Part shown: positions 1 to 52,566 of the stretch, one piece after another
Position numbering within the stretch: position 1 is the stretch's first letter
Layout of the letters: every line of letters starts with the position of its first letter
NCBI RefSeq assembly: GCF_024609215.1
Contig: NZ_JANIPD030000004.1
Span: 1 to 52,566, forward strand
DNA: 52,566 nucleotides
Origin: Curtanaerobium respiraculi
GTDB lineage: Bacteria; Actinomycetota; Coriobacteriia; Coriobacteriales; Eggerthellaceae
Direction of reading: 5' to 3'
Notes under the pieces: generated by a model
Database searches by the model: none
What the model was told of the DNA's origin: nothing
Seen by the model: the letters and a program-made list of their open reading frames with translations, nothing else
Position numbers and translations under genes: made by a program

Positions 1-46
1 CGGATGCGGGATGCGATGATATTCCCACTGCATCCACATGGCGCGG

Positions 47-78
47 AAAGACCCTGCGGCTTCTGCTGCAGGGTCTTT
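47..78. terminator. Perfect 11-bp hairpin, terminator-like
   Basis: Arms 47-57 and 68-78 pair perfectly (11 bp) around a 10-nt loop. The stem is flanked by A and T runs, so it could end transcription in either direction, but there is no long T tract. The gene it would serve lies left of the window or is absent. Confidence 0.5.
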
Positions 79-229
79 GCTAAGCGATGCCGGCTTGCAT
101 GTCACTCGCTTAAGTTAATGACATTGGGGATTTAACCCGGCGCTAGTATGCCCGCAGCTCCTACGCCTGCAGTTTTTATGTCTAGAAGCTTCTACGCCTA
201 ATCTAATCGAGCTGATTAAGATCTCAATA

Positions 230-289
230 AATACAAATTCTTACCGTTTTTATGATTCTAAATGATATAAATTGGTAAATATTTGTATT
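230..289. repeat. AT-rich imperfect inverted repeat
   Basis: Arms 230-245 and 274-289 match at 14 of 16 positions around a 28-nt AT-rich centre. About 180-310 is much poorer in GC than everything around it. It could be a regulatory region for a gene to the left, a cruciform, or a remnant of foreign DNA. No coding potential was seen here. Confidence 0.5.
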
Positions 290-329
290 TCTTAATATCG
301 GTCAGCAATATACTCTGTGCCTAGCATAG

Positions 330-458
330 TAATCGCCTGCCTCGGTCGGCCTTTTGCCAGCCGGAAACCAGGCGATTAGCCATTCAGAAATCGGTTTGCA
401 GGGCTCCACACCGTCCGGGCGAACAACCTGCCTGGCGATTAGCCATTCAGAAATCGGT
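330..458. repeat. 25-bp direct repeat plus inverted partial copy
   Basis: A 25-bp sequence starting GGCGATTAGCC occurs without mismatch at 371-395 and 434-458, 63 bp apart. The first ten bases of the unit plus the preceding CA reappear inverted at 330-339, pairing with 369-378. Each unit can also fold on itself (CGATT with AATCG, 11-nt loop). The second copy lies 16 bp past the gatB stop. It resembles a REP-type repeat of a family different from the two others in this window. Confidence 0.65.
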
Positions 459-473
459 ATTGCAGGACGCTGT

Positions 474-2042
474 TTACTCCCCCAGCTTCCGCATGAGCAG
501 CTGGTTGAAGAGCTTGGGATTGCCCTGTCCGCGGCTCGCCTTCATGCACTGGCCCATGAAGAAGCCCAGAAGCCCCTTCTTGCCGCCCTGGTACGCCGCG
601 ACCTTGTCGGGATTGCTCGCCAGCACCTGGTCGACGATCGCCTCAAGCGCGCTGGTGTCGCTTACCTGTTTCATGCCGCGCTCATCGGCGATAACGGAAG
701 GATCCTTATCCTCTTCGAGCACCGCGGCGAGGATCTCCTTGCCCTGCTTGCTCGACACGGCATCGGTTGCCAGCATATCCACCAGCTGCACCATGCGAAC
801 GGGCGTCAGCACGTCCGCATCCAGTGATTCGCCTGCATTCAGGCGCGCGGCAATGTCGTTGATCAGCAGGTTGGCCAGCGGCTTGGCGAATTCGGCCTTG
901 GCGGCCCCCTCCTGCATGCACGCCTCGAAGAAGTTCGCCGTGGCACGATGCTCCACCAAATGGCGCGCGTCGTAGGCGGACAGGCCGAAGTCGGCAATGA
1001 ACCGCTTGGCCTTCTGGTCGGGAAGCTCGGGGAGCTTCGCGCGCACGTTATCGATGAACTCGTCCGTCAGATCGTACGGTGCCAGGTCGGGGTCGGGAAA
1101 CATGCGGTAGTCGTCCGCCGTCTCCTTCACGCGCATGACGACCGTGCGCTTGGTGCTGGGATCCCAATGGCGGGTCTCCTGGTAGATGATGCCACCCTCT
1201 TCGAGCACCTCCGCCTGGCGGCAGATCTCGTAGGCGAGGCCGTCGTGCAGGCTCTTGAAGCTGTTGATGTTCTTGAGCTCGGTCTTCGTGCCCAGCTCCT
1301 TGCTGCCGCGGCGGCGCAGGCTCACGTTGCCGTCGGCGCGCAAGCTGCCCTCCTCCATGCTGCAGTCGGAGATATCCAGCGCCAGCCAAATTTGGCGCAG
1401 CTTCTGCATGAACGCACGTGCCTCCTCGGGCGTGCGTAAGTCGGGCTCCGTCACCAGCTCCATCAGCGGGGTTCCGGCGCGGTTATAATCCACCAGGCTC
1501 TCCGTGGCACCCTCGATACGCCCCTCGGCACCGCCCACGTGCACCAGCTTGGCTGCATCCTCCTCCATGTGGATGCGCGTGATGCCCACGTGCGCGATGT
1601 AGCCGTCCTCGGTGCGCGTGATATTCTCGTCCCGATCGCCGGGTTTCAAAGCGGCCAGGTTGTAGCGTTCCTCAGCGCCGCGTCCATCCATGTCCAAATC
1701 GAGCCACCCGCGCATGCAGAACGCCTTGGGGCCCTGAGTGGTTTGGAAGTTCTTCGACATATCGGGATACATGTACCCTTTGCGGTAGAACATGGTGTGC
1801 TTTTCGATATCGCAGTTGGTGGCGAGGCCGGCCAGCACGATATTCTCGATCGCAGCCTTGTTGGGCACGGGAAGCGCGCCCGGCAGGCCCAGGCACACCG
1901 GGCAGGTGTGCGTATTGGGCTCCGCGCCGAACTCCAGCTTGCAACCGCAGAACATCTTCGTCTCGAGCTTGGTCAGCTCGCAATGGACTTCCAGCCCGAT
2001 AACGGCTTCCCAATCCCTCAGGACCTCTTCCATCGTTTTCAC
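474..2042 (-). CDS. gatB: Asp-tRNA(Asn)/Glu-tRNA(Gln) amidotransferase subunit B
   Basis: GatB (522 aa) is the kinase and tRNA-binding subunit of the GatCAB amidotransferase, which converts Glu-tRNA(Gln) and Asp-tRNA(Asn) to the amidated forms. The start region has the family signature WEAVIGLEVHCEL. The zinc-site cysteines are visible as CGC followed by CPVC, and the C-terminal YqeY-like tail is complete. The start is GTG at 2042, placed 8 nt after an AAGGAGG ribosome site inside the end of gatA; an ATG three codons later is too far from it. It is the last gene of gatC-gatA-gatB and is 3 bp from gatA. Having GatCAB implies that GlnRS and/or AsnRS may be missing from the genome. Confidence 0.97.
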   Translation of the reverse strand: MKTMEEVLRDWEAVIGLEVHCELTKLETKMFCGCKLEFGAEPNTHTCPVCLGLPGALPVPNKAAIENIVLAGLATNCDIEKHTMFYRKGYMYPDMSKNFQTTQGPKAFCMRGWLDLDMDGRGAEERYNLAALKPGDRDENITRTEDGYIAHVGITRIHMEEDAAKLVHVGGAEGRIEGATESLVDYNRAGTPLMELVTEPDLRTPEEARAFMQKLRQIWLALDISDCSMEEGSLRADGNVSLRRRGSKELGTKTELKNINSFKSLHDGLAYEICRQAEVLEEGGIIYQETRHWDPSTKRTVVMRVKETADDYRMFPDPDLAPYDLTDEFIDNVRAKLPELPDQKAKRFIADFGLSAYDARHLVEHRATANFFEACMQEGAAKAEFAKPLANLLINDIAARLNAGESLDADVLTPVRMVQLVDMLATDAVSSKQGKEILAAVLEEDKDPSVIADERGMKQVSDTSALEAIVDQVLASNPDKVAAYQGGKKGLLGFFMGQCMKASRGQGNPKLFNQLLMRKLGE

Positions 2043-2045
2043 GGG

Positions 2046-3527
2046 CTATTCCTCCTTCTCGGCGAACCGGGGCGCGACCGAGGCGCTGCCGTAGAGACGC
2101 TCCAGCTCGGCCGCCACGCGCAGCATGTTCCTATCGCGGAACGGCGGGGCGATCAGCTGGCATCCGACCGGCAGATGGGAATCTGCGCCCAATCCGAGCG
2201 GCATGTTCATGCCGCCGTTGCCGGCGATGTTGATGCTGATGGTGAAAATGTCCGATAGGTACATCGTTGTAGGATCGCTGACCTCGCCGAACTTGAACGC
2301 CGTACGGGGGCTTACGGGAGCGAGGATGCAATCGACCTTCTCGAACGCACGCGTGTAATCCTGCGTGATGAGCGTGCGCACCTGCTGGGCGGGGTAGTAG
2401 TACGTGTCGTACACGCCCGCGGACAGCAGGTAGCTGCCCAGCATGATGCGGCGGCGCGCCTCGGGACCGAAGCCTTTGGCGCGACTGGCATCGTCCTGGC
2501 TGTTCAAGTCTTTATGGCCGGGATCCTGGTAACCGTAGCGCACGCCGTCGAAGCGGGACAGGTTGCTGAACGCCTCGCAGGGACCCAACACGTAATAGGC
2601 GCTCATCGCGGCTGCGGCGTTGGGAAGGTCGATCTCGACCATCTGCGCGCCTTGCGCCTCCAACTTCTCGGCGGCTTCCTGCACCGCGGCCCTCATCTCC
2701 GGTTCGAGGCCCTTGGCGTTCATGAATTCCGGCACAATGCCGATCCTCATCCCCTGCACGCCTGCGTTCAAATCGGAGGTGAAATCGACCGAGCACTCCT
2801 GGCTCGTGCAATCGAGTGGATCGCGCCCGGAAAGCGCATTCATCGCCAAGGCTGCGTCGCGCACCGTGCGGGAGAAGGGGCCTACCTGGTCGAGCGAGCT
2901 GCCGAACGCAACGACGCCATAGCGGCTGACCACGCCGTACGTGGGCTTCACAGCCACGGTTCCGGTGAAGCAGCCGGGCTGGCGGATGCTGCCGCCCGTG
3001 TCGGATCCGAGCGTGATGGTCGCCATGCCGGCCGCCACGGCAGCTGCGCTCCCGCCGCTGCTCCCGCCCGGAACGCGGCTCAGATCCCACGGGTTCTTCG
3101 TCGTGCCGAATGCGCTGGTCTCCGTGGAGCTGCCGAAGGCGAACTCGTCCATGTTCAGCTTGCCCAGGGGAATCGCCCCAGCGTCGAGCATGTTCTGCAC
3201 GCACGTTGCCGTATAAGGGGACACATAGCCTTCCAGCATGCGGCTCGCGCAGGTGGTGTGCGTGCCGGTGAGGTTCATGTTGTCCTTGAACGCGACGGGA
3301 ACGCCGGCAAGGGGGCCGACCTCGTCGATCGCGCCCGCTGCGATGGCGTCATCGACCGCATCGGCGGCGGACAGCGCCAGATCGGGCGTCACTTCCAAAA
3401 AGGCGTTGATCGACGCGTCGACCGATTCGATGCGCCCGAGCGCGCCCTCGGCGACCTCGCGCGCGGTGAAGTCCTTCGACCGCAGCCCTTCGGCGATCGC
3501 CTGGGCATCCATGCATCCGAATTCCAT
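2046..3527 (-). CDS. gatA: Asp-tRNA(Asn)/Glu-tRNA(Gln) amidotransferase subunit A
   Basis: GatA is the glutaminase subunit, which hydrolyses glutamine and channels ammonia to GatB. The amidase-signature Ser-cisSer-Lys triad is visible: Lys in AFKDNMN, then GGSSGGSAAAVAAG, then GSDTGGSIRQPG. At about 493 aa the length is normal. ATG at 3527 shares its A with the gatC TGA stop, so translation is coupled. An in-frame GTG at 3530 and an ATG at 3512 are alternative starts. Confidence 0.97.
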   Translation of the reverse strand: MEFGCMDAQAIAEGLRSKDFTAREVAEGALGRIESVDASINAFLEVTPDLALSAADAVDDAIAAGAIDEVGPLAGVPVAFKDNMNLTGTHTTCASRMLEGYVSPYTATCVQNMLDAGAIPLGKLNMDEFAFGSSTETSAFGTTKNPWDLSRVPGGSSGGSAAAVAAGMATITLGSDTGGSIRQPGCFTGTVAVKPTYGVVSRYGVVAFGSSLDQVGPFSRTVRDAALAMNALSGRDPLDCTSQECSVDFTSDLNAGVQGMRIGIVPEFMNAKGLEPEMRAAVQEAAEKLEAQGAQMVEIDLPNAAAAMSAYYVLGPCEAFSNLSRFDGVRYGYQDPGHKDLNSQDDASRAKGFGPEARRRIMLGSYLLSAGVYDTYYYPAQQVRTLITQDYTRAFEKVDCILAPVSPRTAFKFGEVSDPTTMYLSDIFTISINIAGNGGMNMPLGLGADSHLPVGCQLIAPPFRDRNMLRVAAELERLYGSASVAPRFAEKEE

Positions 3528-3835
3528 CACGCCTCGCCCCCGCCCAGGATCGAAGGGATCAGGAACTGGCCGTCACGCTGGCGCGGCGCGTTGGAAAGCG
3601 CCTCTTCTTGGGTGAATCCGGGGACTTCCACATCCTCGCGCATGACGTTCGACAGATCGCCGATGGGGTGGAATGTGGGTTCCACACCCTCCAGATCGTA
3701 TTCGGTGATGGGCTTGAGGCTGTCGATGATCGCATTCAGGTCGGCGGTCATCTGCGGAAGCTCGTCATCGGCGATGCCGATACGGCAATATTCCGCGATA
3801 TTCCGAACATCATGTTCGGTCACATGCTGGGTCAT
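3527..3835 (-). CDS. gatC: Asp-tRNA(Asn)/Glu-tRNA(Gln) amidotransferase subunit C
   Basis: This small subunit (102 aa) wraps around GatA and stabilises the GatAB complex. The sequence has the typical start TEHDVRNIAEYCRIGI, the central PTFHPIGDLSNVMREDV and the C-terminal motif RQRDGQFLIPSIL. ATG at 3835 is preceded by GAAGGAAG. The frame stays open further upstream, but that stretch has no family resemblance. It is the first gene of the operon; the 125-bp gap before the LuxR gene should hold the promoter, with TAAAAT as a weak -10 candidate. Confidence 0.95.
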   Translation of the reverse strand: MTQHVTEHDVRNIAEYCRIGIADDELPQMTADLNAIIDSLKPITEYDLEGVEPTFHPIGDLSNVMREDVEVPGFTQEEALSNAPRQRDGQFLIPSILGGGEA

Positions 3836-3959
3836 GAGTCTTCCTTCGTGTGCGAATATGCGCGTTGTCGTCGCGAACTGATTCATTTTAGCAAACAGCA
3901 GGATAAGTGGGCTGCCCCCGATCGCGATGCCACGAACTTTTGATGGGCCTCTACGGTCC

Positions 3960-5396
3960 CTACGGATGGATGAGGGCGAGAAGCTCCGGGTGGGAGTGGA
4001 TGCCGAGCTTGGCGTAAATATGCTTGACATGCGCTTTCACCGTGTTGCGGCTGATCACAAGCTCCTCTTCGATGGCGGCACGGTCCTTCCCGCAGGCGAG
4101 CATCTTGAAAACCTCGGACTCGCGCGGGGTCAAGCCGTATTCGCCGGCAATGGAGGCGCAACGAACATCGAAATCTTTCGCGGGGTCGATCGCAGGCTCT
4201 TCCCGCGCATCCACCGTGCGGACCACGCCCATCACGGTATCACCGAAGCTGAAGCCCTGCATGGCGAAGATCAGATATCCCACCAAGGCGACCACCACGG
4301 CCATGCTGACCACGACAAGAACATCGGACTCGATCGCAAACAGCTGATTCCCCCATACACCCAAGGACGCGCCGAAAATGGATCCGACAGCCCCGACGCC
4401 GGATCCCCAGGCAAAAGCGGAAACCCCGGTCGTGGGATTGCGGTGCGCGACCGCGGCGAGCACGACCCAGGCAACCATGGAGAACAGGGCGTTGTCCATG
4501 GAGAGCACGATGCTGCTCGCCTCCAGCAGCGATGGGTCCCGCGCGTTCACCAGGAAGAACCCGGCGACGAACAGAAGCAGCGATGCGCGAACGACCGCAT
4601 CGGAATCCAGCACGTGCCACGTGACGATCACGCCTATTGCGACGGCACCCAGCGGGACGAGTGTGATGAAATCCGCAACTGGCACGCCTCCCACCTCGCC
4701 GAACCGCATCGCAAAGCCGAATGCAAGATGGAACATGAACAGGCAGACGAACACCTGGCTCGCCAGCGGCAAGAACGTGTTGGGCTGCGTGATCACCACA
4801 TCCAACGGCGCTTCCGATTCCGCGATACGGTCGAGGGTGGGCTGCACGCGCCTGCGCACGAGTGCAAGGGTGGCCAACGGAGCGCCAAGATACAGGCAGA
4901 AACCGACGATCATGGGAGCCAGCCAGCTTAACGCCGTGAACGCATAGCCCAAGGTGAAACCGACCGTCACCGCCACCGACGCCCGCACGGCATCGTTCTG
5001 CGCGACCACGAGGCCCACCATGACGTTCACGCCCGCGCGGCCGAGGGAGATAAACGATGCCCCCAAGACAAGGGACGCGGCAGACGGACGGACGAACAGC
5101 GCCGCCACCGTCATCACCGAGCCGAGGGCGAGGAACAGCAACGTCATCCCGACGAACAGCTCCAGATGCAGTGCTCTCGGCTTGAACGCCGAGACATAGC
5201 CGACGCCGAGCAGGAGGATCGCATTCGCCGCCACGGAGATATCCCGCGCATAGGGGAACACGGTGTCGAACAGCGGGAACGCGGCCATGTTCATAACGGA
5301 ACGGCCCAAGACGAACAATGCAACCGCTATGGTCGCACACCAAAAAGTGCTGTTGAACGTGCGTTCTATCGACCCCGCCTCTTGCGTGCTTTCCAT
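3960..5396 (-). CDS. LuxR-family regulator with multi-helix membrane domain
   Basis: This 478-aa protein has about 10-12 hydrophobic helices over residues 1-400, followed by a LuxR-type helix-turn-helix at about 408-478 (LTPRESEVFKML, then SRNTVKAHVKHIYAKLGIHS). That architecture is abundant in Eggerthellaceae, where such genes sit beside respiratory reductase operons and probably sense the substrate at the membrane (family knowledge, ligand unknown). ATG at 5396 follows a strong AGGAAGG site; an open extension upstream is not needed. It lies downstream of the flavoprotein on the same strand, separated by a terminator, so it probably has its own promoter and controls the cytochrome-flavoprotein operon. 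Confidence 0.9.
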   Translation of the reverse strand: MESTQEAGSIERTFNSTFWCATIAVALFVLGRSVMNMAAFPLFDTVFPYARDISVAANAILLLGVGYVSAFKPRALHLELFVGMTLLFLALGSVMTVAALFVRPSAASLVLGASFISLGRAGVNVMVGLVVAQNDAVRASVAVTVGFTLGYAFTALSWLAPMIVGFCLYLGAPLATLALVRRRVQPTLDRIAESEAPLDVVITQPNTFLPLASQVFVCLFMFHLAFGFAMRFGEVGGVPVADFITLVPLGAVAIGVIVTWHVLDSDAVVRASLLLFVAGFFLVNARDPSLLEASSIVLSMDNALFSMVAWVVLAAVAHRNPTTGVSAFAWGSGVGAVGSIFGASLGVWGNQLFAIESDVLVVVSMAVVVALVGYLIFAMQGFSFGDTVMGVVRTVDAREEPAIDPAKDFDVRCASIAGEYGLTPRESEVFKMLACGKDRAAIEEELVISRNTVKAHVKHIYAKLGIHSHPELLALIHP

Positions 5397-5473
5397 GCTT
5401 CCTTCCTCGCTGAACAAAGTACCATCCCCACGCCCGGCAGCCAACGGAGTTTTTCGCCGGAGGAAGGAAAGGA

Positions 5474-5502
5474 CCCCAAACGCCAGAGGACGGCGTTTGG
5501 GG
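5474..5502 (-). terminator. Rho-independent terminator after the flavoprotein gene
   Basis: A perfect 11-bp stem (5474-5484 with 5492-5502) and a 7-nt loop are followed on the minus strand by a T/C-rich tract (TCCTTTCCTTCC). It lies between the flavoprotein stop and the LuxR start. Confidence 0.8.
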
Positions 5503-5564
5503 CCTCGAAAGCATTCGGCCGAAGGCGGGCCCTACCGTTGCGAAACCATCCTTCGCTTGAACGA

Positions 5565-7286
5565 TCAGACCTCCCGCGTTGCAGCCAGACGACCGGCGCG
5601 ACGGCCGAATGTGAAGGTGCGGCCGCAGGCAAAGCCGACGAACAGGCTGGGGTACGTGAAGTTGAACAGACCGCCCGAATCGTTGCCGGTCATGTACAAA
5701 CCCTCGATTGCCTTGCCCTCGGCGTCCAACGGCTGCATGTCGGTGTTGATGCGGATGCCGTCGATGGTCGCCAGGAACCAGCAGCCCGTGCGGATGCCGT
5801 AGAAGGGCGGATGGTTCAGCGGGAGCAGGCGCTGCGGCTCCTTGTTGAAGTCGGCATCGTGGCCGGCCTCGGCGTACTCGTTGTACTTCTTCCAGCTCGC
5901 AACCGTGGCGTCGACTGGGAGACCGAGCTGCTTGGCAAGATCTTCCATCGTGTCAGCTTTGATCAAATAGCCCTTCTCGATGAGTTTTTCGAACTCGGGG
6001 GCCATCGTGTCGATATGGCGATTCATGGGCGCGCCGTTGTCCCACGGGAACAGACGGCAGCAGCCGTGCTCGTCAAAGCTGCGGCACTGCTCGTAGTAGT
6101 CGGAGTCGAACACATCCACATACACGTGATGCGGCTGCATCGTTGCGGCATGGAGCACGAAGTCGTAGGGCAGCGCCTCGTTCACGAAGCGCTCGCCGTT
6201 CAGGTTCAGCTTCAGAAACGGTTGCTCGCCGAACCACCACCATTCGCCGTTGACGTCGGAACCGGGGAATTCGTCCGGACGAACGGCGCTGCGGTTGAAA
6301 AGGACAGAGGTGCCAACCGGATCCATGGCACCAGCGCCGGCCCACAAAGCGGCCTTGATTCCGTCGCCGGAGTTGCCGCCGCCTTTGCCGTTGTTGATGC
6401 GGATGTCCTGATTCCACGGCTGACGCGTTTCGAGCATCTGGGTGTTGGCTGCGTAACCGCCCGTGGACAGTATGACGCCCTTGCTCGCGTTCACGCGGAT
6501 GTAGTGCTTGTCGGCGTCGGAACGGCAGATCACGCCGGTCACACGGCCACGCTCATCCTGCTCGAGCTTGACCATCGAAGTGTCCATCAGGAACTCCGCG
6601 CCCTTTTCCTGGGCGTACTGCGCCAGATAAGCGCCGAACTTGGGAGCCTCCTTATCGAGCTTCTGGGGGCTGTGGCTGGTCGCCCAGGCACGCTCGGGCA
6701 GGTTGGTATCGCCCACGCCGGCTTCCCACCACATCTTGAACTTGCCTTCGCGCTCGCAGATATCGGTGACCCAGTCCAACATAGCGCCGGACTCTTCGGC
6801 CCAGACGTTCAGCAACCTGCGATCGGCGGTTCCGTTGCTGTAGCGCACGAAGTCGTCAAGCGCCTTGTCGATGTCGATCACGCAGTCGGGATGCTCCACC
6901 GCGCCCTCCTGCTGAAGGCGGGAATTGTACGCGCCGATATCCTCGCGCATGTTGGCACCCGGATTGGACTGCTGGTCGATGCCAAGCACCTTGGCGCCGT
7001 TCTCGGCAGCGCTGATGATGGCGGGAATGCCGCCCGTTCCGCAGCCGACAACCACAACTTCGTATTCGAGCGTTTCGGTGATATCAGACTCGGCGACCTC
7101 GGGAGCCGTGCCCAGCCAGCTCGGGGTTTGCAGGGAGCTGGTGCGCAGGTTCGTCATTTCGGCAGTGCTGGCGGCAGTTGCCGGCTTGCCCTTGCCGCAA
7201 CCGGCTAGACCGGTGGCGGCCATGGCGCCCAACGCGGCGACGCCGGCTCCTTTGAGGAATCCCCGGCGGGAAACTTGGCTAGTCAT
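5565..7286 (-). CDS. Tat-exported FAD-dependent reductase (fumarate-reductase family)
   Basis: This 573-aa flavoprotein begins with a twin-arginine signal (SRRGFLK, residues 6-12) and a lipobox-like LAGC with Cys30. An FAD-binding Rossmann motif VVVGCGTGG lies near residues 78-86, and the C-terminal GNDSGGLFNFTYPSL is typical of the FrdA/urocanate-reductase group. It should act outside the membrane and reduce an organic acceptor with electrons from the cytochrome encoded just upstream. Its start overlaps the cytochrome stop by 8 bp (7279-7286), so the two are coupled. The architecture resembles the cgr1-cgr2 pair of Eggerthella lenta, but the substrate cannot be read from the sequence. Confidence 0.9.
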   Translation of the reverse strand: MTSQVSRRGFLKGAGVAALGAMAATGLAGCGKGKPATAASTAEMTNLRTSSLQTPSWLGTAPEVAESDITETLEYEVVVVGCGTGGIPAIISAAENGAKVLGIDQQSNPGANMREDIGAYNSRLQQEGAVEHPDCVIDIDKALDDFVRYSNGTADRRLLNVWAEESGAMLDWVTDICEREGKFKMWWEAGVGDTNLPERAWATSHSPQKLDKEAPKFGAYLAQYAQEKGAEFLMDTSMVKLEQDERGRVTGVICRSDADKHYIRVNASKGVILSTGGYAANTQMLETRQPWNQDIRINNGKGGGNSGDGIKAALWAGAGAMDPVGTSVLFNRSAVRPDEFPGSDVNGEWWWFGEQPFLKLNLNGERFVNEALPYDFVLHAATMQPHHVYVDVFDSDYYEQCRSFDEHGCCRLFPWDNGAPMNRHIDTMAPEFEKLIEKGYLIKADTMEDLAKQLGLPVDATVASWKKYNEYAEAGHDADFNKEPQRLLPLNHPPFYGIRTGCWFLATIDGIRINTDMQPLDAEGKAIEGLYMTGNDSGGLFNFTYPSLFVGFACGRTFTFGRRAGRLAATREV

Positions 7287-7878
7287 TCGAGACCTCCCAT
7301 CCCTCGGGGGCGTTCAGGGTGTGGCACTTGCCGCAGTACAGCGTGCTCTTGGAGTGGGATTTGTGGCAATCGCCGCACACGAGGCTGCCATCCTGGTGGC
7401 TGCTATGCGGATTGTACTTGGCATCGTTGCCCTCGAAGCCCCAGGTGGCATCTACGACATCGTTCCAATCATGGCAGCCGCTCTTCAGGCAGAACTCCTC
7501 GTTCGCCATGTACTGGTTAGCGGGAATCTGAAGGTTGCCCTGCTCGTCCACGACGAAGCTGTCGTCGATCCACATGCCGACCTCGGCAACCTGCTCGCCG
7601 ATGCGCGCCTCGTGGCAATCCAGGCAGCTCACTTTTGCAGCGGCATGCTGCGTGACCAGGCAGCCGGGATCCCCTTCGTAATAGGATTCGACGTAGTTGT
7701 CCATGGGCGCGTGGCAAACGGCGTTGCAGAACCCCGGCGTGTTGTGCCACACGCCGAAGCCGATGCCGCACACGATGAGAACCGCGGCGACGATCCCCAC
7801 GACCATCGGCCATTTCTTGCGCTTAGGCGCAGCAGCGGTCTGCAGATCCGCTGCCGGGCCCTTCTTTTCTTCGGTCAT
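7279..7878 (-). CDS. Membrane-anchored multihaem cytochrome c (NapC/NrfH-like)
   Basis: This 199-aa protein has a short cytoplasmic N-terminus, one membrane anchor (about 25-44) and an extracytoplasmic part with five haem motifs. Three are standard CX2CH (CLDCH at 85, CGDCH at 168, CGKCH at 182). The first is CX3CH (CNAVCH at 51), and CLKSGCH at 130 is CX4CH. The family takes electrons from menaquinol and passes them to a periplasmic-side reductase, here the flavoprotein encoded next. ATG at 7878 follows GGAAGGAGGAGCA, a very strong ribosome site. It is the first gene of a two-gene operon. Confidence 0.92.
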   Translation of the reverse strand: MTEEKKGPAADLQTAAAPKRKKWPMVVGIVAAVLIVCGIGFGVWHNTPGFCNAVCHAPMDNYVESYYEGDPGCLVTQHAAAKVSCLDCHEARIGEQVAEVGMWIDDSFVVDEQGNLQIPANQYMANEEFCLKSGCHDWNDVVDATWGFEGNDAKYNPHSSHQDGSLVCGDCHKSHSKSTLYCGKCHTLNAPEGWEVSND

Positions 7879-7921
7879 TGCTCCTCCTTCCCTAACCCAT
7901 ATGAAGCAATTTCCATGCCGC

Positions 7922-7967
7922 AGTATGGAGAAAATGAAGAGAAGGAACCATTACCCCCTGGGGTAAT
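7922..7967 (-). promoter_or_regulatory. Candidate activator site and promoter of the cytochrome-flavoprotein operon
   Basis: A perfect palindrome ATTACCCC-CT-GGGGTAAT lies at 7950-7967. On the minus strand CATACT (7927-7922) can act as -10; the -35 position is poor. A start site near 7915 would place the palindrome centre near -43, the usual place for an activator that touches RNA polymerase. The neighbouring LuxR protein is the obvious candidate ligand; this is inference. Confidence 0.6.
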
Positions 7968-8010
7968 ATTTCGTTATCGCAGGTCAAAGATGTTCTCAGC
8001 GAACAGCCGT

Positions 8011-8103
8011 CCAGGACGGCACGCAAGCTGGATCAGAGTGCCCTCGATGTCGCCCGGATCGATGTTGGACACGTGCCCAGGACGGAATCAAGCGGGATCA
8101 GAG
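8011..8103. repeat. Imperfect 27-28 bp direct repeat
   Basis: Copies at 8011-8038 and 8077-8103 share CCAGGACGG, CAAGC and GGATCAGAG with a few differences. They lie in the gap between the aldolase-like gene and the cytochrome promoter. No reading frame there looks real; they may be the remains of a decayed gene. Confidence 0.45.
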
Positions 8104-8127
8104 GACTCCGGCGCAGCCGATATCCGC

Positions 8128-9171
8128 TCAGAGCAGTCCGAGCAACGCGTCGACATCTTCGGGCCGCGTCGCCCAGCTGGTGCAGAGGCGGATGACGGTA
8201 TGCGCGTCGTCCAGCTTCCGGTCGAAGGCGAACACCACATGCTCCGCCAGCTCTTCCATGCGCGCATCGCCCACCACGAAGAACGTCTGGTTCGTGGGCG
8301 ACTCGATGTATATCCGGTACCCCTTGTCGTGCAACGCGGTACGGATGCGTTCCGCAGACTCGACCGCTACGCGGCCGAGCTCAAAATAGAGCCCATCGGT
8401 GAAGAGCGCGCCGAATTGCACCCCGAGCAGGCGCCCTTTCGCGAACAAGGCCCCATGCCGCTTGATGCGCGTGAAGAAGCGCGGCGCGGTGCCCGCCCGC
8501 GGGAACACGACCGCCTCGCCGCAGAGCGCCCCGCATTTCGTGCCGCCGATGTAGAAGGCGTCGGCGAGGCGCGCGAGATCGGGGAGGGACACGTCGTTTC
8601 CGGTGCACGCCAGGTCGTAGGCGAGCCGGGCGCCGTCGACGAACAGCTTCATCCCCGTCTGGCGGCACACAGCGGAAATCCCCTCCAGCTCAGCGAGCGA
8701 GTAGAGCGTGCCGTACTCGGTGGGCTGCGACAGGTACACCGCACCCGGCTCCACCATGTGCTCCCAATTGCCGTCCTCGTGCCAAGCATCCCAGCATTCG
8801 CGCACATCGGACGCGGCCAGCTTCCCCTCTGAGCTCGGCAGCGCGAGCACCTTATGCCCCGTCGCCTCGATGGCGCCCGCTTCGTGGACGTTCACATGCC
8901 CTGTCGCGGCGGCAACCACCCCTTGCCACGGCTCGAGCAGGGCGTCGATGACCACCTGGTTCGCCTGGGTGCCGCCTCCGACGAAATGGACCTCCCCATT
9001 CGGGCAGGCGCATGCGCCGAGGATTCGCCCCCGCGCATCCTCGCAAAACCGATCGGAGCCGTAGCCGGGCACGCTGACCATGTTGGTCTCGACGAGCGCC
9101 TGCAGCACGCGGGGGTGCGCGCCCTCCATGTAGTCGGGCGCGAAATACAATTTCTGATCAGGCGATTCCAT
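8128..9171 (-). CDS. Threonine-aldolase-like PLP enzyme (beta-eliminating lyase family)
   Basis: This 347-aa fold-type I PLP enzyme resembles low-specificity L-threonine aldolases, which cleave threonine to glycine and acetaldehyde. The likely PLP lysine is in YIGGTKCGAL, the PLP-phosphate region is GGGTQANQVVIDALL, and FVDGARLAYDL carries the cofactor aspartate. ATG at 9171 fits the family N-terminus (FAPDYMEGAHPRVL) and has AAGG about 12 nt upstream. The frame stays open for another 175 codons upstream, but that part is arginine-rich and overlaps ychF, so it is not used. It appears to be a single-gene unit. The exact substrate is uncertain. Confidence 0.85.
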   Translation of the reverse strand: MESPDQKLYFAPDYMEGAHPRVLQALVETNMVSVPGYGSDRFCEDARGRILGACACPNGEVHFVGGGTQANQVVIDALLEPWQGVVAAATGHVNVHEAGAIEATGHKVLALPSSEGKLAASDVRECWDAWHEDGNWEHMVEPGAVYLSQPTEYGTLYSLAELEGISAVCRQTGMKLFVDGARLAYDLACTGNDVSLPDLARLADAFYIGGTKCGALCGEAVVFPRAGTAPRFFTRIKRHGALFAKGRLLGVQFGALFTDGLYFELGRVAVESAERIRTALHDKGYRIYIESPTNQTFFVVGDARMEELAEHVVFAFDRKLDDAHTVIRLCTSWATRPEDVDALLGLL

Positions 9172-9475
9172 GCACCGCACCATCCTTTTCCCGCATTGCG
9201 ACTGCAAGCAGCCACCGCCGGGCGATGCCTTTGGCACGCGGCCCCGCCACGATGCTGACAGCATCTGCCACCAGGCGCTGCATCCTGCGGACCCCATTAT
9301 CCCCCAGCCGATGCCATCGATACCGAAGGGATCCGATTCCGCGATCCGCCAGGCCGGCTTCCGCGGTCCGCCGGTCTGGCTTTTGGACCGCCCTATGGGC
9401 TGAACGGATGCCAGGTGCCGCCAGAATCGGCCGCAGCATCGGCTGGTCCGACTGCCGGTAGGCAGACGGAACCTT
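9172..9475. other. Gene-free gap with a 15-bp palindrome
   Basis: No convincing gene or RNA is seen in these 304 bp. GATGCTG-A-CAGCATC at 9251-9265 is a perfect 15-bp dyad, 80-94 bp before the aldolase start. It could be an operator for that gene, but nothing else supports this. Confidence 0.4.
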
Positions 9476-10540
9476 CTAGATGTTGAACTTGAAGTGCATG
9501 ATGTCCCCGTCCTGCACCACGTAATCCTTGCCCTCCTGGCGCAGGCGGCCCGCGGCGCGGCATCCCGCCTCGCCGCCATAGGCATCGTAGTCCGAGAAGC
9601 TGGCGGTTTCCGCCTTGATGAAGCCGCGCTCGAAATCCGTATGGATGACGCCGGCCGCCTGCGGAGCCTTCGCCCCCACGGGAACGGTCCAGGCACGCGC
9701 CTCGTCGGGGCCGCTCGTGAAGAAGCTCTGCAGACCCAGCAGCTTGTACGCCTCGCGCACCAACCGGGCGAGGCCTCCTTCGGCCAAGCCCAGTGCCTTC
9801 AGGTATTCCTTGGCCTCGGCAGGATCGAGCTCCGCCAAGTCGGCCTCGATCTTCGCCGAGATGGGCACCGGCGCGGTCCCGTCGATTTCCGGCAGGTCGG
9901 CATCCATCTGATCTTCGTCCACGTTCGCGATGTAGAGCATAGGCTTCATGGTGAGCAGGTGCAGCCCGTACAGGGCCTCGACCTCGTCATCGGACAGGTC
10001 GAGCGTGCGGGCGCGATGGCCCTCATCCAGTCCTGCGAGCACCTTCTTCGCCGTGTCGAAGTTGATCTGCAGCGACTTATCGCGCTTGGCTTCTTTTTCC
10101 AAACGCGGCAGCGCCTTGCCGATGGTGGCGATATCGGCCAGGATGAGCTCGGTCTTGATGGTCTCCACGTCGCCCTGCGGGTCCACCTTCCCCGCTACGT
10201 GCACGACGTCGGGATCGCTGAAGAAGCGCACGACCTCGCAAATCGCATCGGTTTCGCGGATATTCGCCAAGAACTGGTTGCCCAAGCCCTCGCCTTTGCT
10301 GGCACCCTCCACCAAACCCGCGATGTCGACGAATTCCACAGTCGCGGGGATGACCCGCTTGGGCTTGTCGATCTCGGCAAGGCGGTCCAGCCGCGCATCG
10401 GGCACCGGCACAACGCCCACGTTCGGCTCGATGGTGGCGAAGGGGTAGTTCGCGGCGAGCCCGCCTTTGGCGGTAAGGGCCGTGAACAGGGTGGACTTAC
10501 CCACGTTGGGCAACCCGACGATGCCGATGGAAAGGGACAT
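9476..10540 (-). CDS. ychF: Redox-regulated ribosome-associated ATPase YchF
   Basis: YchF/OLA1 (354 aa) is a cytosolic Obg-family P-loop protein that prefers ATP and binds ribosomes. The P-loop is GLPNVGKS (9-16), with DIAGL at 72-76. The usual NKxD specificity motif is replaced by NVDED, as expected for this family. A C-terminal TGS-like domain ends DGDIMHFKFNI. ATG at 10540 follows CAGGAG. Confidence 0.97.
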   Translation of the reverse strand: MSLSIGIVGLPNVGKSTLFTALTAKGGLAANYPFATIEPNVGVVPVPDARLDRLAEIDKPKRVIPATVEFVDIAGLVEGASKGEGLGNQFLANIRETDAICEVVRFFSDPDVVHVAGKVDPQGDVETIKTELILADIATIGKALPRLEKEAKRDKSLQINFDTAKKVLAGLDEGHRARTLDLSDDEVEALYGLHLLTMKPMLYIANVDEDQMDADLPEIDGTAPVPISAKIEADLAELDPAEAKEYLKALGLAEGGLARLVREAYKLLGLQSFFTSGPDEARAWTVPVGAKAPQAAGVIHTDFERGFIKAETASFSDYDAYGGEAGCRAAGRLRQEGKDYVVQDGDIMHFKFNI

Positions 10541-10566
10541 GCGAACACTCCTGTATAACGAACGAA

Positions 10567-10588
10567 CGCCCGCGCATTTGCACGGGCG
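10567..10588 (-). terminator. Terminator downstream of the sodium symporter gene
   Basis: CGCCCG (10567-10572) pairs with CGGGCG (10583-10588), with an extra inner GC/GC pair. On the minus strand the stem is followed by TTCGTTCGTTAT. It is short, so moderate confidence. Confidence 0.5.
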
Positions 10589-10650
10589 CCGTCATTTTAG
10601 CAGATGCGTACTCTGGCGCCGTCGCGAACGCGCCACAAACAGCCCATCTC

Positions 10651-12030
10651 CTACACGCTGATGAGGCCCAGCTGCGAGATGATATTCGCCACCAGGATCA
10701 CGATGAGCAAGATGGGTGCCACGTACTTGATCATGAGAACCCAAGCCTTCTCGAATTTGAACGGCGAGGATTGCTTGATCTCCTCCGCCAGCACGCCGGG
10801 TTTGATGACCCAGCCCACGAACCACACGGTAAGCAGCGCGACGATGGGCATGATGATGGAATTGCTGATGAAATCGAAGAAATCGAGCAGCGTGGTGCCC
10901 TTCCCCATCGGCTCGATGAACGAAAGCCCGTTGTAACCGAGGTTGATGAAGATGCCCGCCAGCACCACGATGATGATGACCGTGATGAGGCTCTTGCGTC
11001 GGGACCAGTTCGCGCCGTCGGCGATGATGGACACGTTGGCTTCGATCAGGGAGATGGCGCTGGTGAGCGCGGCGAAGAACACGAGCAGGAAGAACGCGAA
11101 CCCGATCAGCGGGGCGACGCCGCCCATCTGCTCGAACACGCCGGGAAGCGTGATGAACATGAGGGAGGGGCCCGCCTTGGCGGCCACGGCATCGGCGGAT
11201 CCCAGGGCGATGAACGTCGCGGGGACGATCATGAGGCCGGCGAGCAGCGAGACCGTCAGGTCCGCCCCGCCGATCCATGCCACGCTATGGGGCAGATTCT
11301 CCTTCTTCTCAAGGTAGCTGCCGTACGTGACCATGATGGCCATGGCAAGCGACAGGCTGTAGAACATCTGACCCAGAGCCCCGATGACTAGCTCGGGCGA
11401 GAATTTGGAAAAATCGGGCGTGAAATAATACGCGATGCCATCCGCGGCGCCCGGCCAAGTCGCCACGTAGATGGCGATACCGAGGGCGGCGACGATGAGC
11501 AAGGGCATCATGACCAGGTTGGCTTTCTCGATGCCGCCCTTCACGCCCAAGGACACCACGAGGAAGGCGGCCGCCATGAAGACGAGCATGAACAAGAACG
11601 AGCTGTCGTTGCTCGAGATGAAGTTGACGAAGAAATCGCCGCCGTCCGCCATGGTCGACGGGGCATTGGTCAGGTAGCTGACCATGTATTTGGTGACCCA
11701 GCCGCCGATGATGCAGTAGTACGGCGTGATGATGAACGGAACCGCGGCGGAAAGCACGCCGATGAACTTATACTTCCTGCCGAAGGAGCTGTACGCCCCG
11801 ATCACCGACTGCCCCGTCTTGCGACCGAGCGAGGTTTCCAACAGCAGCATGGAGACGCCGAACGTGAAGACGAGCACGATGTACGTGAGGATGAACATCC
11901 CGCCGCCGTATTTGGCGGCAAGATAGGGGAAGCGCCACATGTTCCCCAGGCCGACGGCGCTCGCCGCCGCGGACAATATGAACATCCATTTCCCGGACCA
12001 CGAGGCGCGGTCGATAGCTTTTTCTACCAT
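10651..12030 (-). CDS. Sodium:neurotransmitter symporter (NSS/SNF) family transporter
   Basis: This integral membrane protein of about 459 aa has 11-12 helices. It has the NSS helix-1 signature GLGNMWRFPYLAAKYGGG, which forms the sodium and substrate site in LeuT. Bacterial members import amino acids with sodium; the substrate is not predictable here. ATG at 12030 is chosen; a TTG two codons earlier is an alternative. The gene stands alone between ychF and truA with a terminator behind it and a clear -10 in front. Confidence 0.93.
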   Translation of the reverse strand: MVEKAIDRASWSGKWMFILSAAASAVGLGNMWRFPYLAAKYGGGMFILTYIVLVFTFGVSMLLLETSLGRKTGQSVIGAYSSFGRKYKFIGVLSAAVPFIITPYYCIIGGWVTKYMVSYLTNAPSTMADGGDFFVNFISSNDSSFLFMLVFMAAAFLVVSLGVKGGIEKANLVMMPLLIVAALGIAIYVATWPGAADGIAYYFTPDFSKFSPELVIGALGQMFYSLSLAMAIMVTYGSYLEKKENLPHSVAWIGGADLTVSLLAGLMIVPATFIALGSADAVAAKAGPSLMFITLPGVFEQMGGVAPLIGFAFFLLVFFAALTSAISLIEANVSIIADGANWSRRKSLITVIIIVVLAGIFINLGYNGLSFIEPMGKGTTLLDFFDFISNSIIMPIVALLTVWFVGWVIKPGVLAEEIKQSSPFKFEKAWVLMIKYVAPILLIVILVANIISQLGLISV

Positions 12031-12072
12031 GGTCAATCCGTTTTCCCGTCTGGCTTATACATAGTAGGCGTG

Positions 12073-12078
12073 ATTATA
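12073..12078 (-). promoter_or_regulatory. -10 box of the symporter gene
   Basis: A consensus TATAAT on the minus strand (12078 to 12073) lies 42 bp upstream of the symporter ATG. TTTACA upstream is at a long 20-bp spacing, so the -35 assignment is uncertain. Confidence 0.6.
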
Positions 12079-12292
12079 GACGATATTCGTTGCCATTCTG
12101 TAAAGAGCTGGAACTCAACGTTTCCCCCGCATACACGGCACGGTCACGGCTGAATTCGCGCCGTTCGCGGCAGGGTGCTATGGAACCCCTTTGCCGCCGC
12201 ACGTCCGGAACAGGCTTGATGCACTGGGGGGATGGAGACGAAGATCGTGCCCGATCGACGGCGGGGCAAACCCGGTCGAATCGATCCGAAGC

Positions 12293-13261
12293 TCAGGCTC
12301 CATCCGCCCAACGCAGGGATTCGTACGCCACGCCCCAGAACACGAGGCCGCTTGCAGGCGCCTTCTCGCCCGCCGCCTTCCGGTCGCGCGCGGCAAGGGC
12401 CTCGTCCACCCATCCCGGGTCGCGCAGCCCGCGCCCCACGGCGGCCAACGTGCCCGCGATCGTGCGGACCATGCTGTGCAGGAAGCTGCTCCCCTCAACG
12501 GTAAGGCAGATCAGCTCATCGCCCGCCACTTCAACCGGAGCGACCTCGCACCGCATGAGGTTGCGGCGCGTCGGCTTGCCGATGGCGCTCGATAGCAGGC
12601 AAAAGCTCTTGAAATCGTGTTCGCCGATCAGGTAGGAGGCGCCGGCGTTCATGGCATCGATGTCGAGGTCGGCGCAACGCAGGTGCCAGCAGAAATCATG
12701 CATGACGAGAGGCGGCGCGGAAGCCGTGCTGATGAAATAGCGGTACTCGCGGCTTTTCGCATCGAACCGCGCGGAGAATCCGTCGGGCGCCTGTTGCACC
12801 GCGCGCACCCCGATGGTTTCGGGCGTGAGGGCGTTCAGCGAGCGCAGCAGCGTGCGAGCCGTGCGCTGCTCCGATTCGCTATCTGAAACATCGAATGACA
12901 CCACCTGGCCGCGTGCGTGCACGCCGGCATCGGTGCGCCCCGCGCACGTGGTGGGCACAGGTCGCCGATACAGGGTCTCGAGTGCCCGTTCGAGCTCCCC
13001 TTGGACGGTAACGATTTGGCGCTTCTTCCGGGACCCGCCCGAGGAAGTCGGCGAAGCCGGCTCTGGCGAGCATCCGGGATGCGATCGGCGGAGGGGGGCG
13101 GCCTTTGCGACGCCCCCGATGTTGAGGGGACTCTGCGTGCTGCCGGAGACGGTCGCAGCGCCGGCCGTTCCGATGTCCGTGAGAACGTCGGAGCATTTCT
13201 GCTTGGCGAATCCGTTGAACGGCGCGCCGTGGTACTGCACAAGGAGCGCGATGGTGGGCAC
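12293..13261 (-). CDS. truA: tRNA pseudouridine(38-40) synthase TruA with inserted segment
   Basis: TruA isomerises uridines 38-40 in the tRNA anticodon arm. The catalytic motif CAGRTDAGVHARGQV (Asp111) and a normal C-terminal half are present. The GTG start at 13261 follows the dnaE stop by one base and gives VPTIALLVQYHGAPFNGFAKQ, a proper TruA N-terminus. At 322 aa it is longer than usual (about 250-270). The extra length is a Ser/Pro/Gly-rich, basic stretch at about residues 22-84, between the first strand region and TVQGELERAL. It is translated in frame and probably forms a surface loop. It is likely cotranscribed with dnaE. Confidence 0.93.
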   Translation of the reverse strand: MPTIALLVQYHGAPFNGFAKQKCSDVLTDIGTAGAATVSGSTQSPLNIGGVAKAAPLRRSHPGCSPEPASPTSSGGSRKKRQIVTVQGELERALETLYRRPVPTTCAGRTDAGVHARGQVVSFDVSDSESEQRTARTLLRSLNALTPETIGVRAVQQAPDGFSARFDAKSREYRYFISTASAPPLVMHDFCWHLRCADLDIDAMNAGASYLIGEHDFKSFCLLSSAIGKPTRRNLMRCEVAPVEVAGDELICLTVEGSSFLHSMVRTIAGTLAAVGRGLRDPGWVDEALAARDRKAAGEKAPASGLVFWGVAYESLRWADGA

Positions 13262-13262
13262 G

Positions 13263-16200
13263 TTACGACGCCTTGCCCCACACCTTGCGGCCGAACAGCG
13301 ATTGCAGCTCGCTGTACAGCCCGCCGTTGCGCACATCCACCCCGCACGGCAGGACGCCGCGAAGCACCTTGCCGTCGGGTTGGCGGACTAGAAGCACGGC
13401 ACCGTCGCCGCCAGGATATTTCCTCATGATCCCGGAGAGGAACTGCATGGCGCTTTGGGACAGGTCTGCCGCGCGCACGTCGATCTCCAGCGTGCGCTGC
13501 GCATCGTCCGCCTGGTTCTCGTCCAGCTCGAGCCGCTCCACCTCGAACGCCATCAACTGGTTGCGATCCCCCACCTCGTACTTGCCTTTCACCTGCACGA
13601 TCGCGTCCTCCTGGATGGCGTCGGCATAATCCTCGTACTTGAAGCAGATCGCCTCCACGTGCCCGGTCGTATCCTCCAGCGTGAAGGTCGCCATGCGCGT
13701 GCCCTTCTTGGTAAGCTTCGTCACCACGCTGCTGATCATGCCCACGAACGTGGCGTTCTTGATGTCGTGCGTGCGTTCGGCCAGGTCGGACAGCTGGAAT
13801 TTGCTCAACCGCCGCAGCGTGCGCGCATACGGCCTCAAGGGGTGGTCCGACACGTATATCTTCAGGATCTCCTTCTCGAAGGCGAGCTTGGTCCGCTTAT
13901 CCCATTCGTCGCCGTCGGGCTCGGGGACCTCTTCCGAGAATCCGGAATCCGGTTCGTCGGCGAAGAGGTCGAACATGCTCGTCTGCCCCGAATCGCGATC
14001 CTTCTGACGCTTTGCGGCGCTTTCCAGCAACGGCGTCTCGTCGATGAAGTGCATGCACTGCTTGCGGGGATAACCCGTGCTGTCGAACGCGCCCGCCTTG
14101 ATGAGGGCTTCGAGCGTCTTGCGGTTGTAGCACTTCGAGTCCAGGCGGTTCACGAAATCATGCAGGCTGGAATAAGGGCCGTTCTTCTCGCGTTCGGCGA
14201 CGATCTCCTCCACAACTTTCTCTCCCACGCCGCGCACGCCGGCCAGGCCGAAGCGCACACCTTCATCCACCGGGGTAAACTCAAGGTTCGACTCGTTTAT
14301 GTCGGGAGGCAGCACGCGGATGCCGCTGGCGTTGCAGCTGGCGATGTAGTGGATCAGCTTGTCGGAGTTGCCCAGGTAGCTGGACAGCACCGCGGCCATG
14401 AACTCGTTCGGGTAATGCGCCTTCAGATACGCGGTGCGCATGACCAGCACCGCGTAGCAGGCGCTGTGCGACTTGTTGAACGCGTACTCGGCGAACTTCT
14501 TGGCATCCGACCAGATCTTCTTGGAGACCTCCAACGAGTAGCCGTTTTCGACCGCGCCGTTGTTCCAGTCGTCTTCCAAGGCGTTCATGATCTCGATCTT
14601 CTTCTTGCCCATGGCCTTGCGCAGCTTGTCGGCCTTGCCGGCGGAAAATCCGCTCATGACCATGGAGATCTGCATCAGCTGCTCTTGGTAGACGATGGTG
14701 CCATACGTTTCCTCCAGCACGGGACGCAGGCGCTTGTCGTAATACGCCACGGGCTTCCGTCCGCTCACGCGGTCCACGTAGTCATCCACGAAACCGTTCT
14801 GCAACGGGCCCGGGCGGTTGAGTGCGATGGATGCGACGATGTCGGAAAACCGGCGCGGCTTCATGCGCGCGAACAGCGTGACGTACAGGTTGCCTTCCAC
14901 TTGGAACAGGCCGTCCATGTTGCCGCCGCACATGAGGTCGAAGCTCTTCTCGTCGTCCAGGGGGATGCGGCTGGGGTCGATGTCGATGCCGTGGCGGCGC
15001 TTGACGTTCTCGCACGCGCGGCTGATCACGCCCAGGGTGCGCAGCCCTAGGAAGTCCATCTTCAGAAGGCCCAGCTCGGGCGTGAAGTGACCGTCGTACT
15101 GGGTGATGATGCCGCCGCCCTTGGTGTCCCGTTTCACGGGCACGTGGTCGCTCATAGGATCGCGGCAGATGATGGTCGCGCACGCATGCACGCCCTCGCC
15201 GCGGACCTTGCCTTCGATGCTCATCGCAGCATCCAGCACGCGTTTGCTGTCGGGTTCGTTCTCATATGCCGCTTTAAGATCCGGATTGGTTTCCAGTGCG
15301 CCCTGGATCTTGATGCCCAGCTCGTCTCCGATCAACTTGCACAGGCGGTCGCCCACGCCGTACGGGTAGCCCAGCACGCGGGCCGCGTCGCGCACGGCGT
15401 TCTTCGCCTGCAGCTTGCCGAAGGTGATCACGCCCGCGATATGGTCCTCGCCGTAGAATTCGCGCACGTGATTGATCACGTCGCCGCGATGGGCATCGTC
15501 GAAGTCGACGTCGATATCGGGCATCTCCACGCGTTCCTCGGAAAGGAAGCGCTCGAACAGCAAACCGTACGGGAGCGGATCGAGGTCGGTGATCTCCATA
15601 GCGTACGTGACAATGGAGCCCGCCGCGCTGCCACGGCCCGGGCCGACGCCGATGCCGTGGCTCTTCGCCCATATGATGTACTCCTGCACGATGAGGAAGT
15701 AGGCGGCGAACCCTTGCTTGATGATGACACCGCTCTCGTGCTCGTAGCGCTCTACCACGTCCTGGCGGGTTTCGCGGAGCTCCTCGAGCGTGGAGGCCTT
15801 GCCTTCGCCGTAGCGTTTGATCAGGCCGCTCTCGCATTGCTTGCGGAACCAGCTGACCTCGCTCTCCCCTTCGGGAACGGGGAATTTCGGCAGGATGCTG
15901 TCGCGCTCCAGAACGACGTTGCACTTCTCCGCGATCTCCACCGTGGTGTCGCATGCCTCCGGAAAATCGCGCAGCGCTTCGCGCATCTCCTCCTCGCTCT
16001 TCATGTAGAACTGGTCGGAGCTGAACCGCATGCGGTTCGTGTCGTCCACCTGGCTGCCCGTGCCGATGCATAGGATCAGGTCTTGGGCTTGCGCCTCGTC
16101 ATGCGTAAGATAGTGGAAATCATTGGTGGCGACCGTCTTGCAGCCCACCTCCCGGGCGACCCTCGTCAGCTGCACGTTCAGATCGTGCTGCGTTGTGCCG

Positions 16201-16760
16201 TGGTCGGTCACCACGCCCTGATCCTGCAGCTCGACGTAGAAGTCACCCGGCTCGAAGCAGCTGGCAAGCTTGCGCGTCCAGTCCACCGCGTCCTGGTACT
16301 GTCCGTCGTCCAAAAGGCGCGGGACGATGCCGGCGATGCAAGCGGTGGTCCCGATGAGGCCCTTCCCGTACTTCTGCAGCATGCTGAACGTCGTGCGGGG
16401 CTTGTAGTAGAAGTTGTCGACGTGCGATTCGCTGCATAGTTTCACGAGGTTGTGATAGCCCTCGTTGGTCTTCGCCAGTAGGATCATGTGGTATAGGCGC
16501 GGCTTCCCCTCGCGCTTCAGCTGCTCGTCGGTGGTGAAGTACACCTCGCACCCGAAGATGGGCTTGACTTCTTGCCCCGTCTCCTTCTTCAGGGAATTGC
16601 AGGCATCCTCGAGCTCCGGAATGCCCGACATGACGCCGTGGTCGGTGATGGCCACCGCCGGCATGCCCAGGTCGGCAGCACGCCTGACCATGCTTTTGAC
16701 CTTGGTCGCCCCGTCGAGCAACGAGTATTCGGTGTGGTTGTGCAGATGTACGAACGCCAT
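13263..16760 (-). CDS. dnaE: DNA polymerase III subunit alpha
   Basis: This replicative polymerase of 1165 aa has an N-terminal PHP domain (HLHNHTEYSLLDG) and catalytic aspartates in PDIDVDFDD (414-422). A helix-hairpin-helix region and the OB-fold (FVGMISSVVTKL) follow. The C-terminus is full length for the DnaE1 type. ATG at 16760 follows GGGAG. truA follows directly. Upstream lies the RAYT element, so the dnaE promoter must lie in 16761-16880 or beyond; TAGAAT at 16796-16801 is a possible -10. Confidence 0.97.
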   Translation of the reverse strand: MAFVHLHNHTEYSLLDGATKVKSMVRRAADLGMPAVAITDHGVMSGIPELEDACNSLKKETGQEVKPIFGCEVYFTTDEQLKREGKPRLYHMILLAKTNEGYHNLVKLCSESHVDNFYYKPRTTFSMLQKYGKGLIGTTACIAGIVPRLLDDGQYQDAVDWTRKLASCFEPGDFYVELQDQGVVTDHGTTQHDLNVQLTRVAREVGCKTVATNDFHYLTHDEAQAQDLILCIGTGSQVDDTNRMRFSSDQFYMKSEEEMREALRDFPEACDTTVEIAEKCNVVLERDSILPKFPVPEGESEVSWFRKQCESGLIKRYGEGKASTLEELRETRQDVVERYEHESGVIIKQGFAAYFLIVQEYIIWAKSHGIGVGPGRGSAAGSIVTYAMEITDLDPLPYGLLFERFLSEERVEMPDIDVDFDDAHRGDVINHVREFYGEDHIAGVITFGKLQAKNAVRDAARVLGYPYGVGDRLCKLIGDELGIKIQGALETNPDLKAAYENEPDSKRVLDAAMSIEGKVRGEGVHACATIICRDPMSDHVPVKRDTKGGGIITQYDGHFTPELGLLKMDFLGLRTLGVISRACENVKRRHGIDIDPSRIPLDDEKSFDLMCGGNMDGLFQVEGNLYVTLFARMKPRRFSDIVASIALNRPGPLQNGFVDDYVDRVSGRKPVAYYDKRLRPVLEETYGTIVYQEQLMQISMVMSGFSAGKADKLRKAMGKKKIEIMNALEDDWNNGAVENGYSLEVSKKIWSDAKKFAEYAFNKSHSACYAVLVMRTAYLKAHYPNEFMAAVLSSYLGNSDKLIHYIASCNASGIRVLPPDINESNLEFTPVDEGVRFGLAGVRGVGEKVVEEIVAEREKNGPYSSLHDFVNRLDSKCYNRKTLEALIKAGAFDSTGYPRKQCMHFIDETPLLESAAKRQKDRDSGQTSMFDLFADEPDSGFSEEVPEPDGDEWDKRTKLAFEKEILKIYVSDHPLRPYARTLRRLSKFQLSDLAERTHDIKNATFVGMISSVVTKLTKKGTRMATFTLEDTTGHVEAICFKYEDYADAIQEDAIVQVKGKYEVGDRNQLMAFEVERLELDENQADDAQRTLEIDVRAADLSQSAMQFLSGIMRKYPGGDGAVLLVRQPDGKVLRGVLPCGVDVRNGGLYSELQSLFGRKVWGKAS

Positions 16761-16877
16761 AGATGTGCTCCCGAAATCGTGTGTGTGTCGAAGCTATTCT
16801 AGCAGCGCCGGCGCAGACGGCGCCATCGGTTTTGCCGCCGTCCATATGAAAGCTTCGAGTCTCGGCATGCGTGCAAA

Positions 16878-17867
16878 GACAAAAGGGGCCGGGGCCGAAG
16901 GGGCCGTAGACTTTTGTCACAGGCCGGACAAAGGGGCCGTAGACTTTTGTCACATCCGTTTCCTGCTGGCATTGTAGATCACTGAGCGTCCTATGCCTGT
17001 CAACCGTTCAATCTGCCTGATGCTAAAACCAAAAACGAGAAGCTTGCCGAGCTGCTCGTCCCGATCAGTTTTCGACAGTGTCTTCAAGCTCGTCGCGGTA
17101 TTGGGCGAGACTATTCTATCGGCGACTTTCCTCGCTTGTTCGTCATCCAGCCTGCCGCTCCTGCCATGCTCGGTCAGGCGAATAGGCGCAGGCTTGTCCT
17201 CCTCATGAAAGGACACGAAAGCCTGTTTATTCCCAAAAAGATCCAAGACGAAATTCGTATCGCATATTTTTGCTCTGCTCATGTACTCATGGTAGCTCGA
17301 CCATTCGTAGTCCCCTGCTTGAGCGATTCCAGCTTCTTGGGGATTCAGATGAATGTAACGTACGACATCAAGCAAGTACGCTTCATCATTTATTGGCTCA
17401 CTAAAGTATCTGCCCTGAAAAACATGGCCGACATGTCCATATTTCGAGTTAAACCACCGCGCGTAGTCAGACAAAACTGACTTCATGGCTTTCGGAAGGA
17501 CCCCGAAATCGATCTGAAGAAGCAAATGAACATGATTGCTCATAAGACAATACGCGAGCACCGATGCGCCATTGTCGTCGAAAACTCGTTTGGCTCTGTC
17601 CAAAAAATACTGCCTGCCATCATTGTCTTCGAAAATAATCTGTCGGCCTGCGCCCCGTGCAGTCGCGTGGTACAAATCGAAACTGCTTTGCATCCTTGGC
17701 GCCCGCGGCATAGTCTCCCCCCCTCTCGATCCGATTTCATAACTCTACCAGAAGCCGACGAGAAAGGACCACGGGCAAAGGGACGAAAGGAGACATACCG
17801 GACAGAGGTGACAAAGAGACTAAGGAACCGGAACGGATGACAAAAGTCTACGGTACCTTTGTCCGTA
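16878..17867. mobile_element. RAYT gene with flanking REP-like hairpins
   Basis: The transposase gene is bracketed by inverted copies of one hairpin repeat. Two identical 23-bp units lie at 16898-16920 and 16931-16953, and an inverted copy lies at 17835-17864. Each carries GACAAA...TTTGTC arms around a loop containing AGTCTACGG in one orientation. A further arm at 16878-16885 pairs with 16911-16918. The RAYT stop codon is inside the unit at 16931-16953. The whole lies between dnaE and the ATP synthase operon. Confidence 0.75.
16950..17711 (-). CDS. REP-associated tyrosine transposase (IS200/Y1 family, RAYT)
   Basis: This 253-aa protein has a Y1-type HUH nuclease domain. The metal-binding motif NHVHLLLQ is near residues 58-65, after the strand SVLAYCLMS; the catalytic tyrosine is probably one of those in YARWFNSKYGHVGHVFQGRYF or further on. 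The C-terminal part (SIRQIERLTGIGRSVIYNASR) looks like a helix-turn-helix, as in many RAYTs. These proteins act on REP hairpins rather than on classical terminal repeats. ATG at 17711 follows a GGGGGGGAG site. It appears intact and is the only transposase seen. Confidence 0.88.
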   Translation of the reverse strand: MPRAPRMQSSFDLYHATARGAGRQIIFEDNDGRQYFLDRAKRVFDDNGASVLAYCLMSNHVHLLLQIDFGVLPKAMKSVLSDYARWFNSKYGHVGHVFQGRYFSEPINDEAYLLDVVRYIHLNPQEAGIAQAGDYEWSSYHEYMSRAKICDTNFVLDLFGNKQAFVSFHEEDKPAPIRLTEHGRSGRLDDEQARKVADRIVSPNTATSLKTLSKTDRDEQLGKLLVFGFSIRQIERLTGIGRSVIYNASRKRM

Positions 17868-17887
17868 TGTCCACGGTACGGCACACA

Positions 17888-17919
17888 AAATGGGCGCCCT
17901 CCGAAGGGGGCGCCCATTT
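17888..17919 (-). terminator. Terminator of the ATP synthase operon
   Basis: A perfect 12-bp stem (17888-17899 with 17908-17919) with a short loop is followed on the minus strand by TTTTGTGTG. It starts 17 bp after the atpC stop. Confidence 0.85.
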
Positions 17920-17935
17920 ACGGTTGGGTGTCGGC

Positions 17936-18349
17936 TTAGGCAGCTGATTCGACGCCGACGGCGTGGGCGCACACACGGGCCCATTTGAGGTCTTCCTCAA
18001 GCAGGACCTTGTCCGCACCCTCGACCGCCTTCAAAGCCTCTTCGGCTTCGGCGATCTTCTGCTGCACCGCGGCGGAGTCGATTTCATCCACCAGCACGGC
18101 TCGGTCGGCGAGGACGATTGCCTTCTCGCCGGTCACCTGAACATAGCCGCCCATCATCGCGTAGGTGTGCGCAACGGTGCTCGCATCGGAGTACACGCGT
18201 ATCACGCCGTCGGCCAGCGTGCTCATGGTCTGCGCGTGACCGCTCAGGAAACCCATGGCGCCTTCGGTGCCGGGCACGACCACCATATAGCACTCCTCGG
18301 TGAAGAGGCGCTTCGTCGGGGTGACGATGTCGCAGGTAATGTTAGCCAT
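17936..18349 (-). CDS. atpC: ATP synthase F1 subunit epsilon
   Basis: This central-stalk subunit (137 aa) inhibits ATP hydrolysis and couples to gamma and the c-ring. The N-terminal beta-sandwich is typical (CDIVTPTKRLFTEEC, MGFLSGHAQTM), followed by a helical hairpin. ATG at 18349 directly follows the atpD TAA. It is the last gene of the operon. Confidence 0.95.
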   Translation of the reverse strand: MANITCDIVTPTKRLFTEECYMVVVPGTEGAMGFLSGHAQTMSTLADGVIRVYSDASTVAHTYAMMGGYVQVTGEKAIVLADRAVLVDEIDSAAVQQKIAEAEEALKAVEGADKVLLEEDLKWARVCAHAVGVESAA

Positions 18350-19777
<1,428 letters not shown>

Positions 19778-20701
19778 TTATTCCTCCAATGCTGCGGCGC
19801 CGCCGACGATCTCGTTGATCTCGGTCGTGATGGCGCCTTGGCGAACGCGGTTGTAATAACGCTCGAGCGTCTCCACCATCTCGTTCGCATTGTCGGTTGC
19901 GGATTTCATTGCATTGCGGCGGGCACCTTGCTCACCGGCTGCGCTGTCAACAAGCGCGTGGTAGATCATGGTCCTCACGTAGGCGGGCAGCAGGCTACCG
20001 AGCACGTCTTCGGCGCTGGGCTCGAAATCGACGTCGCCGTTGACGACCTCATCCGTGGCCCCTCCATCGACCCCGGCGACGGCCGCGGCGGAGAAGTCCT
20101 CGTCCTTGGCCAGATCCTTCGGGTTGATGGGCAGGATCGTCTCGATCTGCAACGTCTGCTCGGCGGCGTTTTTGGCGTGGTTGTACACAAGCACGACCCT
20201 GTCGTATTCGCCGGCCTTGTAACCTTCGATCGCCTTGGTGGCGATAGCTGCCGCTTCCTCGAACGTCGGATCGGCGGAAAGGTCCTTGAACACCATGTCA
20301 AGTTCGATTCCGCGGAAACTGAAGTACGAGATGGCCTTTTTGCCGCAGGCTACGACGTGGGTTCTGATCCCCTCCGCCTGATTGGCGCGGATCTTCTTCT
20401 CCACTTCGCGAAGGACGTTGGAATTGAATCCACCGGCGAGGCCGCGGTCGGAAACAACGGCGATGGCCAGCACGTTCTTCACGTCTTCATGCTCCTGCAG
20501 CAGCGGATTGTCCAAAGTCCCACCACTCACGGCCACATTGGCCAACATCTCCGCCATGGAGTCGGAATACGGCGTGGCAGCCGCAACGCGCTCCGTCGCG
20601 CGGCGAATCTTCGCAGCGGACACCATCTCCATGGTGCGCGTGATCTGCTTCGTCGAGTTGACCGAATTGATGCGCCTTTGAATGTCGTGTAGGTTTGGCA
20701 T
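19778..20701 (-). CDS. atpG: ATP synthase F1 subunit gamma
   Basis: This rotor shaft is 307 aa. The N-terminal helix is typical (IQRRINSVNSTKQITRTMEMVSAAKIRRA), and so is the C-terminal helix (NEMVETLERYYNRVRQGAITTEINEIVGGA). It is slightly longer than common gammas because of an acidic Ala/Gly/Asp-rich segment (around DEDFSAAAVAGVDGGATDEV) before the C-terminal helix. The position between atpA and atpD is standard. Confidence 0.97.
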   Translation of the reverse strand: MPNLHDIQRRINSVNSTKQITRTMEMVSAAKIRRATERVAAATPYSDSMAEMLANVAVSGGTLDNPLLQEHEDVKNVLAIAVVSDRGLAGGFNSNVLREVEKKIRANQAEGIRTHVVACGKKAISYFSFRGIELDMVFKDLSADPTFEEAAAIATKAIEGYKAGEYDRVVLVYNHAKNAAEQTLQIETILPINPKDLAKDEDFSAAAVAGVDGGATDEVVNGDVDFEPSAEDVLGSLLPAYVRTMIYHALVDSAAGEQGARRNAMKSATDNANEMVETLERYYNRVRQGAITTEINEIVGGAAALEE

Positions 20702-20714
20702 ACGTTACCGCCTC

Positions 20715-22292
20715 TTAAGCTTGCGCCGAAGGTGCGAACGATTTCTTGAACGCCTCGATAGCCTCGTTGGCTTCCGCCTTGATGGCATCCGTCCACTTCT
20801 TCTCCTCGCGGAGATGGGCGTAGACATCGGGACGGGAGGTGCGCACGTAGGCGAGCATCTCGTCGCGGAAACGCATGACATCGACCACGGCGATATCATC
20901 GAGGTAGCCCTGGTTGCCACTGTAGATGGCAAGCGCCTGCTCCTCGAACGGCATCGGGTTGTAGCGGCCCTGCTTCAGCAGCTCGGTCATGCGGGCACCG
21001 CGGTTGAGCTGGTTCTGCGTCGCCTTGTCCAGGTCGGAGCCGAACTGGGTGAACGCCTGCAGCTCGCGGTAGGATGCGAGATCCAGACGCAGCGAGCCGG
21101 CGACCTGCTTCATGGCCTTGGTCTGCGCGGAGCCGCCGACGCGGGACACGGAGATGCCCACATTGATAGCGGGGCGCTGGCCCTGGTAGAACAGGTCGGT
21201 CTGGAGGAAGATCTGGCCGTCGGTGATCGAGATCACGTTCGTCGGGATGTAGGCGGACACGTCGCCTGCCTGCGTCTCGATCATCGGGAGCGCGGTGAGC
21301 GATCCGCCGCCGTTTTCATCGGACAGCTTGACCGCGCGCTCCAGAAGGCGCGAATGCAGGTAGAACACGTCGCCGGGATAGGCTTCGCGTCCCGGCGGAC
21401 GACGGAGGGTCAGCGACATCTGCCGATAGGCCACAGCCTGCTTGGACAGGTCGTCGTAGATGCACAGGGCATGGCCGCCCGGATTGTCGGCGCCAGCGGG
21501 CTTGCCGTCGGCACCGTTGTACATGAAGTACTCGCCAATCGCCGCACCCGACATGGGAGCCAGGAACTGCAGCGGTGCGCTGTCGGATGCGGAAGCGGAC
21601 ACGATGACGGTGTAATCCATCGCGCCGTGCTTCTCCAGCGTTTCCACCAGGCCCGCGACCGTGGAGGCCTTCTGGCCGATCGCCACGTAGATGCAGATCA
21701 TGTCCTGGCCCTTTTGGTTGATGATCGCGTCGACCGCGATGGCGGTCTTGCCGGTCTGGCGGTCGCCGATGATCAACTCGCGTTGGCCGCGGCCGATGGG
21801 AATCATGGAGTCGACGGCCAAGATGCCCGTCTGCATCGGCTCGCACACCGGCTGGCGCGCGATGACGCCGGGAGCCTTGAACTCCACCGGGCGCGTGCTG
21901 TCGGCTTTGATGGGACCCTTGCCGTCGATGGGCATGCCCAGGGCATTCACGACACGGCCGAGCATCCCGCGGCCGACGGGGATTTCCACGATTCGACCGG
22001 TGGTCTTCACCTGGTCGTTTTCTTTGATAGCCGTGACATCGCCCAGCAGTACGGCGCCCACCTCGTCTTCTTCGAGGTTCTGCGCCATGCCGTACACGAC
22101 CTCGCCATCGGCTCCGACGAACTCGAGGAGCTCGCCCGCCATGGCATCACGCAGACCGTCGATGCGGGCAATACCGTCGCCAACCTGGATGACCGTGCCG
22201 ACCTCGCGTGATTCGACGCTCGTATCGAGAGCCGCGATCTGCTTGCGCAGCGCTTCGTCGATCGACTGTGCGGAAATTTCAGTCACTAGCAT
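20715..22292 (-). CDS. atpA: ATP synthase F1 subunit alpha
   Basis: This non-catalytic nucleotide-binding subunit (525 aa) has a P-loop in [13 protein letters not shown] and the conserved region [18 protein letters not shown]. It is full length. It lies 9 bp after atpH and 13 bp before atpG. Confidence 0.98.
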
Positions 22293-22301
22293 TCACCTCC
22301 A

Positions 22302-22862
22302 TCAGTTCTCTTTGAGCACGCCGCGCGCGTTGGCGAGCATGGTGCGCATGCTCGCGTCGATACGCTTGCCGCGTGCGTTCATGATGATGCCGCCCAGCAT
22401 GTTCTCGTCGATACGCTCGTCCAGAACGATGTCGGTGCCCAGTTCGGCAGCGGCCTTCTTTTTGATGACCTCGCGCAGATGGTCGTCGAGAGGAACGCGC
22501 GTCGTGACCTCCACGACCGTGGTGTTCAGCTTCTCGACGATCTTATCGTTGAAGAGGTTCTTGACTTTGGGCAGTCTCTTGAATTCGCCACGCTCAACCA
22601 TCACGCCGATGACGCTGATCAGCGCCGGTTCGCTCCCCTCGAGGACCTTGCGCACGACCTGGCTGCGCTGCTCGCTCGTGTAAGCGGTATCATCGGCGAA
22701 CTCGCCGAGCTCCGCATGCGAGTAGAAATACTCGATGAGGTTGCCCAACTGCTTGCGAGCGGCAACGACGGCGTCGATGCCGCCATCAGCCATCAGTTCA
22801 TCGATCAGCGTCGATGCGTACAACTCGAGCACAGCTTGTTCTGCGTGGCGATCAGTTGGCAT
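22302..22862 (-). CDS. atpH: ATP synthase F1 subunit delta
   Basis: This 186-aa peripheral-stalk protein links the b subunits to the F1 head. The sequence follows the OSCP/delta pattern (VLELYASTLIDEL near the start, ERGEFKRLPKVKNLFND, and DIVLDERIDENMLGGIIMNARGKRID at the end, cited here in parts). The start overlaps the end of atpF by 11 bp. Confidence 0.94.
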   Translation of the reverse strand: MPTDRHAEQAVLELYASTLIDELMADGGIDAVVAARKQLGNLIEYFYSHAELGEFADDTAYTSEQRSQVVRKVLEGSEPALISVIGVMVERGEFKRLPKVKNLFNDKIVEKLNTTVVEVTTRVPLDDHLREVIKKKAAAELGTDIVLDERIDENMLGGIIMNARGKRIDASMRTMLANARGVLKEN

Positions 22863-23466
22863 TGAAACTACCTGCCTCGCTCACGTATTTCTCGATGAGG
22901 GCACGATGCTCGTCATCGGACAAATCGTTGGCAATGAGCTTGCTTGCCACGGCGACGGACGTGTCGGCGATCGAACCCTGGAGTTCGGAGATCGCCGCTT
23001 TCTTCTCCGCCTCGATGGCGACGCGAGCCTTCTCGATCATATCGGCTGCCTCGCGCTGGGCTTGGGCCGTGATGTCAGCTTTGGCCGCTTCGCCGGCCGC
23101 CTTCGCGTCGGCGATGATCTGCGACGCAGTCGTCTTCGCCTCGGCCAGCTCGGTCTTGTACTCAGCCAGCACGCGCTCGCTTTCCTGGCGATTCTTCTCC
23201 GCATTCTCAAGGTCTTCCTTGATGGAGGTGGCACGCTTTTCGAGCATGTTGTTGAACGCAGGCCAGCCGTACTTGCCCAAGATGATCCACAGGATGATGA
23301 ACGCGAGAAGCATCGGGATGAATTCGTCCATCTGGGGGAGAATCGCACCGATGCCGGTCGGGATATCAACCGTGTCGGCGAACGCGACAGCGGGGACGCT
23401 GCACAGCGATGCCGCGATGACAGATGCGCCGACGCCGGCACGTGCCAGTTTCGTCTTGAGATCCAC
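22852..23466 (-). CDS. atpF: ATP synthase Fo subunit b
   Basis: This peripheral stalk subunit of 204 aa has a membrane helix at about 48-65 (MLLAFIILWIILGKYGWP) and a long alanine/glutamate-rich coiled coil. Ahead of the normal b-subunit start there is an extra segment, KLARAGVGASVIAASL...VAFAD, that looks like a cleavable Sec signal ending near residue 31. That would place the true N-terminus outside the cell. The GTG start at 23466 has AAAGGAGAG six bases upstream, which supports translation of this extension. Confidence 0.93.
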   Translation of the reverse strand: MDLKTKLARAGVGASVIAASLCSVPAVAFADTVDIPTGIGAILPQMDEFIPMLLAFIILWIILGKYGWPAFNNMLEKRATSIKEDLENAEKNRQESERVLAEYKTELAEAKTTASQIIADAKAAGEAAKADITAQAQREAADMIEKARVAIEAEKKAAISELQGSIADTSVAVASKLIANDLSDDEHRALIEKYVSEAGSFNAN

Positions 23467-23520
23467 TATTCACTCTCCTTTCGGCCTTATAGCGGGTGTT
23501 TCCGAATCTATAAGGTTGCC

Positions 23521-23739
23521 TTAGAGAATGAAGGCGAGCACGAAGCCGATAAGCGCGAGGGCCTCGGCCATAGCAGCACCGATGATGAAGTTGGTGAAGA
23601 TGCGGCCGGCAAGCTCGGGCTGACGGGCGGTGCCGACGCAGCAGCCGTAGGCGGCGATGCCGATGCCGATGCCAGGGCCGATGGCAGCAAGGCCGTAGCC
23701 GACTACCTTGAGGGCGCTGATGATCAAAGTCGTTTCCAC
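23521..23739 (-). CDS. atpE: ATP synthase Fo subunit c
   Basis: This ring subunit of 72 aa has two hydrophobic helices joined by the polar loop ARQPE (R39-Q40-P41). The ion-carrying Glu59 is in GAAMAEALAL. Helix 1 (GPGIGIGIAAYG) lacks the glutamine expected of sodium-type rings, so proton coupling is likely. Two adjacent cysteines (33-34) sit near the end of helix 1. The GTG at 23739 is five bases after AAAGGAGG; the longer upstream frame is not used. Confidence 0.94.
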   Translation of the reverse strand: METTLIISALKVVGYGLAAIGPGIGIGIAAYGCCVGTARQPELAGRIFTNFIIGAAMAEALALIGFVLAFIL

Positions 23740-23859
23740 TAGATCCTCCTTTGTACGGTTTCGCATTCCGCGCGAAACCTTCTTACCTATATGATCTGCC
23801 GACACCCAGCCGACACAGATCCGAAGAATGGGGCCTGCTCGCCGTGCAGGCGGACGGGA

Positions 23860-24630
23860 TTAGTGCTCGCTGGTGGCAAGCGAGATGTACACCGCGGAAA
23901 GGATGGTGAACACGTAGGCTTGCAGGAAAGCGAACAGGGTCTCGAGCGCGTACATGATGATGAGGAACGCGAACCAGAAGATGGATGCGAGGCCCACCAC
24001 GTTGCCCGCGGCGATCAACGACTCGCAGAACACGAACGAGGCAAGGGCGAAGATGCCGAGCACCATATGGCCCGCGAACATGTTGCCATACAGTCGGACG
24101 GCCAGCGTGAGCGCGCGCAGGATGAGGGAGATGAGCTCGAAGAACCAGATCACGGGCACCAGCGGCGCGGGCAGGCCGGACGGGGCGATGGACTTGATGT
24201 AGCCCCAACCGCCGCGCTTCTTGATGCCGTAGTAGTTGAAGTAGACGAACGAGATGAGGGCGAGAGCCCAGGTGACGCTGATGGTGCCCGTCGGGGTCTT
24301 GAACCCGGGGATCAAGCCGATGAAGTTGGCGATGAGGATGAAGAAGAAGAGGGTCGCCAGAAAGCCCATGTGCTTCTCGTAGCCGTGGCCAATGGCGTTC
24401 TCGCCCATATCGTGGCGCACGAAGTCGTACCCGTATTCCACCAGGTTCACGAACTTGCTGTTGGGAACCAAGGCGAGCTTCTTCGCGGCGGTGAGGACGA
24501 CGATGAGCACAAGCGCGAAGATGATGACCATCCACAACGTGTACTGCGTCATGCCACCGATCACCGGCGAAGAATAGAATGAGTTGCGTAGCTCCGGTAC
24601 CGCATTTGACAGTGTCTGAATCGCGTCCAC
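23860..24630 (-). CDS. atpB: ATP synthase Fo subunit a
   Basis: This proton-channel subunit has 256 aa and five to six helices. The essential arginine is in LTLAVRLYGNMFAGH, and the C-terminal helix has FAFLQAYVFTILSAVYIS. The GTG start at 24630 follows AAGGAAAGGG. It is the second gene of the operon. Confidence 0.96.
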   Translation of the reverse strand: MDAIQTLSNAVPELRNSFYSSPVIGGMTQYTLWMVIIFALVLIVVLTAAKKLALVPNSKFVNLVEYGYDFVRHDMGENAIGHGYEKHMGFLATLFFFILIANFIGLIPGFKTPTGTISVTWALALISFVYFNYYGIKKRGGWGYIKSIAPSGLPAPLVPVIWFFELISLILRALTLAVRLYGNMFAGHMVLGIFALASFVFCESLIAAGNVVGLASIFWFAFLIIMYALETLFAFLQAYVFTILSAVYISLATSEH

Positions 24631-24651
24631 GAATGCACCCTTTCCTTACAT

Positions 24652-24939
24652 TTACTTCGTCAGACGTTTTCGCACGACGAAGACGAGAGCGGCGGCGAGC
24701 AAGCCCGCCGCTTCCCCTCCGACGAACGGAAGCGCGCTTTCACGGAAGAACGCAATGCATATGAGCGCCCCGCCGAGTAACACTGCTGTAGATCCGGCGA
24801 CGGCGAGCAACAGGATGCTCGCATGAGAAAAGTTGGAAACCTTCGTTACGTGCCTCACGGCAACCACCGCCCCGATGAGGGGGATGAAACCGAGTGCGCC
24901 AACCATGAAACCAAGGATGACAGGTAACGCCACTTCCAT
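24652..24939 (-). CDS. Small membrane protein at the head of the ATP synthase operon (AtpI-like)
   Basis: This 95-aa protein has about three hydrophobic helices and ends in a basic tail VVRKRLTK. It precedes atpB by 21 bp, the position taken by atpI in many operons, where the product helps c-ring assembly or ion supply. Sequence similarity to AtpI is weak by eye, so the assignment rests mainly on position and topology. Confidence 0.65.
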   Translation of the reverse strand: MEVALPVILGFMVGALGFIPLIGAVVAVRHVTKVSNFSHASILLLAVAGSTAVLLGGALICIAFFRESALPFVGGEAAGLLAAALVFVVRKRLTK

Positions 24940-24971
24940 ACTTTCTCGACTAGCCGGTTACAACCTTTTGA

Positions 24972-25001
24972 ATCATAACGGAATTGCAACGGCCTTCACA
25001 A
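24972..25001 (-). promoter_or_regulatory. Promoter of the ATP synthase operon
   Basis: On the minus strand TTGTGA (25001-24996) and TATGAT (24977-24972) are spaced by 18 bp, 32 bp ahead of the first start codon. Good match to a housekeeping promoter. Confidence 0.65.
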
Positions 25002-25049
25002 ATGAACGCCGAAAAATCGGGGAATGTGGTTGTTTTTCACATCTGAAAG

Positions 25050-25520
25050 CTATTCGCCCTGGAAATCGTAGACGCGCATCTTCATCCCCGCCTCCGCGAG
25101 CAGCTCTTCGGACAGGGCGTCCGGATAGGGATTCTTGTATACGATCTCTTCGATCCCCGCGTTGATGAGCATCTTCGCGCAGACGATGCAGGGCTGGGTG
25201 TTGATGTAGATGCTGGCTCCGGAGATGTCGATGCCGTACCGGGCAGCCTGTATGATGGCGTTCTGCTCGGCGTGGAGCCCGCGGCAGATCTCGTGGCGCT
25301 CGCCGCTGGGAACGCCCAGCTGCTGGCGCAGGCAGCCCGTCTCCGCGCAATGGCGCAAACCGCTCGGCACGCCGTTGTATCCCGTGGCAAGGATGCGGCG
25401 GTCCTTCACGATGACCGCTCCCACCGAGCGGCGCAGGCAGGTGGAACGCGTGGCCACCTCTTCGGCGAGCGTCATGAAATACTCGTCCCACGAGGGTCGG
25501 TCCACTCCTTGTTGCGCCAT
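25050..25520 (-). CDS. dCMP deaminase (ComEB-type)
   Basis: This 156-aa zinc deaminase has the catalytic HAEQNAI and the zinc ligands PCIVC, plus a first cysteine-rich region ([10 protein letters not shown]). It should convert dCMP to dUMP for dTMP synthesis. ATG at 25520 follows GAAGGAGGCATT. A start ten codons upstream is possible but lacks such a site. It lies between the ATP synthase promoter and a palindrome-bearing gap. Confidence 0.92.
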
Positions 25521-25576
25521 AATGCCTCCTTCTTGCACATTACCTGCCACTATACACGGGCTGTCAAGGACGGACT

Positions 25577-25898
25577 GTGACAGGCAACCGCGTGACAGGC
25601 AACCGTATTGTTCGTCACATCGACAACGTGCGTGCCTACGGGCTTGGAACGCCTCTTCGGGACACGTCTCGCTTGATAGGGGAAAGACACACTCAGCCTT
25701 TCCCCCACCTGCGCTTCACTGGCGTTTCATACAATTTGAAAGGAGAACTTTTGACACAGTCCCCTACATGGCTTTGCCGCTACCATTCAGTGTATTCTCG
25801 ACGCCCCTGCGGGCATACCAGGATTCGGGGGAAGCTTCGGGTGTGTTTGCCGGACAGCCCGCCCCGCGAATGTGACGAACAATACGGTTGCCTGTCAC
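25577..25898. repeat. REP-like palindromes in a perfect 29-bp inverted pair
   Basis: A 29-bp unit beginning GTGACAGGCAACCGTATTG lies at 25592-25620 and is repeated exactly, inverted, at 25870-25898. A truncated copy (14 bp) lies at 25577-25590. Each unit folds: GTGAC pairs with GTCAC and AAC with GTT. The right copy includes the glyA stop codon (25895-25897). The 249 bp between the copies holds no recognisable gene. Confidence 0.85.
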
Positions 25899-27157
25899 AC
25901 GAACTCGAACTCGGGATAGAGGGGGTGCGCGTCGATTATCTGCTGGACGCGATCCTTGATGCGGGCAAGCTCATCCCCATCGTCGCGAGCGAAGGCGAAC
26001 ACGGCGCCGGCGATGCACGTGCCGACCGTGTGGAACTCCCCCTCGGTCAGGCCGCGCGTGGTGCCTGCTGCAGTCCCTACGCGAATACCGCTGGTCACAA
26101 ACGGGGAACGCGTCTCGTTCGGGATGGTGTTCTTGTTAACGGTCAGGCCGACTTCCTCCAAGACCTTCTCCGCGTCCCTGCCCGTCACATCCGCTGGGGT
26201 CAAATCGACTAGGCACAGATGGTTGTCCGTTCCGCCGGATACCAAGCGAAGACCGCCTTCGGTCATACCGCGGCCCATAGCAGCGCAATTGACGACCACC
26301 TGGTGGATGTATTGCCTGAACTCGGGCTTCAGCGCCTCCCCGAACGCAACCGCCTTGGCGGCGATCACGTGCATGAGGGGACCACCTTGCGTACCCGGGA
26401 ACACGGCGCTGTTGATCTTCTTCGCCAGCGCTTCGTCGTTGGTGAGGATGATTCCGCCACGCGGCCCGCGTAGGGTCTTGTGGGTGGTACTGGTGACGAT
26501 ATCCGCATATGGAATGGGGCTGGGATGCTCGCCTGCGGCGACCAAGCCGGCGATGTGAGCCATGTCCACCATCAGGTACGCGTCCACGTTATGGGCGATC
26601 CGGGCAAGTCGCTCGAAATCGATGACGCGCGGGTAGGCGCTGGCACCCGCGACGATGACCTGCGGCTTCACTTCTTCCGCCTGCTTCTGCAGGGCATCGT
26701 AGTCAATGCGCTCGTCCTCGCCCACGCCATATGCCTCCACATGGTAGAGCTTGCCCGAGAAGTTGACCGGACTGCCGTGGGTCAGATGACCGCCGTTGTC
26801 TAAGCTCATGCCCAAGATGGTGTCGCCCGGGTTGATAATGGCGGCGTATGCAGCGTAGTTAGCCTGCGCACCGGAGTGCGGCTGCACGTTGGCGAACTTG
26901 GCGCCGAAGAGCTTGCACGCGCGCTCGATGGCCAGGTTCTCGACGATGTCGACCTTCTCGCATCCGCCGTAGTAACGGTGACCCGAATAGCCTTCCGCAT
27001 ATTTGTTGGTGAGCACGCTGCCCATCGCCTCCATGACCGCGGGCGAGACGATGTTCTCGGAGGCGATCAGCTCGATGGTCCCGCGCTGTCGGGCGAGCTC
27101 CTGGCTGATGGCGCTGGCTATTTCCGGATCGGCGTCGCCGAGGAATCGAAATGGCAT
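25895..27157 (-). CDS. glyA: Serine hydroxymethyltransferase
   Basis: This PLP enzyme of 420 aa interconverts serine and glycine with tetrahydrofolate. The PLP lysine is in [35 protein letters not shown] and [15 protein letters not shown] are classical. ATG at 27157 follows GAGGGG. It is downstream of rpiB by 17 bp, so probably one operon. Its last two codons are inside a REP-like palindrome (25870-25898), so the repeat supplies the stop codon. Confidence 0.97.
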
Positions 27158-27174
27158 TGGTTTCCCCTCTTCCG

Positions 27175-27609
27175 CTAATCGAGCGACATGATCTTGGCGA
27201 CGCGCCCAGTGTGGCGCCCTTCGCCGAACGGCGTGGAGAGGAACTCGTCGAGGATCCTCTCGTTCGTCTCGAGGTCGACGAAGCGGCCGGACACGGTGAT
27301 GACGTTGGCGTTGTTGTGCTCGCGGCAGAGCTGGGCGAACTCGGGCGTGACGATGTTGGCAGCGCGGACGCCGGCTACCTTGTCGGCTGCCATCGCCATG
27401 CCGATGCCGGTGCCGCACACCAGCACACCGCGCTCCGCACGGCCTTCGGCAACGTCATGGGCCACGGCGGCGGCGAAATCGGGATAGTCGCAGCGCTCCT
27501 CGCTATGGCAACCGCGGTCCTGAACCGAGTGGCCGGCGGACTTCAGATAGGCCTTCAGCTGTTCTTTCTGCTCGTATCCTGCGTGATCGCTGCCAATGGA
27601 AATAATCAT
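27175..27609 (-). CDS. rpiB: Ribose-5-phosphate isomerase B
   Basis: This enzyme (144 aa, RpiB/LacAB family) interconverts ribose 5-phosphate and ribulose 5-phosphate. [19 protein letters not shown] is a typical start, [24 protein letters not shown] holds the active-site loop (cited by its core CGTGIG), and [13 protein letters not shown] follows. ATG at 27609 has AAAGGA upstream. The frame runs open upstream into the palindromic repeats, but that part is not protein-like. Confidence 0.95.
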
Positions 27610-27812
27610 GACGGTCCTTTCGAGACAAATATCGTTCCGTACTTTGGCACATTCTTCGATATCAGCCCGGGTTCCAGAACAATTTCCGCGAACACGACAG
27701 AAAGAGCGTCCGCTCCATATTCGAGTCGGCAAGAACATGGATGCGGATGGAGGCTGCGAAGCATTCGGACGAGACCTGATGGGGCAATCACGAGCTGCTG
27801 ACGTGATGCCGC

Positions 27813-27936
27813 GTGACGGGCAACCGTATTGGTTGTCACATAACCCCATGTGACAACCAATACGGTTGCCCGTCACGACAATGACCGCTAGAATCCGCCC
27901 GGTTGGCCGTCACGCGTCAATACGGTTGCCCGTCAC
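27813..27936. repeat. REP-like palindrome pair (BIME-like) with a third partial copy
   Basis: The 29-bp unit GTGACGGGCAACCGTATTGG... lies at 27813-27841 and inverted at 27848-27876 with only 6 bp between, a 64-bp near-perfect cruciform. A partial copy lies at 27915-27936. The rest of the gap between rpiB and the sigma-factor gene (27610-28054), apart from the hairpin at 27997-28023, shows nothing recognisable. Confidence 0.85.
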
Positions 27937-27996
27937 GGGTTTCGCGGCCCATGCCGTTACCCGCACAAACTACCGCAGGCTCAGAAAAATCCTATG

Positions 27997-28023
27997 GAGA
28001 GCCGCACATTTCAAGCGGCTCTC
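27997..28023 (+). promoter_or_regulatory. Leader hairpin upstream of the sigma-factor gene
   Basis: A perfect 9-bp stem (27997-28005 with 28015-28023) with a 9-nt loop lies 16 bp ahead of the ribosome site of the sigma-factor gene. It may be a 5' UTR structure or attenuator. No T tract follows. Confidence 0.5.
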
Positions 28024-28054
28024 GCGTTGTAATGGGTAGAGGAGGTGATTCGGT

Positions 28055-28573
28055 TTGCCAAGGAACGCTGCTCACGGCCTGAATCCAGACCGGGCGCGGG
28101 AGATAGCCGAGGAGTGCTACGGCGAGGTGCTGGCGTACTGCAGGCGTCACGCGCCCGCAAGACATGATCCAGCCGACCTCGCACAGGAGACGTTCCTTCG
28201 CTTCGTGCGTGCCCAGGGATACCGCGAGCAGGGCAAGCCCATCGCTTACCTCATGCGTATAGCGAGGAGCGTCTGCGTGGATGCCAGTCGTGAGAAACGA
28301 CTGGAAACGGTGAACCTCGACTTCGAGGTTGCCGCCGGAGAACGTAGCGCGGTGGAGGAAGATCTCGATGCCGCTCTGGCAAATCTGCCGGACGAGATGC
28401 GCGAGGCCGTGGAACTGCGGTTCGGATCCGGCCTCGGCGTGGGCGAGGTCGCCCGCGCGATCGGCATCAGCCGCTTCTCCGCGAGAAGGCGTATCAACGC
28501 TGCATTGAGGCTGCTCGAAGAGGAGCTGGGGGAAGGTGATCCGGATGAAAGATACAGGCCGCGCAAGGCTTAA
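28055..28573 (+). CDS. ECF-type RNA polymerase sigma factor
   Basis: This 172-aa protein has a region 2 (DPADLAQETFLRFVRAQGY, then PIAYLMRIARSVCVDASR) and a region 4 (LPDEMREAVELRFGSGLGVGEVARAIGISRFSARRRINAA, cited in parts) joined by a short linker, as in extracytoplasmic-function sigma factors. The start is TTG at 28055, six bases after an ideal AGGAGGTGA; no better codon is available. It is the first gene of a plus-strand unit with a membrane protein and an ABC transporter, so it may direct its own operon. Confidence 0.88.
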   Translation: MPRNAAHGLNPDRAREIAEECYGEVLAYCRRHAPARHDPADLAQETFLRFVRAQGYREQGKPIAYLMRIARSVCVDASREKRLETVNLDFEVAAGERSAVEEDLDAALANLPDEMREAVELRFGSGLGVGEVARAIGISRFSARRRINAALRLLEEELGEGDPDERYRPRKA

Positions 28574-29345
28574 GGCGGCTCTGGGCAAACACTACTCGGC
28601 GCAGCGCGATGAAGCCGGGCCGGAGGCGATCAACTCGCTTGCCCGGGCCATGGTCGTCGAGGATGCACGCATGCGCAGGTCGCAGCCCCGCAGCGGGGGG
28701 CACGTCGCGTTCGTTGCGGCCCAGGTGCGCTACATCCCCGCATGGACGTGGGCGGCACAGGCGGCAATCGTCGCGCTCATGTGCGCGGTGGCGTGCGCAT
28801 CGACCGATGCGGGGGCGGCGAAGCCCTGCGTCGGGGCGCTCTCGACAATCACCGTGCTGGTCGGCGTGCCCGCCGTGCAGGCGAGCAAGCTCCACGGCGT
28901 GGCGGAGCTCGAGTACTCGTGCCCCAACAACGCCGCAAGCGTGATGCTGGCGCGACTCATCGCGCTGGGTTGCTCATCGGCCCTGGCAGTTTCGCTCATG
29001 GTGACCGCGACGTCATCGTACTTGAACGTGAGCGCCTTCGACGCGGCGCTTTGGGCCTGCCCTCCTTTCTTCTGTTCCTCCGCGGGGTCGCTCATGGTGC
29101 TGCGCAAGGCGGCCCCGTCTGCGGCAGCGATACTCTGCATGGCCTGGACCGCCACGTGCTCGGCCGCGCTTATCGCCCTCGCGGGCCTGCTGCCCGGTCT
29201 GTACGGGCAGGCGTCGCTCGCGGTCTGGGCGGGAGCCGCCGCACTGGCACTCGCATGGCTCGCCCGCGAGGTCGCGATGACCTTCAAGGCCGTCTCAGAA
29301 GGGCTCGATTCCTTCTCGCCGCACATGGCTCGCACCCACAACTAG
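28545..29345 (+). CDS. Six-helix membrane protein, possible anti-sigma factor
   Basis: This protein of about 266 aa was not recognised as a known family. It has about 55 polar N-terminal residues followed by six hydrophobic segments. ATG at 28545 (or GTG at 28536) overlaps the sigma-factor gene by about 29 bp, so the two are translationally coupled. Position and topology suggest a membrane partner that holds the sigma factor (inference). It has none of the usual zinc anti-sigma motif HXXXCXXC. Confidence 0.7.
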   Translation: MKDTGRARLKAALGKHYSAQRDEAGPEAINSLARAMVVEDARMRRSQPRSGGHVAFVAAQVRYIPAWTWAAQAAIVALMCAVACASTDAGAAKPCVGALSTITVLVGVPAVQASKLHGVAELEYSCPNNAASVMLARLIALGCSSALAVSLMVTATSSYLNVSAFDAALWACPPFFCSSAGSLMVLRKAAPSAAAILCMAWTATCSAALIALAGLLPGLYGQASLAVWAGAAALALAWLAREVAMTFKAVSEGLDSFSPHMARTHN

Positions 29346-29360
29346 ACAAGGATTCGTGAA

Positions 29361-30236
29361 ATGGAACTTACATTGGATAGGCTGACCAAGCAGTTCGGAG
29401 CGAGGATCGCCGTGGATCGCGTGTCGGCGACGCTCACCCCGGGCGTCACGGGCCTTTTGGGCGCAAACGGCGCAGGGAAGACCACGCTCATGCGCATGGT
29501 CTGCGACGTTCTGAGGCCCACGAGGGGGCAGATCTTGGTCGACGGCCGCGATGCCGCAGCGATGGGCGACTCCTACCGGGCGCTGCTCGGCTACCTGCCG
29601 CAGGACTTCGGCTACTACCCGGACTTCACCGCGCTCGACTTCATGCGCTACATGTCCACCCTCAAGGGATTCGGCAGCCGCGAGGGACACGCCCGCAGCA
29701 TGCGGCTGCTCGAGGAGGTGGGCCTGGCGGACGATGCGAAGCGCAAGGTAAAGACATTCTCGGGAGGCATGAAGCAGCGTCTCGGCATCGCCCAGGCCAT
29801 GCTCAACAACCCCGCCATCCTCATACTCGACGAACCGACAGCGGGTCTCGACCCCAAGGAGCGCGTGCGGTTTCGCAACCTGATCGCGAGCTTTGCCCAG
29901 GACAAGATCGTCGTCCTCTCCACCCACATCGTGAGCGACGTGGAGTTCATCGCCAGCCGCATCCTAGTCATGCGCCAAGGCGGCTTCATCATGGACGGCG
30001 CGCCCGAGCAGGTGGTGGCGAGCGCAGCGGGCAAGGTGTGGGAATGCCACGTGGATGCACATCGTGCCGAGGAGATGAGTGCACGCATGACCGTGGCAAA
30101 CGTGCGCTACGCGGCCGACGGGCACGCAGTGGTGCGCGTGGTTGCCGACGCCCGCCCCATGGAGGGGGCAAAAGCCGCGGAACCAACGCTTGAGGACCTG
30201 TACTTGAACGTGTTCCGGGACACGGCCGAGAAGTAA
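29361..30236 (+). CDS. ABC transporter ATP-binding protein
   Basis: This 291-aa ATPase has a Walker A GANGAGKT, signature FSGGMKQR, Walker B ILILDEPTAGLDP and a switch histidine in VLSTHIVSD. The C-terminal 70 residues beyond the ATPase fold resemble the extra domain of drug and lantibiotic export ATPases. It pairs with the permease gene 14 bp downstream. Confidence 0.93.
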   Translation: MELTLDRLTKQFGARIAVDRVSATLTPGVTGLLGANGAGKTTLMRMVCDVLRPTRGQILVDGRDAAAMGDSYRALLGYLPQDFGYYPDFTALDFMRYMSTLKGFGSREGHARSMRLLEEVGLADDAKRKVKTFSGGMKQRLGIAQAMLNNPAILILDEPTAGLDPKERVRFRNLIASFAQDKIVVLSTHIVSDVEFIASRILVMRQGGFIMDGAPEQVVASAAGKVWECHVDAHRAEEMSARMTVANVRYAADGHAVVRVVADARPMEGAKAAEPTLEDLYLNVFRDTAEK

Positions 30237-30250
30237 GGAGGACAGAGAAG

Positions 30251-31477
30251 ATGGGAAGCCTCATCCGGTTCGAACTCAAGAAGATAGCCGGCAACAGAGC
30301 CGGCATGATAGCGTGCGCGGTGGCACTCGTGCTGCTCGTGGCCATGTCCGTGATGAACGTGCTCACCACCGGGGCCTGGGATCTCAGGTCGGGAGAGTAC
30401 GTGACCGGAATGTCGGCCCAGGATGCGATACGCTATACCGAAGAGGGCCATGCGGGCGTGCTCGATGACGAGCGCGTGGCGGCGGACATCGCGGCCTTCG
30501 ACCTCGCCGGGAACCGATGGAGCCAAGATGCCGCACATCTCGAGGGACTCACCGGGCGGCAGATAATCGACGAGTACGGCATGGATTTCTGGCGGAATGT
30601 CGTCCGCGTGTGCATGAGCGAGTATTACCTGCGGCTCGACAAGGTCATGACCGACGACCATGGAAACAGAGCCCAAAGCCTCGAGGAGGCTGCCAGGGCA
30701 TTCAACGCCGGAGAGCTGGCAGACGGCTACTTGGGCTACTTCCCCTACACCGATGCTGAACGTGACTATTGGCAGGCCAAGATTTCTGCCATCGAATGGC
30801 CCATCACATTCGGATATGCCGAAGGGTGGAACAACATCTTCAGCTGGACGAGCTTCCTCGCGCTCGCGGTCATCGCCTGCTGCATCGCGGTTTCGGGGGT
30901 GTTCGCCGGCGAGTACCAGAACCGAACAGCGGCCATCGTGCTGCCGACCAAGCGCGGGAAGAGGGCCCTGCCCGCCGCCAAGGCGGTGGCGGCGCTCATC
31001 TTCGTCAACATGTTCTGGTGGCTCTGTGTCGCGTGCGTATGGGTCCTGTACCTGGGGCTGCTTGGCCCCGACGGCGGCGGGCTGCCTTTCCAGGTGTTCG
31101 ATTTCATGAGTCCGTATCCGCTCACCGTCGCCCAGGTATGCCTCATCGCCATCCTCACCGGCTGGGTGATCTGCATGGGGTGCACGGCCTTCACGCTCCT
31201 GCTTTCGTCGCGTCTGCGCTCGACGATGCCCGTTGCGGTCGCGCCTATCGCAATCATCTTCCTCGGCGTGGTGGCAAATCTCGTGACTCCCCTCGCGAAA
31301 CTCGCGGACCTCACCCCGATGAGCGGCCTCAACGACATGTTCACGGGCATGCTGAGCTATGCCGCAGGCCCCATCGTCCTGGATCTAGCGAGCGCGCTTA
31401 CCGTAATCTACGCGCTTCTGCTGGTCGTATGCCTCCCCTGCGCCGCACGCGCCTTCAGGAGACACCAGGTGGCATAG
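30251..31477 (+). CDS. ABC-2 type transporter permease
   Basis: This 408-aa membrane protein has one N-terminal helix (MIACAVALVLLVAMSVMNVL), a large extracytoplasmic loop of about 150 residues, and five further helices. That is the ABC-2 export pattern. ATG at 30251 follows AAGGAGGACAGAGAAG. It is the last gene of the sigma factor, membrane protein, ATPase, permease set; cargo unknown. Confidence 0.88.
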   Translation: MGSLIRFELKKIAGNRAGMIACAVALVLLVAMSVMNVLTTGAWDLRSGEYVTGMSAQDAIRYTEEGHAGVLDDERVAADIAAFDLAGNRWSQDAAHLEGLTGRQIIDEYGMDFWRNVVRVCMSEYYLRLDKVMTDDHGNRAQSLEEAARAFNAGELADGYLGYFPYTDAERDYWQAKISAIEWPITFGYAEGWNNIFSWTSFLALAVIACCIAVSGVFAGEYQNRTAAIVLPTKRGKRALPAAKAVAALIFVNMFWWLCVACVWVLYLGLLGPDGGGLPFQVFDFMSPYPLTVAQVCLIAILTGWVICMGCTAFTLLLSSRLRSTMPVAVAPIAIIFLGVVANLVTPLAKLADLTPMSGLNDMFTGMLSYAAGPIVLDLASALTVIYALLLVVCLPCAARAFRRHQVA

Positions 31478-31483
31478 GCGGAA

Positions 31484-31605
31484 AGGCCGGACAACAGACC
31501 CGCAAGGTCGTCGTCCGGCCTGATGGCAAAGGCGATTCGGCTTTTGGTTCCATCACGGTGCTAGCCGCGCTTCCTCCCGCCGACGAGAGCCGCTGCAAGC
31601 GCGGC
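31484..31605. terminator. Convergent gap with two 9-bp hairpins
   Basis: AGGCCGGAC (31484-31492) pairs with 31513-31521, seven bases after the permease stop. A second perfect 9-bp stem (31564-31572 with 31597-31605) lies just past the glpK stop on the other strand. Neither has a strong T tract; they probably mark the ends of the two converging units. Confidence 0.5.
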
Positions 31606-31623
31606 ACCTGGGGGAAAGGCCGC

Positions 31624-33162
31624 CTACCTCGTGCGGGTGCGGCGAATGCAATCCGCCCAGCCCGCTAGGCGGGCCGCCCTCTCCGAGGCTGCCATGCAGG
31701 GCATGAACGCGTTCTCGATCACGCGTTTGCTGCGGATCTCGTCCATATCCGCCCAGAACCCCGTCGCCAGACCCGCCAGGTAGCATGCCCCCGCAGCGGT
31801 GGTCTCGGAATTCGCGGGACGCTGCAGCTTGGCATCGAGGATGTCCGCTTGGAACTGCATGAGGAAATCGTTGCGGCTCGCCCCGCCGTCGACGGCGAGC
31901 AGTTGGAGGGGGGTCCCCGCGTCGGCCTCCATGCAGCGTGCGAGGTCGCATACCTGGTATGCAAGCGATTCCAGCGCCGCACGCACGATATGGGCGCGAT
32001 GGGTCCCGCGCGTGAGCCCGTAGACAGCGCCGCGGGCATCCGAATCCCAATACGGCGCGCCCAGCCCAGTGAAAGCGGGAACGATGTACACCCCCGCCGT
32101 ATCGGGAACGCTGGTCGCCATCTGCTCCGTCTCGCCGGCGCTTCCTATGAGCCCCAGCTCGTCGCGCAGCCATTGGATAAGGGCGCCTGCCATGAACACG
32201 CTCCCTTCGAGCGCGTATTCGATGTGGTCGCATGCGGGCTCGCTGGCGGCGATCGTGGTCACCAGATTGTTGTGCGAGCGGATGGCCTCGGCACCCGTGT
32301 GCATGAGCAGGAAGCACCCGGTTCCGTACGTGTTCTTCGCCTGACCGGGGGATGTGCAGCATTGGCCGAACAGCGCGCTCTGCTGGTCGCCCGCAACACC
32401 GCGGATGGGCATGCCGGCGGGAATAGCGGGGATGGAAGCGCATCGCCGGTTGGCGGGATGGGCGGCGGACGGCACCTGCGCCGCCGTCTCACCGAAGTCG
32501 CCCGAGCTCGGCCGTACCTCGGGCAGGCACGCCAAGGGAACGTCGAACAGATCGCACAGCCACGGACACCAGGCACCCTCGTGGATATCGAAGAGCATCG
32601 TGCGGCTCGCATTCGTGTAATCGGTCGCATGCACGGCACCGCCCGTCAGGTTCCACACCAGCCAGCTGTCCACCGTGCCGAACAGCACATCGCCCGCAGA
32701 GGCCGCGGCACGCGCACCCGGCACGCTGTCGAGCAGCCATTTGATCTTGCTGGCGCTGAAATACGCATCCGGGATCAAGCCCGTGGTCGCGCAGATCCGC
32801 TCGCGCACCTCCGGATCGGAGCACAGCTCTTCGATGATGGGCGCCGTGCGCCGGCACTGCCAAACGATCGCGTTGGCGATAGGTTCGCCCGTGCGACGGT
32901 CCCAGAGGATAGTCGTCTCCCGTTGGTTCGTGATGCCGATGCTGTCGATCTCGTCGACCTGCACGTTGAAATTCTCCATCACACCGACAAGCGATGCCAG
33001 CTGGGATTCCAAGATATCGAGCGGATCGTGCTCCACCCAGCCGGGTTGAGGGAAATGCTGCTCGAACGGAAGCTGGTACACGCCGCGGACGATGCTGTCG
33101 CGATCCAGCAGCAGAGCACGCGAGCTGGTGGTGCCCTGATCGAGTGCGATAATGTATTTCAC
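31624..33162 (-). CDS. glpK: Glycerol kinase
   Basis: This FGGY-family kinase of 512 aa makes glycerol 3-phosphate from glycerol and ATP. It starts with the phosphate-binding motif ALDQGTTSSRA; GAPYWDSDARGAVYGLTRG and LAVDGGASRNDFLMQFQAD are classical. GTG at 33162 overlaps the stop of the upstream hydrolase gene as GTGA, so the two are coupled. A diverged 3' fragment of another glpK lies at 42057-42324. Confidence 0.96.
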   Translation of the reverse strand: MKYIIALDQGTTSSRALLLDRDSIVRGVYQLPFEQHFPQPGWVEHDPLDILESQLASLVGVMENFNVQVDEIDSIGITNQRETTILWDRRTGEPIANAIVWQCRRTAPIIEELCSDPEVRERICATTGLIPDAYFSASKIKWLLDSVPGARAAASAGDVLFGTVDSWLVWNLTGGAVHATDYTNASRTMLFDIHEGAWCPWLCDLFDVPLACLPEVRPSSGDFGETAAQVPSAAHPANRRCASIPAIPAGMPIRGVAGDQQSALFGQCCTSPGQAKNTYGTGCFLLMHTGAEAIRSHNNLVTTIAASEPACDHIEYALEGSVFMAGALIQWLRDELGLIGSAGETEQMATSVPDTAGVYIVPAFTGLGAPYWDSDARGAVYGLTRGTHRAHIVRAALESLAYQVCDLARCMEADAGTPLQLLAVDGGASRNDFLMQFQADILDAKLQRPANSETTAAGACYLAGLATGFWADMDEIRSKRVIENAFMPCMAASERAARLAGWADCIRRTRTR

Positions 33163-34136
33163 CTCGCCCCTCTTTCCGCGGCAGCGCATATGCTGTCGAG
33201 CCAAGCGAGGATGTCGGCGTAGACATGCATATGATCGGGTTCGTTGAGGATTTCATGACGCATGCCGTCATAGAGCTTGCATGTCACCCGTGCGCGCTTG
33301 CCCAACGCGACAGCCGCTGCGCGCACCCCCTTTCCCTTTGCGCCGACGGGATCTTCGCCGCCGGCGACGAGAAGCACGGGGAAGCCAGCGGGAACCGCGT
33401 CCGCGCACGCCTGCGACGATGCCGTATGGACCAATCCGAACAGGGAAGCGTAACCACCAGCGCTGAACATGGCCCCGCATGCGGGGTCGGCGATGTAGGC
33501 ATCCACCATCGCAGGATCGGTGCTGAGCCAATCGAATTGCGTACGAGGATGTCCGACCGATGCGCTGTAGCCGCCTATACCCATCGAATGCAGGAATCCA
33601 CTGCGATAATCCCACCCCCGCGTCGCGGCAACGCACCGCGCCAGCCATGCGGCAGGGGATGTGAGGATGGCGGGCTGATGACCCGTGCCGCAGATGACGG
33701 CCCCCGACAACTCTTCGCCGTATGCGGCGATATAGGCGCGCATGATGAAGCTGCCCATGCTGTGCCCGAACACGAAATACGGGACGGAAGGATGGCGCTC
33801 CCGCATGATCAGGTGCAACGCGTTGGCATCATCGATCATGATCGTACCACCGTCCACGGGCAGCTTGCCGATGGCTTCGGAATTTCCCGCACTCGCACCA
33901 TGCCCGATATGGTCGTTCGCCGCCACCGCGAAACCGTGTGCGGCCAAGAACCGTGCGAAGTCATCGTACCGGAACGCGTGCTCTACCATGCCATGGGCGA
34001 TTTGGAGCACGCCCCGCACGGGAACGCCGGCAGGGGGAACCCATACCCACGTGCGGATGCGCTTGCCGCGCCATCCGGAGTCGAAGTGCAGTTCCTCGAC
34101 TTCGACCTGCGCTTTCGCTGCCTCGCAATCCTGCAT
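33159..34136 (-). CDS. Monoacylglycerol-lipase-like alpha/beta hydrolase
   Basis: This 325-aa serine hydrolase of the Hydrolase_4/lysophospholipase group has a nucleophile in VFGHSMGSF, an acid in VAGGEDPVG and a histidine in GMRHEILNE. It is probably cytosolic, since no signal peptide is seen. Coupling to glpK by a 4-bp overlap suggests that it frees glycerol from monoacylglycerols or related lipids for the kinase. ATG at 34136 follows GAAGGAG; the upstream open frame runs into a palindromic repeat and is not used. Confidence 0.87.
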   Translation of the reverse strand: MQDCEAAKAQVEVEELHFDSGWRGKRIRTWVWVPPAGVPVRGVLQIAHGMVEHAFRYDDFARFLAAHGFAVAANDHIGHGASAGNSEAIGKLPVDGGTIMIDDANALHLIMRERHPSVPYFVFGHSMGSFIMRAYIAAYGEELSGAVICGTGHQPAILTSPAAWLARCVAATRGWDYRSGFLHSMGIGGYSASVGHPRTQFDWLSTDPAMVDAYIADPACGAMFSAGGYASLFGLVHTASSQACADAVPAGFPVLLVAGGEDPVGAKGKGVRAAAVALGKRARVTCKLYDGMRHEILNEPDHMHVYADILAWLDSICAAAERGAR

Positions 34137-34172
34137 GGACGGCTCCTTCGCCTCGAGAAACGATATGCGCAG

Positions 34173-34178
34173 ATTATA
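34173..34178 (-). promoter_or_regulatory. -10 box of the hydrolase-glpK operon
   Basis: TATAAT on the minus strand (34178 to 34173) lies 36 bp before the hydrolase start. The -35 is not clear. Confidence 0.55.
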
Positions 34179-34225
34179 GCGCGGGAAAGAGGCGGCACAG
34201 AAGGGGTACGCGTGGCGTTGCCCAT

Positions 34226-34343
34226 GGCAGCCAACCGTATTGGTGACGCGACTGGTGACGGGCAACCGTATTGGTTGTCACATGCCCCCACGTGACAACC
34301 AATACGGTTGCCCGTCACGCGGTGGGGTGCGGTTGCCCGTCAC
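34226..34343. repeat. REP-like palindrome cluster, four copies
   Basis: The same 29-bp unit as at 27813 lies at 34255-34283, with its inverse at 34292-34318. Partial copies lie at 34226-34248 and 34326-34343. The last ends one base before the stop codon (34345-34347) of the small membrane protein gene. The cluster separates the glycerol operon from the metallophore transport operon. Confidence 0.85.
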
Positions 34344-34344
34344 G

Positions 34345-34530
34345 CTATGCTTCGTCTCTGCTTCCTAGGATCTGGATAAAGGCAAGACCGCCCAGTAGGA
34401 GCACAAACCCTGCAACTACCAGTACGGTCGCCACCACATCGCCTAGGCCCGGCACATAAGCACCGCCGAAAATGAGGAAGATGCTTATGATGCATGCCAG
34501 GATCCCTATGATTTTCACGCGTGTTTTCAC
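34345..34530 (-). CDS. 61-residue two-helix membrane protein
   Basis: This small protein was not recognised as a known family. It has two hydrophobic segments (about 7-27 and 32-54) joined by GLGD and ends in a polar tail. The GTG start overlaps the stop of the upstream ABC gene as GTGA, so it is translated with the transporter. Given that arrangement it could be an accessory subunit of the transporter (inference). Confidence 0.7.
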   Translation of the reverse strand: MKTRVKIIGILACIISIFLIFGGAYVPGLGDVVATVLVVAGFVLLLGGLAFIQILGSRDEA

Positions 34531-36281
34531 GATGCTTCCCCCTCGAGCAAGCCGCCAGCATGCTGCTGTGCCGCGACCATAGCAGCATAGCGGCCCCCAG
34601 CGGCAAGTAAGTCAGCATGGGTACCCTGCTCGACAATCTGACCCGCATCGATCATGAGAATCTGGTCCGCATCAACGATCGTCTTCAAGCGGTGCGCGAT
34701 AACCAGGGTGGTTTTACCCCGGCAAAGCGTGCTGATCGCACTTTGAATGGCGCTTTCGTTATCGGCGTCCACGCTCGCGGTAGCCTCATCCAAGATAACG
34801 ATGGGCGCATCCTTCAACAGGCTGCGCGCGATCGAGATGCGTTGCGCTTCACCGCCGGAAAGGCTCGCCCCGCCTTCTCCGATAATCGTGTCGAACCCGT
34901 AGGGCAGATCCATGATGAAGTCGTAGCATCGTGCCTTTTTGGCAACTTCAACCACCTGCTCGTAGGTCGCATCTTCATGCCCGAGGGCGATATTGTTAAA
35001 CACGGTATCGTTAAACAGGTAGACGCATTGGAACACCATCGTCACATTCTCCATGAGCGTGGAAAGCGGCATCTCGCGCACGTCGACCCCACGCACCAGA
35101 ATGCGTCCGGCTTGAATATCCCAGAATCGCGTGAGCACGTTGGCAATGGTGCTTTTGCCACTGCCTGAAGGACCTACAAGCGCCGTCATGCTGCCGCGCG
35201 GCATAGAAAACGTCACATCATCCAGCACCCGTGCCTCGCCATAGCCGAACTCAACCCCTTCGAATGCAATCTCGGGGATGGTGGACTCAGCGGCGGGCAG
35301 GGGACTCTCACCGTCATCGGGAAGCTCGGATTCGTTCATGAGAGCATCGATGCGGTCAAGCGCCGAATTCATGATCGATAGCCGGGCTCCCAGCTGATAC
35401 ACGTGTTTCGACGGTTGGAAAATCAGAAACAGGAACAGGGCGATGCCGGTAAAATAGGGGATGGGCAACGTACCTTCAATGCACATGTGCGCGGATAGCA
35501 ACAATACGATGGCCGTTCCCAGGGCGAATACAATCAAAATAGCACGGTGATAGGGTGTGTAACGCCCTTCGAACTCCAGGTTCTGGTCGGTCATCTGGGC
35601 AAATGAGCGGCGCAGTTCCTTTGCTCCCTCTCCTGCAAGATTGAAGCTTTTTATAATGCCGAAACCTGCTGTGTACTCGATCACAGCCTGCGTCATATCC
35701 TCAAGCGACTGCTGACGCACGTCGCTATTGTAAGTTATACGCTTGGTCATGATGGTGCCGATGCAGACGGCAACGGCCTCGATTGCGATGATGGCCAATC
35801 CAAGCGGCGGGCTTAAGATCAACATGAATACGATGAGGATCGCCTGCGAGAATACGTCGCTGACCGCATCGGCCAGAATCGTCATGCTGTTTTCCTCGAT
35901 GAACACCATGTCCACCGAAAGGATGGAGCTGATCTTGCCGATGTTGCCCGCCGTAAAATAACCCATGGGAAGGCGGCGTAGATGATCGCCGAGCGTAAGG
36001 CGCATATCGGCAAAGAGCTCATAGCCCGAAGCGGACTGCAACTTGTCCACAATATACTGGAACAGCGTTTGCAACATCATCGTGGCAAATCCGATGGCGG
36101 CGAACACGATGGCGATGGATACCGTAGCCGTTCCCTCCAGCAGCATCATGATCGCGAAGATAGCAAGCATGATGGGCATGTTCGCACATAACTGCTTCAG
36201 GAACGAGAACAGGAACGAAAGGCGAATGCGGGGGGCATACGGCCCGGCAACCTTCAGGATCCGATGGACGAAGGCTAGCAT
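34527..36281 (-). CDS. ABC transporter, exporter-fold half-transporter (YbtP/YbtQ-like)
   Basis: This 584-aa protein has six membrane helices (about 20-290), then an ATPase with Walker A GPSGSGKS (370-377), signature LSGGEAQ (474-480) and Walker B ILDEA (496-500). Next to a siderophore operon the closest functional parallel is YbtP/YbtQ of yersiniabactin, which have an exporter fold yet import the metal complex. Its partner is presumably the exporter-like half of the 1097-residue protein upstream. ATG at 36281 follows GAGGAGGTG and overlaps that gene by 7 bp. Confidence 0.87.
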   Translation of the reverse strand: MLAFVHRILKVAGPYAPRIRLSFLFSFLKQLCANMPIMLAIFAIMMLLEGTATVSIAIVFAAIGFATMMLQTLFQYIVDKLQSASGYELFADMRLTLGDHLRRLPMGYFTAGNIGKISSILSVDMVFIEENSMTILADAVSDVFSQAILIVFMLILSPPLGLAIIAIEAVAVCIGTIMTKRITYNSDVRQQSLEDMTQAVIEYTAGFGIIKSFNLAGEGAKELRRSFAQMTDQNLEFEGRYTPYHRAILIVFALGTAIVLLLSAHMCIEGTLPIPYFTGIALFLFLIFQPSKHVYQLGARLSIMNSALDRIDALMNESELPDDGESPLPAAESTIPEIAFEGVEFGYGEARVLDDVTFSMPRGSMTALVGPSGSGKSTIANVLTRFWDIQAGRILVRGVDVREMPLSTLMENVTMVFQCVYLFNDTVFNNIALGHEDATYEQVVEVAKKARCYDFIMDLPYGFDTIIGEGGASLSGGEAQRISIARSLLKDAPIVILDEATASVDADNESAIQSAISTLCRGKTTLVIAHRLKTIVDADQILMIDAGQIVEQGTHADLLAAGGRYAAMVAAQQHAGGLLEGEAS

Positions 36282-39200
36282 GCGCGCACCTCCTCCTCCG
36301 CAGCATCCGAAGAAGAGGACACCGTCCAATCGGCCGCGCTTTCCGACGTTTCCCAAAGGTGATGGTATAGGGGGCTCAGCTGCAAAAGCTGGTCATGGGT
36401 CCCCTGCGCGGATACGACGCCATGGTCTAGCACCAAAATGGTGTCGGCGTTCTGAACGGTGCGCAACCGATGCGCGATGACGATAACCGTCTTACCCTTC
36501 ACCATGTGGTGCACGGCGGCATTTATCTTCTCTTCATTTTCGGGATCAACGAATGCAGTCGCCTCATCCAGCACGACTACGGGAGCGTTTCGCAATATCG
36601 CACGCGCAAGCGCGATGCGCTGCCGCTGCCCGCCCGAAAGCTGCCCTCCCGAACTGCCGGCAAGCGTTTCATAGCCTCGGGGCAATTTTTGCACGAACTC
36701 ATCGCATTGCGCGGCACGCGCTGCGGCAAGCACCTCTTCATCGCTCGCCCCCGGCTTGCCATCGCGAATGTTTTCCAAAATGCTCTTGTTGAAAAGGAAC
36801 ACCTCTTGGGAAACGTATGAGATCTGATTGCCCAACGTCGCCAGATCCATGCTGGCTATATCCTGCCCTCCCAGCGTAATGGCGCCTTCGACCACATCGT
36901 AATAATGGACGAGCAGGCGGGCGATGGTTGACTTACCGCTTCCGCTTGCGCCCACCAACGCCGTCATCTTCCCTTCGGGCGCCGTAAATGAGACCCCGCG
37001 CAGCACTTGCGCACCGCCATAGGTGAACCGCACGCTATCAAATCTCACCGTATGATCGTCCCCCGCAAAGGGCGCGGCGCCCACATGCAATGGGGCGCGA
37101 TCCATCGCTTTCTCGAGCGCTTGGATTTTGAAGTTCACTTGAGGAAGAGTGCCGCCGAACGCCATCAGACGAACGAGCATGGGGCTAATGGCAAAACTCA
37201 TGCACAAAACGATGATGAGCTTCGTCAGGGACATCGTCCCCGACATCACAAACAGCATGCCGAACGGCAGGGTATAGAGCGTGATATTGGCAAGCAGGCT
37301 TCCGTATAGCGACATCCAGGGCCACGTGGATTTATACCATGCGAGAACGAAATCACGGTAGCTGGTGACCGTCTTTTGATAGCGCGATCCCAAATCACCC
37401 TCGCGGTTGAATACCTTTACAACCTCCATGCCGTTCACGAATTCGATGATCATGTTGTTCAAGCGCTTTGAGGCGGCAAAGTAGCTCCCCATGCGATCCA
37501 TGCCCGTCGTGTACATCTGCTTCATGGTGAAATAGCCGAATGCCACCGATATGGCGGTGAATAACGCCAAGCGCCAATCGATAGCGATAAGCACTATCAG
37601 CGTCACTGCCGGCACCGAAATATTTGCGATGCCTTCGGGTATCGCATGGGCAAGGAGCAGCTCTATGGATTCGATATCGTCGGAAAAGTATTTCTTAACC
37701 GCACCCGACCCGATGGCGCGCACGCTGCCGATGGGCTGCGCTTCAAGCTTCTCCTGCAACGATATGCGCAGGTTTTCGAGCGTGTGATACGCCGCCTTAT
37801 GGCTCAGCGTCAAACCGAATAGATAGAGGATGGCATAAGCTATACCCGCAACGGCAACACCGGCTACCGTCCACCATACAGCATCCATGGCCATTGTCTT
37901 GGCCTCGACGAGCCCCTGCAATAACCCCGCGATAAGCGCGTAGGGCACCACTTGAGCAAGCGCCGCCAGGATAAGGACGACCACTGCAGCATAGGTGTAC
38001 TTCTTATACGGCCCCGCGTATTCCAGAATACGCCCGATAGCCCCTATGTTCTTGCGCCGCTTGCTGGTCGAGGCGGTGCTGGGACTCTGGAAGTAGTAGC
38101 GCGCCCTCTCGACGCCTTGATCATCCAAGGGATAAAGGCTGGCAACGCGTCCGTTTTCGATATGGAGCACGTGTGTGCATGATTCCAATACGAGCTCGAA
38201 ATCGTGCGTGACGATCAGCGATACGTCAGCATGCTGATGCGCTTGCCGCAACACGCGCGCGAACGACTGCATACCCGTGCGGTCCAGACCGCTGGTGGGC
38301 TCATCGTAAGCAAGGACCTTCCGCCCGGCGCACAGCGCCGAAGCGATTGCCACCCGTTGCTTTTGGCCGCCCGAGAGCGAGGCGGGATGGCGGTCTGCGG
38401 TGTCTTCGAGGCCAAGGCTGCGCAGCACTCCCATCGCTTCCTCGCGCGTCGTGGAGGTGTTCATCGTGACCTCTTCGATAACGCTATCGGAGAAGAGCTG
38501 CCGATTCACATCCTGCATCACCAGAAAGCTTTGCTCTGCGCGCCTCTTATCGGTTAAGAACGTTCCGTCGAACGCAACGGTCCCCTGCATGGAATTCACG
38601 CCGCACAACGTTTCGACCAGCGTTGATTTCCCTGAACCGTTGTCGCCGATCACGGCGACAACGCTCCCGCTTGGAATACGCAGCTCTTCGATATCGAGGA
38701 TCTGCGTGTCGCCGCGGTTGCATGACAGGTCCAGCGCTTCTATGGCGACATGGGCCGCCTGCCCCGTTGCCGTCGCGCCCATCTGCGATCCTGCGCGCTT
38801 ATTGGCAGGAGGCTGCAGCCCATCGAGGGACGTGGCGCGGAGGCCGAGCGCATCTAGCTCCGCATCGTCTAACGCGAGGAATTCATCGTGGGTATATTCA
38901 CCCACGATGCGGCCATCATCCATATAGATGAACCGGTCAGCAAGATCGGCCATGTAATAGAGCCGATGCTCCGACAAAACGATGGTCTTACCTTGGGCCT
39001 TGATGCGCGCGAGCGCGTCATGCAGGCGCAGTATGGCCTTTTTATCCAAATTCGAGCTCGGCTCGTCCATCACGTAGTGAGGAGGATCGGTAGCATACAC
39101 GCTTCCGCAGGCAATCTGCTGCTTTTCTCCGCCGGAAAGCTCGAAGATATTACGCCCCAGCAGAGCGCCCAGTTTCAGATCGGCCGCGGTAGTCTCCAAG

Positions 39201-39568
39201 CGTGCAGCGATATCCTGTTGGGGAAGCCCTAAATTTTCACAGCCGAATGCCAACTCGCCGGTCGTATCAACGTTGAAAAATTGACTCTTCGGATTCTGGA
39301 ATACGCTTCCTACCAGGTGCGATACTTCATGTAGGGGACCTTCGCTCACGCACATGCCATCAACGATGACCCTGCCTTCCATGACGCCCTCGTAAAATCC
39401 CGGCGCCAGTCCGTTCATCAAACGCGTGACCGTGGTCTTGCCGCATCCCGATCGACCGCACAACACCACGCATTCGCCATTTTCGATAGTGAGGTTCAAA
39501 TCGTCAACGCCTTCGCCCGTACCATGCTCTCCGGCATAGTGGAAGCTGGCGTTCTCGAGCTTGATCAT
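36275..39568 (-). CDS. Triple-ATPase fusion: double ECF ATPase plus exporter-fold half-transporter
   Basis: This 1097-aa protein carries three ABC ATPases. NBD1 (about 1-235) has Walker A GRSGCGKT (38-45), signature LSGGEK (144-149) and DEPSSNLD. NBD2 (about 273-490) has GDNGSGKS (308-315), LSGGQK (398-403) and DEPTSGLD. These match EcfA1/EcfA2. A six-helix membrane domain (about 520-810) and NBD3 (about 838-1075: GASGSGKS 873-880, LSGGQR 977-982, DEATAFVD) form an exporter-fold half-transporter. No stop or frameshift was seen at the joins. ATG at 39568 overlaps the EcfT stop as ATGA. The protein appears to tie an ECF importer to the YbtPQ-like pair. All three ATP sites look intact. Confidence 0.9.
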   Translation of the reverse strand: MIKLENASFHYAGEHGTGEGVDDLNLTIENGECVVLCGRSGCGKTTVTRLMNGLAPGFYEGVMEGRVIVDGMCVSEGPLHEVSHLVGSVFQNPKSQFFNVDTTGELAFGCENLGLPQQDIAARLETTAADLKLGALLGRNIFELSGGEKQQIACGSVYATDPPHYVMDEPSSNLDKKAILRLHDALARIKAQGKTIVLSEHRLYYMADLADRFIYMDDGRIVGEYTHDEFLALDDAELDALGLRATSLDGLQPPANKRAGSQMGATATGQAAHVAIEALDLSCNRGDTQILDIEELRIPSGSVVAVIGDNGSGKSTLVETLCGVNSMQGTVAFDGTFLTDKRRAEQSFLVMQDVNRQLFSDSVIEEVTMNTSTTREEAMGVLRSLGLEDTADRHPASLSGGQKQRVAIASALCAGRKVLAYDEPTSGLDRTGMQSFARVLRQAHQHADVSLIVTHDFELVLESCTHVLHIENGRVASLYPLDDQGVERARYYFQSPSTASTSKRRKNIGAIGRILEYAGPYKKYTYAAVVVLILAALAQVVPYALIAGLLQGLVEAKTMAMDAVWWTVAGVAVAGIAYAILYLFGLTLSHKAAYHTLENLRISLQEKLEAQPIGSVRAIGSGAVKKYFSDDIESIELLLAHAIPEGIANISVPAVTLIVLIAIDWRLALFTAISVAFGYFTMKQMYTTGMDRMGSYFAASKRLNNMIIEFVNGMEVVKVFNREGDLGSRYQKTVTSYRDFVLAWYKSTWPWMSLYGSLLANITLYTLPFGMLFVMSGTMSLTKLIIVLCMSFAISPMLVRLMAFGGTLPQVNFKIQALEKAMDRAPLHVGAAPFAGDDHTVRFDSVRFTYGGAQVLRGVSFTAPEGKMTALVGASGSGKSTIARLLVHYYDVVEGAITLGGQDIASMDLATLGNQISYVSQEVFLFNKSILENIRDGKPGASDEEVLAAARAAQCDEFVQKLPRGYETLAGSSGGQLSGGQRQRIALARAILRNAPVVVLDEATAFVDPENEEKINAAVHHMVKGKTVIVIAHRLRTVQNADTILVLDHGVVSAQGTHDQLLQLSPLYHHLWETSESAADWTVSSSSDAAEEEVRAC

Positions 39569-40302
39569 AGCGCTCCCTTTGTTGCAAAGATGATGATCGC
39601 GAAGATGGCGAGCGCCGCGATAGTGAGGTAGTCAACCCAACGCAGGCGCACCGTTTCATACGCCGAGCGCTTTTCTTCCGAATCGAGCCCGCGCGCAATC
39701 GCGGCGCTGGCGAGCTCTTCCATAACGGACATCGAACTGAACAGCATAGGGATCAAAATGTACTCGATGGTGCACATCGGGTGCGTCACGATAGCGAACG
39801 GATCGGTCCGAATGCCGCGAAACGCCATGGCCTTGCTGATACCCGCCCATTCTTCCTGCACCGTCGGAACGAAACGGAAGAACACCGCAATGGGAATGAC
39901 AACCGATACCGGAAGGTGCATACGCTGGAATGCTGCAAGGAAATCGCTGATATGGGTGGTTTGGACGATGAGCAGGAACGAAGCCATGATGGGAAAGAAA
40001 AAGATCCCGATGAGGACAAGGCCGTTCAGGACATTGCCCACAACACCGGGCTCGATGCCCGATGTGAGGATGCACTCGCGCGTGAACAGCAATAGGAATT
40101 GCAGCGCGAACAGCTTAAGGCCCTCTGCGCGCTTCCCCGAAAGGACGAGAAGCGCGCAGAGAAACGCCCCGAACAGCAATTGCGGCACCAGCTGATAATT
40201 GCTCAGGCTGAGGACGCTGCTCATCACGAAGACGAGCAGCTTGGTTCGGGAATCAAGTTTGATTATGTTCTTGGAATCGTCTCCGTAGGTGAATAGGTCC
40301 AT
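39565..40302 (-). CDS. ECF transporter transmembrane component EcfT
   Basis: This 245-aa membrane protein has five to six helices. The coupling-helix motif ARG is in AIARGLDSEEKRSAYE, with a related FRGIRTDPF. It is the scaffold that links an S component to the ECF ATPases. It lies 16 bp after the S-component gene and overlaps the fused ATPase gene by 4 bp. Confidence 0.87.
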   Translation of the reverse strand: MDLFTYGDDSKNIIKLDSRTKLLVFVMSSVLSLSNYQLVPQLLFGAFLCALLVLSGKRAEGLKLFALQFLLLFTRECILTSGIEPGVVGNVLNGLVLIGIFFFPIMASFLLIVQTTHISDFLAAFQRMHLPVSVVIPIAVFFRFVPTVQEEWAGISKAMAFRGIRTDPFAIVTHPMCTIEYILIPMLFSSMSVMEELASAAIARGLDSEEKRSAYETVRLRWVDYLTIAALAIFAIIIFATKGAL

Positions 40303-40318
40303 GGCGTTCTAGCAACTC

Positions 40319-40936
40319 TTAGGCGATACCGGCTTTGTCGAAATGCTTCTTGGTAAGTCTAATGCCGATGAGGGCGCCCAAAATTCCGCCAACGATGGCA
40401 AGCGCCAAGATGAGCCACCAGATCCAATCGGGGGTGACGGCCGACATGGCATCTGCGGCAGCGGCGCCGTAGGCTTGGCTCATCATCGCGATGAACGAAT
40501 CATGGGCGATGAGAAGCAAGAGGAACGGCATAGCCATGTTCAGGTTGAAAACAGCGTAGGAGCAACCGAGGACAGCCTTTGACTTGAACTTGCCCACGGC
40601 AAGGATAACGCAGGCAACTACGGTGACGATGGCCTCGCAAGCAAACGTATACGGGTTCGACATGCCCGTAGTCAAAAGGAAACCCGCTCCCATGATAACA
40701 ACGGGCATGATGCTCTTCGACCGAAGCACCGCAAGCATATAGACGACGCCAAGCACTGCCCCGACGATAAGGGGTGCTCCAAGGTAGACAACCGGGCTAA
40801 TCGCCGAAGTCGCCATAACGATGGCAACCATCGCCACGATATAGATGGCCGCGAATGCAGCGCTGTAGATAAGCGTGCGCGTGCGGTTGGGAGACGATCC
40901 CGATACAGCGGTTTGGGAAACATCCTGCTTGCTCAT
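40319..40936 (-). CDS. ECF transporter S component (MptD/Trep_Strep-like)
   Basis: This 205-aa protein with about six helices should be the substrate-binding S component. Its pattern resembles the Trep_Strep/MptD group (AIYIVAMVAIVMATS, MGAGFLLTTGMSNPYTFACEA cited in part), whose substrates are mostly undefined. ATG at 40936 has AAAGGAG eight bases upstream. It is the first gene of the transport operon, divergent from the AraC gene. Confidence 0.8.
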   Translation of the reverse strand: MSKQDVSQTAVSGSSPNRTRTLIYSAAFAAIYIVAMVAIVMATSAISPVVYLGAPLIVGAVLGVVYMLAVLRSKSIMPVVIMGAGFLLTTGMSNPYTFACEAIVTVVACVILAVGKFKSKAVLGCSYAVFNLNMAMPFLLLLIAHDSFIAMMSQAYGAAAADAMSAVTPDWIWWLILALAIVGGILGALIGIRLTKKHFDKAGIA

Positions 40937-40986
40937 AAAAGCACTCCTTTGCAGATACGGATAAATCTTCATAACTATATAGTAAA

Positions 40987-41005
40987 TTAGGCATTGCTAA
41001 CTTAA
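40987..41005. promoter_or_regulatory. DtxR/IdeR-like iron box in the divergent promoter
   Basis: TTAGGCATTGCTAACTTAA matches 13 of 19 positions of the DtxR/IdeR consensus TTAGGTTAGCCTAACCTAA, including TTAGG, CTAAC and the closing TAA. It overlaps the likely -35 region of the minus-strand ECF operon (TATAGT or TATATA as -10) and lies 57 bp before the AraC start. This suggests iron- or metal-dependent repression in addition to AraC control. Confidence 0.5.
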
Positions 41006-41061
41006 GGTTCCCTTGTACGGCTGAATTCGAAATGCAAGCGACCATTTTGAGAGGATCACCG

Positions 41062-42036
41062 ATGCACAACCGATCCCCGATACTCCCTTTCGGCGGAAAT
41101 CCCGATGCCGTTGAAGACCTTCTCGGCGAAAACCTCGGGCATCTCGGCCTTGCACCTGCGGAAAACCAGCGCGGAACAGGCGTGATGTTCACCGCTGATG
41201 ACGTTTCGTCGAGCGGTTGGTTCTACGCTTGGGCGTACGAAGACAAATGCCTGGTGAGCGCATGCGACCTAACGGTGCTTCAATCTACCGTTTCCTCGAT
41301 CGATGCAAACGGATCTGTTGTCTTGCATTCCGGCAGCTCCACCTTGCCCGCCAACGGAGAGGTGCTGGCGTTCGTGCAACCGCCGATGGGCATGGTGGTA
41401 GCACCCCTTCCCGCAGGACTTCGAATCGCGTATGTCGAAGTACGCTACTCCCGCGCCTTCTTCGCAGAATGCCTTTCCCCCCTTTCGGATAGGAAGGTCT
41501 CGAATGTAGCCAAGATGCTCGCTGATATAACGCGGCAATCGGTATGGCCGGCTTGCATCTCGCGCGCATTGCACTCCATAACGAGCACGACAGCCTGCGC
41601 CCGCGAATTAGACCTGCAGCTATTGGGGATTGTTTGCACGATCATGAGCGAGCTCGTACGATTCGGCGAAGCCGAGCTGCCGCAAAGCGCCCACGATCGT
41701 CGTGCCGTGCTGGATGCTATCGCCTTTGCGGATACCCACTACTGCGAAGATATAGGAGCGGTTGATATCATCGCGCACAGCACCTTGGGAGCAACGAAGC
41801 TCAAAGAACTCTTCAAAGCGTTAACGGGGAAGGGCATCGGCGAATACGTACGCTTCCAGCGCCTCAACCGCGCACGCGATCTGCTCGCGTCAGGCAGCAC
41901 CGTGAGCGTTGCGGCTCGTGAAGTCGGATACCGATCGCCTACCAGCTTTTCCACCGCCTACAAGCAGGCGTTCGGGCAGACACCATGCGCCATGCGCACC
42001 GCAGTCCGATACACGGACATGCGAAACGCTCGATAA
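41062..42036 (+). CDS. AraC-family regulator (PchR/YbtA-like)
   Basis: This 324-aa protein has a C-terminal double helix-turn-helix (IIAHSTLGATKLKELFKALTG, cited by its core STLGATKLKELF, then VAAREVGYRSPTSFSTAYKQ). The N-terminal ligand domain is about 200 residues and not otherwise assigned. Regulators of this type (PchR, YbtA) switch on siderophore genes when the metal-loaded siderophore is bound. It is divergent from the transport operon and lies between transport and synthesis genes. ATG at 41062 follows GAGAGGAT; an in-frame ATG ten codons earlier lacks a ribosome site. Confidence 0.9.
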   Translation: MHNRSPILPFGGNPDAVEDLLGENLGHLGLAPAENQRGTGVMFTADDVSSSGWFYAWAYEDKCLVSACDLTVLQSTVSSIDANGSVVLHSGSSTLPANGEVLAFVQPPMGMVVAPLPAGLRIAYVEVRYSRAFFAECLSPLSDRKVSNVAKMLADITRQSVWPACISRALHSITSTTACARELDLQLLGIVCTIMSELVRFGEAELPQSAHDRRAVLDAIAFADTHYCEDIGAVDIIAHSTLGATKLKELFKALTGKGIGEYVRFQRLNRARDLLASGSTVSVAAREVGYRSPTSFSTAYKQAFGQTPCAMRTAVRYTDMRNAR

Positions 42037-42056
42037 ACCATTGGCAAGCGCTTGCC

Positions 42057-42324
42057 TCAATGGCTACGCCCACGACGCACGCAATCGGCCCACCCTAAGA
42101 AGCTTTTCTCGGTCTGACGCCTCCATGCGAGGCATGGACGGATCATCGATAATCCGTTTGCTGCGAATCCCACCCATACCGTCCCAGAATCCCGTTGAAA
42201 GTCCCACAAGATAGCCGGCACCTGCCGCCGTCGTCTCCGCATTAGCAGGACGCTGCAACTTTACCGGCAAGATATCGGCTTGGAATCGCATGGGAAAGCC
42301 GTTGCGGCTTGCGCCGCCATCTGC
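42057..42324 (-). pseudogene. 3' remnant of a second glycerol kinase gene
   Basis: Reading the minus strand from 42324 gives DGGASRNGFPMRFQADI, KLQRPANAETTAAGAGYL, TGFW and IRSKR, clearly the last 85-90 codons of GlpK. Past about 42110 the match continues in another frame (LGWADCVRRGRSH, stop at 42057), so a frameshift is present. The matching frame has a stop just upstream of 42324, and the first 80% of the gene is missing. It is about two-thirds identical to the intact GlpK at 31624-33162, so it is not a recent copy of that gene. Confidence 0.85.
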
Positions 42325-42364
42325 TCGGCATCATCGCCCGCGTCCAGCCCCGCCTTCCCCTTGG

Positions 42365-43021
42365 CTATTTTGATGCGTATCCAACCAGATCAGCATAGGG
42401 GACGATCAGAGGAGCTTCGCGCATCACGGCGCCGTTGCCGCAGACGGCTACACAGGCGTCCGCGACCCATTGGCACCTCACGTCAAATGTGCCGAAATGC
42501 AGGATGTCGCAAGAAAGCAAGCCGGATACATCGGTGTCAAGGGCTGCAGGCAGGCCGCGCCCATCGCGCTTTCCCAAGCTTTCCTTCGCAGCCCACAGCT
42601 TTGCCATGGCGTGCAGCGGTTGAGCGCAGGTGCGCACCGCTTCAAGCTCGTGGCCGGTCAGCACCATTTTTGCCAGTTCCAGATCGGCAAAAGCGTCGGC
42701 ATCGATCTGCTGCATATCGCATCCGATTTCGGAATCGGAAAGAGCGCATACTATCCCCCTTCGGCAGTGCGAGATATTAAAGCATATGCCCGCGATGGCG
42801 GGCTTCCCCCAAGGGCCGTAGGAGGGGATGGGCGCGTTCGACCATCCCAATTCGTCGTATAAGGCATAGGCGAAGAGCACCCAGGATGCGACGCACAGTC
42901 GCCGGTCGATCGCGTGATGATAGCGAAGCGCCCTGCCTCTGCGCGAAGGAGGCAGCAGGGGAAGCAGGGCTTCGCATGATGCATCATCGAACCGTGCAAT
43001 GTCGGTGAACACGTAGATCAT
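42365..43021 (-). CDS. 4'-phosphopantetheinyl transferase (Sfp type)
   Basis: This 218-aa enzyme attaches phosphopantetheine to the carrier-protein serines of the NRPSs. It has the Sfp-family motifs FNISHC (81-86), IGCDMQQID (99-107, with the metal-binding Asp) and WAAKESLGK (143-151). ATG at 43021 lies 7 bp after the thioesterase stop. The 100 codons of open frame upstream overlap the thioesterase gene and are not used. It is the last gene of the biosynthetic operon. Confidence 0.88.
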   Translation of the reverse strand: MIYVFTDIARFDDASCEALLPLLPPSRRGRALRYHHAIDRRLCVASWVLFAYALYDELGWSNAPIPSYGPWGKPAIAGICFNISHCRRGIVCALSDSEIGCDMQQIDADAFADLELAKMVLTGHELEAVRTCAQPLHAMAKLWAAKESLGKRDGRGLPAALDTDVSGLLSCDILHFGTFDVRCQWVADACVAVCGNGAVMREAPLIVPYADLVGYASK

Positions 43022-43028
43022 GGCTGCA

Positions 43029-43784
43029 TCAGCATGCCACCGCACGCTGCGAAAGCTGATCGGCGATACAGCGCTCAACCTTCGGAGCGCTTTCCCCGTA
43101 CAGGAAGAAATGGCTGCCCGGAAAGGAAAACTGACTAAAATCCGCCGATGTGACAAGGCTCCAGCGTAGCATCGCCTGAGGATTAGCGTCCATATCATGC
43201 ATGCCCGCCAGCGCAACGATGGGGATATCAAGACGTTCCCCACGGTACCGATAGCTTTCATGCAAGCGGTAATCGCTATAGATAATCGGCAAGAAGACCT
43301 GCGAAAATGCGGGATCGTCAATCACTTCACGGGGCGTGGCCCCAATCCGGACCATTTCCTCTTTAAGTGCCCCCATACCCTGCGACGTCCTATAGCCTAT
43401 CGGATCCTGGTCGCACGGCGCATGTCGGCCCGCCACGATAAGCTGTTCGAGAGGCGAATCGTATTCGGATCGCAGGATAACAGCCACCTGGAAGGCAAGC
43501 GCGCATCCCAGGCTATGGCCGAATAACGATGCGCCAGACGTTCCCAGAGTCGCGATGCCTCGGGCGATAGCATGTGCTGTGCTATCGAAATCAACCGAAC
43601 ATGCTTGGCCGATCGAACAATAGTGGCCTGGAAGTTCAACCGGGATGGTATCAACCCCCGAAAAGCGTCGCAGCCACGTTCGAAACGCGAGCACACTGCC
43701 CCCGGCATGGTGAAAGCAGTATAGACGCTTGGGCAACGTGGGAATTTCATCCGTTAACGGGAACATATCGTCTGAATATCGCAT
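43029..43784 (-). CDS. Type II thioesterase (PchC/YbtT-like)
   Basis: This 251-aa alpha/beta hydrolase has the nucleophile Ser in LFGHSLGC and a catalytic His in FPGSHFFLYG; the start LYCFHHAGGSV is typical. In NRPS systems such enzymes clear wrongly loaded carrier proteins. ATG at 43784 lies 3 bp after the methyltransferase stop. Confidence 0.9.
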   Translation of the reverse strand: MRYSDDMFPLTDEIPTLPKRLYCFHHAGGSVLAFRTWLRRFSGVDTIPVELPGHYCSIGQACSVDFDSTAHAIARGIATLGTSGASLFGHSLGCALAFQVAVILRSEYDSPLEQLIVAGRHAPCDQDPIGYRTSQGMGALKEEMVRIGATPREVIDDPAFSQVFLPIIYSDYRLHESYRYRGERLDIPIVALAGMHDMDANPQAMLRWSLVTSADFSQFSFPGSHFFLYGESAPKVERCIADQLSQRAVAC

Positions 43785-43787
43785 GTA

Positions 43788-44504
43788 CTACACCCACTCC
43801 ACCACGTAGATAGCCTCGCCCCTCTTTGTGCAGGAAAAGCCCTCTCCCGCTTCCCTGGAAAGCTGATCGAGTCCGAACGTATGCCACGTCCTGACAACCT
43901 CATGCTGGTCAATCGTATGGCGATCGTCGATGATACGGTAAATGGTCCTCCAGGTCATTTCGTCGCCGGCCGCCGGCTCGCCGGATATCCACGATTCGTA
44001 TCTGCGTGTTCCGATGCGGCGTTGACCGGCAAGTCGCCTGGGAACATAGGTGGGATGCTCCACGCCCATAAGTTCAACAACCACCACACCATCCGGGGAC
44101 AGAAGCCGGCGAACCGTTTGCCAAAAAACCGTCCGCTCGTCCGCTTCCATATGCCCTAAAACGCCAAAGGCGAGTATGGCGTCGACCGAAGATGCGGCAT
44201 CTGGCAGCTCGCCAATCGATTCGAAGATCGTTACGCAGCCATCGAGCGCACCTTGCGTGATGCGGGCCGCAAGCGCGGCGCGCATTCCATCTGAAGGCTC
44301 CACGGCGCTGATGGTGGCATACGGCAGCGCTTCATGGGCTGCTGCTATCGTCAATCCCGTTCCCGATCCGATATCCACCACCGCGGCAGTAGAAGGGCAG
44401 TATTCGGAAAGGATTTTCTGCAGGATCGGCCCGCGGGTTTTCCAATGCTCCACCGCCGATACCTCGTACAAAAACAGGTCATCATCGTATGCTGCTGCAG
44501 CCAT
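43788..44504 (-). CDS. SAM-dependent methyltransferase
   Basis: This 238-aa class I methyltransferase has motif I VVDIGSGTGLTIAAA, followed by ISAVEPSDGM and a motif IV region DAILAFGVLGHM. ATG at 44504 shares one base with the reductase stop (TGATG). The PchF-like NRPS already has an internal methyltransferase domain, so this stand-alone enzyme suggests a second methylation of the product or of a precursor (inference). The acceptor is unknown. Confidence 0.85.
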   Translation of the reverse strand: MAAAAYDDDLFLYEVSAVEHWKTRGPILQKILSEYCPSTAAVVDIGSGTGLTIAAAHEALPYATISAVEPSDGMRAALAARITQGALDGCVTIFESIGELPDAASSVDAILAFGVLGHMEADERTVFWQTVRRLLSPDGVVVVELMGVEHPTYVPRRLAGQRRIGTRRYESWISGEPAAGDEMTWRTIYRIIDDRHTIDQHEVVRTWHTFGLDQLSREAGEGFSCTKRGEAIYVVEWV

Positions 44505-45547
44505 CAAAATGCTCCTTGCATCATCGTTCTTATAGTTCCAACCCGGAAGGCGGGCCCCGTATAGAACCCCTTGCCCATTGGCTCGACATCCGACGGAACG
44601 TCCGTTCCCGCCGGGGGAAGTTGAGCCGTCATATTCTGCCAAGCCGTACAGGCAGCAATCTGATATTGCAGACGCGCGGGCTCATGAGCATGCGCCTCAA
44701 ACAGATCGAGCATCGTTTTCACCCCATCCGCCCATTCTTGGGCAAGCATTTCCCCATGAGAAGCAGCGGGCGGTTCGAGCACCTCCACGCCGCCCTCGAC
44801 GTTCTTCTCGAAATCCCGGCGATCGACATGGAGGCGCGGCGTCCAGAGCAGGGGACCGAATACGTCGTTTAACGCGAGCACGCCGCTGGGAACATATACG
44901 CGAAACTGCATGAATGCGGGAGCGTAATTATCCGGATCGGTATAGCTCATTTCGTTATACAGATTAACGCTCACCGGCACGCCCGAAACCGTACCTGACA
45001 GCCTCTCGAACCCCCCTAAGCGACCTTCATACGCCAGCGAAAACGGCTTGAGGCCACCCGCCAAGCGGCCAAGCACATTCACGAACGGATACGCAACATG
45101 AAGGCTTGTCGTCGCCTCGATAAGCAAGATCGGCTCATGGCCCCTCAGCTGTTTCGTGGCGGATATCAACGCCGCCACCGATCGCAGATAGGGGTAGAAC
45201 GCATTGACGGAATAGTGGACCTGGGCCTTTTTAGCAGCCGCCATCAGCTCGATCATTTCGCGAAGGTGAACTGGCTGCTCCTGCACAACGTGTATCCCTT
45301 TTGAAATGCATGCGCGTGCAAGTTCGCTACCCGCCCCTCCCGTTATCCCCGATCGTATGACAACGCAAGCGAGATCGATATCGGTAGGCACTTCTTCGGG
45401 AGGAAAACAGGGCACCCCCAGTTCGTGTGAGAGCTTTTGGGAGTCAGCACCCCCTCTGCCGACGATTCCCACCAGGTCGTGGCGCGATGCGCGGACACCT
45501 TCGGCGTACACACGGCCAAATGTCGCCCCCGCTACAACGATTCTCAT
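44504..45547 (-). CDS. Thiazolinyl imide reductase (PchG/YbtU/Irp3-like)
   Basis: This 347-aa NAD(P)H-dependent oxidoreductase of the Gfo/Idh/MocA fold should reduce an enzyme-bound thiazoline to thiazolidine. The N-terminal nucleotide-binding region is VVAGATFGRVYAEGV; GIHVVQEQPVHLREM and the long C-terminal sheet domain (with NLYNEMSYTDPDNYAPAFMQ) fit the family. ATG at 45547 overlaps the previous stop as ATGA. Confidence 0.9.
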   Translation of the reverse strand: MRIVVAGATFGRVYAEGVRASRHDLVGIVGRGGADSQKLSHELGVPCFPPEEVPTDIDLACVVIRSGITGGAGSELARACISKGIHVVQEQPVHLREMIELMAAAKKAQVHYSVNAFYPYLRSVAALISATKQLRGHEPILLIEATTSLHVAYPFVNVLGRLAGGLKPFSLAYEGRLGGFERLSGTVSGVPVSVNLYNEMSYTDPDNYAPAFMQFRVYVPSGVLALNDVFGPLLWTPRLHVDRRDFEKNVEGGVEVLEPPAASHGEMLAQEWADGVKTMLDLFEAHAHEPARLQYQIAACTAWQNMTAQLPPAGTDVPSDVEPMGKGFYTGPAFRVGTIRTMMQGAF

Positions 45548-46554
45548 AGGGCACCCTCTTCGGCTTCATACAATGCATCGGGCCGCACCTGTGAAACCGC
45601 AGCGAATCCCGCATCATCCACCGCCCGAAGGACCCGGGCAGGGTTGAGGACGTCGCAGGCGAAATGGGCACCCGCATCTACGATTCCGTCCAAGATCGCA
45701 CGCAGGGCAAGAACAGCTACTTGGGCGGTGAGGCCGTACCCGTCAATGGCGGTGATCACCAACGCGTCATCGGAAGACGCAAGCACGATGGCATAGAACT
45801 CCTGTGCCGCAACAAGGCTCGCTTTCGAGGCAAGTTGCAATTTAACAGCCGCCTCATCCTTATCAGCACCCTGAAGATGTGTCATCACCTGCTTCATCGC
45901 ATCGCCCACCAGTACGTTGCTCCAGGTAAGGTTCTGTATGTGAAGCTCGCCAGCAAGCGCGCGCGCCTCTTCGGTGAGAAACGGATAGGCGGTGGAACCC
46001 GCCGGGTATACTTGCGGGGGCACGGACTCGCTCCGAGGCGCTTGAGCGATCTCGCCGTTCCGCAGCGCGCAGCCCCCAAGCCCATATCCCTCTTGTTCGG
46101 CAACGCTTGCTATCAGATCGCGGCTGGCAGCAGGAGAAACCGATTGCAAGCCGCCGGAAAACGCCGTGACCCCCCATTTCGCCGCAGGTGAGATATCCAC
46201 GAGATAGCGCAGGGCCAGACCGCTCAGCCCGGGAAGCATCCCCGCTCCGATAATAAGGGGGATTTCGGGTTTCAGATTATCGATAGCATACGCAAGTGGA
46301 GCCTCACCCGCAACATCGACAAGAGGCACGTTCGCATCTACAGCTGCGTTTGCGATACCTTGGCTGAACTCACACGAGGGACCGATGCAGTTCAGAACCA
46401 CATCGCAACCTTCCATAAAGCTGCAAAGCGAATCTTTCGAGGATGCATCGACCCTCGCGCCTTGCGTGAGCGAACCGAGCTTTACCTGCTGATCCTGAAG
46501 CAAGCGCGCAGCGGCGCTGCCTACTGCTCCATTTGCACCCATAATGCCAATCAC
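45544..46554 (-). CDS. Saccharopine-dehydrogenase-like NAD(P)-binding oxidoreductase
   Basis: This 336-aa protein has a Rossmann start (MIGIMGANGAVGSAAARLL), a Cys-containing catalytic region (VVLNCIGPSCEFSQGI) and a long C-terminal domain like those of saccharopine dehydrogenases. No pyochelin or yersiniabactin gene corresponds to it, as far as I know. A similar gene may occur in the equibactin locus of Streptococcus equi (from memory, unverified). It could form or cleave a C-N bond in an opine-like step, or reduce a second imine. GTG at 46554 overlaps the NRPS stop as GTGA. Confidence 0.75.
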   Translation of the reverse strand: MIGIMGANGAVGSAAARLLQDQQVKLGSLTQGARVDASSKDSLCSFMEGCDVVLNCIGPSCEFSQGIANAAVDANVPLVDVAGEAPLAYAIDNLKPEIPLIIGAGMLPGLSGLALRYLVDISPAAKWGVTAFSGGLQSVSPAASRDLIASVAEQEGYGLGGCALRNGEIAQAPRSESVPPQVYPAGSTAYPFLTEEARALAGELHIQNLTWSNVLVGDAMKQVMTHLQGADKDEAAVKLQLASKASLVAAQEFYAIVLASSDDALVITAIDGYGLTAQVAVLALRAILDGIVDAGAHFACDVLNPARVLRAVDDAGFAAVSQVRPDALYEAEEGAL

Positions 46555-49500
46555 AGCAACCCCGCTTTCGCAGCCACGTCTTCCACATACTGGTTGGAAA
46601 GGCAGGTGAAATGCCGCCCCGAGATCCGGTGAATCGACAGATCGCCCAATACAAGATCCTCCCAGAAATCGCGCGCGCTATTCCCAAGCACGGTGAACCC
46701 ATTCTCCTGATCGGCAACTTCCAGGTAGGTCACATCGCCGAAATACGGCTCGGGACGATGAAGGGAAACCGCCGTGGTGCATTTACTGAAGAACGGATAT
46801 TGAGCAACGAGGCTTGCGATCCCCGCTTCGTCATCCGTTGCGTAGGAAACGATATTGCGCAACCGTTGCTCTTGCGGTGTGCATTTGAGCGTCTGCAACC
46901 ATGCGGGCGCTTCCTGATCAGCAGAACCGACGGCAAGATGGGTCGGATCCCGCTTAAGCGAAGCGGTGACAAGATCGAACAGGCTCTCAGAATCATAGCC
47001 TAGCGCCTGGACATCCGCATGCTTTTGCTGGGCAAATAAGAATTCGATAAGGATATCATCATCCACGATGAAGGGATATCCATAGCCGCTGATGATGATA
47101 AGCCGCTTTACGGAGAGCCCCCGTTCAAGCAGATAGCGGGCGGATTCCATCGCAATCATGCCACCCATGCAGAACCCTACCAACGTCAGTTTGGCAGGAT
47201 CTTCCCTCTGCTCGAGGATCTCCCCATATCGCGCGCCAAGATCTTGGATAAGCGTATGGGCATCCATAGCTTCGTATGCAGCGCGATCGTCGCATTGGAA
47301 GCCCCAAGCGGGAGTACGCTCGCCGATGAGGTTAAGCAGGTGGCTATACGCGTTAAGGGTCCCCGTGCCTTCGTGGAAGAATACCAGTTTGCCTTCGTCT
47401 GAGGCCTTATTCAGAGCGACATAGCACCCCTGCTTGCCGGAGGCTTGCCCCTGCTTCCTCCCGCCCGTAATCGTCTGGGCGATCCCCGAAACGGTCGGAT
47501 TGCGCATAACGCCCCTTAGCAATCGCTCCCATTCGCATCTATTTGCTTCGGGAATGGACTTGCGCAATACGCCGATGAGCCGGGTGACCTGAAGCGAATC
47601 GCCTCCGAGGTTGAAGAAGTCATCGTCGGGACCAACCCCTCTGCACTCGAGTACCTCTTCGAAGGCATGGGCGATCCGAGCCTCTAAGCTCCCCTCTTCC
47701 ATCGATTCGGCAATCGAAGTCGCTGCGGAAGCGCACATCCGCTCACATTCCGCCGTCAACCGCTTGCGATCGACCTTGCCATTCTTCGTGGTGGGAAGCT
47801 CATCGAGAACGCGGATGATATCGGGGACCATATAGGAGGGAAGGATACCGCTCACCTGCTCTTTTATTTCCTCGCCGGTAAAGCGGGCGCGTGCCCCTTT
47901 AGCTTGGGCGACGAATAGACCTTGGCACAGTGCATCCCGAAGCTGTTGAGATGGTAGGCAGGCAACCTCATCATACCCCGCTGCGCGGCATTTTTCATTC
48001 CACTGGGCAGCGGAGAGGAACGGGGAACCGAACCGAGCGCGATCATCGGTAAAACCGGCATTCAGAGATTTTTGAAAATCGATGCTCGCCATCATCGAAG
48101 GCCGTTCAACCGTCGCCTCGATAAAGACAAGCGCGCCGCCTGGTGCGATGAGGCCTTTAATACGGGAAAGAGCTTCTTCGATATGGGAAGCGTTGTGGAG
48201 GACATTGGCCGCAAAAACGAGATCGAATGAATTCTGATCAAAGCCCTGCTCAAGGAAGTCCTCGTTGATGTCGAGGCGAGCGTATTGGATCCACTCCCGT
48301 TGCCCGTATCGCTCGCGAGCTTCTTGGAAGAAGAAGGGACTGACATCGGTATACCAATAGCGCTTGCAATGGCCGTCAAGCGCAGCGATGAGAGCATCGC
48401 TGCTTCCCCCCGAACCGGCGCCGATTTCCAGCACGCGCATGGCCTGATTGCGATCACTCAGGCGAAGGGCGAGCTTCGCCAGCAGCGTATTCAGAAACTC
48501 CGCAGGAGGGTTCTTTCCGTAGGCCGCCTGGGCAATATGCGTGTCACCTTGCGGAAAGAGCAACGAGAGCGCCTGCTTTTCCCCTTTCAGTAAAGAGGGC
48601 AGCGATTGGCAACTTAAGCGAAGGTACTCGACGAGCTCTTCGCGATACCCCGCTTCCACCCCCACGTTCCGCAACTGCTCCCAACGGTCGTCGGTATCCC
48701 ACCCCCACTCTTTTTCTCCGAGCGTGAACCGGTCTTCGCTGCGTATGGCCCATCCCCGTGCAACAAGCGCAGCAAGCCAGCGTTTGACCAGATTACGATA
48801 GGTATCGCGTACTTGGAGCGCAGCGATGGCATCATCGCTCGTGAAGGTGCGTTGCTGCACCGCGTGGGAAAGAAGCGCGGCAATGGCGCACAGGGCCGTT
48901 TCATCGACCTTTTTCCGGTATGCATCAAGCTTTTCCCACGGGAGGGAGGACGACGCCAACCCGTCCTCTTCTACGCCAGCGAGCAGCGCCGTAAGGTCCT
49001 CGCGGGAAGATGAGGGACGCACGGCGGGAACAACCGCCGCGCATAAGCGCTTATCTTCCCCCACCACTACGGCAGCGCCCTCGCCCACAAGCTCGCTTGA
49101 GACCAGTGCCGCTTCGACTTCGCCTAATTCAACACGATATCCCAGTAGCTTTACCTGCTGGTCCATGCGACCCAAGAACTCGATTTCCCCATTGCCCAGG
49201 TACCTGCCGATATCGCCCGTAAGGTAGCAACGCACGCCATTACGCATGCAGAATTTCTCCGCCGTAAGTTCAGGATTGCCCGCATATCCTTGGGCGAGGC
49301 TCCGGCCCATGATGATGATCTCGCCGGGCACCCACGTAGGACGCGAGCGCAATGCTGTGTCAACAACATCCATCTGCTGATTCGAAAGAGGTCGCCCATA
49401 GGGAATGCTCGGGGCATCCGGCGCAACAACATCGATCGCATGATAGACCGACCAGATGCCCGCCTCAGTTGCTCCGCCAAGACTCAGCAATTGGAGCCCG

Positions 49501-51917
49501 GCGATCTTGAACCGGATCTCATCCGGAAGCCCCACCGGGATCCAGTCGCCGGAAAGCAGGGCGACGCGCAATGACGACGCATCAGGAGCCGAAGCATCAT
49601 CTAAGCAGTTGGAAAGCATTTGAAGCTGTTGCGGAACGGAATTCCAGATCGTCACGTTCTCACGCTCGATGATCCGCGCCCAATGCAGGGGATTTGCCCC
49701 TTCTTGGGGATCCGGCAGGGCGAGCGTTCCCCCAAATGAAAGCGTTCCGAAAATGTCGTAGACGGAAAGGTCGAATGTCAGGTTTGCAAGGCCGATAACC
49801 ACATCTGATTCATTGGCGCCAATTCGCGCATTGATATCGGAAATGGTATTCATGGCCGCACGATGGCTCATGGCCACACCCTTGGGGGTACCCGTCGAAC
49901 CCGATGTGTAAATAATGTATGCCAGTTGATCGGGATCCACACTCGATGGGAGGGGAACGAGCCGATCGATATCCCCTTCGACAGGTAGCACCGTAACCCC
50001 TGCGGGCACATCCTCAAGAGGGTGGGCCGCGGATGCAAGGATAACCGAAACTTGAGCGTCGGCGATAATCGTATCGCGCCGTGCTATTGGTTGATCGGGG
50101 TCGATGGGGATATAGCATACCCCCGCCAATGCAGCTCCCACCGCGGCAACAACCTGTTCGTACCCTTTCGGAATCATAATCGCGACCGATCCCGTTTCCG
50201 GTAGCTGATGTGCGAGATACGAAGCATCGCGGAAAAGCTGACGATAGGTATACGACTTGCCCTGCGTGGTCACCGCGGGAGCTTCCGGACGTATCGCAGC
50301 CTGCTCGCAAAATGCCGCAGGCAACGTGAGCGGCGCGCCGCTACGTTGCACGGAATTGCAGGCACTCCGTTTGGGGGGAAGCTCAAACGAGAACCGGTCG
50401 CCGAGCGGGCGCGACCAGAACGCCTCCTGTTCGGCAGCTTGCCGTGTACATGATTCGAACAGGCGAAACGCCTCTTCGATCATACCCTCCGGGAAGACGC
50501 CGCGACGCACATCCCAGTTGATAACCAGTTCCCCGTTCCACTCCATTGCCTGGCAATCGATCCACACTTGAGGCGTTTGGGAGATACCTCCCCGTATCCT
50601 GGATTCTTCAAATAACCCGCGAGCCGTGCCGAAATCGGTTTCAACACCCATTCCCACACTGCTCGTAAACACGATCGGCATAAGATCTGACGCCTGCTGC
50701 ATGCGTCGGCGGCGCGAAAACTCCCGCAGCATCGCAACACCGCCGGTCTGCAGATGGCTGAGATCGATCCATAAGCGCTCTTGCGTACGATGGCACACAT
50801 CAACGAAGCTTCGCGAAACCTCGCAATCCATCTCCGCCAGGACCATCGACGTATAATCGCCGACAACCGCAAGAGCACGCTCATCATCGGTAGGCCTATT
50901 CAGCGTGGTCATGTTGATCGAGAACCGGCGCTGGCTGCTCCATTCTGCGAGCGTTGCTCCATACAGGGTGAGCAGGGCAACCGAGGGGGTAACCCCCTGT
51001 GAAGAAGCGTGGTTGCGAAGCGATGCCCATGCCGTACGGCTGAGCACCATATGACTCCGATCGAATCGCACCCCATGACGCGTATCAGCATCCTTGAGCA
51101 GGGGAAGCTCCGGATGCCCGGGAAGGTTTTCGACACGGTCCTGCCAAAAAGCGGCATCCTGTTCCTTTTGCTGAGGAGAAACGGCACGCTGTGCACGAAT
51201 AACGCTATCTCTGAAAAGCAAACGGGGTTCATCGACTATGCGACGTTCGTCATCATAGAACGCCGCAAGGTCCCTCAATACGATGGTGATACTCAAAAAA
51301 TCACAGATCATCAGATCGATTGAAAGGTGCAGCGTCGCCTCCCCCGTTTCCTCACACGCATTAACATGAAGATCTGCGTGCTTAGCCGTACCGCAACCAT
51401 ATGGCTTATGATCCAATTGCCTGCGACTGCGCCCAATCGCTGCTTGGTATGCACGCTCTGTCGAGAACGACCGACCATTGAATCCTTCCACCTCATATGT
51501 TTTGAGCACATACTGAAAACCAGCGGCATCCACCACCGAATGCAGGGAATCGTGCTTGTGGATGACCTTGCCCCACGCACGTTCGATCCGGTCCAGATCA
51601 ACATGGGGTACCGCAATTTCCATATACCCATGGCAGCACGTACCGCCAAAGCGATAGGCATCGGTAGCCCCCATCACATAGGCTTGCTGCATATCGGTAA
51701 GCGGGAACGGATCGTATCGATGCTCTTTATCGCAATCAAGGGATGCGTTCTTAGCGCGCAGGTATTCGACGAGCTCGGTCTTGCGGGCCTTCATGGTAGC
51801 AATATCGTCACCCGAAAGCAGGCCCTTGGGGGCGCGGAACTTCAACGCATCGTCGACGACTTCCAAGGCAACACCGCGCTTTTCCAAGGTGTATACCAAC
51901 TTCTCTATACTGTCCAC
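46551..51917 (-). CDS. NRPS, PchF-like: docking-Cy-A(MT)-PCP-TE, cysteine-specific
   Basis: This NRPS is 1788 aa. A TubC-type docking domain (1-58) is followed by a heterocyclization domain with DLMICDFLS (201-209, the DxxxxDxxS motif). The adenylation domain (about 535-935) has YTSGSTGTPKG (670-680) and GGATEAG. Specificity positions read D716 L717 Y720 N759 L787 S789 L813 I821 W822, plus K1381: the known cysteine code DLYNLSLIWK. A methyltransferase domain (about 1075-1330, LEIGAGSGG 1163-1171) is inserted before the A10 motif. The carrier serine is Ser1441 (LGGDSL). The C-terminal thioesterase (about 1505-1785) has GFCMGG, so Cys1583 replaces the usual serine. The GTG start at 51917 overlaps the upstream stop by one base. 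Confidence 0.94.
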   Translation of the reverse strand: MDSIEKLVYTLEKRGVALEVVDDALKFRAPKGLLSGDDIATMKARKTELVEYLRAKNASLDCDKEHRYDPFPLTDMQQAYVMGATDAYRFGGTCCHGYMEIAVPHVDLDRIERAWGKVIHKHDSLHSVVDAAGFQYVLKTYEVEGFNGRSFSTERAYQAAIGRSRRQLDHKPYGCGTAKHADLHVNACEETGEATLHLSIDLMICDFLSITIVLRDLAAFYDDERRIVDEPRLLFRDSVIRAQRAVSPQQKEQDAAFWQDRVENLPGHPELPLLKDADTRHGVRFDRSHMVLSRTAWASLRNHASSQGVTPSVALLTLYGATLAEWSSQRRFSINMTTLNRPTDDERALAVVGDYTSMVLAEMDCEVSRSFVDVCHRTQERLWIDLSHLQTGGVAMLREFSRRRRMQQASDLMPIVFTSSVGMGVETDFGTARGLFEESRIRGGISQTPQVWIDCQAMEWNGELVINWDVRRGVFPEGMIEEAFRLFESCTRQAAEQEAFWSRPLGDRFSFELPPKRSACNSVQRSGAPLTLPAAFCEQAAIRPEAPAVTTQGKSYTYRQLFRDASYLAHQLPETGSVAIMIPKGYEQVVAAVGAALAGVCYIPIDPDQPIARRDTIIADAQVSVILASAAHPLEDVPAGVTVLPVEGDIDRLVPLPSSVDPDQLAYIIYTSGSTGTPKGVAMSHRAAMNTISDINARIGANESDVVIGLANLTFDLSVYDIFGTLSFGGTLALPDPQEGANPLHWARIIERENVTIWNSVPQQLQMLSNCLDDASAPDASSLRVALLSGDWIPVGLPDEIRFKIAGLQLLSLGGATEAGIWSVYHAIDVVAPDAPSIPYGRPLSNQQMDVVDTALRSRPTWVPGEIIIMGRSLAQGYAGNPELTAEKFCMRNGVRCYLTGDIGRYLGNGEIEFLGRMDQQVKLLGYRVELGEVEAALVSSELVGEGAAVVVGEDKRLCAAVVPAVRPSSSREDLTALLAGVEEDGLASSSLPWEKLDAYRKKVDETALCAIAALLSHAVQQRTFTSDDAIAALQVRDTYRNLVKRWLAALVARGWAIRSEDRFTLGEKEWGWDTDDRWEQLRNVGVEAGYREELVEYLRLSCQSLPSLLKGEKQALSLLFPQGDTHIAQAAYGKNPPAEFLNTLLAKLALRLSDRNQAMRVLEIGAGSGGSSDALIAALDGHCKRYWYTDVSPFFFQEARERYGQREWIQYARLDINEDFLEQGFDQNSFDLVFAANVLHNASHIEEALSRIKGLIAPGGALVFIEATVERPSMMASIDFQKSLNAGFTDDRARFGSPFLSAAQWNEKCRAAGYDEVACLPSQQLRDALCQGLFVAQAKGARARFTGEEIKEQVSGILPSYMVPDIIRVLDELPTTKNGKVDRKRLTAECERMCASAATSIAESMEEGSLEARIAHAFEEVLECRGVGPDDDFFNLGGDSLQVTRLIGVLRKSIPEANRCEWERLLRGVMRNPTVSGIAQTITGGRKQGQASGKQGCYVALNKASDEGKLVFFHEGTGTLNAYSHLLNLIGERTPAWGFQCDDRAAYEAMDAHTLIQDLGARYGEILEQREDPAKLTLVGFCMGGMIAMESARYLLERGLSVKRLIIISGYGYPFIVDDDILIEFLFAQQKHADVQALGYDSESLFDLVTASLKRDPTHLAVGSADQEAPAWLQTLKCTPQEQRLRNIVSYATDDEAGIASLVAQYPFFSKCTTAVSLHRPEPYFGDVTYLEVADQENGFTVLGNSARDFWEDLVLGDLSIHRISGRHFTCLSNQYVEDVAAKAGLL

Positions 51918-52566
51918 TACAGAACGCCTTCCTCAAAATCGGAAATCCCGCTTTGTTCGATCCACGCAGCCATTTCTGCGACGGTGGGTCCCTCCATTAA
52001 TGCGCGCAACGGTAATTTCACCCCTGTAGTGCTTTCGACCGCACTTATAAGCCGCATAGCACGCAAGCTATCGCCTCCCAATTCAAAGAAATTGGCATGG
52101 CGCCCCACCTGGGCGCATCCAAGGGTATCCCGCCAGAGGCCTGCTAGGCAGAGCTCCGTTTCCCCTTGGGGCGGGTCGGAGGACCGGCGGTCGTCCATCG
52201 CCTGAAACGCAAGTGTGATCAGCTCCGATTTATTCGTCTTCCCGTTATCCGTCACCGGTAGATCCGCTATAGCCTGTACGCGCGGTTGGGCATATGAAGG
52301 AAGGCGTTCGGCCAAAGCGCCTTCCACCTGATCTGGCGTGCTGCCATCGGTAAGTACCACAAAGCAGAAGAGTGCCTTGAGTCCCCGCTTATCCGCCAAG
52401 ATGGCTGCTGCTCTTCGCACTAGCCCGCTCGCGACGCACGCCGCCTCGATCTCCCCCAGCTCCACGCGGTGGCCGCGCACCTTCACCTGCTGCTGGGACT
52501 GGCGCCTCCCCAGGAACTCGATGGTGCCGTCGGGCCAGAAGCGCCCCTCGTCGCCGGTGCGGTACC
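51917..52566 (-). CDS. NRPS, 3' part (PchE-like): A-domain end and PCP
   Basis: About 216 C-terminal residues are visible; the 5' end is beyond the window. The frame enters at YRTGDEGRFWPDG (A7), passes FLGRR and VKVRGHRVELGEIEAAC (A8), an A10-like DLPVTDNGKTNKSEL and a carrier domain with FFELGGDSLRAM, and stops 51917-51919. It ends right after the carrier, as PchE does, and the next protein starts with a docking domain. At A8 the usual GRxDxQVK is RRQSQQQVK, so the hinge aspartate is missing and two residues are added. The first 140 bases or so at the edge have far higher GC3 than the rest of the gene. Confidence 0.9.
   Translation of the reverse strand, partial: YRTGDEGRFWPDGTIEFLGRRQSQQQVKVRGHRVELGEIEAACVASGLVRRAAAILADKRGLKALFCFVVLTDGSTPDQVEGALAERLPSYAQPRVQAIADLPVTDNGKTNKSELITLAFQAMDDRRSSDPPQGETELCLAGLWRDTLGCAQVGRHANFFELGGDSLRAMRLISAVESTTGVKLPLRALMEGPTVAEMAAWIEQSGISDFEEGVL

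Follow-up and report, generated by a model that had tools for sequence, protein, structure and literature searches.

The window analysed here, 52,566 nucleotides of contig NZ_JANIPD030000004.1 of Curtanaerobium respiraculi, carries on the minus strand a single uninterrupted open reading frame of 1097 codons (36275..39568) that joins two EcfA-type ATPases, the ATPase pair of an ECF transporter, to a half-transporter (HT1) in one protein of 1097 aa. Pfam and NCBIfam domains, motifs, a fold model and an alignment of the junction agree on its layout: EcfA1 (residues 1-244), a variable EcfA1-EcfA2 linker (245-272), EcfA2 (273-477), a conserved junction of 34 aa (478-511), a six-helix transmembrane domain (TMD, 512-825) and a C-terminal nucleotide-binding domain (NBD, 841-1072). 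Pfam assigns to it three ABC_tran stretches and a single ABC_membrane domain (531-791). The NCBIfam models ECF_ATPase_1 and ECF_ATPase_2 align best at about residues 1-248, with scores that are inflated relative to the cut-off because the whole-protein score sums over three domains, and the MsbA/CydD-type models align best at about 513-1073. Both EcfA domains resemble EcfA-EcfA proteins from unfused cassettes. The Walker A motifs (at 38, 308 and 873), the signature motifs (144, 398 and 977), the Walker B motifs (165, 418 and 997) and the three H-loop motifs all match consensus. The first-pass annotation had read the single protein and its three intact sets of Walker A, signature and Walker B motifs correctly. 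The predicted single-chain structure, of moderate quality only (pLDDT 74, pTM 0.57), places six helical segments at 510-822; with six transmembrane helices ahead of an NBD in the same chain and a partner gene adjacent, the C-terminal part is a Type IV (exporter-fold) half-transporter. Since no ATG, GTG or TTG codon occurs at residues 495-525 of the window copy, separate synthesis of HT1 from an ordinary internal start is excluded here.

The fused gene forms a tight minus-strand operon with the genes of an S component, EcfT and a second half-transporter (HT2), beside a thiazoline-siderophore NRPS cluster. HT2 (34527..36281), recognised by its TMD and NBD and with ATPase motifs that all match consensus, has 584 aa if the Met start of its homologues is used; the open frame reaches a TTG at 36356. 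With that Met it overlaps the fused gene by 7 bp, and EcfT overlaps it by 4 bp at the other end, within the 4-7 bp noted at first pass. EcfT proteins of the CbiQ family have two Ala-Arg-Gly-type motifs, which appear in the product of 39565..40302 as FRG at 162 and ARG at 204; this protein scores 57.6 bits against PF02361 (cut-off 25) and far under the cut-off of the NCBIfam CbiQ model. The S component (40319..40936) belongs to the Trep_Strep family (PF09605, 116.7 bits, cut-off 28.7). Its likely start is the second Met (40936), preceded by AAGGAG, within an open frame that extends to 40972. As its score against TIGR02185 (MptD family) is 69.6 bits, below the cut-off of 76.45, it is assigned to the Pfam family only. 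The predicted model is all-helical (pLDDT 86.9), as befits a small helical membrane S component. The best Foldseek match is the ECF S component 5edl (prob 0.99), which is weak on its own because E is 0.08 and TM 0.40. In PADLOC neither the S component nor EcfT was matched.

Domain searches identify a divergent AraC-family regulator (41032..42036, plus strand). In the promoter region between it and the S gene, a consensus scan found a DtxR/IdeR-like palindrome (40987..41005) that matches 14 of 19 positions of a DtxR consensus, the top score anywhere in the window. For 14 other fused operons the best upstream sites match 9-14 of 19 positions, with no clear excess over random pieces of the same loci (means 9.6-10.6, maxima 11-15; a control not matched for promoter base composition), and a strict pattern with up to three mismatches gave 0 hits. 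We therefore propose iron control for the window's operon only, where the putative box is suggestive.

The NRPS cluster lies further along the same minus strand. Domain searches identify a 4'-phosphopantetheinyl transferase (42365..43321), whose open frame overlaps that of the following type II thioesterase (43029..43784) and whose real start is probably further in. A methyltransferase (43788..44642), a thiazolinyl imide reductase of the Irp3/PchG type (44504..45547; TIGR01761, 223.2 bits, cut-off 188.8) and a saccharopine-dehydrogenase-like NAD(P)-binding protein (45544..46554) come next. The last has a domain score of 24.5 bits, below the cut-off of 25.1, and is 33-34% identical to the product of the equivalent gene in three relatives. 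They are followed by a PchF-like NRPS (46551..51917) with docking, condensation/cyclisation, adenylation with embedded methyltransferase, PCP and thioesterase domains, and by the C-terminal part of a further NRPS (51917..52486; adenylation C-terminus and PCP), which is truncated where the contig ends. With ECF-like and YbtPQ-like genes adjoining a thiazoline NRPS cluster that includes an Irp3-type reductase, the window has the make-up of an equibactin-type cassette.

YbtPQ of Yersinia and IrtAB of mycobacteria are siderophore importers of the Type IV fold, and YbtP and IrtA are described as siderophore-import proteins. We know of no fused or annotated ECF part in either system, unlike the window protein. 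Against PDB sequences HT1 scores 323.5 bits with YbtP, 287.1 with YbtQ and 284.8 with IrtA (best 60 of 74 matches), and YbtP is the top single half-transporter among the matches listed, both by sequence and by fold (8vsi_A, TMt 0.77). This bears out the YbtPQ-like element of the earlier reading. Judged by sequence matches, HT2 is not specifically YbtQ-like: Sav1866 (275.9 bits) and MsbA score slightly above YbtQ (263.3 bits; best 60 of 119 matches).

Orthologous fusions, 51-62% identical, were found in Bacillota, Coriobacteriia and Spirochaetota. The fusion is present at 19 of 80 named loci that were retained and, in its main-clade form, in 11 of 395 genomes of the same order, sets that overlap by at least 5 of the 11. 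Of the searched genomes of fused loci, 12 of 13 matched over almost full length, and one fused relative lies on a 3.17-Mb contig (G101:C1). In the T. vincentii copy (L040) no ATG, GTG or TTG lies between Walker A and the preceding stop codon, so this copy may start at a rare codon or be defective. A second, distant fusion occurs in each of G140 (41%) and G407 (36%), outside the trees described below.

Within the main clade the junction between EcfA2 and the half-transporter has 34 residues in all 26 aligned rows, from three phyla. These are 24 distinct sequences, given that L108 is 100% identical to L035 and L111 99.3% identical to L037. The EcfA-EcfA linker is variable, with 17 to 41 residues. 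In an alignment of 17 proteins, which lacks two sequences of the junction check (L040 and L041), mean pairwise identity is 52.7% for the junction versus 28.6% for the linker. In 10 of the 26 rows an ATG survives where the unfused gene would begin (residue 510), and two of these have a 4-base Shine-Dalgarno-like match before it. Among separate fusions the junction length differs (34, 16 and 13).

Trees of HT1 require three changes for the fusion, which seems from this phylogeny to have arisen more than once, at least three separate times. A single fused clade was rejected in the AU test (p 2e-12), for which the groups in the careful tree had been named after the quick tree was known. The quick tree held 64 rows chosen from 153 HT1-like sequences, and several long branches meet in it, C19 among them; the careful tree, with 35 chosen rows, flagged no long end branches. 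L042, from the same genome as L021/G035, was omitted from the trees and the junction check.

The individual components are already known. Fused and unfused loci alike show the gene order S-T-AA-HT-HT; the set of five unfused genes is common, and this genome holds eight S components. The MptD/Trep_Strep ECF cassette, for example on the Corynebacterium aurimucosum plasmid NZ_CP068167.1, has these five genes closely spaced and in identical order, but with AA and HT1 as two genes. The available text on the equibactin locus of Streptococcus equi (eqbH-L on ICESe2) describes a thiazoline-siderophore NRPS cluster with eqbHIJ and the YbtPQ-like eqbKL, which shares with the window the thiazoline reductase, a saccharopine-dehydrogenase-like gene, permease/ATPase genes and a YbtPQ-like pair; its transport proteins are separate, however, and its regulator is the DtxR-like EqbA (PMC3672683). 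That eqbHIJ is an ECF module we infer from this description rather than from sequence comparison. In Clostridioides difficile clade 3, the published table for the 023_CTn1 cluster lists two ABC proteins, an AraC regulator, an ABC ATPase, an Ecf (cobalt) transporter, a membrane protein, a thiazolinyl imide reductase and a saccharopine dehydrogenase, the same kinds of gene as in the window but separate (PMC6814731). The earlier statement that ECF and YbtPQ-type proteins are normally separate machines therefore holds for the polypeptides, but the unfused genes form a recurrent cluster, also near this type of NRPS in these two species. At the level of titles and the openings of abstracts, in largely open literature on the fusion, the S family or a combined ECF and YbtPQ machine, we found no description of the fusion, which is a new form of a known cassette.

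We propose that the operon (40936-34527) encodes one membrane assembly of S component, EcfT, fused protein and HT2, with four ATPase domains of intact motifs, that handles one ligand, a reading which we hold to be evenly balanced between right and wrong. Because the fusion is repeated and the junction length fixed, we infer a fixed complex of the two transporters, as the first-pass annotation had suggested; this support is good, though evolutionary and indirect. Transfer of the ligand between two transport steps, also raised at first pass, may occur, but import in S. equi did not need the YbtPQ-like pair (PMC3672683). The ECF part would capture an iron(metal)-chelate via the S component and then import it. 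The YbtPQ-like heterodimer would be tethered alongside through a short connector of constant length that runs from EcfA2's C-terminal tail to the half-transporter's N-terminal elbow. It would act on the same ligand, importing it in parallel or returning the stripped chelator outside. In this genome the ligand would most likely be the thiazoline (pyochelin/yersiniabactin-like) product of the adjacent NRPS.

It is possible, if rather doubtful, that fusion sets only expression ratio and placement, and that two independent transporters of one iron regulon run uncoupled cycles. Adjacent genes of unfused relatives overlap, abut or nearly abut, and in L067 and L072 the stop directly precedes the next ATG in frame, so that loss of one stop suffices for fusion. 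The nearest unfused HT1-HT2 pairs often have no ECF genes in the flanks examined that match S and T of the window. In the text available for S. equi, eqbHIJ is genetically shown to be the importer needed for most equibactin-dependent iron accumulation, whereas the iron-overload phenotype persists after eqbKL deletion, so the YbtPQ-like genes are dispensable for import and the two halves separable (PMC3672683). Three independent fusions and the 34-residue junction kept across three phyla, however, exceed what co-expression needs.

The same genetics bear on a possible, if rather doubtful, division of labour in which the ECF half imports the metal-chelate and the exporter-fold half releases new or recycled apo-chelator. 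Supernatant of the eqbKL mutant gave a streptonigrin sensitivity twofold lower than that of the wild type, for which the authors, in the part of the article available, suggest efflux (PMC3672683), and the Type IV fold of the half-transporters would suit that role. However, HT1 is closest to the siderophore-import proteins YbtP and IrtA among the matches listed, and fused cassettes with no nearby NRPS would lack an evident product of their own to export, unless a captured chelator is recycled or one is made elsewhere in the genome.

Such cassettes bring up the ligand. NRPS-cluster genes were found at 0 of the 22 other fused loci within the flanks examined, where several contigs are short. An NRPS partnership as a general trait of the fused clade is accordingly not borne out, and the metallophore role claimed at first pass, well supported at this locus, does not extend to the clade as a whole. 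The ligand could then be haem or a xenosiderophore and the NRPS cluster a chance neighbour, which we think unlikely. Haem-specific ECF transporters exist, such as the iron-regulated LhaSTA of Staphylococcus lugdunensis, an ECF module like the window's that serves iron acquisition and for which the available text mentions no half-transporter pair (PMC7299338). Against chance, three of the five testable thiazoline NRPS places of the same order, window included, have ECF and HT genes: unfused genes of the same kind lie within the clusters of G062 (second place) and G050, whereas G062 (first place) and G005 have a half-transporter pair with another importer type. The S. equi and C. difficile clusters, as far as the sources describe them, point the same way (PMC3672683, PMC6814731).

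A stronger version of the single assembly appears quite improbable to us: a metal pump with four ATPases and the three-ATPase protein as its backbone, whose fixed EcfA2-elbow joint would mechanically couple ECF import to YbtPQ-like transport, for example loaded chelator in and stripped chelator straight out again. Were it true, two transporter classes would have been combined into a two-stroke ABC machine, which fusion would have produced anew at least three times. The two outcomes named beforehand as fatal to the fusion, a sequence error or overlooked stop around codon 500 and absence from relatives, were not found, and a sequencing or assembly artefact is practically negligible, with nothing in its favour and the same fusion with identical junction length in independently assembled genomes of three phyla.

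Genomes often encode ECF importers together with YbtPQ-like pairs, in several cases close to genes for iron and metallophores, and in the available account of S. equi their deletion gives different phenotypes (PMC3672683). The natural fusion argues for side-by-side placement of the two parts and suggests that two transporters thought to act apart may form one uptake machine. Recurrent covalent fusion with a conserved joint also offers a single-chain handle for purification, imaging and mutagenesis of the complex. As the fused protein occurs in Coriobacteriia, Clostridia and Treponema, it could represent a widespread uptake route of anaerobes.

The gene at 36275-39568 on the minus strand is one open frame of 1097 codons from ATG through stop, and Walker A, Q-loop, signature, Walker B and H-loop match the consensus in all three ATPase domains, which bears out the single three-ATPase polypeptide proposed in the first-pass annotation. 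Pfam recognizes three ABC ATPase stretches and one ABC_membrane region at residues 531-791. The best alignment to the NCBIfam ECF-ATPase models covers the first 248 residues, that to the MsbA/CydD-type half-transporter models residues ~513-1073. In an AlphaFold2 model calculated with 17 fused homologues as input (mean pLDDT 74, pTM 0.57), six helical membrane segments at 510-822 are flanked by ATPase-like stretches. A fold search with this model returned two-domain ABCB-type chains at ranks 1-37 (TM-score of at most 0.42), and the top single half-transporter was YbtP (8vsi_A) at rank 38, with a TM-score of 0.77 by target length and 34% identity. The overlaps of 4-7 bp claimed for both neighbors were also found: 4 bp with the upstream EcfT gene (CbiQ family), which is accompanied by the gene of a Trep_Strep S component (PF09605), and 7 bp with the downstream second half-transporter gene. 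The latter encodes 584 amino acids counted from the homologues’ Met; its Walker A, signature, Walker B and H-loop all follow the consensus.

In 26 of 26 rows of the main clade, which comprises the orthologues of this fused protein, exactly 34 residues separate EcfA2 from the membrane domain (24 distinct junction sequences). In an alignment of 17 fused proteins, mean pairwise identity is 52.7% in the junction versus 58.3% in the membrane domain; in the EcfA1-EcfA2 linker, whose length varies between 17 and 41 residues, it is 28.6%. By eye, the first part of the junction (YPLD..G..R...YF) is similar to the tail at the C terminus of some EcfA2 proteins that are not fused (loci L015, L066), so that the added connector would be ~16 residues. 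No possible start codon is present within residues 495-525 of the window copy. A joint that is short and of fixed length argues that the two transporters would lie side by side in a set geometry.

The first-pass annotation had considered that the fusion might be absent from all relatives; relatives in several genomes carry it fused. Scoring the five best candidates in each of 138 family genomes gave two further fused orthologues, at 61% and 58%, plus a fusion in genome G116 that is more distant. Among 395 genomes of the order, with the two best candidates scored in each so that counts are lower bounds, the main-clade fusion is full-length and without internal stop in at least 11, and distant fusions occur in G116 and G407. 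A scan of named species confirmed 376 relatives of the region spanning junction and membrane domain, of which the best 80 were kept; 19 of these are fused and 61 are without an EcfA part in the half-transporter frame, the state of L106 being only partly judgeable because its contig begins 15 bases before the frame. The 19 loci belong to Bacillota (12), Coriobacteriia (5) and Treponema (2), and share at least five genomes with the order count (L034/G174, L035/G277, L036/G275, L037/G175 and L042/G035). Wherever the contig is long enough, the gene order is S component, EcfT, fused gene, second half-transporter, with the exception of Treponema. In T. vincentii (L040), S component and EcfT lie ~6.5 kb from the fused gene, whose frame has no ordinary start codon upstream of Walker A; in T. 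putidum (L044), queries with the window’s S component and EcfT found neither near the fused gene. Both Treponema loci retain the fused protein and the second half-transporter. Whole-genome searches of 13 organisms with fused loci gave a near-complete-length match in 12, and in the thirteenth the match begins at residue 375, inside a 1166-aa open frame. The one stop counted in G146 is the terminal stop, judged by position. Two distant fusions without internal stop, G140:C68:6437-9559 and G407:C50:11520-14687 (41% and 36% identity), may be additional independent events.

In a quick tree built from 64 selected half-transporter domains, which carried a long-branch warning, the fused state takes three changes: the main clade with its 26 rows, G116 as sister of the unfused G040, and contig C19 of the window’s own genome. 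A careful 35-row tree again takes three, and 0 of 200 bootstrap trees need only one. On the 35-row tree, with groups defined once the quick tree had been seen, a single clade of all fused rows was rejected (AU p 1.8e-12), as was one of the fused rows minus C19 (AU p 4e-4). Because every fused group lies nested within unfused rows, three separate gains are the simplest reading, and the different junction lengths of the three groups (34, 16 and 13 residues) accord with it. At loci L067 and L072 the EcfA-EcfA stop codon stands immediately before the half-transporter start codon in the same frame, so that fusion through stop loss would be a short step.

Cassettes of this kind are commonly unfused. 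The S family is present in 30 of 100 genomes of the order, and a Corynebacterium plasmid has the identical five-gene order with EcfA-EcfA and the first half-transporter unfused. C. respiraculi itself (2.5 Mb) encodes eight Trep_Strep S components, on contigs C12, C19, C9, C22, C15, C2 (two) and C13, most with EcfT, EcfA-EcfA and half-transporter genes close by, and so holds a large set of ECF plus exporter-fold cassettes, presumably for different ligands. Its fused cassettes are that of the window and that of C19 (L009:7264-10539), a 1091-aa EcfA-EcfA-half-transporter frame with a 13-residue junction and a TetR regulator upstream. Separate EcfA-EcfA genes lie on C15, C9, C22, C2 and C13, and a cassette on C11 is truncated where its contig begins. 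In the second C2 cassette (L016:5197-6798; C2:53196-54797), a 533-aa frame joins a shortened EcfA-EcfA, apparently with a frameshift, to the S component; this is either a cassette in decay or an unusual fusion of EcfA with S. At L085 of Pseudobutyrivibrio xylanivorans (8977-18972), two unfused half-transporters, EcfT and EcfA-EcfA are followed by two ORFs 24-26% identical to the window’s NRPS, a possible further transporter-NRPS pairing.

The window’s S component scores 116.7 bits to PF09605, above the Pfam cut-off of 28.7, and slightly below the NCBI MptD cut-off (69.6 versus 76.45 bits). The sole plausible kind of neighbor of its predicted fold is an ECF S component; the match to 5edl has a probability of 0.99, but E is 0.08 and TM 0.40. 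A Shine-Dalgarno-like AAGGAG precedes the second Met of its gene, near the homologues’ starts. Next comes a divergent AraC regulator gene, followed by an NRPS cluster that encodes a phosphopantetheinyl transferase, a thioesterase, a methyltransferase, a thiazolinyl imide reductase (TIGR01761, 223.2 bits against a cut-off of 188.8), a saccharopine-dehydrogenase-like protein, a PchF-like NRPS and another NRPS whose gene is interrupted by the contig end. The cluster breaks off at 51917-52566, the window being the entire contig of 52566 bases; two other condensation domains of the genome, C2:292856-294019 (near the C2 end) and C32:147-1289 (near the C32 start), are possibly its missing pieces. Elsewhere in the window, an ORF at 16950-17711 resembles by eye, from sequence only, a REP-associated (Y1-type) transposase. 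Scored against what we take to be the DtxR consensus, the highest-scoring site anywhere in the window matches at 14 of 19 positions and falls within the 95-bp promoter that separates the S and AraC genes, a score reached by 1 of 2000 random 95-bp window pieces not matched for AT content. This site suggests that the transporter operon may be under iron control.

Among the matches listed to known structures, YbtP is the single half-transporter closest to the fused one (323.5 bits; YbtQ 287.1, IrtA 284.8), and longer ABCB-type chains with two ATPase domains score above it. The second half-transporter is not specific (among the matches listed, Sav1866 275.9 bits, MsbA at most 274.5, YbtQ 263.3). 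Among the 395 genomes of the order, 5 have window-like thiazolinyl reductases, at six places altogether. ECF and half-transporter genes lie by the reductase in three of the five testable places, G089 being excluded as cut at a contig end: in the window (fused), at the second place in G062 (AraC, EcfT, EcfA-EcfA, S component, two half-transporters, NRPS) and in G050 (S component, EcfT, EcfA-EcfA and a half-transporter gene cut by the end of the examined stretch). At the first place in G062 and in G005, a half-transporter pair is present, and no window-like S component or EcfT was found within the stretches examined; a double-ATPase gene beside what by eye look like a binding protein and permeases suggests a peptide/nickel-type importer instead. 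At its first place, G062 also has a DtxR-type iron repressor (L133:8348-8737) directly next to the YbtPQ-like pair, with the thiazoline NRPS cluster nearby. NRPS-cluster genes were found in the examined flanks of 0 of 22 other fused loci (the 19 loci plus G101, G181 and G191; some contigs are short), and thus it is not possible to link the entire fused clade to a self-made siderophore. The equibactin locus of S. equi (PMC3672683) contains the gene kinds of the window’s cassette, but unfused. There, deletion of eqbHIJ blocked most equibactin-dependent iron accumulation, while deletion of eqbKL left the iron-toxicity phenotype in place and reduced sensitisation by the supernatant to half, for which the authors consider efflux possible. 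For a C. difficile element, PMC6814731 lists a similar set of genes.

The observation of the first-pass annotation is correct. The parts and the cassette are already known; the literature searched for the triple-ATPase fusion, its spread, repeated origin and fixed joint gave no description. A fixed complex of an ECF module and a YbtPQ-like transporter is the best-supported mechanism, and we consider it roughly as probable as its opposite. Handing metal from one transport step to the other would be one option for such a machine, beside import/import and import/export.
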